Positions 1 to 64,000 of a stretch of DNA of 64,000 bases are shown piece by piece (positions within the stretch are counted from its first letter, which is position 1; each line of letters opens with the position of its first letter). The notes under the pieces were generated by a model. That model did no database searches, was not told the origin of the DNA, and was given only the letters and a program-made list of their open reading frames with translations. The stretch is taken from contig CASICI010000001.1 of the NCBI GenBank assembly GCA_949373145.1, positions 1 through 64,000 on the forward strand, read 5' to 3'. Source of the DNA: an uncultured Phycisphaerales bacterium. Its GTDB lineage: Bacteria > Planctomycetota > Phycisphaerae > Phycisphaerales > SM1A02. Both the position numbers and the translations under genes were made by a program.

Positions 1-832
1 CGGGGTCGAAGAGTGGGTTCACTTCACCAGGTGCGTTCTGCAACCAGGAGTGTTCGAAGTGTCGAAGCTTCAGATCAGGGAAGGTCGCCGCACCGACGGG
101 AGGACTCTTGAAGCCACCGGGGTAGGTGCAAGGGGCGTCCATGTTGGGTTCACCGTCGCCGGTGCAGTTGGCTGGATTGTCGCCACCACCCATGGGGTCT
201 GTCGCAATCATCGCCGAGGCTGCATAGGCGTAGCTTGACCATTCGATGATCTGATCTTCGGAGTTGAACTCGTCGGGACTGTCGAAGAAGACCTCGACCT
301 TTTCGATCTTTCTTCGGTCCTTGGGAGCGTAGAAGACCTTGTCGTAGAAACGGTCGTTCATGTACTGGGCGAAGATCTTCATGTTGGTGAGTCTGAAGAA
401 GCCGACCTGGCCTGCAGAAGCGGAGTACGGGAGGGCGATGGCGATGTTGCCGCAACCGCCGACACCGGCGCATCCGGGCGCGCTGTCGATCCAGTATCCC
501 CAGAGAGCACGTCCGCCGTCGAAGTTGGCCCAGCCGAGAATTGGCTGTGTCGGGCAACCGATGTTCTGGATGTACGCGGCACAGTTTCCTTCAGCACCAC
601 CGCTTTGGCAGTAGTCATCCGGGATCAGGGTGGGCTGTCGGTCATTCCAGTCGCCTGCATAGGCTGCGAAGCCCGCTGAGATCTGCCTCAGGTTCGAAAG
701 GCTGGTGGACTGCAGGGCGGAGTCTCGAGCACGACCCAGGGCTGGCAGCAGGATGCCGATCAGCAGGGCGATGATCGAAACCACCACGAGCAGTTCAATG
801 ATCGTGAATCCGTTTCGTTTGGTCTTTGTCAT
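1..832 (-). CDS. Prepilin-type N-terminal cleavage/methylation protein (DUF1559-like), partial
   Basis: The gene reads leftwards from an ATG at 832-830 and is still open at base 1, giving about 277 residues. The start follows an AAAGGA ribosome site by a few bases. The N-terminus is a type IV pilin/pseudopilin signal: a short basic leader, cleavage after Gly8, then FTIIELL with the conserved Glu at +5 (Glu13) and a roughly 20-residue hydrophobic helix ending in LLPALGRARD. That ending is typical of the many planctomycetal DUF1559 prepilin-like proteins. The rest is a soluble domain rich in Gly, Asn and paired cysteines, probably extracellular. Such proteins are processed by prepilin peptidase and assembled or anchored at the inner membrane. 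The exact role is unknown. It is far from the secretion operon at 45-64 kb, so it may be a stand-alone minor pilin. Confidence 0.85.
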   Translation of the reverse strand, partial: MTKTKRNGFTIIELLVVVSIIALLIGILLPALGRARDSALQSTSLSNLRQISAGFAAYAGDWNDRQPTLIPDDYCQSGGAEGNCAAYIQNIGCPTQPILGWANFDGGRALWGYWIDSAPGCAGVGGCGNIAIALPYSASAGQVGFFRLTNMKIFAQYMNDRFYDKVFYAPKDRRKIEKVEVFFDSPDEFNSEDQIIEWSSYAYAASAMIATDPMGGGDNPANCTGDGEPNMDAPCTYPGGFKSPPVGAATFPDLKLRHFEHSWLQNAPGEVNPLFDP

Positions 833-1321
833 ATGTTTTCCTTTAGTACTCTCGTGAAGATCCGTCGTCTGTGGCCGAGCTTATCTGAAGACTTGCAGTG
901 GTCATGATGATCCGAGTGGGGGTGCGTCTTGGTTGTCTCTAATTTGAAATCAAAGACACTCGAGACACATCATGACACTCTCGAAGTGTCACCCTGATCA
1001 TCATAGGAGCTCATCCTGAAATGAGCTTTGAAACCATTGAAGGCTCTGAATTGTTCGGTCAACCACGGGCAAGATATGATTTGGTGGCCCGTGTTGTACG
1101 ACCATGTGCGAACCGCCACAATGACGGCTCATAAGTAGTGTAGCCTGCTTTTTCCTCGACTCAAACTCGGGTTTGGCAAAAAAGAAAACCTCTTTCCCGT
1201 TGTGAGATGTCCTTGGAGTTGTGAAGTCCGGTAATAAACAGCTCTGGCCCCCTCTGTATGGCCCACTTCACTCTGATTCCGTGTCGTTTTTCCAACTCCT
1301 CCTCATCCATAAGGTCAAACA
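833..1321. other. Intergenic region with three short inverted repeats
   Basis: This 489-base gap separates the divergent prepilin gene and the asparaginase gene, so it should hold both promoters. It is visibly more AT-rich than its surroundings. Three inverted repeats lie in a row: GACACT/AGTGTC at 974-990, AGCTCAT/ATGAGCT at 1008-1027 and CACGGGC/GCCCGTG at 1064-1093. They could form hairpins in the leader of the leftward transcript or act as protein sites. A 55-codon open frame on the minus strand (1328-1161, starting MSLFDLMDEEE) has unusual codon use for this genome and no recognisable domain. I do not call it a gene. No known RNA family was recognised. Confidence 0.5.
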
Positions 1322-2308
1322 GTGACATCACCTCTGCTCGTAGGCACCTGGTCATTTGCGCAGGCAGGTCTTGATCTGGCGCTCCCTGACCTTCTTGAGG
1401 GTGGCGATCCTTTGGATGCCTGCGTTCTGGTGTGTGAAACCGCCGAGCAGGACGAGCATGTTGATTCGGTCGGGTTCGGTGGTCTCCCGGATGCTTCCGG
1501 AACCATGTCCCTCGATGCCTGCGTCATGAGATCACCATCGGAGTGCGGAAGCGCGTGTTACGTCACCCGCCACCTCCAAGTGACCAGACTTGCTCGATTG
1601 ATCATGGAAGAGACGCCCCACGTGATGTTGGCCGGCGCGCCCGCGGATCACTTCGCCACTCAGAGGGGACTCAGCCAGTCCGATCTGCTCTCCCCAGCGG
1701 CGCGAGAAGCCTGGTTTCAGTGGTCCCGGACCGGGGCTGGTGGTCATGCACCCGATGTCCCCCTGCGGCCGGTCGATCCCGGAGCGGGTGGGGGTGGAGC
1801 GCTCTTTCAAGGTCAGACCGGCGGCTCTCACTCCACCACCGGGAGTGATGATGAGCGTCGATGGCCAAGTCACGACACCGTTGGTGTGCTGGCTCTCGGG
1901 CGTGATGGTCGCCTTGCGGGTGCCTGCTCCACGAGTGGAACTGCATTCAAGGTCCCCGGACGTGTTGGTGATTCACCAATCATCGGCCACGGTCTCTACG
2001 TCGAACCGGGGGTTGGAATGGCCGTCTGTACCGGCGAGGGGGAATTGGTGATGGGTTCCTGTGGGGCCTTCGCAGTGGTTGAAGCGCTTCGGCGGGGGGC
2101 TTCGCCCGCGGAAGCCGCTGGTTCCGTTCTCGAGCGTATCGACGGTCTTTTTTCTCTCGAAAAGCACCATCAACTCGGGATCATCGTGTCCGACGCCACC
2201 GGAGGGCATATCGTTACGGCATTGCGGGACGGCTTTCGCGCCGTTCTCGGTGATCAAGATGGAAGCCGAGTGGTCGAGCCGGAACTGGTTCTGCACCCGG
2301 GAACATGA
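1322..2308 (+). CDS. N4-(beta-N-acetylglucosaminyl)-L-asparaginase family (Ntn hydrolase)
   Basis: 328 residues with a GTG start. The protein belongs to the asparaginase type 2/aspartylglucosaminidase family, which is made as a precursor and cuts itself into alpha and beta chains. The conserved nucleophile is Thr186 in the sequence HDTVGVLAL, which becomes the N-terminus of the beta chain. Upstream are the alpha-chain signatures SVGFGGLPD (49-57) and TPHVMLAG, and downstream GRVGDSPIIGHG (about 213-224), which belongs to the substrate pocket. Expected activity is hydrolysis of GlcNAc-asparagine or of isoaspartyl/asparagine amides; the exact substrate cannot be told from sequence. The N-terminus is not an obvious export signal, so a cytoplasmic enzyme is likely. 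It is followed after 29 bases by the adenosyltransferase gene and may be co-transcribed with it. Confidence 0.85.
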   Translation: MTSPLLVGTWSFAQAGLDLALPDLLEGGDPLDACVLVCETAEQDEHVDSVGFGGLPDASGTMSLDACVMRSPSECGSACYVTRHLQVTRLARLIMEETPHVMLAGAPADHFATQRGLSQSDLLSPAAREAWFQWSRTGAGGHAPDVPLRPVDPGAGGGGALFQGQTGGSHSTTGSDDERRWPSHDTVGVLALGRDGRLAGACSTSGTAFKVPGRVGDSPIIGHGLYVEPGVGMAVCTGEGELVMGSCGAFAVVEALRRGASPAEAAGSVLERIDGLFSLEKHHQLGIIVSDATGGHIVTALRDGFRAVLGDQDGSRVVEPELVLHPGT

Positions 2309-2337
2309 ACCGTGCCTCGAGCACAGGGAAGAGATGA

Positions 2338-2892
2338 ATGAAGCTTTACACCCGAACAGGTGATGATGGCACCACCGGTCTTTTCGGTGGGGACCGGGTC
2401 AGCAAGGACGATCTGCGAATCGAGGCCTATGGTGCGGTTGATGAACTCAATGCCCAGCTGGGCATGATCCTCGTCGTCTGCGAAGTCCCGCTTCTCAAAG
2501 AGCATCTTTCGCCTCTGCAGTCACGCCTCTTCGATCTGGGTGCGGATCTCGCCACGCCTTGTGGGTCCGAACATGAAGACAAGATCAGTCGCATGGTGGA
2601 ACAGAATGTGACCAATCTTGAAAGATCGATCGATGCGATAGAAAGTCGCAATGAACCGATCAAGACCTTCGTGATGCCCGGAGGGACCGAACTGGCCTCC
2701 CGTATCCACGTGGCCCGTTGCACCTGTCGACGGGCGGAGCGAGCCATCGTTCGTCTCGCGCACCGAGACACGGTCAACATTCACACCATCGAATTCGTGA
2801 ACCGTCTCAGCGATCTGCTCTTTGCCGCTTCTCGGCTTGCGAATCGCGAGGCTGGCGTCCCGGACGTTCCCTGGATCCCGCACAAGCCCTGA
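2338..2892 (+). CDS. pduO: ATP:cob(I)alamin adenosyltransferase, PduO type
   Basis: 184 residues, the usual length. The enzyme transfers the adenosyl group of ATP to cob(I)alamin to make coenzyme B12. The PduO/MMAB family is shown by the N-terminal ATP-binding segment YTRTGDDGTTGLFGG (residues 4-18), then AYGAVDELNA, the RRAER motif near residue 130 and the C-terminal FVNRLSDLLFAASR helix. All belong to the trimeric helical-bundle fold. No cobalamin biosynthesis gene lies alongside, so this is probably salvage or supply for a B12-dependent enzyme elsewhere. A BtuF-like B12-binding protein is encoded at 44.3-43.4 kb. The gene is convergent with upp; only 15 bases separate the two stop codons. 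Confidence 0.93.
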   Translation: MKLYTRTGDDGTTGLFGGDRVSKDDLRIEAYGAVDELNAQLGMILVVCEVPLLKEHLSPLQSRLFDLGADLATPCGSEHEDKISRMVEQNVTNLERSIDAIESRNEPIKTFVMPGGTELASRIHVARCTCRRAERAIVRLAHRDTVNIHTIEFVNRLSDLLFAASRLANREAGVPDVPWIPHKP

Positions 2893-2907
2893 GTCGCACC
2901 GGCCCGA

Positions 2908-3555
2908 TCACTGTGTTCCGAAGATCCGGTCTCCGGCATCTCCGAGCCCCGGAACGATGTATCCCTTTTCGTTGAGCCGTTCATCGAGAACCGCCGAGTA
3001 GACCGGCAGGTTCGGATGATCGTCTTCGAGTCGTCGGACACCTTCCGGTGCCGCGACGAGACAGATGAAACGAATCCGTTCGCACCCTCTCTTCTTGAGG
3101 AGATCCACCGCCGCCGAGGCACTTCCGCCGGTGGCGAGCATCGGGTCGATGAGCAGCACCATGCCATCCGCCATGTCCGGAGGGAACTTCGCGTAGTACT
3201 CGACGGGTTCGAGCGTCTCTTCATTTCGATACAGACCCACATGGCCCACTCTCGCTTCGGGCAGCAGCCCCAGCATGCCTTCGGTCATGCCGATGCCGGC
3301 CCGCAGAATGGGAACCAGTGTCAGCGGTTCGTCGAGGTAGCGACCGTTGGTCACGCCGATGGGCGTTCTGACCTCCGTGTCTCTGGTCTTCAGCTCTCGG
3401 CAGACTTCGTAGGTCATCAAACCTGCGATCTCATTGAGAAGCCTTCTGAACTGGGAATGCGGTGTGTCCACGTTCCGGGCTCTGGCGATCTTGTCCTGGA
3501 CGAGCGGGTGCTCGAACACGTGCAGGTTCTTGAAGTCCTGATGAGCGATCGGCAT
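2908..3555 (-). CDS. upp: Uracil phosphoribosyltransferase
   Basis: 215 residues, normal for the family. It makes UMP from uracil and PRPP in pyrimidine salvage, in the cytoplasm. The PRPP-binding loop is clear at residues 134-147 (LLIDPMLATGGSAS). The family hallmarks ILRAGIGM (about 83-90) and the C-terminal GLGDAGDRIFGT uracil-binding segment are both present. The start codon is preceded by AGGAGA, which overlaps the argS stop codon 10 bases upstream. It is therefore the third gene of a minus-strand run: M42 peptidase, argS, upp. Confidence 0.97.
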   Translation of the reverse strand: MPIAHQDFKNLHVFEHPLVQDKIARARNVDTPHSQFRRLLNEIAGLMTYEVCRELKTRDTEVRTPIGVTNGRYLDEPLTLVPILRAGIGMTEGMLGLLPEARVGHVGLYRNEETLEPVEYYAKFPPDMADGMVLLIDPMLATGGSASAAVDLLKKRGCERIRFICLVAAPEGVRRLEDDHPNLPVYSAVLDERLNEKGYIVPGLGDAGDRIFGTQ

Positions 3556-3565
3556 GATTCATCTC

Positions 3566-5416
3566 CTACATGCGGCTTGGTGATTCGATCCCAAGCAATG
3601 CGAGTCCGTCTGCAAGGATACGTCTGGTCATCGAGCAGATTCTGAGTCGTGAGGCACGTACGCCCTCGTCATCGTTTTTCAGCACGGGACAGCCCTGATA
3701 GAAGGTGCTGTAGGTGTTCGCGAGGTCGTAGAGGTACGTGCAGAGTCGGTGTGGTTCCAGTTGATCCGCGGTCTCCTGAACGACCTGTGGATATCGCATG
3801 ATCGCAAGTCCGAGCTGCTTCTCCTCCGAAGTGTCGAGAAGGATCCTCGCATCCTGCCATTGGATCTCCTGTTTCTCGGCCTTCATGAGTATCGAACTGA
3901 TTCTTGCGTGGGCATACTGGATGTAGGGTCCCGTGTTTCCCTCGAAGGCGATCATTCGATCCAGGTCGAAGATGTAGTCGCGGGTGACGCCGCTTGAAAG
4001 ATCGGCGTACTTGACGGCCGAGATTCCAACCGCCCGTCCGATCGATTCAAGCTCCTCCGGAGGGATTCCGTGGGTCGGTGCGTTCGGATCCTCCGCTCGG
4101 GCGACCACCTCGCGCGTCCCGCGTTCGATGGCTTCCTCGAGGAGTGCTCGCAAGGTGAAATTCTCACCTGATCTGGTCTTCAACGGCTTCTTGTCCCGAC
4201 CCAGTACCGAACCAAACGGAAGATGGTGAAGATCCGACTCGATGCCGTCGGGGGTTCGGTCCCAGCCGATCCTTCTCGAACCATCGAAGACGTCCTTGAA
4301 GTGGTCCTTCTGTCTGGCGTCCACGACGTAGACCACGCGTTCCGATTTCAGATCGTGAACCCGGTGGCGAATCGCGGCAAGATCCGTCGTCGCATAGAGA
4401 AAACCACCGTCCGATTTCCTGATCAGAAGCGGTCTTTCCCGGTCCTCGAAACGGACCACGATCGCACCGTTGTCCTCGACGGCCGTCCCGGATTCGATGA
4501 ATTGCTCGACCACCCCCGCAAGCTTGTCCTTGTAAAAGGACTCGCCCCGATTGTGCTCGGGTCCGATGCCGACGTTCAGAAGTCCCAGCGTGTCGAAGAC
4601 CTCCCGCATGGTGCAGTCGATCAGCGCGTTCCAGTTCGCGACCAGCGCGGAGTCACCGGATTGAAGAGCGATCAATGTCTCCTTCGCCCGGGAGATGTTT
4701 TCGATCGCTCCCTCGTTCTGGGTCTCAAGCTCCGCGATCCGATGCGGTCCACACCCGTGTGCGATGGCGCCTGCGAGTCCCTTGACATCCGACCTTCCTG
4801 AGAGCTGTGCATCCCGGTAGGCGACATTCAGTGCGTCGAGCGTCAGCTGTTCGAGGTCCGCGCCGCTGTTCTCGAGGGCGGTCATGGTCATCGCGATCGG
4901 GAGGCCCCAGTCACCCAGGTGATTTTCACGGTGCACCGTCCAACCAAGTCTTTCGTGAAGATTCGCGATCGAGTCTCCGATGATGGTGGCCCTGAGGTGT
5001 CCGACATGCATCTGTTTGGCGACATTCACGCCACAGAGGTCGACCGTGATGACGTGACCATTCCCCTGTCGTGGAATTCCGAGCCGATCGTCGTCCATCT
5101 CAGCAACGGCTTCGCCGAGCACTCTGCGCCCGAGCGTGATGTTGATGAAACCCGGTCCTGCGATCTCCATCGCCTCAACCACTTCACCAAGTTCGACCTG
5201 CGCCAGAATGCGCTCCGCGAGTTCGCGGGGTTTGATCCCCCGGGACTTGCCCAGAGCCATCGCCGCGTTGCACTGGTAGTCACCGAACTTCGGATTCTGG
5301 GCCGCTCGGATCACCGGGTCGAAGTCACCCTCTTCATCGAGGGCGCGAGCGATGGCTGCGCGAAAGGCATGGTCGAGAACTGAGAGCGGGTCCTGTTTGA
5401 TCTGTTTCGTCGGCAT
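3566..5416 (-). CDS. argS: Arginyl-tRNA synthetase
   Basis: 616 residues, class I synthetase charging tRNA-Arg. The HIGH signature is HVGH at 137-140, within MHVGHLRATIIGDS, which is the ArgRS-specific form. The N-terminal additional domain (NPKFGDYQCNAAM) binds the tRNA. A KMSKS loop is absent and is replaced by the usual ArgRS sequence around KPLKTRSGENF. The C-terminal helical DALR-type anticodon domain ends the protein (SRLRICSMTRRILADGLALLGI). The gene lies 20 bases after the M42 peptidase gene and 10 bases before upp, all on the minus strand. It is intact, unlike several housekeeping genes further right in the window. Confidence 0.98.
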   Translation of the reverse strand: MPTKQIKQDPLSVLDHAFRAAIARALDEEGDFDPVIRAAQNPKFGDYQCNAAMALGKSRGIKPRELAERILAQVELGEVVEAMEIAGPGFINITLGRRVLGEAVAEMDDDRLGIPRQGNGHVITVDLCGVNVAKQMHVGHLRATIIGDSIANLHERLGWTVHRENHLGDWGLPIAMTMTALENSGADLEQLTLDALNVAYRDAQLSGRSDVKGLAGAIAHGCGPHRIAELETQNEGAIENISRAKETLIALQSGDSALVANWNALIDCTMREVFDTLGLLNVGIGPEHNRGESFYKDKLAGVVEQFIESGTAVEDNGAIVVRFEDRERPLLIRKSDGGFLYATTDLAAIRHRVHDLKSERVVYVVDARQKDHFKDVFDGSRRIGWDRTPDGIESDLHHLPFGSVLGRDKKPLKTRSGENFTLRALLEEAIERGTREVVARAEDPNAPTHGIPPEELESIGRAVGISAVKYADLSSGVTRDYIFDLDRMIAFEGNTGPYIQYAHARISSILMKAEKQEIQWQDARILLDTSEEKQLGLAIMRYPQVVQETADQLEPHRLCTYLYDLANTYSTFYQGCPVLKNDDEGVRASRLRICSMTRRILADGLALLGIESPSRM

Positions 5417-5436
5417 GCACAGGAGTATACGAAGCG

Positions 5437-6579
5437 TCAGCTTTCGAGCACGAAACTTCGATCCCGGTGGAGTCCATCCAGAAGATTTCTGATCTTGCCC
5501 TGATCATCATCCAGTCTGCTGGCGACCAGTTCGAGCATTCTGACCATGCCATGAAAATCGGCCATGGCGATCTCTTCGCGGGCCACACGAGCCGGTCTGG
5601 ACCCGGCGGCCACTCCATCGATATCCGCCATGTTGTGGTAGTTCCCCAGCGGCAGGCACAGACAGGTCGACTGGAACCCATAGGTCGCGAAGGCGGTCGC
5701 TTCACAGGCACCTCCGGGCATCAGACGTCGTTGCCACTTGAAGTCCGGATCCTTCTTCGTGGCGTCCTGGCAGACCTGGGAGATCGTGTTCGTCAGTTCC
5801 GGGCTGAAGACGCTGATTCGATCACCCACCCTGACGATCGGTCCGCCACCGATCGGACTTTCCGGGAAACTGCGGGAGTTTTCCAGGCAGATCAGTCGTG
5901 CGGATTTCGTGATCAGTCCACCTCGGGATGACAGGGCGTTCTTCGCCACTTCGATCGCACCCACGAAACCGACTTCTTCAGCCACCGTGAAGAGCAGGCC
6001 CACGTGTTCACATCCCTTGCGCTTTCTGATCCGGTCGAAGGCGACCAATGCGGCCGCCGCCGCGGCGAGGTCGTCACACGCATTCGTCTTCAATCTTCCG
6101 CCCTTGATTTCGGCCGGTGCGAACGCCCATCGCCCGATGTCTCCAGGTGCCATGTCGCCGGGTCTCCGTGACAACCTGGCGGTCACGGTCTTGAATGGTT
6201 TCGCGTCCTTGTCGAGCGAGGTGATGCGAGCCCGATGAGCCACGTCGTTTCGATCGAATATCTCGATCTTCGCATCCTCGAAATAAGGGTCCTGCACACC
6301 GCCACGGAATTCCAGGGTGATGTCCCGATCTTCGACCGACGTGACCAGAAAAGCGGGGTGGTCGAGGTGTGCCGTGATCAGAATCGGGGCCTTGCGCGAG
6401 GGATTCCGTCTTCTGATCAGAAGATTGCCGGCTCGGTCCCTCTTCCATTGGAGTGATTTCGAGCGCCGGGAGAGCCAGCCGTCGAGAAAAGCCTGGACCC
6501 GTCCCTCATGGCCGGCCGCCGTGGGGATCGAGGTCAATTCCAGAAGAAGCTTTTCCGTTTTCTCTTGATTCTTGGTCAT
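5437..6579 (-). CDS. M42 family metallopeptidase (aminopeptidase)
   Basis: 380 residues, similar to glutamyl aminopeptidase/deblocking aminopeptidase of the M42 family, which form large tetrahedral cytoplasmic complexes that trim peptides. Metal and catalytic positions are visible: His71 in TAHLDHP, Asp169/Asp170 in NACDDLAAA, Glu201/Glu202 in VAEEVGF, and a C-terminal GNYHNMADID that places a histidine where the last metal ligand is expected. The segment that usually carries an Asp ligand reads LICLENSR, so a Glu would take that role. The family contains both peptidases and proteins once called endoglucanases; peptidase is far more likely. First gene of the minus-strand argS-upp run. Confidence 0.85.
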   Translation of the reverse strand: MTKNQEKTEKLLLELTSIPTAAGHEGRVQAFLDGWLSRRSKSLQWKRDRAGNLLIRRRNPSRKAPILITAHLDHPAFLVTSVEDRDITLEFRGGVQDPYFEDAKIEIFDRNDVAHRARITSLDKDAKPFKTVTARLSRRPGDMAPGDIGRWAFAPAEIKGGRLKTNACDDLAAAAAALVAFDRIRKRKGCEHVGLLFTVAEEVGFVGAIEVAKNALSSRGGLITKSARLICLENSRSFPESPIGGGPIVRVGDRISVFSPELTNTISQVCQDATKKDPDFKWQRRLMPGGACEATAFATYGFQSTCLCLPLGNYHNMADIDGVAAGSRPARVAREEIAMADFHGMVRMLELVASRLDDDQGKIRNLLDGLHRDRSFVLES

Positions 6580-6669
6580 GGGTCAATCGTAGCCTTTTCA
6601 GAGTGGATCTTCCGTCATCAATCCCGTCGTTCTTCGCGACCCCCGGCTGACACCCGCTACCATTCGCCT

Positions 6670-7872
6670 ATGAGCTTTTCAACGATCCCAGAAATCATCG
6701 AAGACATCCGCAACGGCCGCATCATCATCCTCGTCGATGACGAGAATCGTGAAAACGAGGGAGACTTCGTGGTCGCGGCCGAGTTCGCCACTCCCGAGGT
6801 GGTCAATTTCCTGACGCGTGTCGGTGCTGGCTACCTCTGCGTCGCTCTGGACATGGAGACCTGCGAACGACTCGAACTCGAGCCGCAGGGAAACAACAAC
6901 ACCAGTCTTCGACAGACGCCTTTCACCATCAGCGTCGACGGTCATCCGAGACATGGTGTGGGAACGGGCATCAGTTCACGTGACCGCGCCAAGACGATTC
7001 AGATGCTCGCGGATTCCGATTCCAGGCCGGACGACTTCGTCCGACCCGGGCACATCAATCCCCTCCGGGCCCGGGATGGAGGCGCCCTGGTTCGCACCGG
7101 GCAGACCGAGGGCTCCGTCGACCTGTGCCGCCTCGCAGGAATCCGACCGGCCGCCGCGATCATCGAGATCGTCAACCCCGACGGTGAAATGGCTCGCATG
7201 CCGGATCTCGAGAAATTCTGCGTCGAACACGAACTCAAGATGTGCTCGGTCGAACAGGTCATCGAATATCGACTGACCCAGGAGGCTCTGGTCGAGAGGA
7301 TCCAGCCGCTCGACGGGCGCGAGGTCGTGACCTCGGTGGGCACGTTCAGACTGTTCGCATGGCGAAGCACGATCGATGCGCTTCCTCACGTGGCCTTCTG
7401 TGCGGGTGGAGTCGGAGATCGTTCACCGGATGGCGGCGTGCCGACCTCCGATCAGCCGACGCTTGTGCGCGTTCATCGCCGTGATCTTCTGGGCGACATC
7501 TTCGGGGTGTCTTCCTCACCGGACAGGTCTTCAAGTCGCGATGAACTGCTCGCATCGCTCGAGATGATTCAGAAGGAAGGTCGTGGGACCGTCGTCTACA
7601 TGCGTCCTGAATCGGGAAACCTTGAGCTGACGCGTGGTTTGCACGAGCTTTCACGAGGAATCCAGGACGTCAACGCTCCCGATCTGGCACACCCGGAAGG
7701 TGTCGGCGGAAGAGCGATGCCCATGGATCAGCGCGAGTTCGGCATCGGAAGTCAGATTCTCAGAGACCTTGGTTTGTCCAAACTCCGCCTGATCACCAAC
7801 CACCCACGTCCCTGGCCGACATTGAGCGGCTTCGGATTGGAAGTCGTTGAATCGGTACCCATCGAGAAGTGA
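6670..7872 (+). CDS. ribB: 3,4-dihydroxy-2-butanone 4-phosphate synthase fused to a degenerate GTP cyclohydrolase II-like domain
   Basis: 400 residues from the ATG at 6670; an upstream in-frame extension overlaps the divergent M42 gene and is unlikely. Residues 1-205 are a complete RibB domain: DDENRENEGD at 23-32 (acidic loop and Mg/substrate binding), HTP-loop equivalents, and a Gly-rich RPGHINPL segment. It converts ribulose 5-phosphate to the four-carbon riboflavin precursor. Residues 206-400 align with RibA (GTP cyclohydrolase II). However, the ECLTGD and CDCG zinc-cysteine motifs read RDLLGD and a serine-rich stretch (about 271-290), and GQEGRGIGL reads QKEGRGTVV (301-309). All three zinc ligands are gone, so the second half should not hydrolyse GTP. 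A separate RibA must exist elsewhere. Confidence 0.9.
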   Translation: MSFSTIPEIIEDIRNGRIIILVDDENRENEGDFVVAAEFATPEVVNFLTRVGAGYLCVALDMETCERLELEPQGNNNTSLRQTPFTISVDGHPRHGVGTGISSRDRAKTIQMLADSDSRPDDFVRPGHINPLRARDGGALVRTGQTEGSVDLCRLAGIRPAAAIIEIVNPDGEMARMPDLEKFCVEHELKMCSVEQVIEYRLTQEALVERIQPLDGREVVTSVGTFRLFAWRSTIDALPHVAFCAGGVGDRSPDGGVPTSDQPTLVRVHRRDLLGDIFGVSSSPDRSSSRDELLASLEMIQKEGRGTVVYMRPESGNLELTRGLHELSRGIQDVNAPDLAHPEGVGGRAMPMDQREFGIGSQILRDLGLSKLRLITNHPRPWPTLSGFGLEVVESVPIEK

Positions 7873-7968
7873 TCCGTGGGGGTCCGTCAGGGCACGACCA
7901 GCGCATCCTTTTTGTGAACCGTTCGTAGGATGACAGTCCATGTCATCCCGGACCTCGGAGAGACGCTC

Positions 7969-8793
7969 GTGACGAATCTGCTCATTTCCTTCCTCATGAT
8001 GGTGACCACCCTTCCTTTTCTGCAGGAAACCCCTCAGAGCACGCCGACCGAGGTGGATCGCCTGCTCGACAGACTTGAAGACGCGCACGGTGCCATCCGA
8101 TTGTTCTCTTCTCCCCTGACGTATCGCAAGGACTACGACCTCGAAGGAGACTTCGAGACCCGGCTGGGCGAAATCGCGATCACCATCCAGCCGCCCGAGC
8201 GAGACGTGGTGCTCGTCTTCGATCGAATCATCGATGCTTCTGGTCATGGAACCTCGAAATCGGAATACCACGCCTTCGAAGAGGGTTGGTGGGTCGAGAT
8301 GACGCCTGATCGAAAGCGGATCGTTCGACGGCAGATCTCGAGACCCGGTGAGGATCTCGATCCCTTCAAGCTGGGGGAAGGACCGTTTCCTCTGCCTCTC
8401 GCTCAGAAAGCCGAGACCGTCCGGCGCCGTTTCGAACCGTCGATCGGAGTGGTTCCCGACGAACCTCTCTTTCGTGCTCTGAAGGATGTGGAGGTGCTCC
8501 ACCTCGTTCCCCGACTCGGGACACCTGCGCACGAAGATCACGAATCGATCGATCTCATCTTTGAAAAGACCGGACTTCTTCCCGCAGGCGTCCTTGTTCG
8601 TCACCGCAACGGTGACCGAACCTCCGTATGGCTTCGTTCACCAGAGCTCCATACCGACGAGAAGGCCTTCATGAACGGACGCATTCAGAGGGAGATGATC
8701 GCTTTCCAGGATCAGGCGGTCGAGGAGGGGTGGTCGATCGAGATCAAGCGCCTTGCCGAACCGATTTCCGAAACGGAAGGTTCACGTCCCTGA
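7969..8793 (+). CDS. LolA-like exported protein
   Basis: About 274 residues if started at the GTG at 7969, which has GGAG 8 bases upstream and leaves a short leader MTNLLISFLMMVTTLPFLQ that looks like a signal peptide. An ATG at 7930 in the same frame is possible but lacks a spaced ribosome site. The middle of the protein (LDRLEDAHGAIRLFSSPLTY, then alternating beta-strand-like segments with WWVEMTPDRKRIVRRQI) resembles the LolA/LolB-type half-barrel seen in many planctomycetal proteins that carry lipids or lipoproteins in the periplasm. The match is by pattern only. Its TGA stop overlaps the next gene's ATG (TGATG at 8791), implying translational coupling with the metallopeptidase that follows. 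Confidence 0.55.
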   Translation: MTNLLISFLMMVTTLPFLQETPQSTPTEVDRLLDRLEDAHGAIRLFSSPLTYRKDYDLEGDFETRLGEIAITIQPPERDVVLVFDRIIDASGHGTSKSEYHAFEEGWWVEMTPDRKRIVRRQISRPGEDLDPFKLGEGPFPLPLAQKAETVRRRFEPSIGVVPDEPLFRALKDVEVLHLVPRLGTPAHEDHESIDLIFEKTGLLPAGVLVRHRNGDRTSVWLRSPELHTDEKAFMNGRIQREMIAFQDQAVEEGWSIEIKRLAEPISETEGSRP

Positions 8794-11447
8794 TGCATTT
8801 CGCCCGTCTGCTCGCACTTCTTCCAACGACACTTCTCGCCTCCACGGTCGCATCGGGACAAGCGAATGAACTTCCGCTGGTGCCCGAAGCCCCATCGCTG
8901 CGAAGTGACGTCGCGCAGGCGCTCGAAGCGGTCTGGCTCGATGAAGACGAGCGTGTCGAGGGACGACTTCACCACGGTGTCTGGACCGACGAGGATCTGG
9001 ATCTGCCTGATCAGCGTGCCCGTGCGATGCTTCACACCGCAACATGGGACGACGACGTCTTCCTCGACGACGCTCTCTCGGTGGAGCGACGTGCGGAGGC
9101 ACTCGTCCTTCGGGGTCGATGCGCCGATGCGATCGATCTCCTTGAGTCGAGCCAGACCGAATCCGCGATGATTCTGCGCGTGCGTGCCTTCGAATCCTGT
9201 GGACGCTGGGACGATGCACTCGAAGAGATCGATTCACTTCTTTGGTCGGAGGGCGGAGATCGACGCGCCGGTGAACGCCTCGTCGATCGTGTGGAAGCCC
9301 GAGCGGTGCGAGCCCGCATTCTTGGAAGACCATCCAGCGAATATCGATTGATGATGACCGAGCTCGCTCGAGTTCGCGAGGAGATCGATCGTTTCGACTG
9401 GCGGCCACGGCTCATGGAAGCCCGCCTGCTTGTGGAAAAACACAAACGTTCCGAGGCGATTCCCGCACTGCACGAGACGCTTTCACTCAACCCCAGATGT
9501 GCCGAGGCCTGGTTCCTTCTGGGACGCATCGCTCTCGGTGGCTTTGATTTCGATTCGGCCGCTCGGGCTTCACTCGCCTTGCGCCGACTCTCGAATCGAA
9601 GTGTCTTCGCCGATCTGCTGGATGCCGAATCGGCGTTGATCAACGATGACCCGGAGACGGCGATCGGTATTCTCGACACGCTGCTTGTGAGAGAACCCTT
9701 TCTTCGCGAGGCTCTCGCGCTTCGGGCGGCTTCGGACGCGGTCGCCTACGACATCGCTTCGGCACGCACTCGTCTTGATGCCATGGACGTGATCTTTCCC
9801 GGTTGCGCCGACGGATACCACACCGTGGGTCGATTTCTCTCCCAGAACCGGCAGTACGGGGATGCCGCGTTCTTTCTGGAAGAAGCGGTCTCGAGGCGAC
9901 CGAGGTGGTCCGCGCCCCTGATCGAGCTTGGACTTCTCGAGATGCAGTCGGGTCGTGACGAACGGGCGCTCGCTGCGCTGCAACGTGTCGCTCGTCTGGA
10001 CCCCTTCAACGAGCGTGCGGCATTCAGTCTGCGCCTTCTCGAGGAACTTTCCGTGTTCGAGAGCATCGAGACCGAACATTTCATCATCCGCTATCTGCCC
10101 GGAGAGGATGAAGTGCTCGTGAGGATGATGCCCGACGCGTTGGAGGCGATGCATCACGAGGTGGTGGCGCGTTTCGATCACGAACCGACTGCGAAGACCG
10201 TGATCGAAGTCATGCCAGATCACGAGTTCTTTTCCGTCCGCATCACGGGAATGCCCTGGATCCATACCGTCGCCGCCTGCACCGGTCCTGTCATCGCGAT
10301 GGAGGTTCCGAGAAAGGGAGCGCCATCTCTGCACCTCGGCCTGTTCGACTGGCTGGACACGCTGCGTCATGAATACACGCACACCATCACACTGGACCGG
10401 ACTCGCAACAGAATTCCCCACTGGCTGACCGAAGCGGCCTCGGTGACCATGGAGCTGGCCCCGCGGGATTACCCGACGGCCCGAATGCTCGCCACGGAAC
10501 TTCAATCGGGCCAACTCTTCGACATGCAGGAGATCAACTGGGCCTTCGTGCGTCCCAGGCGTCCCATCGATCGGCAGCTGGCCTATGCGCAGGGTGCCTG
10601 GATGGTCGAATACATGAACGCGACCCACGGCTCCGATGCACTGGTCGATCTGCTCGACCATTATTTCGACGGGCTTCCCCAATCCGACGCGATGAACCGC
10701 GTCCTCGGTCTTTCCGAAGAGAGCTTTCATCGTGGTTTTCTCGACTGGGCGCAGGGAGAGGTCGCGGCGTGGGGTTTCTTCGCGTCACCGTCCGTCAACG
10801 ATCTGATCGAAGAACACGTTCAGTCATCCGATCCCGACGGCGTTGATGATCCCCCGGGTGATTTGAAGGCCCGCGCTTTCGTTCCCGATGATGCTCAGAT
10901 CGAACGGTGGTTGGAAGAGCATCCCGGTCATCCCGATCTCCTCGAGTTGATCGTTCGACGACGAATCGATCGTGATTCCAGAAATGATTCCGAGACCCTC
11001 GAGTATCTCAATCGATATCGTGTGGCTCGTCCCGTCGATCCCTATCCCGATCAGGTTCTCGCTCGACTTCATCTTGATTCCGATGAGCGACATCTCGCGG
11101 TCGCACCGCTTGCACGGCTTGAAGCACTCGAGACTCGGGATCCGCTGTACGCGCATCAACTCACTCTGCTTCTTCGTGAACTCGGTTCTTCCGAGGAAGC
11201 GCGATCCAGTGCCTCGAAGATGTTGCGAATAGATCCGTACCGACCCGAGTTTCATGAGCTTGCGGCGGCAGTCTCGATCGAGACCGGTCGTTTGGACGAA
11301 GCCCGTTCATTTCTCGAGGCATTGATCATTCTCGAACCGGATCAAAACAGGCATCCACGCCGACTCGAAGCTCTTGACCGGATCATTTCCAATCGGAATT
11401 CGAAACCATACGGTGAGATCTCCAGTGAGTCTCCTACCATGAAGTGA
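8793..11447 (+). CDS. Exported TPR protein with peptidase MA-like (gluzincin) domain
   Basis: 884 residues from the ATG at 8793 that overlaps the previous stop; a longer frame upstream would run through that gene. A signal peptide is evident (LLALLPTTLLASTVASGQA). Residues about 80-410 hold a chain of tetratricopeptide-like helical repeats rich in Leu, Ala and Arg. Residues about 420-660 form a zinc peptidase domain with HEYTH at 526-530 and a downstream Glu547 in HWLTEAASV, giving the HEXXH...E gluzincin arrangement of the peptidase MA family. More TPR-like helices follow to the C-terminus. It should act in the periplasm or at the cell surface. Substrate is unknown. Neighbours on both sides are exported proteins, suggesting a surface-protein handling unit. 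Confidence 0.8.
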   Translation: MHFARLLALLPTTLLASTVASGQANELPLVPEAPSLRSDVAQALEAVWLDEDERVEGRLHHGVWTDEDLDLPDQRARAMLHTATWDDDVFLDDALSVERRAEALVLRGRCADAIDLLESSQTESAMILRVRAFESCGRWDDALEEIDSLLWSEGGDRRAGERLVDRVEARAVRARILGRPSSEYRLMMTELARVREEIDRFDWRPRLMEARLLVEKHKRSEAIPALHETLSLNPRCAEAWFLLGRIALGGFDFDSAARASLALRRLSNRSVFADLLDAESALINDDPETAIGILDTLLVREPFLREALALRAASDAVAYDIASARTRLDAMDVIFPGCADGYHTVGRFLSQNRQYGDAAFFLEEAVSRRPRWSAPLIELGLLEMQSGRDERALAALQRVARLDPFNERAAFSLRLLEELSVFESIETEHFIIRYLPGEDEVLVRMMPDALEAMHHEVVARFDHEPTAKTVIEVMPDHEFFSVRITGMPWIHTVAACTGPVIAMEVPRKGAPSLHLGLFDWLDTLRHEYTHTITLDRTRNRIPHWLTEAASVTMELAPRDYPTARMLATELQSGQLFDMQEINWAFVRPRRPIDRQLAYAQGAWMVEYMNATHGSDALVDLLDHYFDGLPQSDAMNRVLGLSEESFHRGFLDWAQGEVAAWGFFASPSVNDLIEEHVQSSDPDGVDDPPGDLKARAFVPDDAQIERWLEEHPGHPDLLELIVRRRIDRDSRNDSETLEYLNRYRVARPVDPYPDQVLARLHLDSDERHLAVAPLARLEALETRDPLYAHQLTLLLRELGSSEEARSSASKMLRIDPYRPEFHELAAAVSIETGRLDEARSFLEALIILEPDQNRHPRRLEALDRIISNRNSKPYGEISSESPTMK

Positions 11448-11467
11448 TCATTCACCAGAGGTATGAG

Positions 11468-12847
11468 ATGTCGTTCCACACCAAGAATTCGAGCATGCTG
11501 ACTCTCATCGTCGCGACCTTCATCGCGTCCACTGGGTTCGGTCAGATCACGGACTTCGAATTCACTCTTGAAGACGTGGTCCTGCCGAAAGGCATCGGTC
11601 CGACCTGCGTCGATCTCCATGATCTCGATGGTGATGGAGACCTCGACGCCGTCGTGGCCGGCAGAAATCGCGAAGGCCGGGTGGTGATTCTTTCCGGAAC
11701 CGCCGACGGTGCTCTGGCCTTTGATCGTGAGTTGGTGGGGTTCGGTCAGACCGACTGGGTCGAAATCGCCGATCTCGACGGAGATGGACATGTCGAGATC
11801 ATCATGGCCATTCGAGACCTCGAGGGCGGCGTTCAGATCTTCGACGGCCTTCCCAATGGAGAGTTCGACGAGACGCCTCGCCGCCTGGATGCGGGCCGCG
11901 AATGTCGCTGTCTCAGAGTCCTCGACATCAATCTCGATGGTGACCTCGACATCGTGTCACTCGGTCATTACAGCGAGGATGTCCGTGTCCTCGCCGGTGA
12001 CGGCACCGGGGAGTTCTCACTCCTCTCCCGACTCCGAATCGCGCCATGGCGCAACGGTTATCCGTTTCCACAGAGCTTCACACTGCAGGATCTCGACGAC
12101 AATGGAGAACTCGATCTCGCGACGATCTCCCTCGGTACCAGTCGTCTGCACCTGAACCGTGTCGTCGACGGCCGCCTCACGGCTCCCACCAGATCCTGGA
12201 AGCCGCCAACCATCAACAACGGCGATCAAGGTGGCTGCGCCTACGGTGCCTGGGCTGATTTCGACGGAGACGGCAGTCTTTCCTGTGTGCTGCCTCAGAC
12301 CGCGTTCGGATCTCAGTGGTTTGCTCTCTTCGAGCTGGATGAATCGGGGTCGGTCGGGGAGAAGACCATCCTTCCGGGATCTTCCCAGGGCCTTTCCTGG
12401 TATCCCGCCGTCGGTGATTTCGATGGTGACGGCGACCCCGACCTCGTGATCGGCCACGCCCTGCCCGGACTCGTCGTCTTCCTGGAAAACGAGACTCCGA
12501 AAGGGGGACCGGAGGAATTCCTGTTCGCACAGACGTTCTTCGGGTTCGGCTTCGTGCGTCAGATGGTCGTGTCCGACCTTGAAGGCGATGGTGATCAGGA
12601 CCTCGTCGTCGTCGACATCAGCCTCGACAAGCTCGTTCTCATGCGCAACGGACTCATCGGGGGTCTTGCCGGCGAGACCTCGGAGGCCGACATCCCCGAT
12701 CTTCAGCCGCTCGATCCGGCTCTGGTGCCCGCTTCGACCAGTCTGGTGAAATGGTTGAGTGATCTGATGCCGGCCGAAGCTCGAGCGCTGCACCGTGCCC
12801 AATCAGCCGAGCCACCCGTGACTTCCGATGAAAGGCGCCGCCGGTGA
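11468..12847 (+). CDS. Exported FG-GAP/VCBS repeat protein
   Basis: About 459 residues. I prefer the ATG at 11468, with AGAGG 6 bases upstream, over a GTG at 11444 that overlaps the previous stop. The leader MLTLIVATFIASTGFG is a signal peptide. The body consists of repeated Ca-binding loops such as DLDGDGDLDAVV, DLDGDGHVEII, DINLDGDLDIV, DFDGDGDPDLVI and DLEGDGDQDLVV. Each is followed by a short beta blade, which is the FG-GAP/VCBS beta-propeller repeat of integrin-like and bacterial adhesin proteins. A non-repetitive tail of about 60 residues follows. Likely surface or secreted, binding calcium and perhaps polysaccharide or protein. The GTG of the next gene overlaps its TGA (GTGA). Confidence 0.85.
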   Translation: MSFHTKNSSMLTLIVATFIASTGFGQITDFEFTLEDVVLPKGIGPTCVDLHDLDGDGDLDAVVAGRNREGRVVILSGTADGALAFDRELVGFGQTDWVEIADLDGDGHVEIIMAIRDLEGGVQIFDGLPNGEFDETPRRLDAGRECRCLRVLDINLDGDLDIVSLGHYSEDVRVLAGDGTGEFSLLSRLRIAPWRNGYPFPQSFTLQDLDDNGELDLATISLGTSRLHLNRVVDGRLTAPTRSWKPPTINNGDQGGCAYGAWADFDGDGSLSCVLPQTAFGSQWFALFELDESGSVGEKTILPGSSQGLSWYPAVGDFDGDGDPDLVIGHALPGLVVFLENETPKGGPEEFLFAQTFFGFGFVRQMVVSDLEGDGDQDLVVVDISLDKLVLMRNGLIGGLAGETSEADIPDLQPLDPALVPASTSLVKWLSDLMPAEARALHRAQSAEPPVTSDERRRR

Positions 12848-13881
12848 GCATCAGACGTCATCTGTTCCCTGCGCTGCTGCTCGGTCTCGCATGCGAATCG
12901 GCCTCGGCACAATGCCAGGAGGGTCCCTGCGACGAACCACACGGTGGCTTCGGATGCATCGTGGACGAATGCTGCGAAGCGGTCTGCGACGTCGATCCCA
13001 ATTGTTGCGAGATCGGCTGGGATGAGTTCTGCGTGGTCATTTCCGAAGAGATCTGCGGCGGGCTTGCCTGTCCCGGTTCGCAGCCTTGTGATCAGTTCTC
13101 AGTCATTCCCGGCTGTGATGATCGTGATTGCTGCCGATTGACCTGTGACCATGATTGGTACTGCTGTTCGATTCAATGGGATGCGTACTGCATCGATCTG
13201 GCGACGGACATCTGCTCCACGCCCTTGTGCGAACTTCGAATTCCATCCGGAACCATCGATGAGTCCGAACCCTGCGACGAACGTCTCAACGATGGATGCA
13301 ACATGCTTTCCGAGGAAAGCACTCCGATCATGCTTGGTGACGTCATCCTCGGGACGACCACCACGTCCACCCCTCGTGACACTGATTGGTTCTCCTTTCA
13401 GCTCGAGGAGGCCTCCACGGTTCGAGTCGTTCTGGAAGCTGAATTCCCCGCCCAAGTGACTCTGCAGTCCGGAGTCTGTGCGGGACCTCTCGTGTTTCAC
13501 TCGATCTACGAAGCCCTACCGTGCTCGGGTGCCCGTGAGATCGATCTTGAATTGGGCCCCGGAGACTGGTTCCTGATCGTGTCTGCCGGGTTCGAACGAA
13601 TCGGTCTTCGTGCGTTTCTGCCCTGTCCTCTCGATGAACTCGAAGAAGGAGAGGACCCTTCGCCCACGTATTTCGGTGTCCGATATCTGCTTTCCCTTCT
13701 TCCCGGCGAGACGTCCTGCACGGCTGATCCGGATCTCGATGGTGACGGTGTCGTCGGGGGAGCTGACCTGACTCGACTGCTCGTGAAATGGGGTTCGGAC
13801 GATTCTGTGGGTGATCTCGATTGTGATGGCGTCGTCGGTGGGGGGGATCTCACGGTCCTGCTCTCCTACTGGGGCACCTGA
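12844..13881 (+). CDS. Secreted cysteine-rich protein with C-terminal dockerin-like repeats
   Basis: 345 residues from a GTG overlapping the preceding stop codon. After a signal peptide (LLLGLACESASA), residues 23-125 carry two copies of a paired-cysteine module: ECCEAVCDVDPNCCEIGW then DCCRLTCDHDWYCCSIQW, each closed by a further cysteine in a D.FC or DAYC context. These should form disulphide-stabilised units outside the cytoplasm. The middle is a beta-rich domain of no recognised family. The C-terminus (about 294-344) has two EF-hand-like loops, DLDGDGVVGGADLTRLL and DLDCDGVVGGGDLTVLL, each ending near a Trp-Gly. In planctomycetes this dockerin-like pair is common on exported proteins and probably serves as a sorting or anchoring tail rather than a cellulosome dockerin. 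Confidence 0.8.
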   Translation: MSIRRHLFPALLLGLACESASAQCQEGPCDEPHGGFGCIVDECCEAVCDVDPNCCEIGWDEFCVVISEEICGGLACPGSQPCDQFSVIPGCDDRDCCRLTCDHDWYCCSIQWDAYCIDLATDICSTPLCELRIPSGTIDESEPCDERLNDGCNMLSEESTPIMLGDVILGTTTTSTPRDTDWFSFQLEEASTVRVVLEAEFPAQVTLQSGVCAGPLVFHSIYEALPCSGAREIDLELGPGDWFLIVSAGFERIGLRAFLPCPLDELEEGEDPSPTYFGVRYLLSLLPGETSCTADPDLDGDGVVGGADLTRLLVKWGSDDSVGDLDCDGVVGGGDLTVLLSYWGT

Positions 13882-13994
13882 CACACCGATTCGAGGCCTG
13901 ATTTCAGAGCGGTTTTTCAGTTTCTTGATCTTCTTTCATGCTCTTCGGGCTGTAGGGTTAGGTGATCCACCGGTCATGAAAGAAGGAAACAACC

Positions 13995-15053
13995 ATGGCA
14001 TTGATTCCCCGAGCCTCCTTTGTCCTTGCGTCATTCAGCGCGATTCTGCTTTCAACGATCGCTTCCGCGCAGAACTACGAGTTCTCGGTCGATCAGGAAG
14101 ACAGTTTCATCCAGCAGACCCTGAACGTCTCGATTCCGCTGAACGGAACGTTGATCGGCAACTACGACGCGAAGACCACGCCGGACGGTACGTCGACGCT
14201 TCCGGGCTTCTTCGGTGGAAGTGGAAACAACCCGATCGATTTCAGTGCGACTCTGGTGTTGTCCGGATCGAACTCGGTCTCACCCGTCGGGTCATTCGGT
14301 TTCACTCTCGACCCTTCAGGAACCTCTGCCTCGGTCGAAGACTTCGTGCTGAACGTTCTCGGTGACGATGCCGCGACCGTGACGGCCACTTTGAACCTGG
14401 TCTACAGCACCTTCCGCACCGTTTCACCCTCTGGTCTCTTCATCGGTGGAATCGAACTTCCGATTCCCCTCGGAGAGATCGAGCTGCAGAGCTGGACATT
14501 GCAGCAGGCCGCACCTTCGACGGTCCTGGTGCAGGATGCTTCCAAGGGCTCTTCCCTACTGGGCGTGCTCGCTCTGGAGTCCAACTTCACCTTCATCTTC
14601 TCGGGGGAGGAGATCGTCACCGATCCGATTCCATTTCTGCTGCCACTCGACGGTTCGTTTCTTCAGACTGACTCCGGCGCCGAAATGGCGTTTCTCTCCG
14701 AGTTGGAATTCGATCAGGTGATTCCGGCAGCCGAGGCGGCCATCGACGACCTTCCGTTGCCGGTTCCCACGATCCTGCCTCCTGGTGGCACCGCCAATCT
14801 GTTGATGTCGGCTTCAAGTGCCGAAGGAACAACCTTCGGAACATGGAATTCGAGCCTGGTCGCCACGGGCGTGCCGTCAGTGTGTTCCGCTGAACCCGAC
14901 ATCGACGGGAACGGTGTCGTCGACGGAGCCGATCTGGCGTCCCTTCTGGCACTCTGGGGTGCGGTGGCTGATGGGTCGCCCGTAGATCTCAACTGCGACG
15001 GCCAGGTCAATGGCGCGGATCTCGCGCAGTTGCTCGCCTCCTGGGCGAACTGA
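13995..15053 (+). CDS. Secreted protein with C-terminal dockerin-like repeats
   Basis: 352 residues. The start has AGAAGGAAAC upstream and is followed by a clear signal peptide (SFVLASFSAILLSTIASAQ). Residues 27-290 are Ser/Thr/Gly-rich with alternating hydrophobic strands, suggesting a beta-sandwich, but I recognise no family. Residues about 298-351 are a dockerin-like pair: DIDGNGVVDGADLASLLALW and DLNCDGQVNGADLAQLLASW. The 113-base gap after the previous gene has no obvious terminator, so it may have its own promoter. Function unknown; probably a surface or matrix protein using the same export tail as its neighbour. Confidence 0.75.
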   Translation: MALIPRASFVLASFSAILLSTIASAQNYEFSVDQEDSFIQQTLNVSIPLNGTLIGNYDAKTTPDGTSTLPGFFGGSGNNPIDFSATLVLSGSNSVSPVGSFGFTLDPSGTSASVEDFVLNVLGDDAATVTATLNLVYSTFRTVSPSGLFIGGIELPIPLGEIELQSWTLQQAAPSTVLVQDASKGSSLLGVLALESNFTFIFSGEEIVTDPIPFLLPLDGSFLQTDSGAEMAFLSELEFDQVIPAAEAAIDDLPLPVPTILPPGGTANLLMSASSAEGTTFGTWNSSLVATGVPSVCSAEPDIDGNGVVDGADLASLLALWGAVADGSPVDLNCDGQVNGADLAQLLASWAN

Positions 15054-15073
15054 CGACCGCCGACGCACCAGAC

Positions 15074-16018
15074 TCACCAGGGCAGTGCACTCAGATCCAG
15101 GTTCCCGCCCGAAAGGACGACCGCGGTCCGCTCCATGCCCGCGCGTGCCTTGAAGTCCTCCTGGAAGACGGCGGCCACACCGACGACCGCGCTGGGCTCC
15201 ACGACCAGTTTGGCTCGTTCCCAGATCAGATGCATCGCACAGACGATCGCTTCATCCGAGACTGAAACGACTTCGTCCACGTTCTGCTGAATGATCGGAA
15301 ACGTCAGTGTTCCGAGAGATGTTCGCAAGCCGTCCGCGATCGTTCGCGGGGGGCGTTGCGGCACGATCCGACCGGTTCGAAGTGATTCCGCGGCATCATC
15401 CGCCAGTTGCGGCTCGACTCCGATGATCCGAATGTCCGGGTTCAAGGCGCGCGCCGCGATCGACATGCCGGAAAGCAGGCCGCCACCACCAAGGGGAACG
15501 ATCAACGCATCGAGGTCTGCGACCTGTTCGTGCAGCTCGAGGTAGGTCGTCCCCTGTCCGGCGATGATCCTGTGATCGTTGTAGGGAGAGATGAACGTCG
15601 CACCGTCACGTTCGACGATGACCTTCGCGTTGTGTTCTCTGGCCTCCTGCGTCGGTTCGCATTCAACCACCGTCGCACCGTATCCCTCGACCGCGGCACG
15701 CTTGACCCGCGGTGCATCGCTCGGCATCACGATCGTGGCATTGATGCCTCGCATCTTCGCGGCGAGCGCGAGTGCCTGGGCATGGTTCCCGCTCGAATGC
15801 GTCACCACGCCTCGGGCGGCCTCGGCATCATCGAGACCCATGACGGCATTGCAGGCGCCACGGAACTTGAAGGCACCGACCTTCTGCAAGTTTTCACACT
15901 TCAGAAAGATCTCTCGACCGGCAAGCCGGTCGAGCGTCCCGCAGGTTTCGACGGGCGTCTTGCGAGCGAATGGCTCGATTCGTTTCGCAGCATCTCTGAT
16001 GTCTTGGATGTCGACCAT
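15074..16018 (-). CDS. Threonine/serine dehydratase (PLP, fold type II)
   Basis: 314 residues. The PLP-binding lysine is Lys51 in VGAFKFRGACNA, the hallmark of threonine ammonia-lyase and serine racemase. SSGNHAQALA (the Asn loop that binds the PLP ring) and PLGGGGLLSG (phosphate-binding glycine loop) are both present. There is no C-terminal ACT-like regulatory domain, so this is the short catabolic or serine racemase-like form rather than feedback-controlled biosynthetic IlvA. It would deaminate threonine or serine to the 2-oxo acid, or racemise serine. The gene lies 24 bases downstream of the Coa1-like gene on the same strand and is probably co-transcribed with it. Confidence 0.88.
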   Translation of the reverse strand: MVDIQDIRDAAKRIEPFARKTPVETCGTLDRLAGREIFLKCENLQKVGAFKFRGACNAVMGLDDAEAARGVVTHSSGNHAQALALAAKMRGINATIVMPSDAPRVKRAAVEGYGATVVECEPTQEAREHNAKVIVERDGATFISPYNDHRIIAGQGTTYLELHEQVADLDALIVPLGGGGLLSGMSIAARALNPDIRIIGVEPQLADDAAESLRTGRIVPQRPPRTIADGLRTSLGTLTFPIIQQNVDEVVSVSDEAIVCAMHLIWERAKLVVEPSAVVGVAAVFQEDFKARAGMERTAVVLSGGNLDLSALPW

Positions 16019-16042
16019 GAGCGCAGACCACCTTCGGTGGGA

Positions 16043-16534
16043 TCACTCCTTGTCGGGTGCCGTCTCGGCAGGCATCTCTGCGGTGTTCTCCGCCGGAGCA
16101 CTCTTCATTTTCTCATTCGAGTCCGACGCCGGGTCGCTGTCCGCGGAAGAGGGCTCTGCATCAAGGTCGGCGGGGGGCGTTCCAAGGATCACATGGGTTT
16201 CCCCATCGATCTCGAGGGTCGCCCAATCAAGCTTGTTGAGTCCCTGGGTCCCCTGGCTGATGGTGACCAGGCCGGTGCCCTTGGGGCCGCTCACATCGAA
16301 GGTCATTCTTTGTTCGTTGCCCGGCGTGCTCCAATCCGCCATCGAGTTTTCCCAGCTCAGCGTGCCGGAATCGATGGTTCCGATGTACTGATCGATGGTC
16401 GGGGTGCCATCGATCTGGACCTTCACCGGTTCGAAAGTTCCGTAGTACATCATGTAGTAGCCGGTATAGACGCACCCTCCGCAGCATCCGAGGAGAAGAA
16501 CGATGACGATTGAAATGATGGCGAAGATCTTCAT
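16043..16534 (-). CDS. Coa1-like membrane-anchored protein
   Basis: 163 residues from the ATG at 16534, preceded by AAGGAG. A single N-terminal membrane helix (KIFAIISIVIVLLLG) is followed by CCGGC and a domain with the pattern TPTIDQYIGTIDSGT, VSGPKGTGLVTI and LDWATLEIDGET. That layout resembles bacterial relatives of Coa1/TIM21 (cytochrome oxidase assembly factor 1 family), where a GPKG turn and a late Trp are usual. The last 45 residues are a low-complexity Ser/Ala/Glu/Asp tail. No cytochrome oxidase genes are nearby, so the assembly role is not supported by context. The family call is tentative. Confidence 0.55.
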   Translation of the reverse strand: MKIFAIISIVIVLLLGCCGGCVYTGYYMMYYGTFEPVKVQIDGTPTIDQYIGTIDSGTLSWENSMADWSTPGNEQRMTFDVSGPKGTGLVTISQGTQGLNKLDWATLEIDGETHVILGTPPADLDAEPSSADSDPASDSNEKMKSAPAENTAEMPAETAPDKE

Positions 16535-16623
16535 TCTGGAGCTCCTTGGACCCCTTGGCCCTGGAATGATTCGGATTTTCAGAGCAAACATTTCATCTGC
16601 CCGAAAACGCTACGATAGTATCA

Positions 16624-16705
16624 ATCGCTCGGGGCGTCCTGCTTTCTTCAGGACTGAGAAGAACCCGTCGAACCTGATCCGGTTGAAACCGGCGTAGGGA
16701 AGCGT
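16624..16705 (+). promoter_or_regulatory. TPP riboswitch (thi box) upstream of thiC
   Basis: The segment holds the conserved thi-box blocks in order: CTGAGA at about 16654, ACCC shortly after, GAACCTGATCCGG at about 16670-16682, and ACCGGCGTAGGGAAGCG ending at about 16704. The closing P1 stem is CGCT (16625-16628) with AGCG (16701-16704). The CCGG/CCGG arm forms the pyrophosphate-side helix. It sits 60 bases before the thiC start. Binding of thiamine pyrophosphate should reduce thiC expression. The AAGGAGG ribosome site at 16749-16755 lies just beyond the aptamer, so translation control is possible; no intrinsic terminator is obvious between them. Confidence 0.93.
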
Positions 16706-16766
16706 CAGACCGTGCACTCAACCGCCGTGTCCGGACTTCCCCTCACCCAAGGAGGTCTTTGGACCA

Positions 16767-18656
16767 ATGATCGAACAAGCCCCTCACAATTCTTCGAGTG
16801 ATGATGACCGTGGCTGGCCACTGCCTCTTCACGGAGCCTCGAATCCCTCGACCGATGCGCAGGGAACCTCACCCGGATCATTCGCTCAGGCCGCCCAGGT
16901 CGGTCGACCTCTGACATACGCCTCGCCCGACACGCCTGGCATGCCGCCGGCGAGTGACAAGACGGCCTGGGATTTTCTCCCTCAGGGCTGGACCATTCGT
17001 GCGACCGAATCATGGGACACCGGATGCGCCGGTCATGGCCGAACGGATGGCACCTGGATCCGCTGTGAGGCGCCCGAGGGATTCGAACCGATCACCCAGC
17101 TCGAACACGCACGTCTGGGAGTCATCACGCCCGAAATGACGCGTGTCGCCGAGCGGGAGGAACACCTTTCGGCTGAAGAGGTTCGTGACGAAGTCGCGTC
17201 CGGACGTCTCGTCATACCCGCCAATCGCGTGCACCTGGAGCACGAACTCGACCCCATGGCGATCGGTCGAGCTACCAAGACCAAGATCAATGCGAACATG
17301 GGTGCTTCGCCCGTGTCGAGTTCCACCGACGAAGAGGTCGAGAAACTCAAGTGGGCCGAACGCTGGGGCGCCGACACCGTCATGGACCTCTCCACCGGTG
17401 GTGACCTCGACGCGACCCGCCTTGCGATCATCAAGAACAGCAGCGTTCCGATCGGAACGGTTCCCATCTACTCGATGATCATCGGCCGGAAGATCGAGGA
17501 TCTCGAAGAGTCGATGATTCTCGAGACACTGGAACACCAGGCGGCCCAGGGTGTCGACTACTTCACGATCCATGCCGGCACGCTGCGCGAGCATCTTCCA
17601 CTGGTCCGCGACCGTCTGATCGGAATCGTCTCTCGTGGTGGTTCGCTTCTCGCGAAGTGGATGATCCACCACGGCAAGCAGAACCCCATGAACACGGCCT
17701 GGGAGAAGATCTGCGAAGTCATGCGTCGTTATGACGTCACGTTCTCGATCGGAGACGGACTTCGTCCCGGTGGACTTGCCGATGCGACCGATGCCGCGCA
17801 GATCGGTGAACTGACCGCACTGGGTCAACTCACCGAACGAGCCTGGCGATGCGGTGTCCAGGTCATGGTCGAAGGTCCCGGACACGTGCCGTTCGACCAG
17901 ATCGAATTCAACATGAAGCTCCAGAGACGTCTCTGTCACGGCGCACCCTTCTACGTCCTCGGACCCCTGGTCACCGACATCTTTCCCGGGTACGACCACA
18001 TCACCTCCTGCATCGGAGCCACTTCAGCCGGTTATCACGGAGCTTCCATGCTCTGCTACGTGACCCCGAAGGAACACCTCGGTCTGCCCAAGCGTGATGA
18101 CGTGAAGCAGGGGTGCATCGCCTACAAGATCGCGGCGCACGCCGCCGACGTCGCTCTCGGCATACCCGGAGCGCGTGACCGGGATGATGAACTGACCAAG
18201 GCCCGTGCCGCGCTCAACTGGCAGAAGCACTTCGATCTGTCCTTCGATCCCGACACCGCACGTGCGTATCACGACGAAGATCTCGACGTGGATACCGACT
18301 TCTGTGCGATGTGCGGCCATGACTGGTGCAGCGTGCGCATCTCGAAGGAGATCCAGGAGTTCACGAGCGGCAAGGATCCGGAGTATTTCCGTGACAAGGC
18401 CGTTCGTTCGGATGCCTTGACTCCCGAGCAGCAGGAGATTCTCGAAAAGCGAGGCGTGCTCAGCCCCGATGAGATTCACAAGCTCGCCTCCAAGACCAGC
18501 AAGAACGCCAAGGCCGTCGCTGGTGAAGAGGGCAAGGCCTCGTGTCATTCCGACTACGTCGATCCCGACTCGGCGAAGAAGATTCAATCGGAGAATCTCG
18601 TCCAGCTGAACACGGCTCCCGCGCACAACCTGCCCACCCATGACCCGCTGATCTGA
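16767..18656 (+). CDS. thiC: Phosphomethylpyrimidine synthase (HMP-P synthase)
   Basis: 629 residues, full length. A radical SAM-type enzyme that rearranges aminoimidazole ribotide into HMP phosphate for thiamine. The iron-sulfur cluster motif is C513-AMC-GHDWC (Cys513, Cys516, Cys521) near the C-terminus, as expected for ThiC. Other signatures are [38 protein letters not shown] and [18 protein letters not shown]. An AAGGAGG ribosome site lies 11 bases upstream. Expression is under the TPP riboswitch just before it. No other thiamine gene follows; the next gene is a small membrane protein. Confidence 0.98.
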
Positions 18657-18663
18657 TCTCGTC

Positions 18664-19035
18664 ATGCCGCAAACGACCAGAGAATCCCCTGATGATCATC
18701 CGGAACTCACCGATGTTCCCGAAATGAGATATCAGAATGCCTATCTCTGGTTCATCTTCGTTTCGAGTCTCGACATCATTCTGACCTGGGTGATTCTGCG
18801 CAAAGGCGGGGTCGAGGTGAACCCCATCGCGGAACTGGTCATCGATTCCTGGGGTCTGCCCGGTGCGATCGGTTTCAAGTTCGCACTGATGCTCTTCGTC
18901 ATCATTTCCTGCGAGATCGTCGGCCGCACCCGGGACGCTCTCGCTCGAAAGCTGATCCTTGTGGGAATCCTGATCTCGAGTTTTCCCGTCGTCTGGTCGG
19001 TGACACTGCTTCTGGTGAACCTGCTGCGTCCATGA
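18664..19035 (+). CDS. DUF5658-like small membrane protein
   Basis: 123 residues with a hydrophilic N-terminus and three probable membrane helices: about 29-46 (LWFIFVSSLDIILTWVILR), 67-85 (AIGFKFALMLFVIISCEI) and 98-118. The sequence LDIILTWVILRKGGVEVNP, with an Asn-Pro after the first helix, is the pattern seen in DUF5658 proteins of unknown function. It starts 7 bases after thiC, so it may be expressed with it, but nothing in the sequence ties it to thiamine. It is convergent with the aminopeptidase P gene. Confidence 0.65.
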   Translation: MPQTTRESPDDHPELTDVPEMRYQNAYLWFIFVSSLDIILTWVILRKGGVEVNPIAELVIDSWGLPGAIGFKFALMLFVIISCEIVGRTRDALARKLILVGILISSFPVVWSVTLLLVNLLRP

Positions 19036-19081
19036 TTCGGTTGATCCGAACCATTCATGGAGTCACACCCGAGCGCTCTTC

Positions 19082-20296
19082 TCAGCCCGCCATCGCCTTC
19101 TCGATCTGAGCGATGGTTCTCGGAATGGATTTCGTGAGGTTCTTCGAACCATCTCGGGTGACGACGATGTCATCTTCGATTCGTACACCAAGATTCTCTT
19201 CGGGAAGATAGATCCCCGGTTCCACGGTGATCACCGAGCCGGTCTTGAGCGGTCCATCCGGCGTGATGTCATGCACCTCGAGTCCGAGGTGGTGTCCGAT
19301 CCCGTGAATGAAATAGTCGCCGTAGCCGGCTTTCGTGATGATGTCGCGGGATGCCTTGTCGACCTGAGCCATGGTCGCGCCTGCCTTGACCTTCGCGATC
19401 GAGGCATCGAGCGCCTTCAGGACGATCGAGTAGATCTCGCGCTGGCGCTTCGTGAACGTGCCGTTCACCGGAAGGGTTCTCGTCACGTCCGCCGCATAGC
19501 CGCAGAATTCGCACCCCGAATCGATCACAATGAGATCACCATCCGCCATCGTCTGGTCGTTGGCGCCGTAGTGCAGCACCGTGCCGTTGAAACCCGACCC
19601 TGCGATCGTGTTGTAGGCGGGGCCGCGCGAGCCGTTCGAACGGTACGCGTGTTCCAGCATCTCCTGCACTTCGAATTCATTCATGCCGGGTGTCATGTTC
19701 TTCAGAACGGCATCGAAACCGAAGGCGGTGATCCTTCCCGCTTCCTTGATGCATGACTGCTCGGCGGATGACTTGATCGCCCGCATTCTGGCGGGGAGCT
19801 CGGTCCGGTCGACGATGCTCACGCCGGGAATGCGTTGCGCGACCTTCTGAAAGACGTCGAGATCCGCCGATATCGGCTGGGTGTGGTTCGAGAAACCGTG
19901 AAGGCACGCGAGCTTCTTCGATCTCTTCGCGGCAGCGGTGACCATCATCGGAAGACGATTGGTTCTTGCCAGACTCTTGATCCCGAGCTTCTTGACGAGC
20001 TTGGAGTCGATGAAGTCGCGTGCGCCATCCCATTTTTCGATTTCAGGATCGAGTGGCCTGAGAAAGACCGTGGCTCGCTTGCTTGCGATCGGATTGAGCG
20101 GGTCGAGCAGCAGAGCCGCCCCGGCTTCGTTGGTGATTCCGGTCAGGTATTCGAACGTGGGATCCGGCTTCCATCCACCCCTGAGATCATGCCCACCATC
20201 TCCCGAGAAGATCAGGCCCACCGAGTCTTTCAGTGACTTCAGGATGGCATCTCGTCGTTTTTCTAATTCAGCGGTGGTGATGGTCGGTGCGGGCAT
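19082..20296 (-). CDS. pepP: Xaa-Pro aminopeptidase (aminopeptidase P, M24B)
   Basis: 404 residues. Removes the N-terminal residue of peptides with proline in second position. The pita-bread catalytic domain (about 170-400) shows the five metal ligands in context: IDSGCEFCGYAADVTRT (two Asp), HGIGHHLGLEVHD (His), TVEPGIYLP (Glu) and VRIEDDIVV (Glu). The N-terminal domain (GWKPDPTFEYLTGI, LLLDP) is the creatinase-like domain of PepP. No signal peptide is seen, so it is cytoplasmic. A strong hairpin lies just upstream at 20338-20369, ending the preceding minus-strand gene, so pepP probably has its own promoter in the remaining short gap. Confidence 0.93.
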   Translation of the reverse strand: MPAPTITTAELEKRRDAILKSLKDSVGLIFSGDGGHDLRGGWKPDPTFEYLTGITNEAGAALLLDPLNPIASKRATVFLRPLDPEIEKWDGARDFIDSKLVKKLGIKSLARTNRLPMMVTAAAKRSKKLACLHGFSNHTQPISADLDVFQKVAQRIPGVSIVDRTELPARMRAIKSSAEQSCIKEAGRITAFGFDAVLKNMTPGMNEFEVQEMLEHAYRSNGSRGPAYNTIAGSGFNGTVLHYGANDQTMADGDLIVIDSGCEFCGYAADVTRTLPVNGTFTKRQREIYSIVLKALDASIAKVKAGATMAQVDKASRDIITKAGYGDYFIHGIGHHLGLEVHDITPDGPLKTGSVITVEPGIYLPEENLGVRIEDDIVVTRDGSKNLTKSIPRTIAQIEKAMAG

Positions 20297-20337
20297 GGGT
20301 CGGATCTCCTTGAAAGGGCACAGTCTATCTTCAAAGA

Positions 20338-20369
20338 ACGGCGTCGATCCCTCTTGGAATCGACGCCGT
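20338..20369 (-). terminator. Intrinsic terminator-like hairpin after the DUF1080 gene
   Basis: On the minus strand, ACGGCGTCGATTCC pairs with GGGATCGACGCCGT around an AAGA loop: 11 perfect pairs plus three more including a wobble. TTCTTTG follows. It lies 29 bases beyond the stop codon of the DUF1080 gene. The U-tract is short, but the stem is the strongest in this part of the window. Confidence 0.65.
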
Positions 20370-20398
20370 CGTAAATCAGTTGAAATGATCCTCTCGTG

Positions 20399-21217
20399 TC
20401 ACCAGGCGAGGGTGCGTTCGCCAAGTGGTCGCACCCAGATGTTGGCGAACTTGACCGGATCGCTGTGATCCTGAAGCCTGATCTGACCGGTCTGATCGTG
20501 CTTCTTGTACTCGGCTTTCGAGCCGTGTGCCGTGATGCCCATGAACGCTGAATGGTTCTGAACCACGACACCGTTGAAGATCACGGTGACGGTTCCCGCC
20601 GCGGCCAGCGAGCCATCGGACTCGAACCTTGGCGCGGTGAAGATGATGTCGTAGGTGTTCCATTCGCCGTTCGGTCGGCAGGGGTTCACGAGCGGGGGGT
20701 ACTGCCCGTACATGGAACCGGCCTGGCCGTCGGGGTAGGTCTGGTTGGGATTCGACCCGAGGATCTGGACTTCATACTTGTCGAGGAAGAACACCCCGCT
20801 GTTGGAGCCGACCTGGCCATCGCATGCACGGTCGGCGGGAACAAGCCACTCGATGTGGAACTGACAGTCCCCGAAGGACTCGTTTGTCTTGATGTCTCCG
20901 GTACCCGGAGTGACCTGGGCCACGCCATCGGCGTCGACCTTCCAGCCAGCGTGGTTCCAGTGCTTCATGCCCGTGCCGGGCCCGAGCAGCACGGTGGCAT
21001 CGCTTGGGGCCGTGCCCGGCGCTTTCGCCGTGCCGGCCATTCCGGGATTCACCATCGTGGGCTGCGGTCGTTCCATGTCGTGGACCGGCCACTCTTCGGC
21101 ACCCGCTTTTTCAGAGGCGCTGTCGGTGTTCGAGGCGGTCATCGAGAATGAGATCGAAAATGCGATCACGAACGCAATCAGTGAGGAGATGATCAACTTC
21201 GAAGGACCGAATGACAT
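20399..21217 (-). CDS. Exported DUF1080 (3-keto-disaccharide hydrolase-like) protein
   Basis: About 272 residues from the ATG at 21217, which has AGGAG 7 bases upstream; a longer frame exists but has no ribosome site. The leader KLIISSLIAFVIAFSISFSM is a signal peptide or anchor. From about residue 100 the protein follows the DUF1080/concanavalin-like domain: NESFGDCQFHIEWLVP, SNSGVFFLDKYEVQILGS, GEWNTYDIIFTAPRF, VIFNGVVVQNH and GQIRLQDHSDPVKFANIWVR. The domain is abundant in planctomycetes; characterised members act on 3-keto-sugars. It sits 160 bases downstream of the GH9 cellulase on the same strand, so a shared role in polysaccharide use is plausible but not shown. Confidence 0.85.
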   Translation of the reverse strand: MSFGPSKLIISSLIAFVIAFSISFSMTASNTDSASEKAGAEEWPVHDMERPQPTMVNPGMAGTAKAPGTAPSDATVLLGPGTGMKHWNHAGWKVDADGVAQVTPGTGDIKTNESFGDCQFHIEWLVPADRACDGQVGSNSGVFFLDKYEVQILGSNPNQTYPDGQAGSMYGQYPPLVNPCRPNGEWNTYDIIFTAPRFESDGSLAAAGTVTVIFNGVVVQNHSAFMGITAHGSKAEYKKHDQTGQIRLQDHSDPVKFANIWVRPLGERTLAW

Positions 21218-21321
21218 GGGTGTGCTCCTGGGAATCCTGATGATCCCGTTTGGGGTGTTTGTGCACATTCAAGACTCCCAAGTCAGGGTGCCTTCGTCAA
21301 GGTCATGAAGCCAATTTGAGA

Positions 21322-21346
21322 ACCGGGGCCCTGAATGGGCCCCGGT
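21322..21346 (-). terminator. Perfect GC-rich hairpin after the GH9 gene
   Basis: ACCGGGGCCC and GGGCCCCGGT form a perfect 10-bp stem with a 5-base loop, 31 bases beyond the GH9 stop codon. The minus-strand sequence after it (TCTCAAATTGG) has little U-tract. It may therefore protect the 3' end or cause pausing rather than terminate fully. Confidence 0.5.
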
Positions 21347-21376
21347 GTGTCGATCCATCTTTTCAAGTGAATGGCT

Positions 21377-24178
21377 TCACTCGATTTCAACGGGCGAACC
21401 GTTGAGAATCATGTCGCTTGGAGCACTGATGGTGCCACCATGGCTGCCCTGCATTCCGATGGTGAACGATTCTCCCGGCGAGACCGCATTGAACCATTCG
21501 GGTGAGGTCACCACCACCCGGCCGTTTCCAAGGATCTGATACTCCGCGGGCCACAGACCGGTCAGGTCGAACGAGGTGTCGAACTCGAGTGTCCAGACGG
21601 CTGGAACAGGCTCTTCACTGTTGTTGACGATTCGAAGCTCGGCGGTGAATCCGGATCCCCAGTCATCGATCACCAGGAAAGTGGCATCGATTCCGTCGAG
21701 TTGGCAGGCATCCAGAACGCCGTCCGAATCGGAATCATCCGCGCCCGAATCGATGTCGCAGGTATCGGGGATTCCATTTCCGTCGCAATCCTCGACCAGT
21801 CCCTGGCCGATCGCACAGGCATCACCCACACCATCTTGGTCGCAGTCTGCGAATGTTTCACAGCCGTCGGGTACTCCGTTGCCGTCGCAGTCGAAGGCGC
21901 CCTGCGAGATTTCGTAGGCGTCAGGGACGTCGTCACCGTTGCAGTCCGGATCACACTCATCGGGTCTTCCGTTTCCATCGAGATCGGTCGCACCTTCGGC
22001 GATCTCTTCGGCATCATCGACTCCGTTGTCGTTGCAGTCGACGACACCTTCTTCGCCGTAGATGAGAACACCATCATCGTAGACCGAGATCATCTCGGTC
22101 TTGGTGATCGACGACAGGCCGAAGGGCAGGGCGGACAGTGACGGATCATTTCCCGCATCCCATGCCGTGGTGGGTGCGGACGTTCCGAGACCCACCGTCA
22201 CCTGGCATTCACGACGATGACGTGTTCCCGGTCCAGGTCCGATGGTTTCGCCGTCATAGGAGATCTCGAAGTAGTACAGATCGTTTCCGGCATCGGCGAC
22301 CTGCAGTCCACCGAGTGTCCCACCGTCGAGGAATCCGCTTTGAACGAGGACGTCCTGTGCCGTATAGCCGGCCGCGAACACTTCACTCAGGTCGAGATGA
22401 ATCCGAAAGGAAAGTGCTTCACTCATGCGTGCCGGCCACGCGCTTCTGTTGTTCAACATGCAGCGGATGCGGGTCGAAGTCGCCCCGTTCTCGATGATGG
22501 AGGCTTCCACGAACATCTCGTTGCCATAGGAATCCCCACTGGGCGGAAAGACCTCGTCAGACAGCGAGTCACCACCGTAGATCATCGACATCCGTGCCAG
22601 CGCCGCGGTGAAACCGGCGTTGTAGTCGCAGGCGACCTCGTTCGCGATCCAATCGTTTCGATCATCCGACCAGTCATAGTCATCGGCGGAAGCGGGCCCG
22701 CCGACCAGTGCGCCCCAGAGCACGTGCCGATTGGGTCCTGGATCCTGAATCTGATCGTTCCATGAGCCATGTGCTCCGCGATGATGCGGCTTGACCGGAG
22801 GGTTTTCGCCGAACCCGCAGACGTAACTGGAATTCCTCGGGTTGTCTCCGAGGATGTAGTTGATCTGCTGCTCGCCGAACGCTCGGTAGTCTTCATCGGG
22901 CGTGTCACCGACCATTTCAGCGTAGGCGAAGGCGATGAACGCCGTATTGGCCGCATAGCGCAGTGATCCCCATTGATTCAGCCAGGCAAGACCACCCGTG
23001 GTGTAGGCGATTCCTCCACCCGGGAGCCAGTGTTCGAGATGTTGTCGAACGTAGTTGTTGTAGACGTCCTTGCCCGTCAATGCCGCGAGCAGACATGCCG
23101 CTCCGTTGATCTTGCCATCCCATGACTGAGCCCAGAAGGGGTCGGCACCGGAGTTCGCGTAATGAACCTCCGAGGCATCCAGATAGGATTGTTCTCCGGT
23201 GGCTCGATGAAGCCATGCAGCCGCCCAGCACAGTTCATCGTGGTAGCCCGACCAGGAGTTGTAGGCGGAGGACACTCCCGGAATCGATTCGGTGTAGTTG
23301 CCTCGGTGGGTGTTCGCGAACTCGTACAGCTGGCGGGCATGAAGAAGAAGTGTCGCTGCATAGGTCGGATCATCCGAAGCGAACAGCATCGATGCCGCAG
23401 CGAGAAAGGCCGCAGATTCCGCGGCGGGCTCGCTGCCCGGGTGCTCCGGGGTCAACCACCAGATCTTCGGTCGGTACCCGGTCGCATCCGTGTAGATCTC
23501 GGGGGCTCCCCAGAAGCTGTGTGCGCCATCACCCTGCCCGATCTGACCGCAGAAGACATCGGGTTCCGGATGTGCCGCGATGCACCAGTCGGCATGCCAC
23601 TTCAAGGTGTTCAAGAGATCATCCATCTGACCCGAGGAGCGGTAGCCGTCTTCGAATTCGACACCACTCCATGCCATGGTGGTCATCGCGGAACTGATCG
23701 GAAGCACGAACGTCGGTGAGTCTCCGGCATCCATGTATCGATTGATGATCCCCGGATCGACGTCGTAGCTTCCGTTCACCTGTTCGAGTTCATAGTTGAA
23801 ACAGTCGCCTCTCCACCCGAGGCGATTCCCATCTGAAAGGTCTCCAGCCCGTTGTGCCGCGTAGAATGCGATCGATTTCTGTATGGCTTCTCCGTAGTTG
23901 AATGGTCCGTCTCCCTGGGAACCTCCGCCATCGTCAGGACAGACACCCCACTTTGAAAGAAGAAGCGCGAGATCCGCGCCTCCGACCATTCCGTCCCCAT
24001 CGACGTCTCCAGCACATGGACTCGCGCATGGACCCCACGTCGAGAGCATCCTGCTGAGATCCGCACCGTCCACTCCGCCATCGCCGTCGAGATCACCCGG
24101 GCATTCTGCGTGGGCGTATGAAAGCGTGAGCAACGTGGTCGCCGCTCCGGTGCACAACTTCAAGGAAGTTCTCTTCAT
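21377..24178 (-). CDS. Secreted multi-domain GH9 cellulase with dockerin-like, Ca-binding repeat and CBM2 modules
   Basis: 933 residues. Order: signal peptide (1-24), dockerin-like pair (about 28-77, DLDGDGGVDGADLSRML and DVDGDGMVGGADLALLL), GH9 catalytic domain (92 to about 530), a beta-sandwich, seven thrombospondin-3-like Asp loops (about 722-830, DCDGNGVPD type) and a C-terminal family 2 cellulose-binding module (about 835-933, with exposed Trp residues). Catalytic residues are Asp150/Asp153 in the DAGD motif and Glu514 in ANEVACDYNAGF. The conserved KPHHRGAHGSW (463-473) lies in between. The enzyme should hydrolyse beta-1,4-glucan outside the cell by inversion. The dockerin-like pair is N-terminal here, unlike in the other exported proteins of this window. 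A hairpin follows the stop codon. Confidence 0.93.
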   Translation of the reverse strand: MKRTSLKLCTGAATTLLTLSYAHAECPGDLDGDGGVDGADLSRMLSTWGPCASPCAGDVDGDGMVGGADLALLLSKWGVCPDDGGGSQGDGPFNYGEAIQKSIAFYAAQRAGDLSDGNRLGWRGDCFNYELEQVNGSYDVDPGIINRYMDAGDSPTFVLPISSAMTTMAWSGVEFEDGYRSSGQMDDLLNTLKWHADWCIAAHPEPDVFCGQIGQGDGAHSFWGAPEIYTDATGYRPKIWWLTPEHPGSEPAAESAAFLAAASMLFASDDPTYAATLLLHARQLYEFANTHRGNYTESIPGVSSAYNSWSGYHDELCWAAAWLHRATGEQSYLDASEVHYANSGADPFWAQSWDGKINGAACLLAALTGKDVYNNYVRQHLEHWLPGGGIAYTTGGLAWLNQWGSLRYAANTAFIAFAYAEMVGDTPDEDYRAFGEQQINYILGDNPRNSSYVCGFGENPPVKPHHRGAHGSWNDQIQDPGPNRHVLWGALVGGPASADDYDWSDDRNDWIANEVACDYNAGFTAALARMSMIYGGDSLSDEVFPPSGDSYGNEMFVEASIIENGATSTRIRCMLNNRSAWPARMSEALSFRIHLDLSEVFAAGYTAQDVLVQSGFLDGGTLGGLQVADAGNDLYYFEISYDGETIGPGPGTRHRRECQVTVGLGTSAPTTAWDAGNDPSLSALPFGLSSITKTEMISVYDDGVLIYGEEGVVDCNDNGVDDAEEIAEGATDLDGNGRPDECDPDCNGDDVPDAYEISQGAFDCDGNGVPDGCETFADCDQDGVGDACAIGQGLVEDCDGNGIPDTCDIDSGADDSDSDGVLDACQLDGIDATFLVIDDWGSGFTAELRIVNNSEEPVPAVWTLEFDTSFDLTGLWPAEYQILGNGRVVVTSPEWFNAVSPGESFTIGMQGSHGGTISAPSDMILNGSPVEIE

Positions 24179-24346
24179 CTGTGATGTCTCCTATGCCGAA
24201 TGAATGATGCGATTGCATCGTTCACTCGAGCCCCACGTCTGAAGTACGCAGCATGGCGTGTCAGGGTGCGGAAACTTCCGGACTTCTCGCATGAAGATCG
24301 TTGTATCGATCCGCTGAACTGCCGCCTGAAGCGCGCGGGGTTCGTT

Positions 24347-25516
24347 TTAAACGTCGTTCTCGAGATCGATCCATGGGTTCATTGACTCGGAGATTCGATC
24401 CGGGTGTTGCTCGGAGAGAAGGCGTTCCCTGCGTTTCGAATCCACGACCGGATCCTGTTCGATGACCTTGATCAGCGCTTTCCTGAGCTTCGAAGGATCT
24501 CTCGCGTCAATGGTCTCGCCCAGCCCGTTCTCCCTGATGGTCAGGCCATTCGCACCGTAGTCGCCTCCGAGAATCGGTGTGCGGTACATCGCGGCCTCCA
24601 TGCTGATGCCTGAAATGCCGTGGTGTCTGGGATAGAGCGTCGCAATGACGTCACTTGCCACGAAGCCCGCTTGAAACATCTCGTTCGAGATGAATCCCTC
24701 ATGGACGATGATCTGTCTCTTCGAGATTTGATCCTGTCTTCGTGTCAGTTCTCTTTGAATCGAATCGGACAGGCTGCCCATGATCAGCAGGACCATGCCT
24801 CCCCCGGTCTTTTCCGGCCACGCTTGAAGAACTTCCAGGGTTCCCTTTCGTTTCGAGTGCTCTCCCAAGAGTCCGAGGACTCGTGCGTCGCGAGGTATCC
24901 CGAGCATGTCTCGCGCCCCGTCCTGATCGAGTTCGGTCCGTTTCGGGCTGGGAAAGGACAGCAAACCCATGTCAAGACCACTTCTGATCCCAGACTGATG
25001 GGTGATTGGATCCATGGTCAGCATTCGATGTCCGCATCGCCTCATCCGCATTCGAACGAGCTCACGACCCGCAGCGAAGCGAGGACCGAATCCCCCATAC
25101 CCCAGCCTCGGCAGATGGACCACCGAGCGTGGTCGGCATGCACGCAACTTCGCAGCCTGCACGCTTCTGGTTTTCATGCTCACCATCGCATCCGCGGTCG
25201 GTAGGACAAGTCGTTCCGGGTCGCCTTGTTCGTACACCTCGAGAATCGAATCCGTGACGATCTCGGCGTCCTTGGAAAAGACCCTTCCGAAACCACTGGA
25301 AAACGAACGAAGATTCATTTGAAAATCTATTTCATCGTGAACCAGCGCACGCGCGACATCGACTTGTCTTCGATTCTCATCGGTCGCCACCGGAACGCAC
25401 AGCACGACATGCCGACCCGTTTGCTGGATGGCATTCGCAATGTTGGCAGCGAAGACAAGTGAATGACCTTTCCAGCTCGGTTCTGCAACGACAATGTGTT
25501 TTTTTTTCAACGTCAC
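24347..25516 (-). CDS. GT-B fold glycosyltransferase (group 1-like)
   Basis: 389 residues from a GTG that overlaps the phhA stop codon (GTGA). The N-terminal half has the Rossmann-like start HIVVAEPSWKGHSLVFAANIA with a Gly-His loop. The C-terminal half has VLGLLGEHSKRKGTLEVLQA (donor-phosphate Gly-Lys region), then QIIVHEGFISNEMFQAGF and a GISGISMEAAMYRTPILGG segment. The last occupies the place of the EX7E nucleotide-sugar motif of GT4 enzymes. No membrane helix. The sugar and acceptor are unknown. Base composition is lower in GC than in its neighbours, with poly-T at 25500-25507 encoding the Lys-rich N-terminus, which hints at a different origin. Linked to phhA only by position. Confidence 0.75.
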   Translation of the reverse strand: MTLKKKHIVVAEPSWKGHSLVFAANIANAIQQTGRHVVLCVPVATDENRRQVDVARALVHDEIDFQMNLRSFSSGFGRVFSKDAEIVTDSILEVYEQGDPERLVLPTADAMVSMKTRSVQAAKLRACRPRSVVHLPRLGYGGFGPRFAAGRELVRMRMRRCGHRMLTMDPITHQSGIRSGLDMGLLSFPSPKRTELDQDGARDMLGIPRDARVLGLLGEHSKRKGTLEVLQAWPEKTGGGMVLLIMGSLSDSIQRELTRRQDQISKRQIIVHEGFISNEMFQAGFVASDVIATLYPRHHGISGISMEAAMYRTPILGGDYGANGLTIRENGLGETIDARDPSKLRKALIKVIEQDPVVDSKRRERLLSEQHPDRISESMNPWIDLENDV

Positions 25517-26367
25517 ACCACTGTTTTGGAAGCGTGGGCATCGAGAATGCGATCTGCATAGTTGTTCATGGCGTCACGGAGCTGTTCGAATGATTCGAGC
25601 ACATAGAGAATCGGTTGGTAGTGATCGATTTCGAAGGATGTCTCACAGACTCTGTCGAGATCGAAATCACGCCGTTCCACGTCATCGCTTTCCAGTGCAT
25701 GGACACTCTCTCCGGGTGAGGAGATCAGTCCCGAGCCGTAGAGTTTCAGCTTGCCTTCTTCTCGGATCAGACCGAATTCAACCGTGAACCAGAAGAGCCG
25801 GGCAAGCCGGTCGACATGGTGGGGGTCGTCGGTCACCGCGGCGGCCTTGCCGTAGGTCTGCAGGAAATCAGCGAACACCGGATCGGCATGCAGCGGCACG
25901 TGCCCGAAGATGTCATGAAAGATGTCCGGCTGGGGCAGATAGTCGATCGATTCCTTGGGCCGGATCACGATCGTGGTGGGAAATTCCCGACGCCCCAGAC
26001 ATGCGAAGAACGCCTTGGCGGGGAGGTAACCCGGCACCGCGCAGCTCTGCCATCCGGTCAGTTCCTTGAGATAGGTGTTGACGCTTTCCGAGCCGGAAAG
26101 GTGGGGGATGTGGGTGCGTACGAGGTTGATCGCCTTTGCGCCGTCCAGATAGACGTTCGAAGCCACCGACTGCAGGAAGTCCATCTGCTGTCCGTACAGA
26201 ATGGACCAGGTCTCCTGATTCTCCTGCGTGTACCCCTCATACCTCTGGTCGATGTACATCTTCGTCGGATCGTCGAAACCCGGTTTCCCGAAGTTGTTGG
26301 CGTATTCCTGTGCCACCGACGCGGTCGCGTCGTCGATCATGTCGTGATTTATGCTTCCACCCATCAT
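25513..26367 (-). CDS. phhA: Phenylalanine 4-monooxygenase
   Basis: 284 residues, the bacterial single-domain form. Converts phenylalanine to tyrosine with tetrahydropterin and O2. The iron ligands are in PDIFHDIFGHVPL (His-Asp-x-x-Gly-His), with the third ligand Glu in WFTVEFGLI. YLPAKAFFACLGRREFPTTIVIR is the family substrate region. AGGAG precedes the start codon. No pterin-4a-carbinolamine dehydratase (phhB) is adjacent. The downstream glycosyltransferase overlaps by four bases, an odd partner; its sequence gives no functional link. Confidence 0.95.
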   Translation of the reverse strand: MMGGSINHDMIDDATASVAQEYANNFGKPGFDDPTKMYIDQRYEGYTQENQETWSILYGQQMDFLQSVASNVYLDGAKAINLVRTHIPHLSGSESVNTYLKELTGWQSCAVPGYLPAKAFFACLGRREFPTTIVIRPKESIDYLPQPDIFHDIFGHVPLHADPVFADFLQTYGKAAAVTDDPHHVDRLARLFWFTVEFGLIREEGKLKLYGSGLISSPGESVHALESDDVERRDFDLDRVCETSFEIDHYQPILYVLESFEQLRDAMNNYADRILDAHASKTVV

Positions 26368-26429
26368 GGGACTGGCTCCTGTCTTGTAGGTCTGAAGAGT
26401 CTACCACGACCGATCTTTGTTTCGATCAA

Positions 26430-27050
26430 TCATTCTCCACAGAGTCGGGCGAGAACCGACCTTGCGGCCTCCTCGTCGACCAGGGGTTCGGGTGAGGTCA
26501 ATCGCATCACCTGAAATCGACCTCGGACGTCGAATCCAAGCGGATCGACGCCCACGAGCCTGGGGTCGTTCAATTCGACGCCATTCCGTTCGAAGCAGGC
26601 TTTCTGCATGCCTTCGACCAGTTCTTCGTTCGCCCAGCGACAGACCGCGGCCTCGCAGCCGGCAAGGCTGTTGGGAATCAGAAGAGCATCTCCGTCGTAG
26701 AACAGACCATCGAGCCTCGCCGCATCGATGTGCATGATCGCCCATCTGACATCATCCGGTTCACCGTGGTAGATCTGCCACCGGTCCGCCAGTTCTCCGT
26801 CCACACCGGTCTCTTCGAACGCCTCCAGGGTGACCATCACGTGGAGCGAGTCCTCCTCTTCATCGGGCATGTGCAGGACGGTGTCCCCCGAAGTCAGCAT
26901 CGCGACCATGACCGGGGCGACGATCCGCCCTTCCTGATCGACCACGATCTTGATGGGGATGACGTTCTCGTCGAAGCGGATCAGTCCCTCGAGGTGGCTG
27001 TGAAGATATTCAAGGACGGTTCGGATGTCCGGATCTATTTCGTTGCTCAT
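26430..27050 (-). CDS. Uncharacterised protein, possible FMN-binding split-barrel/DUF2470-like
   Basis: 206 residues, no signal peptide or membrane helix. The first half (IRFDENVIPIKIVVDQEGRI, TLEAFEETGV) and middle (WQIYHGEPDDVRWAIMHIDA) look like a beta-barrel of the pyridoxamine-phosphate-oxidase or heme-utilisation type. The C-terminal part, VGVDPLGFDVRGRFQVMRLT followed by a helix, is the layout of DUF2470, which is often fused to such barrels. This is pattern recognition only. It is divergent from aroDE, with just 33 bases between the two start codons, so the promoters must overlap the opposing genes or be very compact. Confidence 0.4.
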   Translation of the reverse strand: MSNEIDPDIRTVLEYLHSHLEGLIRFDENVIPIKIVVDQEGRIVAPVMVAMLTSGDTVLHMPDEEEDSLHVMVTLEAFEETGVDGELADRWQIYHGEPDDVRWAIMHIDAARLDGLFYDGDALLIPNSLAGCEAAVCRWANEELVEGMQKACFERNGVELNDPRLVGVDPLGFDVRGRFQVMRLTSPEPLVDEEAARSVLARLCGE

Positions 27051-27083
27051 GGTCGGGGAATGGTAGCGTGCTAGGATCCGTTC

Positions 27084-28754
27084 ATGACACTGATCTGCTG
27101 CCCGATCGCAATTGATTCCCCCTCGGACCTCTCAGAGGCCCTCGCCTGTGCCAATGAGGCCTCGGAACAGGGGGCGCGTCTCATCGAATGGCGCATCGAC
27201 GGTCTGGCGGACGACCCCGATGCCGCTCAGGTGATCGAGGCTCTTCTTGAACAAGGACCGCTTCCCGCGATCATCACTTGTCGTTCATCTCGAGAGGGAG
27301 GGTCCTGGTCCGGTGACGAGACCGATCGCGTCTCCCTGCTCGAACGCATCGGAGTGTCGAAGCATCCACCGCGCTATCTCGATTTCGAACTCGCCGACTA
27401 CCTTCGAAGCGCGAACATCGCTCAGAAGATCGATCTGGTGGTCTCGCACGACCGTCAGGCTCGCGACGTCTCCACCGGACTGATTCTTTCGTCCCATGAT
27501 TTCGATGGTCGCCCTCGGGATCTCACCAGACGGGTCACGGACATGGCCATGCAGTCGTCATGCGCGATCTCCAAGATCGTCTGGTCGGCCCGTTCTCTTC
27601 GAGACAACCTCGAAGCCTTCGACCTTCTGCGTGATCGGGCCAACCCCACCATCGCGCTCTGCATGGGCGAGTTCGGCGGAATGAGCAGGGTGCTTGCGCC
27701 GAAGTTCGGCGGCTTCCTCACTTTCGCCCCCCTGGACGACGACGATGAAACCGCGCCCGGTCAGATCTCAATTCGCACCTTGAAGGAGACCTATCGCTTC
27801 GACGCCATCAAGCCGTCGACGAAGGTCTACGGAATCATCGGATGGCCGGTCGGTGCCTCCTGGAGTCCCTCCGTTCACAACGCCGGCTTCGACGCCATCG
27901 ATCATGACGGGGTGTATCTCAGACTTGCGATCGCTCCGGGGTGGGAGCCCTTCAAGGCGACTCTGGGTGCACTCATCGACCATGACGGTCTCGATTTTTC
28001 CGGAGGCAGTGTGACCATGCCTCACAAGGAACACCTGGTTCGCTTCGTCCGTGAAGCTGGTGGCACTCTTGATTCTGTCAGCGAGCGTTGTGGGGCTGCC
28101 AACACGTTGGTGGTCGGTGAAGACCGCAGCCTTCGTGCCATCAACACCGATGCACCCGCCGCAGTCGGATGCCTGGTCGAGGCCATGGAGATCTCGACCA
28201 GCGAACTGGCTGGACGGCGAGTGATGGTGCTTGGTGCGGGTGGTGTCGCCCGAGCGGTCGTCGCAGGACTGCTCGAACATGGTGCCGAAGTCACGGTCGT
28301 GAATCGAACGCACCAGCGTGCCGTCGAGCTCGTCGAGGATCTCTCCGATGATCGCCTTCATGTCGGCTCGTTCTCCGATCTCGAAACAGGGGGGTTCTCC
28401 GCGCTCGTCAACGCCACGTCCGTCGGGTCTCCGGCGGGCGATCAGCCGGACGCCTCTCCGATCCCCGATGGCTTCTCTCTCGATGCTTCGATCACGGTTC
28501 TGGACACCGTCTATTCCGCGATGCCCACGCCACTGGTGATCGGGGCCATGCAGAATGGATGCCGCACGGCGGCGGGTGGTTCGATGTTTCTGCGTCAGGC
28601 AGAACTGCAATTTGAAATCTGGACGGGTCAGCCCGCACCCGAAGGTGTGATGACCGGGGTTCTTCTGAACTCCGCGCTCGGCTCCTCGGATCGTCCACGA
28701 TCGTCCTGGTGTCGTGATCTCAGGTCTTCGCCGAGTCGTATCCACGCGCCTTGA
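27084..28754 (+). CDS. aroDE: Bifunctional 3-dehydroquinate dehydratase (type I)/shikimate dehydrogenase
   Basis: 556 residues, two shikimate-pathway enzymes in one chain. Residues 1-225 are type I dehydroquinate dehydratase: EWRIDGL, general base His138 in LSSHDFDG and Schiff-base Lys164 in ISKIVWSAR. Residues about 247-530 are shikimate dehydrogenase: GWPVGASWSPSVHN, catalytic Lys315 in TMPHKEHL, GAANTL, the NADP loop VLGAGGVARA, NRTHQRA and NATSVGS. Together they carry dehydroquinate to shikimate. This order is the one known from plants and from Chlamydia, another member of the PVC group. The last 30 residues (rich in Ser/Arg) do not look like either enzyme and overlap the convergent SDR gene. 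aroC lies further right at 36.1 kb, separate. Confidence 0.95.
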   Translation: MTLICCPIAIDSPSDLSEALACANEASEQGARLIEWRIDGLADDPDAAQVIEALLEQGPLPAIITCRSSREGGSWSGDETDRVSLLERIGVSKHPPRYLDFELADYLRSANIAQKIDLVVSHDRQARDVSTGLILSSHDFDGRPRDLTRRVTDMAMQSSCAISKIVWSARSLRDNLEAFDLLRDRANPTIALCMGEFGGMSRVLAPKFGGFLTFAPLDDDDETAPGQISIRTLKETYRFDAIKPSTKVYGIIGWPVGASWSPSVHNAGFDAIDHDGVYLRLAIAPGWEPFKATLGALIDHDGLDFSGGSVTMPHKEHLVRFVREAGGTLDSVSERCGAANTLVVGEDRSLRAINTDAPAAVGCLVEAMEISTSELAGRRVMVLGAGGVARAVVAGLLEHGAEVTVVNRTHQRAVELVEDLSDDRLHVGSFSDLETGGFSALVNATSVGSPAGDQPDASPIPDGFSLDASITVLDTVYSAMPTPLVIGAMQNGCRTAAGGSMFLRQAELQFEIWTGQPAPEGVMTGVLLNSALGSSDRPRSSWCRDLRSSPSRIHAP

Positions 28755-29538
28755 TCGGCTTGGGCGCGATTCCGACCACCCATCTTCGAGGAAGCAGGTG
28801 GCAGAGCGTCTTGATGATGGTATTCACCTTGCCGATGATCACCTGTGGCTTGTCCGCTTCACACGCCCTCCAGGTTTTCGAGACCACACGCTCCGACGTG
28901 CTCCACATCCATTTCGGCATGCGATTCATCGACTCACGATTGCCGAGAACGTCGTGGAATTCAGTCAGGGTGTATCCCGGGCAACTCGCGGTGACGTGGA
29001 CGCCACTGCCTCGGCATTCGAGCCAGGCGCCCCAGGATGCGGAGACCATGAATTTCTTGGCCGCCACGTAGAGACCACCCGCCGATTCCGGTGCGAACGC
29101 CGCAAGCGAAGCGACGTTGATGACCCGCCCGAAATCTCGTTCCCTGCATGCCCGGAAGAACCCGGTGCATCAATTCAAGTTGCCCGAGCATCAGCACCTC
29201 GAGAAAGTCACGTACGTCCGACCACGGCGTCTGCAGGCTGCTCTTCGAAAGCGCGTACCCGGCATTGTTGATCAACACATCGACCACCACGCCCGTGTTC
29301 ATCGACCGCCTGCATGATCCGATCCGTCGCGCCCTCATGCGAGAGGTCCTGTGTCAATGTCATGACCCTCGACGCCATGCTCCGTTCTCATTCGACCGGC
29401 GATCTCCTCCAGGCGATCCTCTCGTCTGGCGATCAGCATCAGGTCGAACCCTCGTTTGGCGAGAAAGTCCGCGAAGGCGGTCCCGATGCCCGCGGACGCA
29501 CCGGTGATCACGGCGAGTTTTCGAGTGGATGCGGTCAC
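28720..29538 (-). CDS. Short-chain dehydrogenase/reductase, frameshifted
   Basis: Read across three frame changes this is a complete classical SDR of about 270 residues. The GTG start at 29538 overlaps the hslU stop codon. Frame 1 gives TGASAGIGTAFADFLAKRGF (cofactor loop) and ARREDRL. After a shift near 29370 it gives TLTQDLSHEGA; after one near 29290, DVLINNAGYALSKSS. After one near 29135-29160, GRVINVASLAAFAPESAGGL and the active-site YVAAKKF, then SCPGYTLTEF. All SDR landmarks (TGxxxGIG, NNAG, Ser, YxxxK) are therefore present in order. Substrate unknown. The breaks sit beside short G runs and look like sequence errors, but true decay cannot be excluded. Confidence 0.8.
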
Positions 29539-30906
29539 AGTACGAATCTACCGAGGTCTTCGTCTTCCAGAACGGTGCGAAGTTTCGAACGAACGAAGTC
29601 TTCATCGATCCGGACCGAATCCTCTCCGCGTCCGACCATTTCAGAGGCATCGAAGGCGAGTTCCTCGAAGACCTGCTCCATGATCGTCATCAGGCGGCGT
29701 GCTCCGATGTTCTCAAGTCGTTCGTTGGCTTCCGCGGCCAGGTCCGCCATCGCGTCGATCGCGGACTCCTCGAATTCGATCGTCATGCCCTCCGTCGAGA
29801 GAAGGGCGACCTGCTGCTCCGTCAGCGAAGCGTGCGGTTCACTCAGGATCCTTCGGAAATCATCTCTGGTGAGTGCTTCCAGTTCGACTCGAATGGGAAA
29901 ACGACCCTGAAGTTCGGGCATGAGGTCGCTGACCTTCGCGGTATGGAACGCGCCCGCGGCGATGAAGAGGATGTTGTCGGTGTTGATGACTCCGTGCTTG
30001 GTGGTCACGGCGCACCCTTCGACGATGGGCAGGAGGTCTCTCTGGACACCCTGTCGACTCACCTCGCCCGAACCGCCTCGTTCGTTGATCGCGATCTTGT
30101 CGATCTCATCGATGAAGACCAGCCCGGACTCCTCCGTGCGCTCGATCGCCCGTTCGACGATTCGATCCTTGTCCACGAGTTTTTCGGTCTCTTCTTCGGT
30201 GAGCAGTTCGATCGCTCTCCTGACCGTGGTCTTTCTGCGGTGTTTGGTCTCTGGAACGAGTTTTTCCAGCATCGAACCGAGTCCGGGGTCCATCTGGTCG
30301 GGACCCGGCGCCACCCATCATCGGAATCGTCGGTTTTTCTCGAACGAGGATCTCGAGCTCCTTGTCGTCGAAGAGGCCCTCGTCCAATTTCTTTCTCATC
30401 CTGTCTCTGACTCGATCATGGGATTCCTGCGAATCAAGGGATGCGGAGGTCTCATCTTCCGGTCGTTCGCCGTTCTGTGAATCACCAATGGCTTCTCCCA
30501 GCAGAAGGGAGACGACTCGATTGCGTGCCGCATGCTCCGCCGCGGGCGCGACCTCGGCCGCGTCCGCGGCCCGAAGCATCTTGATCGCGGCTTCCAGCAG
30601 GTCTCGCACGATCGACTCGACATCACGCCCGACGTATCCGACTTCGGTGAACTTGGTTGCTTCGATCTTGATGAACGGAGCGTCCACCAGCTTGGCGAGG
30701 CGTCGAGCGATTTCGGTCTTGCCAACCCCGGTCGGGCCGATCATGATGATGTTTCGAGGCACGATTTCAGCGGCGATATCCGTCGGCAACTGCATTCTGC
30801 GCCAACGGTTGCGAATCGCGACCGCAACGGCGTGCTTGGCTTTTCGTTGGCCGACGATGTGCTTGTCCAGCGCGGCAACGATGTCTTTCGGGGTTCGGTT
30901 GCTCAT
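29535..30906 (-). CDS. hslU: ATP-dependent protease ATPase subunit HslU, one frameshift
   Basis: Two overlapping frames together give the whole AAA+ unfoldase. The first part (30906 to about 30310) starts [18 protein letters not shown] and holds Walker [10 protein letters not shown] and [15 protein letters not shown] (pore loop). The second (from about 30310 to 29535) holds the Walker B segment [12 protein letters not shown], then [12 protein letters not shown] and the C-terminal tail ending [10 protein letters not shown], the conserved HslV-contacting Leu end. The frames join in the I domain around GGTGGCGCCGGGTCCC (about 30300-30315), where HslU is Met/Gly-rich. One extra or missing base explains it. 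hslV is not next to it: upstream is a divergent beta-barrel gene and downstream an SDR. Confidence 0.93.
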
Positions 30907-31118
30907 GGTCGAAAAGTCACTTTCACGGCTGGGGTGGCACTTGGGCCTACCGACTTGCTGAATTCTGCTTGGGGCTCCATACTCTACCGATCGAGAGGCG
31001 CAACGTACCGCCTTTCGTACCCCTCAGCGGGTCTAATCGAATGACCGGCGGTTTCAGCCATGCGTGTGCAGGCCGACAGCCCGCCTACCCACGTGATACG
31101 GAATCGGAAGACACCTCC

Positions 31119-31971
31119 ATGAATAAGATCACCCTGTGCAGCGCCCTCGCAGTCTGCCTTACGGCACCAGCCGGATTCGCCGACGGAGATTCGGTCCGAG
31201 ACCTTCTCGGCCTCTCCGTCTCCAGCGCCCAGGAGCCTGAAACGCCCATCGGCACCGGCCACGCAAGTGCTGAAGAATCCCCGTTCTATCTTCAGATCAC
31301 GGCTGCCCCGACGATCGCCGGAACCATCAACTTCCAGCAGGGCGTGTCCAACGGATTCGCTTTCAACAACGGCAAGGCCCGGTTCGATGCCGGTGTGGGC
31401 GTCGACCTGACGTTCGGGTATCGAATTCCCGACAGCTACGTCATTCTTCAGGTCTGGACCGGTTTCTTCTGGAACGGGCTCGAGGAATTCAATGCGAATC
31501 TTCCTCCTCAGACAGCGCAACCGATCGCCACCGACCCCTTCTCCTCCGCGGACGGCAACCTCTATCAGATTCCCGTCATGTTCTCACCCGGTCTGGAGTT
31601 CGATCTTCCCGGCGGCTGGCCCTTCCTCAGTGGCGGCATCATTCGTTTCGGTCCTTCCGTCGGTGTCAGCTACAACGATCTTTCGATCAACAACATCATT
31701 GACGACGCTGCGGCTGTGAATGCTCAGTCCTGGAGCATCTCGAACAAGTCATGGGTGTTCTCATACGGTGCTTTCCTCGACATCGAACTGTTCCTGAACC
31801 ACAACATGGCTCTGACCATCGGGTATCAGTTCCTCGCCACCGCGCCCATCGAGTACGGCACGATCGACGGTACTAATCCTGCAGACCGGAGTCACCGTCC
31901 CGGGTGCCGACGTCAAGTCCAACAACACCTACACGAACATCGTTCGCTGTGGTCTCAGCTTCTACTTCTGA
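31119..31971 (+). CDS. Outer-membrane beta-barrel protein, frameshift near the C-terminus
   Basis: Start at the ATG at 31119, followed by a signal peptide (KITLCSALAVCLTAPAGFA). The mature part has alternating aromatic strands typical of a small outer-membrane barrel (FYLQITAAPTIAGTINF, GVDLTFGYRIP, VILQVWTGFFW, SWVFSYGAFLDIELF, ALTIGYQFLA). In the first frame the end is an Arg/His-rich run to 31991. Shifting frame at about 31871-31880 instead gives ILQTGVTVPGADVKSNNTYT and then NIVRCGLSFYF, stopping at 31971. A final Phe after an amphipathic strand is the BAM recognition signal, so the shifted end is surely correct. Cargo or function unknown. A strong terminator follows at 32003. Confidence 0.8.
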
Positions 31972-32002
31972 TTCCACGTTTCGAACGATGACACGATCCT
32001 GA

Positions 32003-32039
32003 ACGGGGCCGGGTACGAATACCCGGCTCCGTTTTTTTT
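32003..32039 (+). terminator. Rho-independent terminator
   Basis: ACGGGGCCGGGTA and TACCCGGCTCCGT make a 13-bp stem (one G-T pair) closed by the CGAA tetraloop, followed by eight T residues. It ends the outer-membrane barrel transcript 31 bases after its stop codon and separates it from the aldehyde dehydrogenase gene. The clearest intrinsic terminator in the window. Confidence 0.95.
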
Positions 32040-32061
32040 AGACACGGCAGCGAGCACACTC

Positions 32062-33592
32062 ATGGACACCACCCCCATTCTTCTGGCAGGCGACTGGATC
32101 TCAAGCGACACCGATGGCCCTGTCTTTCAGGCGTTCAGCCCCGAAAACGGTGAAGCATTGCCGCAACGTTTTCCAATCAGCGCCTGGACCGATCTCGAAG
32201 CGATGGCGACGGCCTCGATCGAGGCCACCCGGGACGCTGGCGACGATCGACCCCGAGCGGATCGGCCGGTTCCTCGAACGGTTCGCCGAATGCATCGAAG
32301 CCGACGCCGATCGTCTCACGAAAATCGCTTCGCTCGAGACGGGCCTCCCTCAGCCGACCCGTCTGGCCGCGGTCGAACTTCCACGAACCACCGATCAACT
32401 TCGTCAGGCCGCACGTGCCGCTCGTGACGTGTCGCCCACCGGTTGGCGCCGTCCCCTGATCGACCACGAGACCAACATCCGCTCCTGCTTCGAACCACTG
32501 GGTGGCGCGGTGCTCGTCATGGGTCCCTGTAATTTCCCGCTCGCATTCAACGGTATTTCCGGAGGTGATTTCGCCGCCGCGATCGCCGCGGGCAATGCGG
32601 TGATCGTCAAAGGTCATCCCGCTCACCCTGAAACCACGCGGTGCCTGGCCGAAGCCGCGAGGATCGCCCTCGAGGACACCGGCATGCCGCCGGCGACCGT
32701 GCAGTGTTTCTTTCATGCGGAGCATGAGGACATCGCACGGCTGATCGAGCACCACGCGATCGCGGCGGTGGGGTTCACCGGAGGAGAACAGGCGGGTCGA
32801 GCGATCAAGTCCGTGGCCGACCGGTCCGGCAAGGTCGTCTCTCTTGAGATGTCCAGTCTGAATCCGGTGGTTCTGCTCCCCAGTGCCGATGAAGACGGTC
32901 TCGAAGCCTTCTCGGAAGCATGGTCGGGCTCGATCCTTCTGGGGTCGGGACAGTTCTGCACCAAACCCGGCGTCTGCTTCGTGATCGACGAGGCCGTCGC
33001 CCAAGAAGTCGCAGAACGAACGGTCTCGCACCTCGCCGGAACGGACTCAAGTCTCCTGCTCACCTCGGGGATCGTCGCGGGTCTCGAGAGCGGCGTACGC
33101 CTGCAACAGGATGCGGGTGCGATTCTCCTGACCGGCGGTCTGCCGGTGGATGAAGCCGGTTGGCGTTTTCAGCCCACCTTGTTGATGACGAATGGAATCG
33201 GCTTCCTGGAAATGCCCGATTCGATGCAGCATGAACTCTTCGGACCCGCCGCACTCATCGTCGCGTGCAAGGACCGCGCCGAACTGCTTGCCTGTCTGCG
33301 ATCCCTGGGTGGACAGTTGACGGGGTGTCTCTGGGGTGATGAGGAAGCCATGCGTGGCGATGTCGCCGTCGATGTCCGTGCCGCTCTGCGACCGAAATGC
33401 GGCCGCCTGCTCGAGAACAAGATGCCCACCGGAGTGGCGGTGGTTGCTTCGATGGTGCACGGGGGTCCGTTTCCCGCGACCTCGCATCCCGGTTTCACGG
33501 CCGTCGGCATGCCAGGAGCGCTTCAGCGCTTCGCCGCCCTTCGTTGCTACGACGGCGTCGATGAATCCCGACTGCCCGCGATTCTCGTCTGA
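32062..33592 (+). CDS. Aldehyde dehydrogenase, 2-oxoglutarate-semialdehyde type, one frameshift
   Basis: About 510 residues after joining two frames near 32231-32240 (ACCCGGGACG). The N-terminus reads LLAGDWISSDTDGPVFQAFSP, then from the second frame ATIDPERIGRFLERFAE. Landmarks are VMGPCNFPLAFN (oxyanion Asn), VKGHPAHPETT, GFTGGEQAGRAI, LEMSSLNPVV (the Glu base) and GSGQFCTKPG with the catalytic Cys. The FCTKPG context and the HPAHP loop are those of the ketoglutarate-semialdehyde dehydrogenase/NADP aldehyde dehydrogenase subfamily. It faces, tail to tail, a DapA-family gene and a hydroxyproline epimerase gene. That set fits the last, third and first steps of hydroxyproline breakdown to 2-oxoglutarate. 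Confidence 0.9.
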
Positions 33593-33612
33593 TCGCCGAC
33601 TTCTGGCGCGGG

Positions 33613-34530
33613 TCAGATCCTGGCGTGGTTCATCTTCGCTTCGGCGATGATCATGAGCGCCCGGTCGCGCAATTCACCTTCGAGTGCCATTCGTGGCATG
33701 CGCAGTCGTTCATTGCCGAGTCCGAATTCGCTCTGACACAGCTTGACGAGATGCACGAATTCAGGAACGGCATCCAATCGAAGCAGAGGCAGAAACCACT
33801 CATAGAGTTCCCGACAGGCGTCGCGATCATCACCACGGGCGAGATCGAAGAGCTTCACGCTTTCGACCGGCAGTGCGTTGACGAGTCCTGCGATCCATCC
33901 ATCCGCACCGGCATCGACGGCTTCGACCACCAGATCGTCTATGCCGGCGAAGATCGCGAGTCGATCACCCAGCAGCCGTCTGAGTTCCGCGATCCTTCGG
34001 ATGTCTCCCGAGGATTCCTTCACCGCATGAAGATTCGCGTGCGCTCCGGCCATTTCAAGCACCTGTTCCGGCACGATGTCCGTGGTGTAGGCGAGTGGAT
34101 TGTTGTAGAGCATGCATGAGAGGGGGGTGGCTTCGATGATCGCCGCGAAGTGGGCCCGGGTCTCTTCCCACCGACCGTCGTAGGCATATGGTGGAAGGAC
34201 CATCAGTCCCCTGCATCCGTTGGCCTCCGCCATTCGAGCCAGTTCGACGGCTTCCGTCGTGGACAGCGCACTGATCGCAGCGACCACCGGCGCACGCCCC
34301 GACAGTTCCTCCGAGAGTCCCGACCAGATGGTGGCCTTCTCCTCGTGGGTGAGCGTGCCACCTTCGCCGAGCGAGCCGGGTGTCACCATCGCGGTCGAGC
34401 CGGCTTCGATCATCTGGCGTGCATGGCGTCTCATGAATGCGATGTCGATGTCACCGGATTCATTGAAGGGGGTGGTGATGGCTGGCATCACGCCGATCCA
34501 GTCGTTGCGTTGCATCAAGACGTTCTCCAC
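33613..34530 (-). CDS. DapA-family lyase/deaminase, probable hydroxyproline-pathway deaminase
   Basis: 305 residues, class I aldolase fold of the dihydrodipicolinate synthase superfamily. Schiff-base Lys171 in LHAVKESSGD and Tyr142 in CMLYNNPLAY are the conserved pair. VTPGSLGEGGTLTHEEK replaces the GTTGE loop of true DapA, which argues against lysine synthesis. Given the neighbouring hydroxyproline epimerase (16 bases upstream, same strand) and the oxoglutarate-semialdehyde dehydrogenase, the likely role is 1-pyrroline-4-hydroxy-2-carboxylate deaminase, producing 2-oxoglutarate semialdehyde. Other pyruvate or oxo-acid substrates are possible; the assignment rests on context. Confidence 0.8.
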   Translation of the reverse strand: MENVLMQRNDWIGVMPAITTPFNESGDIDIAFMRRHARQMIEAGSTAMVTPGSLGEGGTLTHEEKATIWSGLSEELSGRAPVVAAISALSTTEAVELARMAEANGCRGLMVLPPYAYDGRWEETRAHFAAIIEATPLSCMLYNNPLAYTTDIVPEQVLEMAGAHANLHAVKESSGDIRRIAELRRLLGDRLAIFAGIDDLVVEAVDAGADGWIAGLVNALPVESVKLFDLARGDDRDACRELYEWFLPLLRLDAVPEFVHLVKLCQSEFGLGNERLRMPRMALEGELRDRALMIIAEAKMNHARI

Positions 34531-34546
34531 GGTCCGTTCGGACCAG

Positions 34547-35518
34547 TCAGTTTCTCAGTATTCCTTCGACGAAAGGGTCTTCCTCGTCGAAATGCAGTTC
34601 GTTTCGCCCGGTGATCCAGGCACCTCCGCTGATGGTCGGAACCACCGCATCGGGTCGGTCCTTGGCATCGTGGTATCTCCCGATGAAGCGACTGCCGATG
34701 ATCGATTCCTGGACCCACCGTTGTCCGTTGCGCAGCCTTCTGTCCGCGGCAAGGCAGGCGATCTTCGCGCTCAGCCCCGTTCCACAGGGCGAGCGATCGT
34801 ATTCTCCGCCCGGACACAGCACGAAGTTGCGACTGTCACAATCCTCCCGGGTGGGTCGATCGAACAGTTCGATGTGGTCGATCACCTGGAAGCTGCCCTC
34901 CTCGGTCGTCGGATCGACGCCGTGGATCCCGTTTCGTTCGAGCGCTCGACGGATCTCGCCGGCCACCCTGCAGAGTTCGCCCAGCTCCGTCGCGGCGAGG
35001 TCGAGACCGTGATCCTCCACCAGGAAGAACCAGTTCCCTCCCCAGGCGACGTCACCGGTGATGGGGCCCAGCCCCTCGACATCGATCTCGACGTCCTTCT
35101 GGTGCCGGAAACTGACGACATTCTCGACCGAAATCAGTGAATTCTCACCGAGATGCGCGGTGACCGTGCCGACCGGGGTGTCGAGTCGGTGGAGGCCGCG
35201 CGTGATTCTGCCCAGATGTGCCAGCGTCGCGATCACGCCGATGGTCCCGTGGACGCACATGTGAAGCGTGCCCACGTTGTTGAAGAAGATCACACCTGTT
35301 TCCGAGGAAGCGTCATCGGGTTCCACCAGAAGCGCCCCCACGATCGCATCGTGGCCCCTCGGCTCGCCGATGACCGCTCTTCTGAAGTCCTCATGACGCT
35401 TCCGAAAATCAGCCGCTTTTTCGGCGACGCTGTGCCCGTTGAGATGAGGCGCACCCTCGATCACGACTCGAGTGGGTTCCCCTTCGGTGTGGCTGTCGAT
35501 CACGGTGACTGTTTCCAT
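34547..35518 (-). CDS. 4-hydroxyproline 2-epimerase (proline racemase family)
   Basis: 323 residues. Proline racemase superfamily enzymes use two catalytic Cys/Thr positions on facing domains. Here they are Cys88 in LHMCVHGTIG and Cys245 in RSPCGTGLSAK, so a two-base epimerase or racemase is expected rather than a dehydratase (which has Thr in place of a Cys). The start region VIDSHTEGEPTRVVI is typical. The usual MCGHG reads MCVHG, a Gly-to-Val change next to the first Cys, seen in the sequence and of unknown effect. It would convert trans-4-hydroxy-L-proline to the cis-D form. The D-hydroxyproline oxidase step is not encoded in this cluster. Confidence 0.88.
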   Translation of the reverse strand: METVTVIDSHTEGEPTRVVIEGAPHLNGHSVAEKAADFRKRHEDFRRAVIGEPRGHDAIVGALLVEPDDASSETGVIFFNNVGTLHMCVHGTIGVIATLAHLGRITRGLHRLDTPVGTVTAHLGENSLISVENVVSFRHQKDVEIDVEGLGPITGDVAWGGNWFFLVEDHGLDLAATELGELCRVAGEIRRALERNGIHGVDPTTEEGSFQVIDHIELFDRPTREDCDSRNFVLCPGGEYDRSPCGTGLSAKIACLAADRRLRNGQRWVQESIIGSRFIGRYHDAKDRPDAVVPTISGGAWITGRNELHFDEEDPFVEGILRN

Positions 35519-35591
35519 GTGCTGACGGTACCCGACTCCGGCGGGCTTCGCCTGCTCTCTTGCGGTATCCTGATCACAACAGGAGACTCAC

Positions 35592-36086
35592 ATGACGCTT
35601 TCGCTTCCAACCCTCTTCATTCGAGCACTGGTGCTCTCGTCGGTGGCCTTTTGCGTCTCCTGTTCCACGTCCGTGGACAGCCACCAGTCGGCGGTGGAAC
35701 TTCGTGCGGCATCCAATTCCAGGATGAACGACTGGCAGCGACTGGATTACCACGTCGGCGGACTCGATACCTGGGTCGCTCCCGAGCCCACCATCGTCCT
35801 CGATGAGATCGTTTCAGCACGACGTTCGATCGATGATTTCGGACGACCCACGGTGATCCTGACCTTCACCGAAGAGGCTCGAAAGAAGATGACACGACTG
35901 TCCGTCGACCGGACCTCCCGTCCCGTCGCCCTGCTGGTCGATGGCACGATCATCGCCGCGCCCGTTCTGATGCAGGAGGTGAGCGAGACTCTGACCATCT
36001 CCTTCGGGACCAGAGAGAATGCGGCCATCGAAGCCACCGAACTGACGGATCGAATCAACAAGCGTTCGACTTCAGAGACGAAGTGA
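35592..36086 (+). CDS. Lipoprotein with a SecD P1-head-like domain
   Basis: 164 residues. The start has AGGAG 7 bases upstream. The signal peptide ends in AFCVSCSTS, a lipobox-like site placing the acylated Cys near residue 24. The C-terminal half (VILTFTEEARKKMTRLS, then ALLVDGTIIAAPVLMQEVS and TLTISFGTRENAAI) closely follows the P1-head subdomain of SecD/SecDF, where the line LDGxVxSAPxI is the hallmark. None of the SecD membrane helices are present. It is therefore a free-standing periplasmic lipoprotein copy of that subdomain. Its role is unknown. It begins 29 bases before aroC and may be co-transcribed with it. Confidence 0.75.
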   Translation: MTLSLPTLFIRALVLSSVAFCVSCSTSVDSHQSAVELRAASNSRMNDWQRLDYHVGGLDTWVAPEPTIVLDEIVSARRSIDDFGRPTVILTFTEEARKKMTRLSVDRTSRPVALLVDGTIIAAPVLMQEVSETLTISFGTRENAAIEATELTDRINKRSTSETK

Positions 36087-36114
36087 TCAACCGAGACCCG
36101 GGGAGTGCCCGATC

Positions 36115-37301
36115 ATGCCCACGCTGAGCTACACCACCGCCGGTGAATCCCATGGCCCCGGCCTCCTCGCCTGGATCGACGGACTTCCCCAGGGCCTGGA
36201 ACTCGATCTCGAATTCATCGACAACGAATTGCTGAGACGGCAAGGTGGCTACGGTCGAGGCGGTCGTCAGAAGATCGAGACCGACCGAGCTGAGATCATC
36301 ACCGGGTTCAGAAGAGGACATGCCACCGGATCACCTCTGGTGGTGCGGGTCGCCAACAAGGACGACCGCTTGGACGATCTTGAGAAGACTCCACCGGTTC
36401 ATCGTCCTCGTCCCGGTCATGCCGATCTTGCCGGAAGTGTGAAATGGCTCACCACGGATTGCCGGGAAACGCTCGAACGCGCCAGTGCCCGCGAAACCGC
36501 GGCACGTGTCGCCGCCGGTGCGATCGCCCGTTGTTTTCTGCGTGAATTCGGAATCGAAGTCTTCGGTTTCGTGCGCGGCGGCATGGATGCGATGAGTGAA
36601 GTCGCGCCCGACGAGAACAACTGGCGTGAACTTCTCGCACTTCGCGATGCGAGCGACGTCTATGTCCCGGATGACGCCGTCGGCGAACGACTGCGTGCCG
36701 CCATCCGTCAGGCCAAGGTCGACAAGGACACCGTCGGTGGACTGGTCGAAGCGCACGTCTTCGGGTGTCCGATCGGGCTCGGCTCCTGCATGCACTGGGA
36801 CCAGAAGCTCGATTCCAGAATCGCGGGTGCGGTCATGGGCATTCAGGCGTTCAAGGGGGTCGAGATCGGAATGGGCTGTGAATGCGCCCGTTTGAACGGA
36901 TCCCAGGTGCATGATCCCATCGCGTACGACGCCGCTCTCAAGCGTCGCCGTCACTTGGATTCGTCCGTGCCTCCAACAACGCCGGCGGACTCGAGGGCGG
37001 CATGACCAATGGCATGCCCATCGTGGTCAAGGGGACCATGAAGCCGATCAGCACGCTCCTGCGTGGACTTCCCAGCGTCGATCTCAACACCAAGAGCGCG
37101 CAGGACAGTCAGTACGAACGCTCCGACGTCAGTGCGATCTCGGCCGCCAGCGTGGTCATGGAGAACGTCGTCGCCTTCGAGGTCGCGACCGCCTTTCGTG
37201 ACAAGTTCTCCGGTGACTCGATGACCGAAGTCCGAGCCCAGTACGGCGCGTTCATGGAGATGGCCCGGGAGCTTCCGCTCACGGATCCCGCGTCGAGCTG
37301 A
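36115..37301 (+). CDS. aroC: Chorismate synthase, one frameshift
   Basis: About 395 residues when two frames are joined. It makes chorismate from EPSP with reduced FMN, the last step of the shikimate pathway. The first frame has YTTAGESHGPGL (residues 4-15), RQGGYGRGGR and PPVHRPRPGHADLAGSVKW. It then leaves the expected reading at about 36945-36962, running into an irrelevant tail ending at 37005. The second frame resumes with FVRASNNAGGLEGGMTNG and ends in TAFRDKFSGDSMTEVR. All FMN and substrate motifs (His in ESHG, RPGHAD, the GGxxGGxTNG loop) are present. As the enzyme is normally essential, a single-base sequence error is the simplest explanation. Confidence 0.95.
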
Positions 37302-37319
37302 TCGGACACCGCATCTGCT

Positions 37320-37972
37320 TCAGCCCGTCGCGCCCGAATACAACCACTGTCCGTAGCCGATCGTGAACGCCACGTTGCCGAGGACCGCATGTTCGAGGTC
37401 GGCCAGCCATCCCGATCCGCTCTTCAGGTAGGTGCGCATGAACGAGCGCACCCCCGATCGCGGTGATGACCGGTGCCACGACGTTTCCAAAGAGAACGTG
37501 TGAACACCCGAAAGCACAACGCACCGATGACGACCATCGTCCCGCCCGACCCGAGCAGCGTCGTGTACCTGAGTGCGAACCATCGTCTGAAGATGATTCC
37601 CTGCGGAACCACCGACAGAATCGGATAGAGGCACAGCACCACCAGCCAGACGATCGGCCGTTCTCTGGGAAACTCGAACATCGGGCTCGTCGAGATCAGC
37701 GGGTACAGGGCGAGAAGAAGAACGCTGCAGAGGCTCACCAGCAGCGCGGCTTCGATCAGATCCGCTCGACTTGCCTTCTTTCGGCGTTCTTCTGCATGGG
37801 ACGAGCCTTCGGCCTCGTGCTTCCGGTGTCGTCTCATCAGGATCATGCAGGCGACTGCACCGATCCAAAGCAGGGGCAGGGGTGGTATCCGGATCCCGTT
37901 CGAGCGCATGACCAACAGGACGAGAGGAAGCACTCCGAAGAGGATGATCGGTTCAAGTGATTTCGCACGCAT
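37320..37972 (-). CDS. CPBP-family membrane protein, two frameshifts, altered catalytic motif
   Basis: Joined over two frame changes (about 37500-37512 and 37440-37448) this gives about 217 residues with six or so membrane helices: LEPIILFGVLPLVLLVM, LLWIGAVACMILM, LIEAALLVSLCSVLLLALYP, VWLVVLCLYPILSVV, then CSHVLFGNVVAPVITAIGGAL and LADLEHAVLGNVAFTIGYG. The layout and the closing LEHAVLGNVAFT and FxxHxxFxN motifs are those of CPBP intramembrane metalloproteases (Abi/CAAX family). The first motif should contain Glu-Glu or Gln-Glu before the Arg, but reads VVPQGIIFRRW: the Glu is a Gly (GGA instead of GAA). Either the enzyme is inactive or this base is wrong. Convergent with aroC. Confidence 0.65.
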
Positions 37973-38053
37973 CGAAACACGATAATCCCTTTGCGCCCGA
38001 TTCGTGTGACGTCATGGTTCGCCCACCGGGTCCAAGTGTTCTAGACTGCCCGC

Positions 38054-40573
38054 ATGTCCGCACCCAACACCCTCACGGTTTCGTCCGCACTTCTCGCGGT
38101 TTTCTGTTTCGCATCCTCCTCTGCCTCCGGCCAGACCGCCACGGTCGATCCGACCGTCAGAACCGAGGGCGTCGCCGCATCCTCGGTCCTCGATGCCGAC
38201 GTGACCATCTCCTACGACCGCTTCGGGGTCCCGACCGTCGAATCGGGGGGGCGTTTCGATGCCTATTTCGCCGAGGGTTTTCTGCATGCCCAGAACAGAT
38301 TCGCCCAGATGGACCTGTCCCGCCGATTCGCCGCCGGTGAACTGGCGGCACTGATCGGCCCTTCGATGGTCGAACAGGATCGTGCCTCGCGTCGCTTTCG
38401 ACTTCGCACCGTCGCACGTGACCTCCTGGGGCGACTCGACGATGATGATCGTCAGGCACTTTCCGCCTACACCGCGGGGGTGAATGCGGGGCTTGCGGAT
38501 CTCGCCGCTCCGGCGCCCGAATACGCGATTCTCGGAGCGACGCCGTCGGAATGGGTTCCCGAGGATTCGGTGCTCGTGATGTTCGCCTTCATGCTCACCC
38601 TTGACTGGTCGGCCTCATGGGAAGGCACCCACGCTTCCTTCTTCGAAGCGGTCCCGGCCTCGATCCGTGAATTTCTGGTCGACCCGCGATCACGCCAGGA
38701 CGCGCCGATCACGGAATTGAGAGACCGGAGAAATTCGATTCCCGGCATCCCGACGGATGCTCAGATCGCACTGCGCACCCTGCCGGAAGTGCCCGAGACC
38801 ATCGAACATTCCTACGGCGGATCCGGTGACACCGATGGCATTGTCTTTGGTGACGGAAAAATTGGGAACGGTGGCGGGAACGACGATGACGAGGATGAGG
38901 AACGGGATGGGAACGGTGATGGGAACGGTGATGGGAACGAGGATCAACGGCAGCGATGCGCTCCGAGACCACGTCCGATGACTCCCGGGACGCCATCGGG
39001 TCCAATCAGTGGGCGATCGGCGCCGACCTGACCGCGGACGGCCGCGCGATTCTCGCCAACGATCCCCACCTCGGACTCACGCTGCCCGTGGCCTGGTACC
39101 GGATTCGTCTGCTCTGGCCCGAACACGATCTGACCGGGCTCTCGATCCCGGGCCTTCCCGGCATCTCGATCGGAAGCAACGGCAACATCGCCTGGGGGTT
39201 CACCAACCTCACCGGTGATCTCCAGGATCTCATCGCCCTCGAAATCGACCCGGACGATCCCGATCGCTATCGCACCTCCGAAGGATGGGAATCCTTCGGC
39301 GAGGTGGTCGAGATGATCGAAGTCGCCGGTGGCGATCCCGTCGCCTATCCGATCAGGACCACTCGCTGGGGGCTGGTCAACGGCACCTATCAGGACGCCT
39401 CCGGGGCGTCGCGTGACGCGGTGGTGGAGTGGGCGGCGCTGCATCCGGAACTCGTCAACTTCAACATCTTCAAACTCGAGGATTCCTCGAACGTGGACGA
39501 GGCGCTCGACGTCGTCGGAGATTGGTACGGTCCCGCTCAGAACGTGGTGGTCGCCGACTCCGAAGGAAACATCGGCTTCACGGTGAGTGGCTTTCTTCCG
39601 GATCGCCGGAACAAGGATGGACGGGCACCCTACGGCCTCTGGGATGGCTGCGCAAAGCTGGTCCACACGACCAAGCGCGAAGCGACCTCGAGTCGTCAAT
39701 CCTGCCTCGGGGTTCCTCCACACCGCCAACAACCGGACCGCCGACATGATGACCTCGAGCAAGCTGGGATTCCGCTGGGCGAATCCGTCTCGCGCACGTC
39801 GCATCGCCGACGTTCTGATGGTCGCGGACAACGCCGACGAATCGGACATGCTCGATCTTCAGATGGACACCACCGTCCTCGCCTACGAGGCCTGGAAGGA
39901 TCTGATCGTCCTGGCGATTTCAGTCGACGAGCCCGATGAGGATCTCGCGCGGGTCCGCGCCGCGCTGGTCGACTGGAATGGCAGAGCCGAAGGCGATCAG
40001 GTCGCACCGGCGTTGATCGGGTCGATTCGTTCGAAGATGCTTCGCGACATCCGTGAGTCCGTCGAGGTCTGGGCGATGAACGAGGGACTCGGTCAGGTGA
40101 GCGTGCCTCGCATCAGTGACGAACCCTATCTGCGCCTCATCGAGGACCAACCGATGAACTGGCTTCCCGAAGGTCCCTGGGACAGCTGGGACGAATGGAT
40201 CACGATTCAGATTCTGGCGGCCATTGAAGCAGGCGCCGAATCACCGTGGGAGGAGACCAATCGCATCGTGCTTGAAAGCCCACTCGCTTCGATGGCACCC
40301 GATCCCATGAAGCCGATGCTGCAGATCGATCTCGGGCCTCAGTCCGGCCACTGGTTCGCGCCGAAGGTGCTCACACCGGGAATCGGTGCCAGTGCCAGAC
40401 TGGTCGTCAGTCCCGGCCGCGAAGCCGACGGGATTCTTCTCACACCTGGGGGGCAGTCGGGAAATCCACTGTCACCTCACTACCGGAGTCTCACCGAAAG
40501 CTGGGCCGAAGGTGACGTCCTCCCGTTCCTGCCGGGCGAGACGGTCGCTTCCTTCACGCTCCGTGCGGAGTGA
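38054..40573 (+). CDS. Penicillin acylase family (Ntn hydrolase), several frameshifts
   Basis: About 830 residues in total. A signal peptide (SSALLAVFCFASSSASGQ) leads into the alpha chain: ISYDRFGVPTVESGGRF and GFLHAQNRFAQMDLSRR. The nucleophile Ser, N-terminus of the beta chain, is at 39001 in GSNQWAIGADLTADGRAIL, followed by ANDPHLGL and the Asn-rich GLPGISIGSNGNIAWGFTN. Later come the oxyanion Asn in ANNRTADM and a long helical region to the C-terminus. Frame changes occur at about 38944-38985 and at least twice within 39620-39705. Family members cleave amide bonds of beta-lactams or acyl-homoserine lactones; the substrate here is unknown. The linker before the Ser contains a DGNG tandem repeat. 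Its stop codon lies two bases from the clpB stop codon. Confidence 0.85.
38909..38944 (+). repeat. 12-bp tandem repeat in the acylase linker
   Basis: Three copies of GGGAACGGTGAT, the third degenerate (GGGAACGAGGAT). In frame they encode an Asp-Gly-Asn-Gly run following an acidic stretch (NDDDEDEE). The repeat lies in the spacer peptide between the alpha and beta chains, just before the predicted self-cleavage site. It is also close to where the reading frame is lost, so slippage, biological or technical, is a likely cause. Confidence 0.9.
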
Positions 40574-40575
40574 TC

Positions 40576-43192
40576 TCATCGCGGGTCACGCCCGCCATTC
40601 GTGGTTCTGAAGACGAAGTTCTCGAGCTCGTAGTCGATCAGGATGGAATCACCCTCCCCGAATTCTCCCGTCAGGAGTCTCGTCGCGAGTGCGTTTTCGA
40701 TCCGGTTCTGAATGACCCGCTTGAGCGGCCGTGCTCCGAACTGCGGGTCGTATCCTTCGCTGGCAAGCGCCTTCATCGCATGCTCGCTCAGTTCGATCGT
40801 GATGTCCCGATCGGCGACACGCCGGCGAAGATTCGCCATCTGGATCTCGACGATGCCGGCAAGGTCCTCTTTCCCAAGTTGATGGAAGATGACCGTGTCG
40901 TCGATACGGTTGATCAGTTCCGGGCGCATGTGCCTCTTCAAGAGCGCTTTCACGTGCGTTTCGATCTCGATGTCGAGTGCCCCTTCTTCGGTCATGGCGA
41001 GAATCTCGTGCGATCCGATGTTGCTGGTCATCACCACGATGACGTTCGAGAAGTCCACGGTGCGTCCCTGTCCATCGGTGAGACGGCCGTCATCGAGCAC
41101 CTGAAGCAGGATGTTCGAGACGTCGGGGTGTGCCTTCTCCATCTCGTCGAAGAGGACGACGCAGTAGGGACGTCGCCTGACCGCTTCGGTCAGTCGGCCG
41201 CCTTGTTCGTAGCCCACGTATCCGGGAGGGGCTCCGATCAGTCTCGAGACCGCGTGCTGCTCCATGTATTCGGACATGTCGATCCGGACCATCGCGTCTT
41301 CGGTGTCGAAGAGGTCATCGGCCAGGGCCTTGCAGAGTTCGGTCTTTCCGACGCCCGTGGGGCCGAGGAAGAGGAACGAACCGATCGGTCGTCCGGATTC
41401 ACCAAGGCCGGCACGGTTTCTGCGTACCGCCTCGCTGACCGAGACCACGGCTTCGTGCTGTCCCACGACGCGGCCTGTCAGTCGTTGTTCCATCTCGAGC
41501 AGTTTCTCTCGTTCGCCTTCGACCAGTTTCGAGACCGGAATGCCGGTCCATTTGCTGATCACTTCGGCGATCTCCTCCGAGTCGACCTCTTCCTTCACGA
41601 GTGCGTCGCCTCGTGCGTTTCGCTCATCGAGTTCGACCTCCGCCTTCTGCAGTTCCTCCGCGAGTTCACCCAGGTCCCCGTACTGGATGCGCGACGCGGT
41701 CTCGAAATCGCCGCGCCGTTTCGCCTGTTCGAGTTCGGTCTGCCGCGCGTCGATCTGTTCCTTGATCCTGCTGACCGCGTCGAGCACCGATTTCTCCTGC
41801 TCCCAGCGGGCGGAGATGCCGTCGTTCTCCTCCTTGAGGCTGGCGAGTTCCTGGTCGAGCGTGACCAGTCGCTTCTTCGAGGCGTCATCGGTCTCGATCT
41901 TCAACGCTTCGCGTTCGATCTCGAGCTGCATGATGCGGCGTCGCAGTTCATCGATCTGGACCGGCATCGAATCGTTCTCGATGCGCAGTCTCGAGGCGGC
42001 CTCATCGAGCAGGTCGATCGCCTTGTCCGGAAGAAAACGATCCGCGATGTACCGATGGCTCAGGGTGGCCGCGGTGATCAACGCGCCGTCCTGGATCCGA
42101 ACGCCATGGTGCGCTTCGTAGCGTGACTTCAGACCACGAAGAATCGCGATGGTGTCGGTGACGCCCGGTTCGCCCACGTAGACCGGCTGGAAACGACGTT
42201 CGAACGCAGGGTCCTTTTCAATGTGCATTCGATACTCGTCGAGCGTCGTCGCACCGATCGCCCGCAGTTCACCTCGTGCCAGGGCGGGCTTGAGCAGATT
42301 GCCCGCACTGACGGCGCCTTCCGCCTGGCCGGCGCCGACGATGGTGTGGAGTTCGTCGATGAAGAGGATGATCCGCCTTCGCTGGCGGCGACTTCACGCA
42401 AGCACGGCCTTGAGGCGTTCCTCGAACTCTCCGCGAAACTTCGCGCCCGCGAGAAGCGCCCCACGTCGAGCGCCATGATTCTGCGAGTCGCGCATCGATC
42501 CGGGCAGTCGCCGTCGACGATTCTGATGGCGAGTCCTTCGGCGATCGCGGTCTTGCCGACACCGGGCTCGCCGATCAGGACCGGGTTGTTCTTGGTTCGT
42601 CGCGAGAGTACCTGCATGCAGCGACGAATCTCCTCGTCGCGCCCGATCACCGGATCGATCTTGCCGGCGGACGCCGCTTCGATTGAGATCGACCGCGTAC
42701 TTGGCGAGAGGCTTCGTAGTTGCCTTCCGCGCCGGGGTCGGTGACGTTCTCGACCCCGGAACTCTTTCTGACCGCCGCGATCGCGGCACGAATCTGCGTC
42801 GCATCGGTTCCACAGTCGACGAGCACCTTCTTCGCATCGCCATCGACCCCGGCGAGACTCAGAAGCAGATGTTCGCAGGAGACGTACTGATCACCCATGG
42901 TCTGCGCGGTTCGTTCCGAATCGGCGAGCACCTGTTGCAGGGCGGTGCCGCCCTGGGTCGACCCGCCCTTCACGACGGGCATGCGGTTCAGTTCGGCTTC
43001 CGCCACCGTGAGGATTCTCCGGTCGTCTCGTCCCGCCTTGCGCAGGATCGATGCCGCGACGCTGTCGTCGTCTTCGAGAAGGGTGACCAGAAGATGAAGG
43101 GGGCTGATCTGTCCGTGTTCGGATCTGACCGCGCGTCCCTGAGCTGCGGCAAGCGCTTCCTGTGCGAGCGTGGTGAATCGTTCGAATGCCAT
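40576..43192 (-). CDS. clpB: ATP-dependent chaperone ClpB, several frameshifts
   Basis: About 865 residues when joined, the normal ClpB size. Start at the ATG at 43192 ([17 protein letters not shown]), a classic Clp N-domain. The first AAA+ module has Walker [10 protein letters not shown] (about 42560) and [19 protein letters not shown]. The coiled-coil middle domain runs from about 42010 to 41520, rich in Glu/Arg/Leu. The second module has [12 protein letters not shown] (about 41350), [17 protein letters not shown] and a C-terminal tail. The middle domain distinguishes ClpB from ClpA/ClpC. Frame changes cluster at about 42705, 42687, 42495, 42460 and 42405; the rest is clean. ClpB disaggregates heat-damaged proteins with DnaK. 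Convergent with the acylase gene. Confidence 0.95.
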
Positions 43193-43360
43193 GTGATGTC
43201 CTCTTTCCGTGCCATGATCGGTCCCTGACACATGAGAAGAGTCGCAATCTTCATGCCCGTTTCATGGCCCCTGAGCGGGGTACACGCCTGCCAGAAACGC
43301 AGTCTGCTCTGTTCCACCAGCCGAATCGGGTGGTGGGGGGCTTGATCGGGCAGTGCCCAC

Positions 43361-44263
43361 TCAGAGGTGCCGAACCGGGAAGTCTTCGGGCATGACCTCG
43401 GGGCGATCCTGAAGCCAGGCCACCAGCCAGCGGAAGGCGTCGACCAATCTCGGACCGGGGCGGTTGAACATCGCACTGCCGTCGACGATCGCGACCTTGC
43501 CCTCCTGAACGGCGGGAAGAAGCGGCCACCATGACGTTCGTTCGAGCACTTCGATCTCCGCGGCGGCCCGCTCGAGATCGAATCCGCAGGGGCAGACGAT
43601 GACACGATCGGGCAGCACTTCGATCAGATCCTCCGGCGCGACCTGGCGCGACGGTTTGCCTTCGGTGTTCAGACTGTGACGTCCGCCCGCGGCTTCGATC
43701 AGGCCGGGGGTCCAGTGACCACCGACGAACGCCGGATCGGCCCATTCGAGAAACAGGATCTCCTCCTGCGAGGCGTAGGGGTTCACGAAATCGACCGCTT
43801 CCCAGTAGCGCGCTCGCAGTGCCACCATCGCATCTTCGGATCGACTCTTCATGTCGACCGCTTCACCGACCTTCAACAGATCGTCGAAGACGTCGAAGAT
43901 GGTCTTCGGATCGAGGTTGACGATTCGAGGCGCCTTTTCAAAGCCGGCAGCGGCGGCGCGTACCGCTTCGAGGTCGATCGAGCACACGTCGCACAGATCC
44001 TGAGTGAGAATCACATCGGGCTTGAGTTCCTCGAGCAGCTCGACGTCCAATCGGTACAGCGAGTTCTGCGTGTCGAGGGTGTCCCGCACCTCCTGGTCGA
44101 TCTCCAGGCTGGTGGTGCCGTGCGTTCTCTGGGAAGTCAGCACGGGAAGTTCCGCGATCCCTGCGGGATGATCGCACTCGTGCGATCTGCCCACGAGAAG
44201 GCTCTCGCCTCCGATGTGGCAGAGTGTTTCGGTGGCTGATGGAAGAAGGCTGACGACGCGCAT
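43361..44263 (-). CDS. Cobalamin-binding protein, BtuF/TroA-like helical-backbone receptor
   Basis: 300 residues. The fold of ABC-transporter metal and B12 receptors is indicated by VVSLLPSATETLCHIGGESLLVG at the N-terminus, LLEELKPDVILTQDLCDVCSI in the middle, and LFLEWADPAFVGGHWTPGLIEAAGG and NRPGPRLVDAFRWL in the second lobe. These are features of BtuF-like cobalamin-binding proteins. The protein begins directly with MRVVSLLPSA and has no signal peptide, so it is either cytoplasmic or exported by an unrecognised route. No BtuC or BtuD gene is adjacent. Together with the adenosyltransferase at 2.3 kb it points to use of B12. Confidence 0.8.
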   Translation of the reverse strand: MRVVSLLPSATETLCHIGGESLLVGRSHECDHPAGIAELPVLTSQRTHGTTSLEIDQEVRDTLDTQNSLYRLDVELLEELKPDVILTQDLCDVCSIDLEAVRAAAAGFEKAPRIVNLDPKTIFDVFDDLLKVGEAVDMKSRSEDAMVALRARYWEAVDFVNPYASQEEILFLEWADPAFVGGHWTPGLIEAAGGRHSLNTEGKPSRQVAPEDLIEVLPDRVIVCPCGFDLERAAAEIEVLERTSWWPLLPAVQEGKVAIVDGSAMFNRPGPRLVDAFRWLVAWLQDRPEVMPEDFPVRHL

Positions 44264-44503
44264 GAACTCATTCTACCGTGCCCGGGGTCCATAATCTGAA
44301 TCGGAACCCCCTTCTTCCCGAGGTTCTGCCTTCGATGATCCGCATGATCCGCACAGACCGTCGCCCCACGGTCGTGGTTCGACCTAGTCGCTTGCCATCC
44401 GATCGGACCGGAGCATCTTCGATGGTGGATGGCAACGATCTGCACCGGAGTGAAGTCCACCCGCTCTGCACTCGTCCATACCGACATCGGGAGACCTCAA
44501 GAG

Positions 44504-45265
44504 ATGATTAAGACACACACTGTCGTCATTGTCGCATCCACATGCGTGATGACTGCCACCGCCATGGCTGACGTGCAGATCGACCTCGGTTGCTTTGCAA
44601 ACATGAACCCAGTTCCAAATTGCAGCTACGAGGGCGACTACCAGAACTACGTGACCTCCTGGGAAGTCGATGGATACACCTCATCGAGTGGATACACCAT
44701 GATCGATCTCGATCTCGGAGGCATCATGTCGACATTGTCTGGTGAACGCCTCTTGAGCGTCTCGATCGTCGACTTCGGATCGAACAACTACGGATACTCC
44801 AGTCCGGGAGCGGACATCGATTACGTCGAATTCTTCGGTCTCACCGATGATGTCGAAGTGAGTCTCGGGTATTCCGGCCCGACCGCCCAGCATGCCGGCG
44901 AATCGGAAGAGGAGCTCCTCCAACGAATCGGATCGCTTGATGCCTTCTATGGCGCCAACCAGACCGATGACGACGTCTACGTCTCACTCGGCGAGCTGGG
45001 TGCGCTCACCTTCGCCTTCAATGGAGTTCCCCACGACGGCGGCGGATCCGGCGGCGATCCCGGTGACGATGGTGATGGCGGCGATGGTGATGGCGGCATC
45101 GGTTCGGGTGGCGGACTGGCCGGTCTGAGTGACTTCCACATGCAGTTCTCCGAAGTGGGGTCCTTCGAACACTTCAGCGTCCTCATCGAGACGACACCGA
45201 TCCCGGCACCCGCCGGACTTCTGGCTCTGTGTGGACTCGTCGCGCAGCGCCGGCGCAGGAGTTGA
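44504..45265 (+). CDS. Exported PEP-CTERM-like protein with an Asp/Gly-rich stretch
   Basis: About 253 residues from the ATG at 44504; an in-frame start further up is unlikely because the signal peptide (IKTHTVVIVASTCVMTATAMA) begins here. The body is rich in Tyr, Ser, Gly and Asp. A low-complexity run, DGDGGDGDGGIGSGGG, at about nt 45060-45115 looks like a flexible or Ca-binding linker. The C-terminus is IPAPAGLLALCGLVAQRRRRS: a Pro-Ala-Pro signal, short hydrophobic helix and Arg cluster, which is the PEP-CTERM-type sorting tail recognised by exosortase in many planctomycetes. Function unknown; probably cell-surface or matrix. The 240-base gap upstream is shared with the divergent BtuF-like gene and should hold both promoters. 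Confidence 0.75.
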   Translation: MIKTHTVVIVASTCVMTATAMADVQIDLGCFANMNPVPNCSYEGDYQNYVTSWEVDGYTSSSGYTMIDLDLGGIMSTLSGERLLSVSIVDFGSNNYGYSSPGADIDYVEFFGLTDDVEVSLGYSGPTAQHAGESEEELLQRIGSLDAFYGANQTDDDVYVSLGELGALTFAFNGVPHDGGGSGGDPGDDGDGGDGDGGIGSGGGLAGLSDFHMQFSEVGSFEHFSVLIETTPIPAPAGLLALCGLVAQRRRRS

Positions 45266-45309
45266 ACCACGATCTCCAGTCCTTTGGTGATCGGCGCTAC
45301 CATTGAGTC

Positions 45310-46494
45310 ATGGCGATGTTCGCATACAGCGCGCGTGACCGGGAGGGCCGCAAGGTCTCCGGCCGCATGGAAGCCTCGAATCAGCAGGCGGCTCTCTTCG
45401 AGCTCGAGTCTCAGGGGCTCGCTCCGATGGAACTGTCGACCGCCTCGGCGTCGGCAGGCAGCACCCGCTCGTCAAGCGCTCGGGTCATGTCCCGGTTCTA
45501 CCGCCAGCTGTCCGATCTTCTGAAGTCCGGAGTGCCACTGCTTCGTTCGTTGCGACTTCTGGGCGGCATGAAATCAAACGCCCGATTGTCCGAGGTGATT
45601 CTTCGCGTGGCCGATTCCGTGGAAGACGGGGAACGTCTCGCCGATGCCATGACGCGACACGAGCAGGTCTTTCCGGACATACAGGTCTCCATGATCCGGG
45701 CCGGTGAACGGGCCGGTTTTCTCGACGAAGCCCTCGAACGACTGGGCCTGTTTCTGGAACGCCGTGCCGAACTCCGTTCGAAGGTGGTCGGGAACATGAT
45801 CTATCCGATCGTGCTCCTCACGGTCGGCGCGGGAATCGTCATCGCGGCCCTGGTCTTCTTCGTACCCCGCTTCGAGGAGTTCTATGCGGACATGGAGCTG
45901 CCTCTGGCGACACGGATCCTGATGGCATCATCGGACTTCGTGATCGGGTGGTGGCCCGTGATCCTTCTGGCCTCTGCAGGCCTTTTCTTCTTTTTCTTCT
46001 CTCGGCGCCATGATCCCACGCAGCGCCTTCGTGTCGAGCGGATCAATCTGGGTCTTCCGCTCATCGGTCCTCTGACACGATCATTGGCGTGTGCGCGGTT
46101 CTGTCGCATTCTCGGAACGATGCTGGAAAACGGGATTCCACTCGTCGAATCGATGAAGATCGCTCGAAGCTCGATCGGAAGTGCCACCCTCGAGCAGGCT
46201 CTGGCCGACGCGGTCGATGCCGTCGAATCAGGTGAAACACTCGCCCAACCGCTCGCCCAAAGTGATTTCATGGAGGAGGACGTCCTTGAGATGATCTCGG
46301 TCGGCGAATCCGCCAACAATCTCGCGCTCGTCCTGGTGAAGGTCGCCGAGACACTTGAGGATCGAGTCGACCGCCAGCTCTCACTCGCCGTCAAACTGAT
46401 GGAACCACTGCTTCTGCTTCTTCTGGCGGGTGTGGTTCTCTTCATTTTCATGTCCTTGATCGTTCCGATGCTTCAAATGAGTTCCAATCTCTGA
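45310..46494 (+). CDS. gspF: Type II secretion system inner-membrane protein F
   Basis: 394 residues. GspF/PilC family platform protein. The N-terminal part (FAYSARDREGRKVSGRMEA) is the conserved GspF start. Two repeated cytoplasmic helical domains (about 70-190 and 270-390, with FYRQLSDLLKSGVPLLRSL and FCRILGTMLENGIPLVESM) are each followed by membrane helices at about 168-190, 220-240 and 370-393 (LLLLLLAGVVLFIFMSLIVPML). It anchors the assembly ATPase and the pseudopilus at the inner membrane. It is the first gene of a run F-G-H-I-J-K-L-M. The usual gspE ATPase gene is not upstream; the preceding gene is the unrelated PEP-CTERM-like protein. Confidence 0.95.
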   Translation: MAMFAYSARDREGRKVSGRMEASNQQAALFELESQGLAPMELSTASASAGSTRSSSARVMSRFYRQLSDLLKSGVPLLRSLRLLGGMKSNARLSEVILRVADSVEDGERLADAMTRHEQVFPDIQVSMIRAGERAGFLDEALERLGLFLERRAELRSKVVGNMIYPIVLLTVGAGIVIAALVFFVPRFEEFYADMELPLATRILMASSDFVIGWWPVILLASAGLFFFFFSRRHDPTQRLRVERINLGLPLIGPLTRSLACARFCRILGTMLENGIPLVESMKIARSSIGSATLEQALADAVDAVESGETLAQPLAQSDFMEEDVLEMISVGESANNLALVLVKVAETLEDRVDRQLSLAVKLMEPLLLLLLAGVVLFIFMSLIVPMLQMSSNL

Positions 46495-46598
46495 GCGCAT
46501 CGCCTCAATCCCATTGGTGGATCGGGCTTGTCGCTGTATCATCGGGCACGAGGTCACGTCCTCGGAAACGAAATGATTCGCCCCACGGAGAGCTCCCC

Positions 46599-47132
46599 AT
46601 GACCACAGTCAATCGCCTGAACACCGAACGCCGTCGTCGAAACACTCGTCGCGGCTTCACCATCATCGAACTTCTGATCGTGATTGGAATTCTGCTCGCG
46701 ATCGGTGGCATCGTGTTGGTCAACGTCATCGGAGCCCAGGACCGCGCCGACGTCGGAGTGACCAAGGTGCAGATGCAGGGCATTGAAGATGGCCTGCAAC
46801 GATTCAGGGTCGACATGAAGCGCTGGCCCTCCGAAGAGGAGGGTGTCGCCGTCCTGTGGTCTTCGGGTGGACTCGAAGACGAAGAGGACTCCTCCAAATG
46901 GGGCGGTCCCTATCTGCAGAAGCCCGCACCGAACGATCAGTGGGGCAGTGCCTGGGTCTATCGAAACCCTTCCGAGATCGAGGGTCTCTCCTACGACCTG
47001 ATCTCGATCGGACCTGATCGTGAAGAAGGTACCGATGACGACCTCAACATCCACGACTCGATCGCCGGTGAAGATGGTTCGCTCGATGATGAATTCTCCG
47101 ACTTCGCCTCCACTCCGAGCGAGAACGGGTGA
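46599..47132 (+). CDS. gspG: Type II secretion system major pseudopilin G
   Basis: 177 residues, with GGAGAG before the start codon. The basic leader ends RRG, cleaved before FTIIELLIVIGILLAIGGI; Glu at +5 is present. The body matches the major pseudopilin: DRADVGVTKVQMQGIEDGLQ, then DMKRWPSEEEGVAVLW, WGGPYLQKPAPNDQWGSAW and the Ca-binding loop region SYDLISIGPDREEGTDDD. The last 30 residues are an extra acidic tail. It forms the shaft of the pseudopilus that pushes substrates through the secretin. The next gene begins 4 bases after the stop codon. Confidence 0.96.
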   Translation: MTTVNRLNTERRRRNTRRGFTIIELLIVIGILLAIGGIVLVNVIGAQDRADVGVTKVQMQGIEDGLQRFRVDMKRWPSEEEGVAVLWSSGGLEDEEDSSKWGGPYLQKPAPNDQWGSAWVYRNPSEIEGLSYDLISIGPDREEGTDDDLNIHDSIAGEDGSLDDEFSDFASTPSENG

Positions 47133-47136
47133 TCCG

Positions 47137-47853
47137 ATGGTTCGCGTGGCACGCGGACTGACGCTCATCGAGATTCTGGTCGCGCTGGGCATCGTCATCG
47201 CGCTCGCCGCTCTGGTGCTGCCCACGCTTTCATGGATGTCCCGCTTTCGTCCCCTCGACACTGCGTGTGAAGATGTTCAGGCGCTCTATCTGCGTGCACG
47301 TGCGCACGCCGCGGTCAATGGCCGTCCGGTTCGGATCCAACTCTCTCAATCCACGCTCGAAGCCGACTGGTTCGACGTCGAAGCACGCTCGCTCGACGGC
47401 ACCGATGAGCCCGGCGGCTCGGGTGACGATGGTGGTGGGGCGTCCGAGTCATCCTTTCCACTGGCCACCTGGTCCAGGGTCGGCCTTCAGGACGAGGTGC
47501 GTTATCAGGCACGATCCCGGTTTCTTTCAGCGGCATCCGACGAGTCGTCATCCCTGATTGAGTCGGATGATCTCGTTCTCGACGACGTGCTCGACACCAC
47601 GGTGCTTCTTGCGATTCTTCTTCCTGATGGAACGGCCATCTCGCGAGAAGAACTGGTTCTCAGCGATGCCATGGGTCGCACCCGGGGCATCCTGATCGAT
47701 GAGTTGACCGGTCGGGTCACCATCATCGAATCGGACACGATGCCCTCCGAGAATGATCGGCCAGCGAGCGAATCCGAGAGTGCGCCTCTTCGCGATCCCG
47801 CCGACTCGACCATGGATGATCTCACGGTGTCCGACGGGCGGGTGGGTTCGTGA
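47137..47853 (+). CDS. gspH: Type II secretion minor pseudopilin H-like
   Basis: 238 residues from the ATG at 47137. The prepilin signal is VARG before LTLIEILVALGIVIALAAL, with Glu at +5. The following region (TACEDVQALYLRARAHAAVNGRPVRIQL) is the GspH/FimT pattern of a long helix then strands. The C-terminal half is unusually acidic and Ser-rich, longer than in proteobacterial GspH. It would sit in the tip or shaft of the pseudopilus. The GTG of the next gene overlaps its stop codon. Confidence 0.85.
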   Translation: MVRVARGLTLIEILVALGIVIALAALVLPTLSWMSRFRPLDTACEDVQALYLRARAHAAVNGRPVRIQLSQSTLEADWFDVEARSLDGTDEPGGSGDDGGGASESSFPLATWSRVGLQDEVRYQARSRFLSAASDESSSLIESDDLVLDDVLDTTVLLAILLPDGTAISREELVLSDAMGRTRGILIDELTGRVTIIESDTMPSENDRPASESESAPLRDPADSTMDDLTVSDGRVGS

Positions 47854-48362
47854 GTCGTCGTGGTGGGCTTCTGCTCGAGGTCATGATCTCGATGGCACTC
47901 TTCATCGGTGCCGCGCTCGTCGTGCTCCGGGTGATGGGTGATGCACGAACCTCCCTGCAACGCTCGGCGGTTCTTCAGCGGGCGGTCGATCTCGCGATGA
48001 CACGCGTGGGTGAACTCGAACTCGGATTGGTCTCACTCGCCGATCTTCGTGGAATGGGACGACAGGAGCGTGGCGAGTTCGAGGACCTCGAGGCCAGCGC
48101 CGAGCCCCTCGGCATACGAGTCCGAACCGAACGAACGCAATGGGATGGACTGGTGCTTCTGGAACTCGACGTTCTCGATCCGGAACGAACCGATTCGACC
48201 GGAGACGATTTCGTGGTCCACAGCGTGCGAACGCTGGTGCGACTTTCCGAGGAGACCTTCGAAGACTTCGAGGATGATCCGATTCTCGATGATCTTCCTG
48301 AAACCGACGGCTCGACGCTCTTCGATGCCGAAATGGATCGCTTCGAGGGGGTGGTTCGATGA
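47850..48362 (+). CDS. gspI: Type II secretion minor pseudopilin I-like
   Basis: 170 residues from a GTG overlapping the previous stop codon (GTGA). The prepilin signal is MSRRG before GLLLEVMISMALFIGAALVV; Glu at +5 is conserved. The phrase LLEVMISMALF is close to the GspI consensus LLEVLVALAIF. The soluble part is short and acidic (FEDFEDDPILDDL). Position between H and J supports the call. Predicted to form the pseudopilus tip complex with J and K. It overlaps gspJ by 4 bases (ATGA). Confidence 0.8.
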   Translation: MSRRGGLLLEVMISMALFIGAALVVLRVMGDARTSLQRSAVLQRAVDLAMTRVGELELGLVSLADLRGMGRQERGEFEDLEASAEPLGIRVRTERTQWDGLVLLELDVLDPERTDSTGDDFVVHSVRTLVRLSEETFEDFEDDPILDDLPETDGSTLFDAEMDRFEGVVR

Positions 48363-49117
48363 TCAGTCGTTCCACCGTGCGTGGGTTCAGTCTGCTCGAG
48401 ACCCTGATCGCGCTCGGGCTCATCGGAGTTCTGATCGGAACCATCGGTCTTTTCGTGAACCAGATCGCGGCCAGCCGGACGCAACTCCGTGCGTCGACGG
48501 GTCGGGACGCGTTTGCAACCGCGATCTTCGACGGTCTTGAAACGGCGTTGATGACCGCGATCGCCCGGACTGGAACGGGGTCCCCGGGGATCATCGGAAC
48601 ATCAAGCGGGGTCTCGGTCGCGCATGATGGTGTGGTGGTGTCTCGAGTCTTCGGTGACATTCCGCAGATGGTGTTCGCCCCTGAATCCACCCTCCGCTTC
48701 GAGTTCGATGAGTCTTCGGGAGCGGTCCGCCTCAGTCGTGATGATTCGTCCTCCCCCGTGAGCGAGACGCCACTCGGTGCCGTCAGGTTTCGGTATCTCT
48801 CGAACGGTGACTGGTTCAGCTCATGGAACTCATTCGACAGCGGAGGACTTCCTGCCGCGATCGAATGTTCGATCTGGTGGATCGCCCCCTTCGAAGACGA
48901 GACGTCGCTCGGGGACTTCGAATCCGATCTCGTCGGTTCGGATGGAGATGACCTTGGAGATGAACCTGGTGATGACATGCCATCGAATCCACCTGACCGA
49001 ATTCGATTGATGCGTGTTCCAGACGGCGGTGTCTTCGAAACCGATGACGCTCTCGGTACGAACGCGGAGGCGACATCCTCGTTTCAGGACGAGTCGTTTG
49101 TCGGAGGTGATGAATGA
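48359..49117 (+). CDS. gspJ: Type II secretion minor pseudopilin J-like
   Basis: 252 residues. The prepilin signal is TVRG before FSLLETLIALGLIGVLIGT, Glu at +5 present. The longer soluble part (about 210 residues, beta-rich, then an Asp/Gly-rich region near LGDEPGDDMPSNP) fits GspJ, which is larger than H and I. Identity rests on the fold pattern and on position before gspK. Start and stop codons overlap both neighbours by 4 bases, so I, J and K should be translated in a coupled way. Confidence 0.8.
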   Translation: MISRSTVRGFSLLETLIALGLIGVLIGTIGLFVNQIAASRTQLRASTGRDAFATAIFDGLETALMTAIARTGTGSPGIIGTSSGVSVAHDGVVVSRVFGDIPQMVFAPESTLRFEFDESSGAVRLSRDDSSSPVSETPLGAVRFRYLSNGDWFSSWNSFDSGGLPAAIECSIWWIAPFEDETSLGDFESDLVGSDGDDLGDEPGDDMPSNPPDRIRLMRVPDGGVFETDDALGTNAEATSSFQDESFVGGDE

Positions 49118-50439
49118 TGTCGCCTTCGCATGAAGTCCGTCGTGGATTCGCACTCATCGCGGTCCTTCTCGTGATCGGTGCGAGCACCCTCGCGGTGACG
49201 ATCTTTCTCAGGTGGTCGAGCGCTGAAATCGCGATCGCCTCCGCCAGTGCGGAACGTTCTCGTTCCCGACTGCTGGTCGATTCCGGTGTCGCCATCGTTC
49301 TTTCGGAACTTGAAGCCCAGCGCGAAGTCATTCTCGAAGGACGGCGACCCCAACTCGAGCGGACCTACGTCGTGCATGAAGGGGCGGTCGTTTCGAGCAT
49401 CATCCGTCTGCTCTCGGTCGGCCCAGAACGGGAACCGCTCGTACCCGTCGGTGGTCTTCTTGATCTGAATCGTGCGACATCGGATCAACTCCAGGCGACC
49501 GGGGCGCTCACTCAGGATCAGGCGGATCGGATCATCGAGACCCGTTCGACGATGTCCGGGGGTCGATATCGCTCGCTCGAGGATCTTCTGAGCATCACCT
49601 CGGATGATGGGAGCTTCATCGTCACTCCGGAGATGATCTACGGCCCTCTCGAGGATCTTCGTCCCGCGCGCGAGGTGCTCGCGCTGGAGGAGGATCGCGG
49701 CGAGCGGGCTCTTCGAGCACTCGGGACCACCCGCACCTCCCGCTTGTCCGATCTCCTGACCGTTCATTCCTTCGAGCCCATGGTGCAACGAGACGGCACC
49801 TGGCGCATCGACATCTCGGTGCCCTATTCAGAGGAGCTCGGCCTTCGTTTCGACCGGACCTTCGGCGAAGGTGCGGGGGAGGCTCTGCGCAGAATCAAGA
49901 CGAGTGTCGATCTGAAAGATGATGTGACGCTCGGTGCGGTCGTCGCGCAGGTGGTGGACATCGCTGATCAGGCGCGCACCCTCGACACGCTCACCGCCGA
50001 AGGTCGTTGGGCGTCGGGCAGGATCGACATCAACACGGCGCCGTTGGAGGTTCTTCAGACTCTGCCCGGACTTGACTCGGAATCGGCGTCCGCGCTGGTG
50101 GACGTGCGTGATTCACTGAATGCCTCCGCCCAGGCGGACATCACGTGGCCACGCGATCAAAATCTCATCACGCCCAGCACCATGTACGGTCTCTACGGCC
50201 TCATCACGAATCGCACCTGGCTCTGGAAGCTTCGATTCGCAGCCGGCACCGTGCCTTCCGAGGACACCGACTCGGCACTCGAAAACCCGGTGATGGTCGA
50301 ACTGGTGGTGGATCTCTCCGGACCACGTCCTCGTCTTGCTTCGTTGCGAGACATCGGAAGACTCGATCTCGCCGCTCGGCTGTTGGAACAGGATTCCCCT
50401 CGCCGAAGCCGCACCATTCGCGACCACTTCCGACGATGA
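49114..50439 (+). CDS. gspK: Type II secretion pseudopilin K-like (helix-hairpin-helix), probable frameshift at the end
   Basis: 441 residues as read. The signal EVRRG precedes FALIAVLLVIGASTLAV; there is no Glu at +5, which is the mark of GspK, the pseudopilus tip cap. Two helix-hairpin-helix-like segments typical of GspK follow: LLDLNRATSDQLQATGAL (about 111-128) and RIDINTAPLEVLQTLPGL (about 303-320). The last residues SPRRSRTIRDHFRR look out of frame. Shifting by one at a CCCC run (about 50397) continues with PLAEAAPFATTSDDERV and a Glu/Ser/Pro-rich tail to a stop codon at 50635, a better end. So the true C-terminus is probably at 50635, 45 bases before the next gene. Confidence 0.85.
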   Translation: MMSPSHEVRRGFALIAVLLVIGASTLAVTIFLRWSSAEIAIASASAERSRSRLLVDSGVAIVLSELEAQREVILEGRRPQLERTYVVHEGAVVSSIIRLLSVGPEREPLVPVGGLLDLNRATSDQLQATGALTQDQADRIIETRSTMSGGRYRSLEDLLSITSDDGSFIVTPEMIYGPLEDLRPAREVLALEEDRGERALRALGTTRTSRLSDLLTVHSFEPMVQRDGTWRIDISVPYSEELGLRFDRTFGEGAGEALRRIKTSVDLKDDVTLGAVVAQVVDIADQARTLDTLTAEGRWASGRIDINTAPLEVLQTLPGLDSESASALVDVRDSLNASAQADITWPRDQNLITPSTMYGLYGLITNRTWLWKLRFAAGTVPSEDTDSALENPVMVELVVDLSGPRPRLASLRDIGRLDLAARLLEQDSPRRSRTIRDHFRR

Positions 50440-50679
50440 ACGCGTCCCGTTCGCAGCCGGTGATGACTCCGAGGAACCCGAGGCAGGGTCGCTTCTGGAC
50501 TCTCTGGCGCGTTTCGAAGAGGGCCTCCAACCACCGGAAGAGGAGTCTTCCGAGGCTTCAGAGCCCTCGGCGGAGGCACCTTCCGCGGCGCCATCCGAGG
50601 AACAACGCCCCCGGGGACGTTGGTCTTCCGACTGAGGTCGATATAGGATCCATCCACGCGGAAAGGAAGCCGCGCCCTA

Positions 50680-52164
50680 TGGCCACTCGAAACTTCATCG
50701 CGATCGATTTTCTCCCACCGCCGTCTCCGAGCGATCGAAGCGGTGGCGCATCGTGGTGGAATCAAGGTCCTGCGTTCGCTTTCCGACGAACTCCCCGAAG
50801 GAATCACGTCAGGATGATGCCTCCGCGCTGGGCCGTTGGATCGGACGCCGTCTTCGAGAGTCGGGCCTCCAGCGCGGACAACGCGATCTTCTCCGTCAAC
50901 CGTGAACATGCGGTCACGCGCAGGCTCACCCTGCCCACCACGAATTCGGATGAACTCCCCTCCATGGTCGAATTGTCCTTGAAGAAGGGATCTCCCCATC
51001 GATTCCGATCAGGCGGTGATCGACTTCATCGAGGTGGACCGCCAGGAGACGACGAGTGTCGTCCTTGCCTGCGCGATTCCTCGCGAGGTCCTCACTCGTG
51101 TCTCGGACGTCGCGGAAGCCGCCGGTGTCACCGTCGCCTCGATCTCCCTCCGTTGTTTCGGAACGGCCAAGCTGCTCGGATCCCTTCCCGAAAACCAGGG
51201 ACGCAATGCGCTTGCGATCGATCTGGGTGCCGGTGGATTCGAATTCGTCATCGCGAACGACGAATCGATCGGCTTCGCGCGCGGTGTCGAAGTGCTTCCC
51301 GGTTCCGAGGAGTCCGAAGAGGTTCTGGTCACCGAGATCAGGCGCACCTGGATCAGTCACACGCTTGCCGATGGAAGCAACGAACAGATCGAATCAGGCG
51401 TGCTTCTTGCCACATCCGATGTGGCGCACCGGCTGGAGCTTGATGTCAGTCGCGCTCTGGGTCTGGATGTGATCGCGCTTGACGCCCATCCCATGGTCCG
51501 CGTGCCCGCGGACTTCGACTCCGACACCTGGCCGCTCGCCGGGTTGTTGTTGACGCGCTTTCAGGGTTCGGCGGCCATCAACTTCGCGGCACCTCGCAAG
51601 GCACCCGATCTTCAGGCCCGGCGTCGACAACGCGTGCTGCTCGTTCTGGGTCTGGTTCTGGTCGCCGCCTTCGGTGGTTGGACCCTTGGAAACAGGTCTC
51701 TTTCGTCCACTCGTGGCTCCAATGCCGACCTCGCCGCCAAAGCGAAGTCCGCGTTGAAGGAGTACCACCGAAACCGCCGTGACGGGTTCCGCCTTGAGCA
51801 TCTCGAGGCATGGGCCGCGATCGATCCCGACTGGTTGAGTCATGTCGAGTCGATACGAAGCTTCATTCCGGATCCCTCCCGAGTGGTGCTTGACGATCTT
51901 TCATTCGCACTCGTCACCGGTGGGATCGATCACGAGAAGCGCACGGGTTTCGGTGAAGTCGTTGAAGTACGCATGGAGATCGCCGGTGAATCGATCGATC
52001 GCGCGACCATCGATGGCGTGCGCGCCCAGCTGGTCGCTGAAGAGACCGTTCGATTGAAATCGAACGGCTCCGAAAAAACCGGAGGTCGCCGCTTGCAGGT
52101 GCCTTTCGACTTTCAACTTCGCACCGATGTGGAAAGTGCAACCGAATCGGGGGGTGGGTCGTGA
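50680..52164 (+). CDS. PilM/GspL-like cytoplasmic actin-fold protein, frameshifted at the N-terminus
   Basis: Start ATG at 50680 (ATRNFIAIDF, the beginning of an actin-like fold). The next 330 bases change frame at least four times: near 50717 (TTTTCTCC), 50812, 50890 and 50985. The joined reading gives HRRLRAIEAVAHRGGIKVLR, then DDASALGRWIGRRLRESGL, FSVNREHAVTRRLTLP and VIDFIEVDRQETTSVVLACA. From 51016 on the frame is clean: ALAIDLGAGGFEFVIAND (phosphate-binding strand) and one membrane helix at about nt 51623-51690 (VLLVLGLVLVAAFGGWTLG). A periplasmic part with a ferredoxin-like end follows. This is the GspL layout (cytoplasmic PilM-like domain, helix, periplasmic domain), which links the ATPase to the platform. 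About 490 residues in all. Confidence 0.75.
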
Positions 52165-53153
52165 GCGAATTCATCCGACCATTCACCCGCGGGCGAGGTC
52201 TCATTCTCACTCTGATTCTGATGTTCATCCTCGTCGGTGTGCTGGGCTACTTCCAGGGATCGGGTCGACTGAACGGGCAGTTGGACGCGCTCGCGGAGAA
52301 GCGTACGACCTACATCAACGTGATGAACACGGTCCGAGCTCAACGGGAGAACCTCCCGGAATCGCGTGCACGCGAAACCGCCCTGGTCGAGCGAACCCTG
52401 GGCCCCGACGTCGAATCCGTCGACAGTCGGATCAGGCAACGATTGTTCGCACTCGCTCAGTCGAGCGGACTCGGACGAATCTCGGTCTCGACTCAGGGCG
52501 TCACCGCTCGCAGGACCCCCGCACGAAGCGAATTTCGTCGAAGTGGTGACGAGAAGACGCTTCGGGACGAAGTTGATTTCGTGGAGTTGACCGCCTCCCT
52601 GTCCGGGCGCGGCACCTACCCGCAGGCCATCGATCTGGTGGCTCGAATTCACTCCGATGGGTGGTTGAAGCGAGTCACTGAAACGAACTTCAATCCGGAT
52701 CCGAAGGGCGAATTCGTCGATGTCATGGTGCGGGTGACCACCATTTTCGTTCCGGATCGCGAGCATGAGGAAGCCATCGTCGAGGGTGTGTACGACGATT
52801 CCAGACTTCGCTCGATTCTGACTTCGAATCCCTTCGCGCTTCCGAAGCCACCCCCGGTCGAAGTCGTCTCGACTCCCCGGCCCGTGACGCCTGAGCCTGC
52901 GAAGGTCGCGCCCCCGGGATTCCCCTACGCCCTCTGGATGTTGACCGGTGCGGTGGTCGGGCCTGATGGACCTGAAGCCTGGGTTCGCAACACCAGGACC
53001 AATGAACGGCGCTCGCTTTCAGCCGGTGATCGTCTTGGAAAGGCTGTTTTCGTCGATGTGGACGGTGAACACGCGGTCTTCACGATCCAGTCACGGACCT
53101 TCAGGGTGCGAACCGGACGTTCCCTCGAGAACGCCTCGAAGCCTTCCCGGTAG
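52161..53153 (+). CDS. GspM/PilO-like protein with C-terminal GspC-type HR-like domain
   Basis: 330 residues from a GTG overlapping the previous stop codon. One N-terminal membrane helix (LILTLILMFILVGVLGYF, about 14-31) is followed by a coiled-coil-like stretch and an alpha-beta domain (VDFVELTASLSGRGTYPQAI, IHSDGWLKRVTETNFN), the PilO/GspM pattern. Then comes a Pro-rich linker (about 225-255) and a last domain, WMLTGAVVGPDGPEAWVRNT, RLGKAVFVDVDGEHAVFTI. That is the small beta-barrel pattern of the GspC homology region or PilP. In known systems these are separate proteins. The HR domain contacts the secretin N0 domain, and the gene immediately downstream encodes a secretin-like protein. The domain call is by pattern. 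Confidence 0.65.
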   Translation: MSEFIRPFTRGRGLILTLILMFILVGVLGYFQGSGRLNGQLDALAEKRTTYINVMNTVRAQRENLPESRARETALVERTLGPDVESVDSRIRQRLFALAQSSGLGRISVSTQGVTARRTPARSEFRRSGDEKTLRDEVDFVELTASLSGRGTYPQAIDLVARIHSDGWLKRVTETNFNPDPKGEFVDVMVRVTTIFVPDREHEEAIVEGVYDDSRLRSILTSNPFALPKPPPVEVVSTPRPVTPEPAKVAPPGFPYALWMLTGAVVGPDGPEAWVRNTRTNERRSLSAGDRLGKAVFVDVDGEHAVFTIQSRTFRVRTGRSLENASKPSR

Positions 53154-53392
53154 GGCCCGGGGCGGCTTCACAGTGCGGCGTTTGTCTTTCGTCGAGTGTC
53201 TCATGGCGGGTGCCTTGGTCGATCGACTCGACCTCTCGCTGGCCACACGACCCCCTCACATCGGCTTCGAAGAACCCGACAAGACCATATTCATCGGATG
53301 AATCCCGCCCTAAAACGGTGCGAGAGGTGATTTTCCACGGTAATATCGGAACAACAAGCGACGGCAGGAGGCTGTTGCAAAGGAGATGCGCG

Positions 53393-56300
53393 ATGTCGGA
53401 TGCCCGCTTTGGATGGCTGGCCCGGTTGTTCCCTGTGACTGGAACGCTGTGCTGTGCACTTTGGTTCGTTGGTTCGTCGGCTGCGGCGTCTGCGTCGAGC
53501 GAGGTGCTTCAGGACGAGACCGCCGAGACCGAGGTCGTTGAGACCGACGGTCTTGATGACTCGGTCGAAGTCAGGTTCAACTTCAAGGATCAGACCTGGG
53601 ACGAGATCATCGATTTCTTCTCACGGTCGACCGGTCTTCCGGTGGTTCGTGAAACGGAGGTCCCGCAGGGCACGGTCACGTACATCTACCCGGAGCCCTA
53701 TCCGCTGCCCGAAGCCCTCGAGACCTTGAACATCCTGCTTCAGACCCAGGGTGTGATGGTCCGTCGCGAACGTGATCGCCTGTACCTTCAGAAGCTTTCC
53801 GAAATGCAGCGCGAGAACATTCCGACCTTCGTCGGCAAGCTGCCCTCCGAAGTCACCGACGACCAGGTCGTCACGGTCCTGATCCCGCTGGTGAACGCCA
53901 CACCCAGCACCATCGCCGAACAACTCGCCAACCTCGTCGCCAGCTATGGCTCGGTGACCGCGCTGCCACGGCAGAATGCCGTGATCGTCGTGGAAACCGC
54001 CGCACAGATCAGGCGCATCCAGAAGATCATCGATGAGATCGACCGTGAGGATGTCGAGAACCTTCTCGAATACATCCCCGTTCGTCATTCCACCGCGGTC
54101 GAGATGGTGAAGTCCCTGACGTCGCTCATGAGCGAGCGGGTCGTGAAGTACGTCGTCAATGCCAAGGGCAAGCAGATCAAGGTCGAGGACGAGGAACTTC
54201 CCGGTCTGAAGATCACCCCCGATGAACGCACCAACGCGATCATCGTGAAGGGAACGCGAGCTCGAATCGACCAGCTGAAGGAGACCATCCTCCTGCTCGA
54301 CGTCCCGCAGGGTTCCGTCGGTGGGGCACGGATGATGCGAACGGTTTCGGTGGGTCGAGTCGCCCCTCAGGCCGCCGCGACGAAACTGCGTGAGTTCTAT
54401 GAATCGGTTTCCGAGGAGATGCGTCCGACCGTGGTGGCACTCGATGATGTCGACAAGATCACGATCGTCGGTGATTCCGTTCTGGTCGAGGATGGCATCA
54501 CGCTGCTTTCCGATCTCGATGATCTCCCCGGCGGGTCATCATCCGCCTCCGGACAGAGCACCGAACTTCTGGCCATCACGCATGGGACGCCTGCTTCCGT
54601 GATCGATGCGATCAAGCCGATGCTCGGCTCCCGCACCTCTCGAAACCTGCTTCTTCTTCCCGGGCCCGATGGTGCATCGATCATCGTCACCGGTTCCTCC
54701 GCCGAGATCTCGAGAGTCCGAGGGATCCTGGATCTGATCGACCGACCTTCCAGCGTCGAGAGAGCGGTCGAGTTCCTCACCATCGAATCCAGCGATCCCC
54801 AGCGGGCGATTCGGCGTGCCACGGCGATCTACAACTCTCTTCACGGAGAATCCGATCCTCTCTATACGATGAAGATCGAATTCGATCAGTCGACGCGCGG
54901 ACTCACCCTGACCGGTGGCGTCATCGCCATCGAGCGTTTTCGAAAGGCGCTCACCCAGGCGGAAGCGATGATCATCGCACCTCGGACCGTTCGTCAGTTG
55001 TCCGTGACGAATGTGTCACCAAGCGCGATCGAGGCGCGGATGCAGTCGATGGCGGCCAAGCTCCTCGACCCCAGAGACGGCACCCGATTCGAAGCGCCTC
55101 GCTTCGAATCGATCGATGAACTCGGACTTCTGATCGTGGAATCGGATCCGGATGATCTCGAGCGGATCACCACGCTGCTCGCGCAGTTGGACGTGATCGA
55201 TGCCGGTCGACGTTCGATGATGATCGATCTCGAAGTCGCACGAGCGGCCGATGTGAAGACACAGCTCGAGGCGATGATCGAGGCCGCGCCCATCGTGGTG
55301 TCCGGTCGCACGATGCCTGCGCCCACCATCACCGAAATCGAACAGATCAACGCCCTGCGCGTCCTCGGTGACGAAGAGACCCTCGCCTTCATCGGCAGGT
55401 ACGCCGCCCAGCTGGACACCATCGAGATGTCGGACATGCCACCGATGCGTTTTCTTCAGGTGCGGACCGCGGATGTTCAGAATCTCGCTCGCTCGCTGAC
55501 TCAGGGATATGCGATGCGTTCCGCCGAGGAGCGAGCTTCGAAGCCGGTCCGGATCGAACCCGATCTGCAGACCAACTCCCTGGTGATCATCGCGCACCCC
55601 GAAGTGTTCGAGGAGATCGCGTCGATCGTCACTCAGCTGAACGACGTCAATCGTCTCGATGCGGAGGATCGGGAGATCAGAATCTTCCCGCTTCGTGTCG
55701 CCCGCGCGGAAGAGCTTGCTCGAACGCTGGATGACATGTTCCCGCAGCCACCTCTGCCACGTGATTCCCGTGGCCGGCCCCGTCCTGAACTCCAGCAGCC
55801 ACGTGAAGTCGTGGTGCGTGCCGATCGTCAGACCAATTCGATCATCGTCGATGCCCCGACGCAGCGAATGGCCGGATTTCAGAAACTCGTCGATCAGCTC
55901 GATCGGACCCAGCTCGCGGACGAATCCGAGATTCGCACCTGGAAGCTCCTTCGAAGCGAATTGGACTCGGTCGCGAGAACGCTCACCCGCATCGCGGATT
56001 CGGGCGGGTTCGGAAGCACCGACGCTGCCGGCTCCGCATCGGTCATGATCTCGACCGAGCCAGCGAGCGGCACGCTTCTGGTGTCAGGTCCCCCCGAGAT
56101 CTTCGCCCAGATCGATGAGATCATCACCGCGCTCGAGGCGGATGACGCCACTCCTCGCACCGGCCTGCGATTCTTCAGACTTCAGACCGCTCGTGCCATG
56201 GAACTGGAACCTCTCGTCCGCGAGATTCTTTCCGCACGTCTTCGCGAGGAGATCCCAGGTGGTGATGCTCAGGTCGACGGTCTGCTTGAAGTCAGCTCCG

Positions 56301-59300
56301 ATCGCAAGACCAACATGCTCATCATCCAGGCGCCCGAATCGGTGATGCCGATCGCCGCCGAAGTGATCGAACAACTCGATTCCGGCAAGGGTGTCCTCGC
56401 CGATCCGGTCGTTCGAGTCCGGGCTCTGAATTTCGCGGATCCAGCGATCGTCGCCGAAGCCTTGCGGGAGACCCTGCCCACGGTCACCAGTCCGGTCACG
56501 GGATCCCCTATCGAGATGCGATTCGTCGCCGCTCGAGGATCGAATGCCCTGATCATGGTGGGACTGACCGAGGATCTCGATCTGATCGATGCCATGATCG
56601 AACCTCTCGATGCGACCCCGGCGACCGACTCGGTCGATGCCCAGACCTTCGAATTGAAGCATGCGGAAGCGCGTGAGATCGCACCCATCATCGAACGAAT
56701 GCTCGTCGACCAGATCAACAACGACCCACGGGTTCTGATCGAACGAATCAGACGAAGTCGTGGTCAGGTCGCCGGCATGCCTCGAATCAAGGTCGACAGT
56801 GATCCGCGAACCAACAGCCTCGTGGTCAGCGGACCCAAGCAGATGGTCGTGCTCGCCCGGTCCCTGATCGAGAAGCTCGACCGTCCCGAAGATTCCGCCG
56901 GGCGTGTCCAGATCACCTTCACCCCGAAAAACGCTGATCCGGCTCGTCTCGTTCCCATGATCGAACGGGTGGCGACGGCTGCTGGAATCGGCATCGGTCG
57001 GCCGGAACTCGAACTCGTCGCCATTCCTGAAGCAGGGACCATCCTGGTCTTCGGTTCTCAGGACGACGTCACGCAGGTCTCTCAACTCCTCACCGAGCTC
57101 GATGCACGCTCCGCGATGCCTTCGGTGGATCTCAAGATCGTTGAAGTGACGCACGCCGATGGCGCTGCGATCGCATCCACGTTGCAGCGACTTCTTTCCG
57201 ATCGCAGTCGCTGGCCGGCCACGCTGCGCAACGCCATCGCTTCCGGAATCACGGTCGATGCTCCGACGGTCAGCCTCGAGAACGGCACCAACCGACTGCT
57301 GGTGACGGCACCGGCCTCGCTCATGCCGGTCGCGGACGCCTTGATCGCCCAACTCGATCAGCCATCCGATCTCACTCAGAAGGAAGTTCGCGTGTATCCG
57401 CTGATGCAGGCTCAGGCCGTCGAGGTCGCGGGCGCGCTGGGTTCGGCCATGGAGGCGCTTGGTGCGTTCACCACCGGCAGAGAGAGGATTTCGATCATCG
57501 CGGAGCCCTCGAGCAACTCGATCGTGGTCACGGGATCACCCAACCGCCAGGTCGAGGTGGCCCAGCTGCTCACCGGATTCGAGTCCGGAATCAGCAGCGA
57601 CGGAACGTCCGTTCGAACCATTCTGCTGAAGTATGCACGAGCTGAAGTCGTCGCCCCCATGGTGTCGAAGCTGATCGTGAGTCAGAAGACGCAGACCAAT
57701 GAACGCGTTCCCTCCTACATGCGTCGCTACATGGCCAGCCTCAACGAGGACTCGAATCCCACCGTGAAGGTGGAAGCCGATTCCCGCCTGAACGCCGTGG
57801 TGGTCGCCGGCCCCGCATCGATGCTCGCCGTCGCCCAGAAGGCGATCGAGCAACTTGATGTCGATCCCGCATCCGATCAGTCCGCGCGTCGCAGCGTCCG
57901 CGTGCTCACCATCGCCAACGCCGACGCCGACCAGCTGGCCGAGAGCCTGCGGTCACTCTTCGCCGATGGTGAGGATGGGCAGCAGCCTCCCGTCATCGAG
58001 GTCGATCTCGCGAGCAACGCACTTCTGGTGCGTGCGACCACCGAACAGTTCGACGTGATCACCCGGGTCACTCGTGACGTCGACGATGCCACCATGACCG
58101 GATCGCGTGAGATTCGCACGATTCCGATCGACGGTTCACGCGCCGATGCGGATGACGTGGCACGACTTCTGGAACGCATGCTCGAACGTGGTGACGGTTC
58201 CAAGGACGGTGTCGAGATCATTCCCCTCGATGAGTTGCTGCGTCGATATGGAACCTCGACGACTCCGAAGACGACTCCGAAGACGACTCCGAAGACGAAC
58301 TCTGAGACGACACCGGACTCCGAGTCCCGATCGCAGGCCGGCCTTCCTGGTGGGCGTGCGTCGTTGATCGCGGCGGTGCTGCTTGGATCGCAGGAGACCG
58401 TCGAACAGAAGGATGCTTCGGATTCAGACGTCATCATCGCGGTCGACCCCGAGACCAACAGCCTGATCGTCATGGGAAGCCCGCGCGCCGTGGAGCGCAT
58501 TCAAGCTCTGGCGACCCAGGCACAGGACGAACTGCCTGATGCGGGCACCACGGTTCGGACGATTCCCCTCCCCGAGGGAGTCTCACCGACCCAGCTTCGG
58601 AATCTCGTGTCACAGACGCTCCGGTCGATCCGACCTTCCGGAGGAAACGCCGGCGACCTCGCTCGTCGAGTCGGTGTCATCGCCGATGAAAACGCTCGCG
58701 CACTGGTCATCACCGCAAGTGATGCCGACTTCGAGACCGTCGCGTCTCTGATCGCGGCCTATGCACGACAGCCTGCCGCGGAGGAACTCACCTTGCGCAG
58801 CTATTCCCTGGAGAATGTGTCGTCACGTCGGGCGGCCGACGGACTGTCGACGCTGCTCCGTCGAGGAAAGCGCCCCGAAGTGGAACCTGCGGTCCGGTTC
58901 ACCCTGGACGGACGCGAGACCTCGTTCGACACCCGCGACGTCCACGTGATCTCCGATCTCGCCACGAATTCCCTGATGGTGCTCGCGCCGGTCGAGGCGT
59001 TCGACTTCATCGACGACTATCTGAAGATGCTCGATCAGGAGACGAGCATCGCCTACAGCACGATCAAGACCTACGAGATCCGATTCGCGCAAGCCAACGA
59101 GTTGTCACGCACGCTCGACAGGATCTTCAGTGCGAGGGTCCGTGGTCAGCGAAGCACCGGCACCAGGTTGATCGAACCCGAATTCGTGACCGATGCCCGC
59201 ACCAACTCCTTGATCGTCACCGCGTCCGCGGATCAGTTCAAGGAAGTCGAGGCGCTTCTGGGCACGCTCGACCGGGAGACCGGTCTCGAGAAGGAGCCCT

Positions 59301-62300
59301 TGACGGTGCTCGAACTCGCCGCCGCTCGCCCCAGTTCGATCAGCCGTGTGCTGGATCGGGTCGTGATCGGCGACGACCAGTCGATCCGTGCCAGCACCAT
59401 GATCGTTCCCGATGACGAGGCCGGCGTGCTCGTGGTCCGCGCCACGGCACCTGTTCTTTCGGAGATCAGGACGCTCCTTTCGGAACTCGATCGCGGTTCC
59501 GCCGCGGAGTTCCCCGTTCGTTCGATCGTGCTGGAACGTGCCGACGCCGGCGTCGTGGCCAGTGTCATCCAGAGGTTCTACGACGACAGAGCGCGGATCG
59601 CATCCGGTGCCCGGGGCCGGAAGCTCAAGCGTGAGGTCGCCGTGGTCGGTGACTCCGCCACTTCGACACTGCTGATCTCCGCAACCGAGGAAGAGTTCGA
59701 CGAGGTTCGTGATCTGGTCGCCAGACTTGATTCGGTCGAAGCCACCAAGGGTCTCGAGTTTCGTGTGTTTCCTCTCAAGCACGCACGTGCCACCGAGGTC
59801 AACTCCATCCTCCAGGAGGTCTTCGAGCCCATCATGTGGATGCGACGTGAAGGCCGGGGATCCGATGATCAGGTCATGACGGCCGTGATCGAACAGATGA
59901 ACGCCATTCTCGTCACCGGAAACGGCGAAATCTTCGACACCGTCGCACAGGTCTTCGCCGCGGTCGATCAGCCCGCGACCCAGGGGACGCAGCAGGTGGT
60001 GCGCGTCTACACGCTTCGCTCCGGCGAGGTGCGGGTTGCAAGAGACATGGTTCGTGAGGCGCTCGGGGTGAACACCAAGTGGTGGAACCAGGAGAAGAGC
60101 GGCAATGCCGTGATCGAAGCCGACACCAGCTCGCGCGTGCTCATCGTCGCGGCCTCCGAAGATGATCAGGCGCTGGCGAAGGAGGTCGTTGACACTCTGA
60201 ATGAAGCAGTCTCCATTCCCGAGCAGAGCGTCACCGTGCTGGCACTCGAGTACGCACCAGCCCGGGAAGTGGCCAGAACCCTCTTGAACTTCCTGCGTCA
60301 GCAGGCGGAGACGAGCGGAAAGCCTCGTTCCACCGTTTCGATCTCATCGAGCGACTCGGCGAACACGCTTCTCGTGTCGGCCTCCAAGGATGAGACCGCG
60401 ACCATCAAGGACCTCGTCTCCCGCATCGACATGCCTGATTCCGCCGGTGATCGCTCGATCGAGATTCTGCCTCTCGGACGCGGTGAAGCCGTCGAGATCG
60501 CCCGACTCGTCACGCAGCAGTTTCCCCGGCGATCGGGAACGCCCGGCGTCCTCGTGACCGCTGATGCCCGGACGAACTCATTGATCATCAATGCGCCAAA
60601 GGTGGAGTTCGCCCAGGTGCAGGCGCTCGTCGAGAAGCTCGATGGTCCACCCATGCGTGAAGAGACCCTCATCAGAACCTTCGCGTTGGACACCGCGGAT
60701 GCCGATCAGGCCATGAGTGTCCTGAAACAGGCGCTCGCACTCGACGCCGAAGGACGAACGACCGGTGCCACCGTGAAGGTGGAGGGTTCGGATGACGCCG
60801 CGGTCGAGGTCATCGCCCGAATCGTCTCGGACACCCGCTCCAACTCTTTGGTGGTGGCGGCCACGAGCGAGTCCTTCCCGGTGATCGAACAGCTCATCGA
60901 ACGACTCGAAGGTGCCCCCTCGGTGGCTTCGGTCGAATACCGGATCATCCCCCTGAAGCATGCCGAAGCCAGAGAGGTCACGCTCAATCTCGACATCGTC
61001 TTCCGAAATCGCGCAGGCCGCGATCTTGCTCCCTCCATCGACTGGACCCGGGACAATCAACTGGTCGTCGGCGCGACACCGGAACAGTTCGAGATGATAG
61101 AAACCATTCTCGACCAGCTCGACAAGCCGGGAGCCGTGGCGCGTCTCACGGAGTTCCTGCCGCTTGAATTCGCGGAAGCCGAGAAGGTCCAGAGCGCCTT
61201 GAGCTACTTCTACGGACCCTTCGCGGTCGGGGTCGACGATCCGGCGAAGAAGAACGTCCAGATCGCTGCCGACCTCGCCACCAATTCACTGGTGATCAGT
61301 GCCGATGCGAACGAATGGCCTGGAATCAAGTCCCTGATAGAGAAGCTCGACAGCGAGCTCTACGACTCCTCGTTGCAGCTGACGGTGCTTGCACTGAATT
61401 ATGCGGATGCGCGAAGTGTCGCTCGTGCGATCAATGGTGCGTTTCGTGGCCCCATCGAACGAAAGTCCCAGCGGGAACAGGGGCGTCGGCAGAACGACCG
61501 TGGCGACCGCGGTGATCGCGATGAACCGACCGCGCCCACGATTCTGGTCGAAGCCGAGGAATGGGTGAGTGCCGCTCCGGAAGAACAGACCAACACCATC
61601 GTGGTTTCCGCCAGCCGGAAGAATCTGGAAAAGATCAAGGGCATCATCGCGCAACTCGACGTCGCGGACTTCATGAAGCTGCCTCCGCCGCGCCTGATCC
61701 CCGTGATCAACGGGTCACCAGCTCAGCTGGCCGACAGTCTCCGGGAACTCTACGCGGCGGGTGACAACCGAGGTGGTGCCACCACCCGGATCATCGCCGA
61801 CGATCTGAGTGGGACCATCATCGTCCGTGCGGATGACCAGGAATACGCACAGATTCTCACGCTTGCCGAGGCCATCCAGCAGAAGGCCGATGCCCACGGG
61901 CTTTCAGTCCACGTCCTCGCGCTCGAGAATGCCGACGCTTCGAACATCGTCGGATCGATCCGATCCGCCTTCACGGCCCAGGCCCAGCGAACCGAGTCAC
62001 CACTCTCCCTCGAAGCGGACCTCGTCAGCAACTCGGTGGTGGTGGCCTGCACCGGTGCGATGTGGTCGGAGATTCAGGACACGATTCGACAGATGGATCG
62101 AATGCGCCCCTCCGGCGGGCAGGGTGTCTTCATCATCGAACTCGAGAACGTTCCCGCGGTGGAAGTTCTCCGGGTGATCGAGTCGATCGGACTCGATGCG
62201 TCCTCCGCGGACGGCGCAGCCGGTCGCCTGGTGGTCGAACCTGTGCGAGCCACGGCGCTCGAAGGACGGAACGCGCTTCTCGTCGCCGCGAATCCCGCCG

Positions 62301-64000
62301 ATCAGGAGACGCTCGTCTCGATCGCACGCTCCCTCGACCAGACCACGCCGAGGGATGGTGAGACCAGTCGTGTCGCACTCGTTCCCCTGAAGAACCTTCC
62401 CGCAAGCAATGTCGCGGACACGCTTCGTTCACTCTTCGATCCCAACGCTTCCGAAGCGGGTCATCCCATGGCGGAAGCCCTTCGAGAACAGGCCCGCAGA
62501 CTCAAGCTGGTCGCACGAGATCTCGGATCCCCCGAAGCGGACATTGATCTGACCCAGCCGGTCCGACTGGTGCCCAATGATGAGTCAAACCTCCTGGTGG
62601 TCGTTTCCTCCGAAGGAAACGTGCGAGCCGTCGAGCAACTTGCCGGATTGCTCGACCGGCTCCCATCAAGTGGTGCCGCAACGGTCCGACTCTTCCCGCT
62701 GGAGAACATCGGTGCGAGTGAATTCCTGCGCATCGTTCGTGACCTCTATGCCGAAGGCGAGAGTCTGGGGGATGCCCCCGGCGGTCTGGTCCGAGGCGTT
62801 CCATCGGGTGCGGTGGGCCAGGCGCTCATGGAGAACATGGCGCTCACCACCGATGATCGAACCAACTCAGTCATCGCAGCCGGAAGCGAGGATGGCGTCG
62901 CCTTCATCGAGGTCCTCGTCAAGCGACTGGACTCCGAGATCGGACTGGGCTGGGTCGAGGCTCGAGTCCTGCCGCTGCGATTCGCCGATGCCGAGGAGAT
63001 CGCGGAACTCATTGAAGAGGTCCTGGTCGACGGTTCCACGGAACTGCCCGCTGCGGTCCCACTTCAGAATCAAGCAGCGAGATTGCGTGTGGGTGGCGGC
63101 GCCTCCCGACGCGAATCCGAGATCTTCGTGCCCATGGCGCGGCTGGTGATTCGACCTGACAAGGGAACCAATTCACTGCTGGTGGTCGGCACTCCTTCGA
63201 ACATCGGTGTGATCCAGGGACTTCTCGCCATGCTCGATGTCGAAGCCGCGTTCCCCGGCGCACTGGTTCGTATCTATCCGGTTGAGAACGCCTCCGCGGC
63301 GCGCCTCGCCGTGGTCCTGGAACAGCTCTTCGAATCTCAGATCCGGGCGGGGACGATGCGGGAGGACGACCGCGTCGAGATCATTCCCGACGAGCGGACC
63401 AACGCACTCGTGGTGAGCACCACTGGTCGAAGCTTCGCGATTCTCGAACAGCTCCTCAAGACGCTCGATACCAGCATGCCTCCCGACCTTCGTGAGATCA
63501 AGACCATCGAACTGGTCAACGCCTCGGCGACGCGAATCGCCTCGATCGTCCAGCGAATGATGGATGCACGGGTCGATCGTCTGCGCGAAGTCCAGCCTGA
63601 GACCGCGGAACTCGAACGTGTGCTGGTTCTCTCCGACGAACGTACCAATGCCCTGATCGTCGCCGCAGGTGAGGACACCTTTGAAACCGTGAGTCGTCTC
63701 GCCCGCGATCTCGATGAAGCGCCCGACATGATGCACGGTGACATCGCGGTTCTTCCCGTCGAGACCGGTGCGGTCGATCGACTCTCTCAGGCGATCGAAC
63801 GACTCATGGAACGCCGATACGCGGAACTGCCCGGAGACGTGGCCCGCGGTCGTCGCCCCCTGGTCATCCCCGATGCCAGAACGAGCAGCCTGCTGGTGGC
63901 GGCCGATCCCGAGGATCTGTCCTCCATACGCGGCCTGATCTCCCAGCTTGCCGAAGTCCCCACGAATCCTGCGGTCGGTCTGCACGTCCTTCCGATCGAC
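53393..64000 (+). CDS. gspD: Giant secretin-like protein with tandem N1/NolW modules, partial at the right edge
   Basis: The frame opens at the ATG at 53393 (AAAGGAG 7 bases upstream) and runs without a stop codon for 3536 codons to the window end. I checked the codon phase at several places; there is no frameshift. Residues 1-36 are a signal peptide. Residues 58-140 are an N0/STN-like domain (VRFNFKDQTWDEIIDFFS, LETLNILLQTQGVMV). About 41 modules of 65-145 residues follow, each starting like VRVYPLxxAxAxxVA and ending like DxRTNSLIVxAxxxxxxxI then LIxxLD, which is the ring-forming N1/NolW fold. A normal GspD has one N0 and three such modules and is about 650-750 residues. The outer-membrane pore domain is not in the window, so secretin is inferred. 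It follows the type II operon by 240 bases and may have its own promoter; TAATAT at 53341 is a weak candidate. Confidence 0.85.
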   Translation, partial: MSDARFGWLARLFPVTGTLCCALWFVGSSAAASASSEVLQDETAETEVVETDGLDDSVEVRFNFKDQTWDEIIDFFSRSTGLPVVRETEVPQGTVTYIYPEPYPLPEALETLNILLQTQGVMVRRERDRLYLQKLSEMQRENIPTFVGKLPSEVTDDQVVTVLIPLVNATPSTIAEQLANLVASYGSVTALPRQNAVIVVETAAQIRRIQKIIDEIDREDVENLLEYIPVRHSTAVEMVKSLTSLMSERVVKYVVNAKGKQIKVEDEELPGLKITPDERTNAIIVKGTRARIDQLKETILLLDVPQGSVGGARMMRTVSVGRVAPQAAATKLREFYESVSEEMRPTVVALDDVDKITIVGDSVLVEDGITLLSDLDDLPGGSSSASGQSTELLAITHGTPASVIDAIKPMLGSRTSRNLLLLPGPDGASIIVTGSSAEISRVRGILDLIDRPSSVERAVEFLTIESSDPQRAIRRATAIYNSLHGESDPLYTMKIEFDQSTRGLTLTGGVIAIERFRKALTQAEAMIIAPRTVRQLSVTNVSPSAIEARMQSMAAKLLDPRDGTRFEAPRFESIDELGLLIVESDPDDLERITTLLAQLDVIDAGRRSMMIDLEVARAADVKTQLEAMIEAAPIVVSGRTMPAPTITEIEQINALRVLGDEETLAFIGRYAAQLDTIEMSDMPPMRFLQVRTADVQNLARSLTQGYAMRSAEERASKPVRIEPDLQTNSLVIIAHPEVFEEIASIVTQLNDVNRLDAEDREIRIFPLRVARAEELARTLDDMFPQPPLPRDSRGRPRPELQQPREVVVRADRQTNSIIVDAPTQRMAGFQKLVDQLDRTQLADESEIRTWKLLRSELDSVARTLTRIADSGGFGSTDAAGSASVMISTEPASGTLLVSGPPEIFAQIDEIITALEADDATPRTGLRFFRLQTARAMELEPLVREILSARLREEIPGGDAQVDGLLEVSSDRKTNMLIIQAPESVMPIAAEVIEQLDSGKGVLADPVVRVRALNFADPAIVAEALRETLPTVTSPVTGSPIEMRFVAARGSNALIMVGLTEDLDLIDAMIEPLDATPATDSVDAQTFELKHAEAREIAPIIERMLVDQINNDPRVLIERIRRSRGQVAGMPRIKVDSDPRTNSLVVSGPKQMVVLARSLIEKLDRPEDSAGRVQITFTPKNADPARLVPMIERVATAAGIGIGRPELELVAIPEAGTILVFGSQDDVTQVSQLLTELDARSAMPSVDLKIVEVTHADGAAIASTLQRLLSDRSRWPATLRNAIASGITVDAPTVSLENGTNRLLVTAPASLMPVADALIAQLDQPSDLTQKEVRVYPLMQAQAVEVAGALGSAMEALGAFTTGRERISIIAEPSSNSIVVTGSPNRQVEVAQLLTGFESGISSDGTSVRTILLKYARAEVVAPMVSKLIVSQKTQTNERVPSYMRRYMASLNEDSNPTVKVEADSRLNAVVVAGPASMLAVAQKAIEQLDVDPASDQSARRSVRVLTIANADADQLAESLRSLFADGEDGQQPPVIEVDLASNALLVRATTEQFDVITRVTRDVDDATMTGSREIRTIPIDGSRADADDVARLLERMLERGDGSKDGVEIIPLDELLRRYGTSTTPKTTPKTTPKTNSETTPDSESRSQAGLPGGRASLIAAVLLGSQETVEQKDASDSDVIIAVDPETNSLIVMGSPRAVERIQALATQAQDELPDAGTTVRTIPLPEGVSPTQLRNLVSQTLRSIRPSGGNAGDLARRVGVIADENARALVITASDADFETVASLIAAYARQPAAEELTLRSYSLENVSSRRAADGLSTLLRRGKRPEVEPAVRFTLDGRETSFDTRDVHVISDLATNSLMVLAPVEAFDFIDDYLKMLDQETSIAYSTIKTYEIRFAQANELSRTLDRIFSARVRGQRSTGTRLIEPEFVTDARTNSLIVTASADQFKEVEALLGTLDRETGLEKEPLTVLELAAARPSSISRVLDRVVIGDDQSIRASTMIVPDDEAGVLVVRATAPVLSEIRTLLSELDRGSAAEFPVRSIVLERADAGVVASVIQRFYDDRARIASGARGRKLKREVAVVGDSATSTLLISATEEEFDEVRDLVARLDSVEATKGLEFRVFPLKHARATEVNSILQEVFEPIMWMRREGRGSDDQVMTAVIEQMNAILVTGNGEIFDTVAQVFAAVDQPATQGTQQVVRVYTLRSGEVRVARDMVREALGVNTKWWNQEKSGNAVIEADTSSRVLIVAASEDDQALAKEVVDTLNEAVSIPEQSVTVLALEYAPAREVARTLLNFLRQQAETSGKPRSTVSISSSDSANTLLVSASKDETATIKDLVSRIDMPDSAGDRSIEILPLGRGEAVEIARLVTQQFPRRSGTPGVLVTADARTNSLIINAPKVEFAQVQALVEKLDGPPMREETLIRTFALDTADADQAMSVLKQALALDAEGRTTGATVKVEGSDDAAVEVIARIVSDTRSNSLVVAATSESFPVIEQLIERLEGAPSVASVEYRIIPLKHAEAREVTLNLDIVFRNRAGRDLAPSIDWTRDNQLVVGATPEQFEMIETILDQLDKPGAVARLTEFLPLEFAEAEKVQSALSYFYGPFAVGVDDPAKKNVQIAADLATNSLVISADANEWPGIKSLIEKLDSELYDSSLQLTVLALNYADARSVARAINGAFRGPIERKSQREQGRRQNDRGDRGDRDEPTAPTILVEAEEWVSAAPEEQTNTIVVSASRKNLEKIKGIIAQLDVADFMKLPPPRLIPVINGSPAQLADSLRELYAAGDNRGGATTRIIADDLSGTIIVRADDQEYAQILTLAEAIQQKADAHGLSVHVLALENADASNIVGSIRSAFTAQAQRTESPLSLEADLVSNSVVVACTGAMWSEIQDTIRQMDRMRPSGGQGVFIIELENVPAVEVLRVIESIGLDASSADGAAGRLVVEPVRATALEGRNALLVAANPADQETLVSIARSLDQTTPRDGETSRVALVPLKNLPASNVADTLRSLFDPNASEAGHPMAEALREQARRLKLVARDLGSPEADIDLTQPVRLVPNDESNLLVVVSSEGNVRAVEQLAGLLDRLPSSGAATVRLFPLENIGASEFLRIVRDLYAEGESLGDAPGGLVRGVPSGAVGQALMENMALTTDDRTNSVIAAGSEDGVAFIEVLVKRLDSEIGLGWVEARVLPLRFADAEEIAELIEEVLVDGSTELPAAVPLQNQAARLRVGGGASRRESEIFVPMARLVIRPDKGTNSLLVVGTPSNIGVIQGLLAMLDVEAAFPGALVRIYPVENASAARLAVVLEQLFESQIRAGTMREDDRVEIIPDERTNALVVSTTGRSFAILEQLLKTLDTSMPPDLREIKTIELVNASATRIASIVQRMMDARVDRLREVQPETAELERVLVLSDERTNALIVAAGEDTFETVSRLARDLDEAPDMMHGDIAVLPVETGAVDRLSQAIERLMERRYAELPGDVARGRRPLVIPDARTSSLLVAADPEDLSSIRGLISQLAEVPTNPAVGLHVLPID
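53870..64000 (+). repeat. Array of about 41 secretin N1/NolW-like modules
   Basis: Approximate module starts: 53870, 54065, 54335, 54563, 54767, 54989, 55216, 55445, 55676, 55931, 56165, 56411, 56639, 56903, 57125, 57386, 57611, 57897, 58112, 58553, 58793, 59063, 59300, 59516, 59759, 59999, 60230, 60458, 60671, 60938, 61148, 61379, 61688, 61907, 62126, 62365, 62684, 62960, 63266, 63497, 63743, and a 42nd at 63971. The 58553 module begins after the long insert-bearing one at 58112. Mean spacing is about 246 bases. Modules 3-7, 14 and 23 have weak ends and were placed by the leading strand and helix pattern. Most others keep RTNSLIV or a close variant. DNA similarity between modules is low, so the array is old rather than recently amplified. 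Confidence 0.8.
58259..58318 (+). repeat. 12-bp tandem repeat inside the giant secretin-like gene
   Basis: Three exact copies of ACGACTCCGAAG (58259-58294) are followed by two degenerate ones (ACGAACTCTGAG, ACGACACCGGAC). In frame they encode Thr-Thr-Pro-Lys units, then Ser/Glu-rich sequence. They form a flexible insert within one module (the unit starting at 58112), which makes that module the longest in the array. The in-frame length of 12 bases means copy changes would not break the gene. Confidence 0.95.

Follow-up and report, generated by a model that had tools for sequence, protein, structure and literature searches.

Four closely packed genes on the forward strand of the window, by which we mean the whole 64,000-nucleotide stretch of DNA from an uncultured Phycisphaerales bacterium that was analysed here, probably represent two independently conserved units lying within an old chromosomal block. 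We put the probability of this reading at roughly 0.6. The first unit, genes A and B, would act in envelope biogenesis and quality control, and the second, genes C and D, would encode one two-chain surface protein. The initial annotation had described the four as a single module for making or processing surface proteins. What stood of this was its identification of the individual proteins; what did not stand was the four-gene unit, which was found in 10 of 61 genomes, the conserved units being A-B and C-D. The single module is partly supported: the four genes form two separate pairs, and their adjacency comes mainly from a long conserved stretch of chromosome.

Layout of the locus

All four genes were recovered on the forward strand at the positions given in Table 1, and the junctions reported earlier between them (TGATG, a 20-base gap and GTGA) were confirmed. 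An alternative GTG start of C at 11444 would overlap B. A signal peptide had been assigned to each protein, and this is weaker than claimed for A, in which, with the GTG at 7969 taken as the start, the hydrophobic stretch is not preceded by any positive residue; we regard the four proteins as putatively exported. The description of the run as having no metabolic neighbour was incorrect. A gene for ribBA lies on the same strand as A and ends 96 bases upstream of it, and D is followed by gene E, then by a PLP-dependent threonine-dehydratase-like gene (thrDH) and a thiC-like gene. Farther upstream of ribBA, the minus strand carries the M42, argS and UPRTase genes. Neighbours were named from Pfam, apart from argS, thiC and threonine dehydratase, which are putative assignments.

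Promoter and terminator scans gave results close to chance (1 against 1.3 and 6 against 4.9). A perfect inverted repeat with 8-base arms, GGATGACA-GTCCA-TGTCATCC, is present at 7928-7948, just upstream of A; in a like place upstream of A in the relative G003, a different repeat with 5-base arms was seen by eye. Elsewhere in the window, a most unusual repeat protein is encoded by an open reading frame of at least 3596 aa on the forward strand (53210-64000), which runs off the end and contains 32 separate stretches matching Secretin_N (PF03958). The minus strand encodes a glycosyl hydrolase of family 9 that carries a cellulose-binding CBM_2 domain (21377-24178) and, running off the start, a protein whose N-terminus shows a methylation motif like that of type IV pilins (2-832).

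Table 1. Positions of genes A to E and of their main features in the window
Feature	Coordinates	Strand	Basis or remark
Gene A: putatively exported LolA-fold protein, 274 aa, no Pfam family	7969-8793	+	GTG start
TGATG overlap, A stop / B start	8791-8795	+	ORF reading
Gene B: putatively exported TPR - Peptidase_MA_2 - TPR protein, 884 aa	8793-11447	+	Pfam
HEYTH zinc-binding motif of B, residues 526-530	10368-10382	+	H526, E527 and H530 in 47/47 aligned homologues
Candidate third zinc ligand of B, Glu547 (WLTEAA motif)	10431-10433	+	E547 in 47/47 aligned homologues
Gene C: putatively exported FG-GAP beta-propeller protein, 459 aa	11468-12847	+	PF13517, 1.2e-30
GTGA overlap, D start / C stop	12844-12847	+	4-base overlap in 12/18 measured loci, this one included
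Gene D: putatively exported Cys-rich / PPC-like / dockerin protein, 345 aa	12844-13881	+	Profiles and model
D: two tandem helical Cys-rich modules, about residues 25-130	12916-13233	+	Invariant Cys pattern in 19 sequences; helical in model
D: PPC / collagen-binding-domain-like beta sandwich, residues 136-288	13249-13707	+	Superposition on 5iku
D: dockerin, residues 295-345	13726-13878	+	Superposition on 2y3n_B
Gene E: another dockerin-ended protein, travels with the block, outside both pairs	13995-15053	+	Pfam, NCBIfam and locus maps

Gene order in relatives

Gene order was compared in 61 genomes, namely the window's own genome (G000, 75.5% complete) and 60 relatives, using gene maps drawn from tblastn. 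Gene A was found in 58 of the 61 and B in 53. Two genomes with only weak B matches of less than 25 bits (G021 and G052) were left out of the counts, so that both genes were present in 51 as used, and 7 of the 58 genomes with A were without B. Taking as neighbours genes on the same strand within 1.2 kb, A and B were neighbours in 36 of the 51 genomes, comprising 26/31 in the window's family and 10/20 outside it. As a control we used argS-M42, a pair from the same window which is on one strand and as tight as A-B. These were neighbours in 11 of 46 genomes and in none of the 18 outside the family; for the comparison outside the family (10/20 against 0/18), a simple Fisher test uncorrected for shared ancestry gave a p value of 0.0005. 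When the control was relaxed to allow 6 kb and either strand, the count rose to 15/46, with one genome outside the family (G045).

A second sample comprised 80 named loci, from genomes partly overlapping the first. At 72 of these the sequence reaches 1.5 kb or more upstream, and A was beside B in 65 of them (58 on the same strand and 7 divergent) and was not seen there in 7. At L161, L173, L174, L178, L182, L184 and L190, M42 and A are each reversed, A being divergent from B and still adjoining it. The genes upstream of the pair differ: ribBA in the window's block, an HD_4 protein in three loci checked (G022, G023 and G026), RuvX in two checked (G037 and G050), and in G048 a 505-aa protein on the other strand without a Pfam match. 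Overlap lengths in relatives, for which starts were chosen by script, were measured in 35 A-B and 18 C-D loci. In 9 of the 35, no gap separates the two genes, which either overlap or abut; the 1-base overlap is seen also in G003 and G011, and a 4-base overlap in 4 others. In G005 a single open frame spans both genes. A-B behaves as a conserved pair across the order and in several gene contexts.

The pairing has exceptions. Fifteen of the 51 genomes do not have A and B as neighbours, among them all six f4 genomes; in one of these (G047, checked by Pfam) ribosomal protein L9 precedes B. In G002, which is of the same genus and 96% complete, there is no B match and A, C and D are contiguous, with 117 bases between A and C (L077, about 6948-7064). 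Of 199 genomes sampled across the phylum, 117 have relatives of B at 1e-40, and 32 are matched by the A profile at 1e-5. Of 20 distant B loci, about 4 of which hold little sequence upstream, A was beside B in one (G125). Since B is common there, A rarer, and one distant locus in twenty paired, B seems not to depend on A in these genomes. The pairing of A with B thus looks like a trait of the Phycisphaerales, with one possible case beyond.

Orthologues of C and D were defined by cut-offs chosen by eye, namely 93 bits for C and 108 bits for D, the latter sitting just over the best paralogue (105.5 bits). Both genes pass them in 22 of the 61 genomes, every one from the window's family, and lie side by side in all 22. 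No C-D orthologue passed the same cut-offs outside the family, though A-B occurs there. Weaker matches are widespread, with FG-GAP in 54/61 genomes and D-like matches in 42/61. One open frame runs through C and D in seven of the 22 (G009, G017, G018, G020, G026, G028 and G032), although an open frame across two genes is no proof of one polypeptide. In the second sample, 59 loci extend 4 kb or more beyond B, and the same 20 of them are matched by both the C profile and the D profile. C-D behaves as a conserved pair, seen in one family.

Could all this adjacency be slow decay of synteny, with no functional pair? The flanking housekeeping block is kept in the same genomes, and A and B are apart in the 15 genomes mentioned above, as such a view would expect. 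We nevertheless consider it very unlikely, since A-B persists in different contexts and outside the family exceeds its control, while C-D is adjacent wherever it was found and shares one frame in seven genomes, as A-B does once.

The four genes together tell a different story from the pairs. A-B and C-D share a locus in 10 of the 61 genomes (G000, G003, G004, G006, G010, G018, G019, G028, G029 and G036), with E sitting between B and C in G019 and G029. All ten retain flanking genes of a block ordered argS ... ribBA-A-B-C-D ... thiC, thrDH at minimum. In six other genomes (G009, G016, G020, G022, G030 and G032) C-D lies away from A-B, and kilobases of sequence after B are without it. Among the remaining carriers of C-D, the contig runs out at or close to the end of B in G015, G017, G026 and G031, and G014, which is 74% complete, yielded neither A nor B. 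Genes of the argS-thiC block are seen at 20 of the 22 C-D loci in the second sample, and the other two (L131 and L185) are short contigs. At 13 loci of this sample, thrDH or thiC follows B without C-D. This figure was used in place of a script count of 20/58 loci 'without C-D' with a block gene; of that count, L182 has C and a weak D near the contig end, and at L152 the ribBA gene lies beyond B. As far as seen, C-D comes and goes within the inherited block.

These observations bear directly on the proposal of one surface-protein module, in which A would carry, B would cut, and C and D would be the clients. In its favour, the genes are packed with overlaps in the window's genome, all four are together in ten genomes, and C-D follows B at 20 of the 59 second-sample loci that reach at least 4 kb past it. 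Since the ten genomes all keep the flanking block genes, as do 20 of the 22 C-D loci of the second sample, this adjacency says little about a shared job. A run seen only in one inherited block fits the common ancestry of that block, and being predicted by it gives no independent sign that A-B acts on C-D. Moreover, A-B occurs across the order without C-D orthologues at the cut-offs used, C-D is demonstrably elsewhere in six genomes, and G002 keeps A-C-D without B. We therefore hold a single module to be quite unlikely. Conservation of gene order in relatives had been set as the test of the proposal: for the four-gene set the genes are apart in most relatives, and each pair is kept. The possibility that the run serves a dockerin system alone was dropped, as G044, G048, G056 and G060 (f5) retain A-B in the absence of any D-type or dockerin match.

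The four proteins

The protein encoded by A had no match in Pfam (to E 1) or NCBIfam, and a sequence search of the PDB gave nothing usable. An AlphaFold model built from a 35-sequence alignment (mean pLDDT 89.7) looks like one domain, and its best matches among solved structures are LolA proteins (8v1k_A, Z 17.2, rmsd 3.1 over 184 residues; 6f3z_B, Z 16.8, rmsd 3.1 over 188 residues). Lower matches include the Thermus protein 2yzy (13.1), ependymin-related proteins (12.6), RseB (Z 12.5), VioE (11.8), MucB (Z 11.4) and LolB (11.4 to 10.7). The earlier call of a LolA-like protein is thus upheld by the fold of the model, without a sequence family. The LolA family PF03548 has no match in the window's A at E 1, and matches 3 of 35 homologues weakly (best 0.003). 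A separate LolA is encoded elsewhere in the same genome (G000:C20, 61.9 bits), which makes A a second LolA-fold protein of this organism; a profile comparison of the two gave a weak match (P 0.0009, probability 22.6). Homologues of A have their own conserved segment around GEGPFPLP. A strict lipobox with a hydrophobic stretch was found by pattern in 9 of 37 homologues, and in neither the window's A nor the A of its genus.

RseB and MucB are LolA-fold sensors that control envelope proteolysis. A might similarly be a sensor of lipid or of mislocalised lipoprotein which switches B on or off, a proposal that concerns the mechanism of A-B only. The structural matches to both proteins point this way, as do the pairing of A with a peptidase gene and the one case of a shared open frame. 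Set against these are the better matches to LolA (Z 16-17) and the apparently single domain of A, which at 274 aa seems to be without the second, C-terminal domain of RseB; nor does a fold show function. The likeness lies in the LolA-like fold; none of the genes named in the neighbourhood is a sigma or anti-sigma gene. We regard a sensor role as rather doubtful, and favour for A a role with B in envelope biogenesis and quality control.

Protein B has TPRs on both sides of a Peptidase_MA_2 domain (PF13485, 35.8 bits against a cut-off of 32.4). It contains HEYTH at residue 526, and a Glu 17 residues after HEXXH. As the motif and this Glu are identical in all 47 aligned homologues, a metal site is under selection, and B is a putative zinc peptidase. 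The description of B as a TPR-gluzincin holds. Peptidase_M48 was absent among the Pfam matches of B to E 1. In a profile search of the PDB, the best 60 of 131 matches were TPR and designed proteins aligned over the TPR positions. Identity of B with PrsT, the TPR protein of XrtA/PEP-CTERM systems (TIGR02917), was rejected at 57.2 bits against a cut-off of 312.2.

The FG-GAP assignment of C agrees with its PF13517 match, and in several C proteins the C-terminus is a lone Ca loop resembling half a dockerin. D had been called Cys-rich and dockerin-like, and its C-terminus is indeed a dockerin by fold, with a sequence score below the Pfam cut-off (PF00404, 14.5 bits against 22.9). In the model it superposes on the solved dockerin 2y3n_B over 51 residues with a Z of 8.8 and an rmsd of 1.1, and a profile comparison with the same structure gave an E of 4.9e-6. 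Two Ca loops are present at the C-terminus, and their Asp positions are invariant in the family alignment. At E 0.1, 16 of 19 D family members match PF00404 and 7 of 19 match NF041540. The beta sandwich ahead of the dockerin resembles the PPC/collagen-binding domains of clostridial collagenase (5iku, Z 12.7, rmsd 2.2 over 111 residues). The Cys-rich part had no Pfam match in the 19 members scanned, and none was listed for it in a fold search which hardly probed that part. Its module (CC..VC..D..CC...WD..C) recurs widely in genomes of the family. The window's genome holds 35 matches to D including D itself, the four others shown all being to the dockerin end. Gene E has a weak match to NF041540, below the cut-off.

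Possible roles and known systems

A working scheme for A-B can be drawn from the folds and motifs. A would use its half-barrel to hold or receive a client that is lipidated or hydrophobic in some other way, B may gather clients or envelope assembly machinery through its TPRs and could cut clients that fail or need maturation, and the pair, possibly in contact, would act in outer-envelope building and quality control. C and D would be made together by coupled translation and, probably touching one another, act as one surface or extracellular protein with Ca-binding parts.

A shares with LolA its fold over about 184 residues, and a fraction of its homologues share a lipobox with LolB, a lipoprotein that accepts lipoproteins from LolA and places them into the outer membrane. 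It differs from both in that the window's A is without PF03548 and lipobox and has a segment of its own, in the presence of a separate LolA in the genome, and in being paired with a peptidase gene. LolB-like proteins of Bacteroidota were recently discovered by a search led by remote homology and structure (PMC11885536). Since that LolB was found by remote homology, a relative of LolA/LolB recognised by fold in planctomycetes is unsurprising. For B, the nearest described build is BepA (YfgC), a periplasmic M48 metallopeptidase of E. coli which promotes maturation of LptD or degrades it (PMC8423444). Both combine a zinc-peptidase motif and TPRs in one protein, exported in BepA and putatively so in B, and by this analogy B may have a role in the envelope. 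Unlike BepA, B has Peptidase_MA_2 with no M48 match, its TPRs flank the catalytic domain, and it is 884 aa long. Carried further, A-B could be a previously undescribed Phycisphaerales machine for outer-membrane assembly and quality control, in which a second, LolB-like LolA-fold protein and a dedicated TPR zinc peptidase would couple lipoprotein (or lipid) delivery to proteolytic maturation, perhaps as one polypeptide in G005. We consider this specific version a long shot.

D resembles the GC-type dockerin-anchored proteins (NF041540) in having a dockerin by fold, and relatives of D, as well as E, match that family to the degree given above. A cohesin/dockerin 'planctosome' has been proposed for other Planctomycetes, from freshwater (PMC6461901). 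In contrast to such a system, cohesin PF00963 had no match in the window's genome at its 75.5% completeness, nor in G001-G003; in the 61 genomes any match was found in 10, and one above the cut-off in 6. A literature search returned no description of the A-B or the C-D pair.

The sorting of proteins to and across the planctomycete envelope is, to our knowledge, poorly understood, and the order-wide link between a LolA-fold protein and a TPR zinc peptidase offers a concrete point of entry. C-D would represent a dockerin-bearing surface protein of two chains or one, in genomes mostly without detected cohesin. The locus also illustrates that overlap-packed genes in such genomes need not form one functional module.

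Follow-up and report, generated by a model that had tools for sequence, protein, structure and literature searches.

A giant type II secretion GspD with 46 tandem N modules in an uncultured Phycisphaerales bacterium

Assembly into 12-15-fold rings in the outer membrane is a known property of the secretin family. Well-studied members carry one to six ring-forming modules, and these rings have so far been viewed as a short vestibule beneath the outer-membrane pore. The mean length of secretins is 555 ± 151 aa (PMC4827864). Thermus thermophilus PilQ, which is among the largest characterised (757 aa), serves the type IV pilus and DNA uptake, and its six stacked rings (N0-N5) form a tube of 350 Å that spans a wide periplasm (PMC5745081). 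The secretin analysed here shares with PilQ the possession of extra N modules and may share its long periplasmic tube, but lies far beyond the known size range of these proteins. Neither giant secretins nor a Phycisphaerae GspD were found described in full-text searches of the open-access literature.

The DNA stretch analysed (the window, 64,000 nucleotides) corresponds to positions 1-64000 of contig C1 in a draft genome (G000) of 2.10 Mb in 42 contigs, which is 75.5% complete. As the initial annotation had described, a frame of 3,536 codons with a signal peptide at its start is open at the edge of the window (Table 1). The start codon is an ATG preceded by AAAGGAG, 7 nt 5'. On the contig, the same frame continues without internal stops to position 66226 and encodes a product of 4,277 aa (∼464 kDa). 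The N0-like domain noticed earlier occupies aa 63-123; the Pfam N0 model matches it weakly, and aa 62-303 match the crystal structure of GspD N0-N1-N2 (3ezj) with an E value of 3e-8 in phmmer. The earlier count of about 41 complete modules in the window proved to be exactly 41, according to a profile derived from the modules of the protein itself. In the whole protein, this profile recognizes 46 N modules (45 at E<0.01 and one at 0.11), while Pfam Secretin_N matches 39 separate stretches (1141 bits), or 36 when limited to the portion inside the window. Extension along the contig and HMM searching also located a full-length Secretin pore (PF00263, E 4e-44) at the C-terminus. Including 20 homologues, 21 complete genes were available, each with 34-56 modules, and hence the giant array is not a chance occurrence. 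The median module period in these 21 proteins is 78 residues.

Table 1. Features of the giant gspD gene and its operon. Positions refer to the window unless marked as contig positions.
Feature	Position	Strand	Basis or remark
gspF, inner-membrane platform protein	45310..46494	+	Pfam T2SSF E 1.9e-55; NCBIfam GspF best, 333 bits (equivalog cut-off 424)
gspG, major pseudopilin	46599..47132	+	PF08334 T2SSG E 3.2e-24
gspH-like minor pseudopilin	47020..47853	+	NCBIfam GspH E 4.2e-5 (below cut-off; match begins at residue 45); true start within ORF
gspI-like minor pseudopilin	47850..48362	+	position, prepilin-like N-terminus; homologue 5' of giant in L071
gspJ-like minor pseudopilin	48359..49117	+	Pfam N_methyl E 1.7e-4; homologue 5' of giant in L071
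gspK-like minor pseudopilin	49114..50439	+	PF03934 T2SSK E 3e-8
gspL-like gene	51016..52164	+	position; no Pfam match; homologue 5' of giant in 13/20 relatives
gspM-like gene	52161..53153	+	NCBIfam GspM E 0.0098, below cut-off; homologue adjoins giant in 16/20 relatives
giant gspD, N-terminal 3,536 codons	53393..64000	+	ORF open at window edge; continues to contig position 66226
signal peptide, approximate	53393..53494	+	charged start, hydrophobic stretch, Ala-rich end
N0 domain (GspD-like)	53579..53761	+	Pfam gspD_N0 E 0.003 (below cut-off); phmmer to 3ezj
41 complete tandem N modules	53879..63952	+	profile from protein's own modules
module 42, beginning only in window	63983..64000	+	modules 43-46 and pore outside window
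last module (46), end	contig 65326
Secretin pore	contig 65522-66022
lipoprotein, 168 aa	contig C1:66252-66755 (L024:13252-13755)		beyond window; lipobox LLGC; directly 3' of giant

In terms of family membership, which the initial annotation had left at the level of secretins, the giant is specifically the GspD of a type II secretion system (T2SS). The NCBIfam gspD equivalog cut-off was passed, with the best stretch at aa 3755-4213 (the total score is inflated by repeated matches), and GspD structures were the best hits in a PDB profile search (E 1e-63 to 1e-50). The C-terminus matched GspD cryo-EM structures at E 6.5e-40, and in Foldseek GspD was the top hit for the C-terminal part (E 4e-25). 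When modules 27-36 were folded alone, Foldseek returned the N domains of GspD and XcpQ, and secretins filled nearly all of the top places (best E 5e-8). Single modules superpose on the GspD N1 domain at 1.5 Å over 63-64 residues. The N1-like fold suggested earlier is thus recovered in the predicted module structures (Foldseek, VIA-align). The AlphaFold models, calculated from ortholog alignments, show a repeating beta-alpha-beta-beta-alpha pattern at moderate confidence (mean pLDDT 73 for modules 27-36 and 67 for the last four modules with the pore), and their pTM values of 0.31 and 0.38 leave the orientation between modules undefined.

The giant thus shares with GspD, XcpQ and PulD an N0 domain followed by KH-like N modules (the latter above the Pfam cut-off, N0 below it), a C-terminal Secretin pore, short linkers, and platform and pseudopilin genes alongside. 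It differs from them in its length and in carrying 46 N modules versus 3. Since two or three N domains follow N0 in a typical GspD, the protein is regarded as a variant. Identity with PilQ was considered and rejected: no PilM, PilN, PilO or PilP neighbours accompany the giant, and PilN- and PilO-like genes (weak matches) flank another secretin of the genome, a type IV pilus (PilQ-type) protein of 748 aa on contig C10. The same genome encodes a Tad secretin of 505 aa with RcpC/CpaB, T2SSE and two T2SSF neighbours.

The giant gspD is the last gene of the T2SS operon gspF-G-H-I-J-K-L-M-D, in which all genes lie on the same strand, and the order K-L-M-D is kept in relatives. The gspE genes sit on other contigs of the genome. 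A gene beyond the window (contig C1:67453-68817; L024:14453-15817) was rejected as a gspE candidate, and encodes a CPBP-type intramembrane protease. In contrast to the GspD/XcpQ/PulD systems, searches of five genomes with a giant did not detect GspC (PF11356), the usual partner of N0, which divergence could hide. The lipoprotein gene directly following the giant is found in the same place in 14 of 20 relatives; its product matched no family model and is a possible pilotin, which would bind the C-terminal tail and bring the pore end into the outer membrane. Directly before gspF, an exported protein with a PEP-CTERM-like end is encoded (window 44429-45265). Together with the CPBP-type protease, this protein may mark sorted substrates of the giant-GspD system. 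The gspK-like protein also matches the model of Verru_Chthon cassette protein A (E 2.4e-5), a hint that the Verru_Chthon cassettes of Verrucomicrobia may belong to related pseudopilin systems. Elsewhere in the window (21377-24178, minus strand), an exported protein of 933 aa carries dockerin-like D-x-D-G-D repeats near its N-terminus.

The conservation of the array was analyzed module by module. In three other genomes, all 46 modules find their reciprocal best match in the same, colinear order (∼10-14 would be expected at random), and the other genomes differ by gains or losses of blocks of up to ∼8 modules. Between the planctomycete array of family f5 and a Verrucomicrobia-labelled array, 31 of 33 matches are colinear (random, ∼9), while between the most distant families (L024 versus L170) the figure is 6 of 12, which is at the level of chance. 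The mean identity among the modules of one chain is 28%, versus 41-63% for orthologous modules of different genera and families. A comparison of two species of the genus over 4,193 codons gave a dN/dS of 0.074, with values between 0.02 and 0.15 in every block; the array is under purifying selection along its whole length. These values and the colinear one-to-one orthology rule out a decaying or freely expanding repeat and, together with the low identity within the chain, identify the modules as old and individually specialised rather than recently repeated. Dissimilar adjacent repeats with conservation at each position are also known from titin-like tandem-domain proteins, although these offer an analogy only, having another fold and no channel. 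One array, L060 (G016), shows a recent block duplication, in which modules 5-7 appear again as 9-11 (52-57% identity) and module 14 as 19 (63%).

The source genome is a draft, about 75% complete, and an error of assembly or frame, or a decayed gene, might be suspected behind so long an array. This explanation has a negligible probability: five one-contig genomes (G013, G035, G046, G062 and G094) carry a gene of the same architecture, which excludes an assembly artefact, and both the absence of internal stops and the dN/dS value speak against decay.

In the same order, 61 genomes were examined, and secretin frames of 3,300-5,086 aa were observed in five families. In a sample of 120 genomes from the class, many further families possess such frames, up to 6,169 aa; the largest example, L173 (G099), contains 63 modules. 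In total, homologues with 22-63 modules are distributed across many Phycisphaerae families and a Verrucomicrobiota lineage. In the phylum sample outside the class, frames reach ∼1,413 aa, with 5-9 modules in those examined. All other bacteria retrieved by a scan of a genome collection have at most five modules, the exceptions being a Pirellulales contig with 8, one contig labelled 'bacterium' with 31, and Verrucomicrobia-labelled contigs (L086, L089 and L091). For one of these Verrucomicrobia-labelled contigs, 59 related genomes (from the set G351-G411) were available; 29 of them carry the pore, mostly in frames near 4,000 aa, and thus a second phylum appears to have giants.

In the pore tree, the giants, the split forms described below and the forms with 5-9 modules fall into one clade (SH-aLRT 99). 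The Verrucomicrobia-labelled sequences are placed beside Phycisphaerae family f5, a position which suggests transfer, with shared ancestry as the alternative. The planctomycete secretins with 5-9 N modules (L143 and L185-L187; 1,242-1,461 aa) are of intermediate size and would be either ancestral or reduced. Secretins of ∼1.5-1.7 kaa in some relatives (L205-L208; 1,560-1,730 aa) were also considered as intermediates and were discarded, as the own-module profile found no N module in them.

In families f19, f21 and f17, the array is divided among several proteins. The pore protein carries only 13-16 modules, and directly 5' of it, on the same strand, are one or two N-module proteins with 22-25 or 9+14 modules. 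Each complete upstream protein has its own apparent signal peptide. N0 belongs to the first protein, as seen in f19 and f21; the last one bears the pore. Where complete, the totals are 35-41 modules, i.e., within the single-chain range, and when a split array is concatenated, 17 of its 20 matches to a single-chain array are colinear. Order, ends and totals are all kept. The most straightforward interpretation is that the complete module set acts as a single object, whether covalently linked or not. Most of the N-module-only proteins adjoining a shorter giant secretin (L190-L195, from G080, G100, G132, G117, G088 and G071) end in an Arg-rich tail, e.g., RGRRR, perhaps a joint between stacked pieces.

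The linkers between modules are short, with a median of 7 residues and a 10-90% range of 5-8 over 950 junctions. Their length matches that of the canonical GspD N2-N3 linker (5-7 residues), which favours vertical stacking as in GspD. A precedent is Thermus PilQ, where additional N domains go with additional stacked rings (PMC5745081). Ring stacking gains further support from the one-to-one conservation of the modules and from the split arrays; moreover, low similarity within the chain combined with high conservation of each module is what self-recognition of rings in register would require. From the protein, its linkers, its conservation and the split arrays, we infer that the vestibule of this T2SS GspD has probably grown from N0-N1-N2-N3 to N0 plus 46 modules, forming a stacked tube of ∼47 rings. 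Some 13-15 copies would assemble in register, with each module making its own ring by finding its own kind among the 13-15 neighbouring chains. The 47 rings would then form a stack whose N0 end meets the inner-membrane platform and whose other end is the outer-membrane pore, and folded exoproteins and the pseudopilus would enter the tube. At 2.5-4 nm per ring, where the upper value derives from the length of PilQ, the tube would measure ∼120-200 nm.

Tandem copies of a ring-forming domain could, on general reasoning, also pair sideways, such that a single chain closes a ring or rings by itself in a helical or wound scaffold. We consider this very improbable, because the linkers equal those of vertically stacked GspD domains and the pore domain would still require 12-15 chains. 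Module counts (22-63) were inspected for clustering at multiples of 12-15, and none was found.

Some observations speak against the stacked tube. An upright structure of at least 120 nm does not fit into an ordinary periplasm, and the PilQ and Tad secretins of the same genome are of ordinary size. The undefined geometry between modules in the AlphaFold models and the undetected GspC also count against it. An upright tube would require the T2SS to occupy special sites; otherwise, the array has another shape. One such shape would be a multimeric GspD pore with rings only near the pore and N0, the remainder serving as a flexible or folded-back tether, a spring or a docking platform for exoproteins in a periplasm of variable width. 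The short Tad and PilQ secretins of the same genome are consistent with this arrangement, as are the lack of a fixed orientation between modules in the models, the tolerated gains and losses of blocks, and the non-covalent chain of the split lineages. Conversely, only 1 of the 950 linkers exceeds 30 residues, every block of modules is under purifying selection, and both the identity and the order of the modules are kept across families, whereas a tether has no need of 46 distinct domains. Separate exported pieces, furthermore, cannot tether unless bound to each other. On balance, an array acting mainly as a tether seems unlikely.

The initial annotation had suggested that a stacked tube could span a very deep periplasm, as planctomycetes have, or form a surface structure. 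The planctomycete periplasm can indeed be greatly enlarged (PMC5394234), and in Thermus the length of PilQ goes with a wide periplasm (PMC5745081). However, the Tad and PilQ secretins of the same genome are of normal size, giants occur in a Verrucomicrobiota lineage as well, and the planctomycete secretins sampled outside the class are far shorter. Where crateriform structures were reported, there is little distance between the inner and outer membranes (PMC5394234), and a link to these structures was rejected for this lineage, since the described Phycisphaeraceae lack them (PMC8882080). A uniformly deep periplasm is therefore an improbable explanation. The proposal of a surface structure was likewise not upheld: the array follows the signal peptide and precedes the pore, and this region is on the periplasmic side in every solved secretin.

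Returning to the stacked tube, we see about an even chance that the giant GspD forms a conduit of ∼47 individually specified rings, more than 100 nm in length and of 6-7 MDa, in some lineages possibly composed of two or three stacked proteins, which would serve the T2SS across or along a compartment that the other secretins of the cell do not cross. Among bacterial envelope channels built from one polypeptide repeated around an axis, such a conduit would be the longest known. Its vestibule, ∼10 times longer than those described, would have been preserved at the level of single rings as many families diverged, while being separable into proteins. With the giants, it becomes possible to test which factors determine how long a secretin tube is, and how the pseudopilus and T2SS substrates get across an unusual envelope; the natural series of 1, 3, 5, 9, 14, 22, 31, 46 and 63 modules would allow ring number to be compared with envelope anatomy. 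The maintenance of the array, module by module, across a class of planctomycetes and part of a second phylum suggests a secretion conduit ∼10 times longer than any described.
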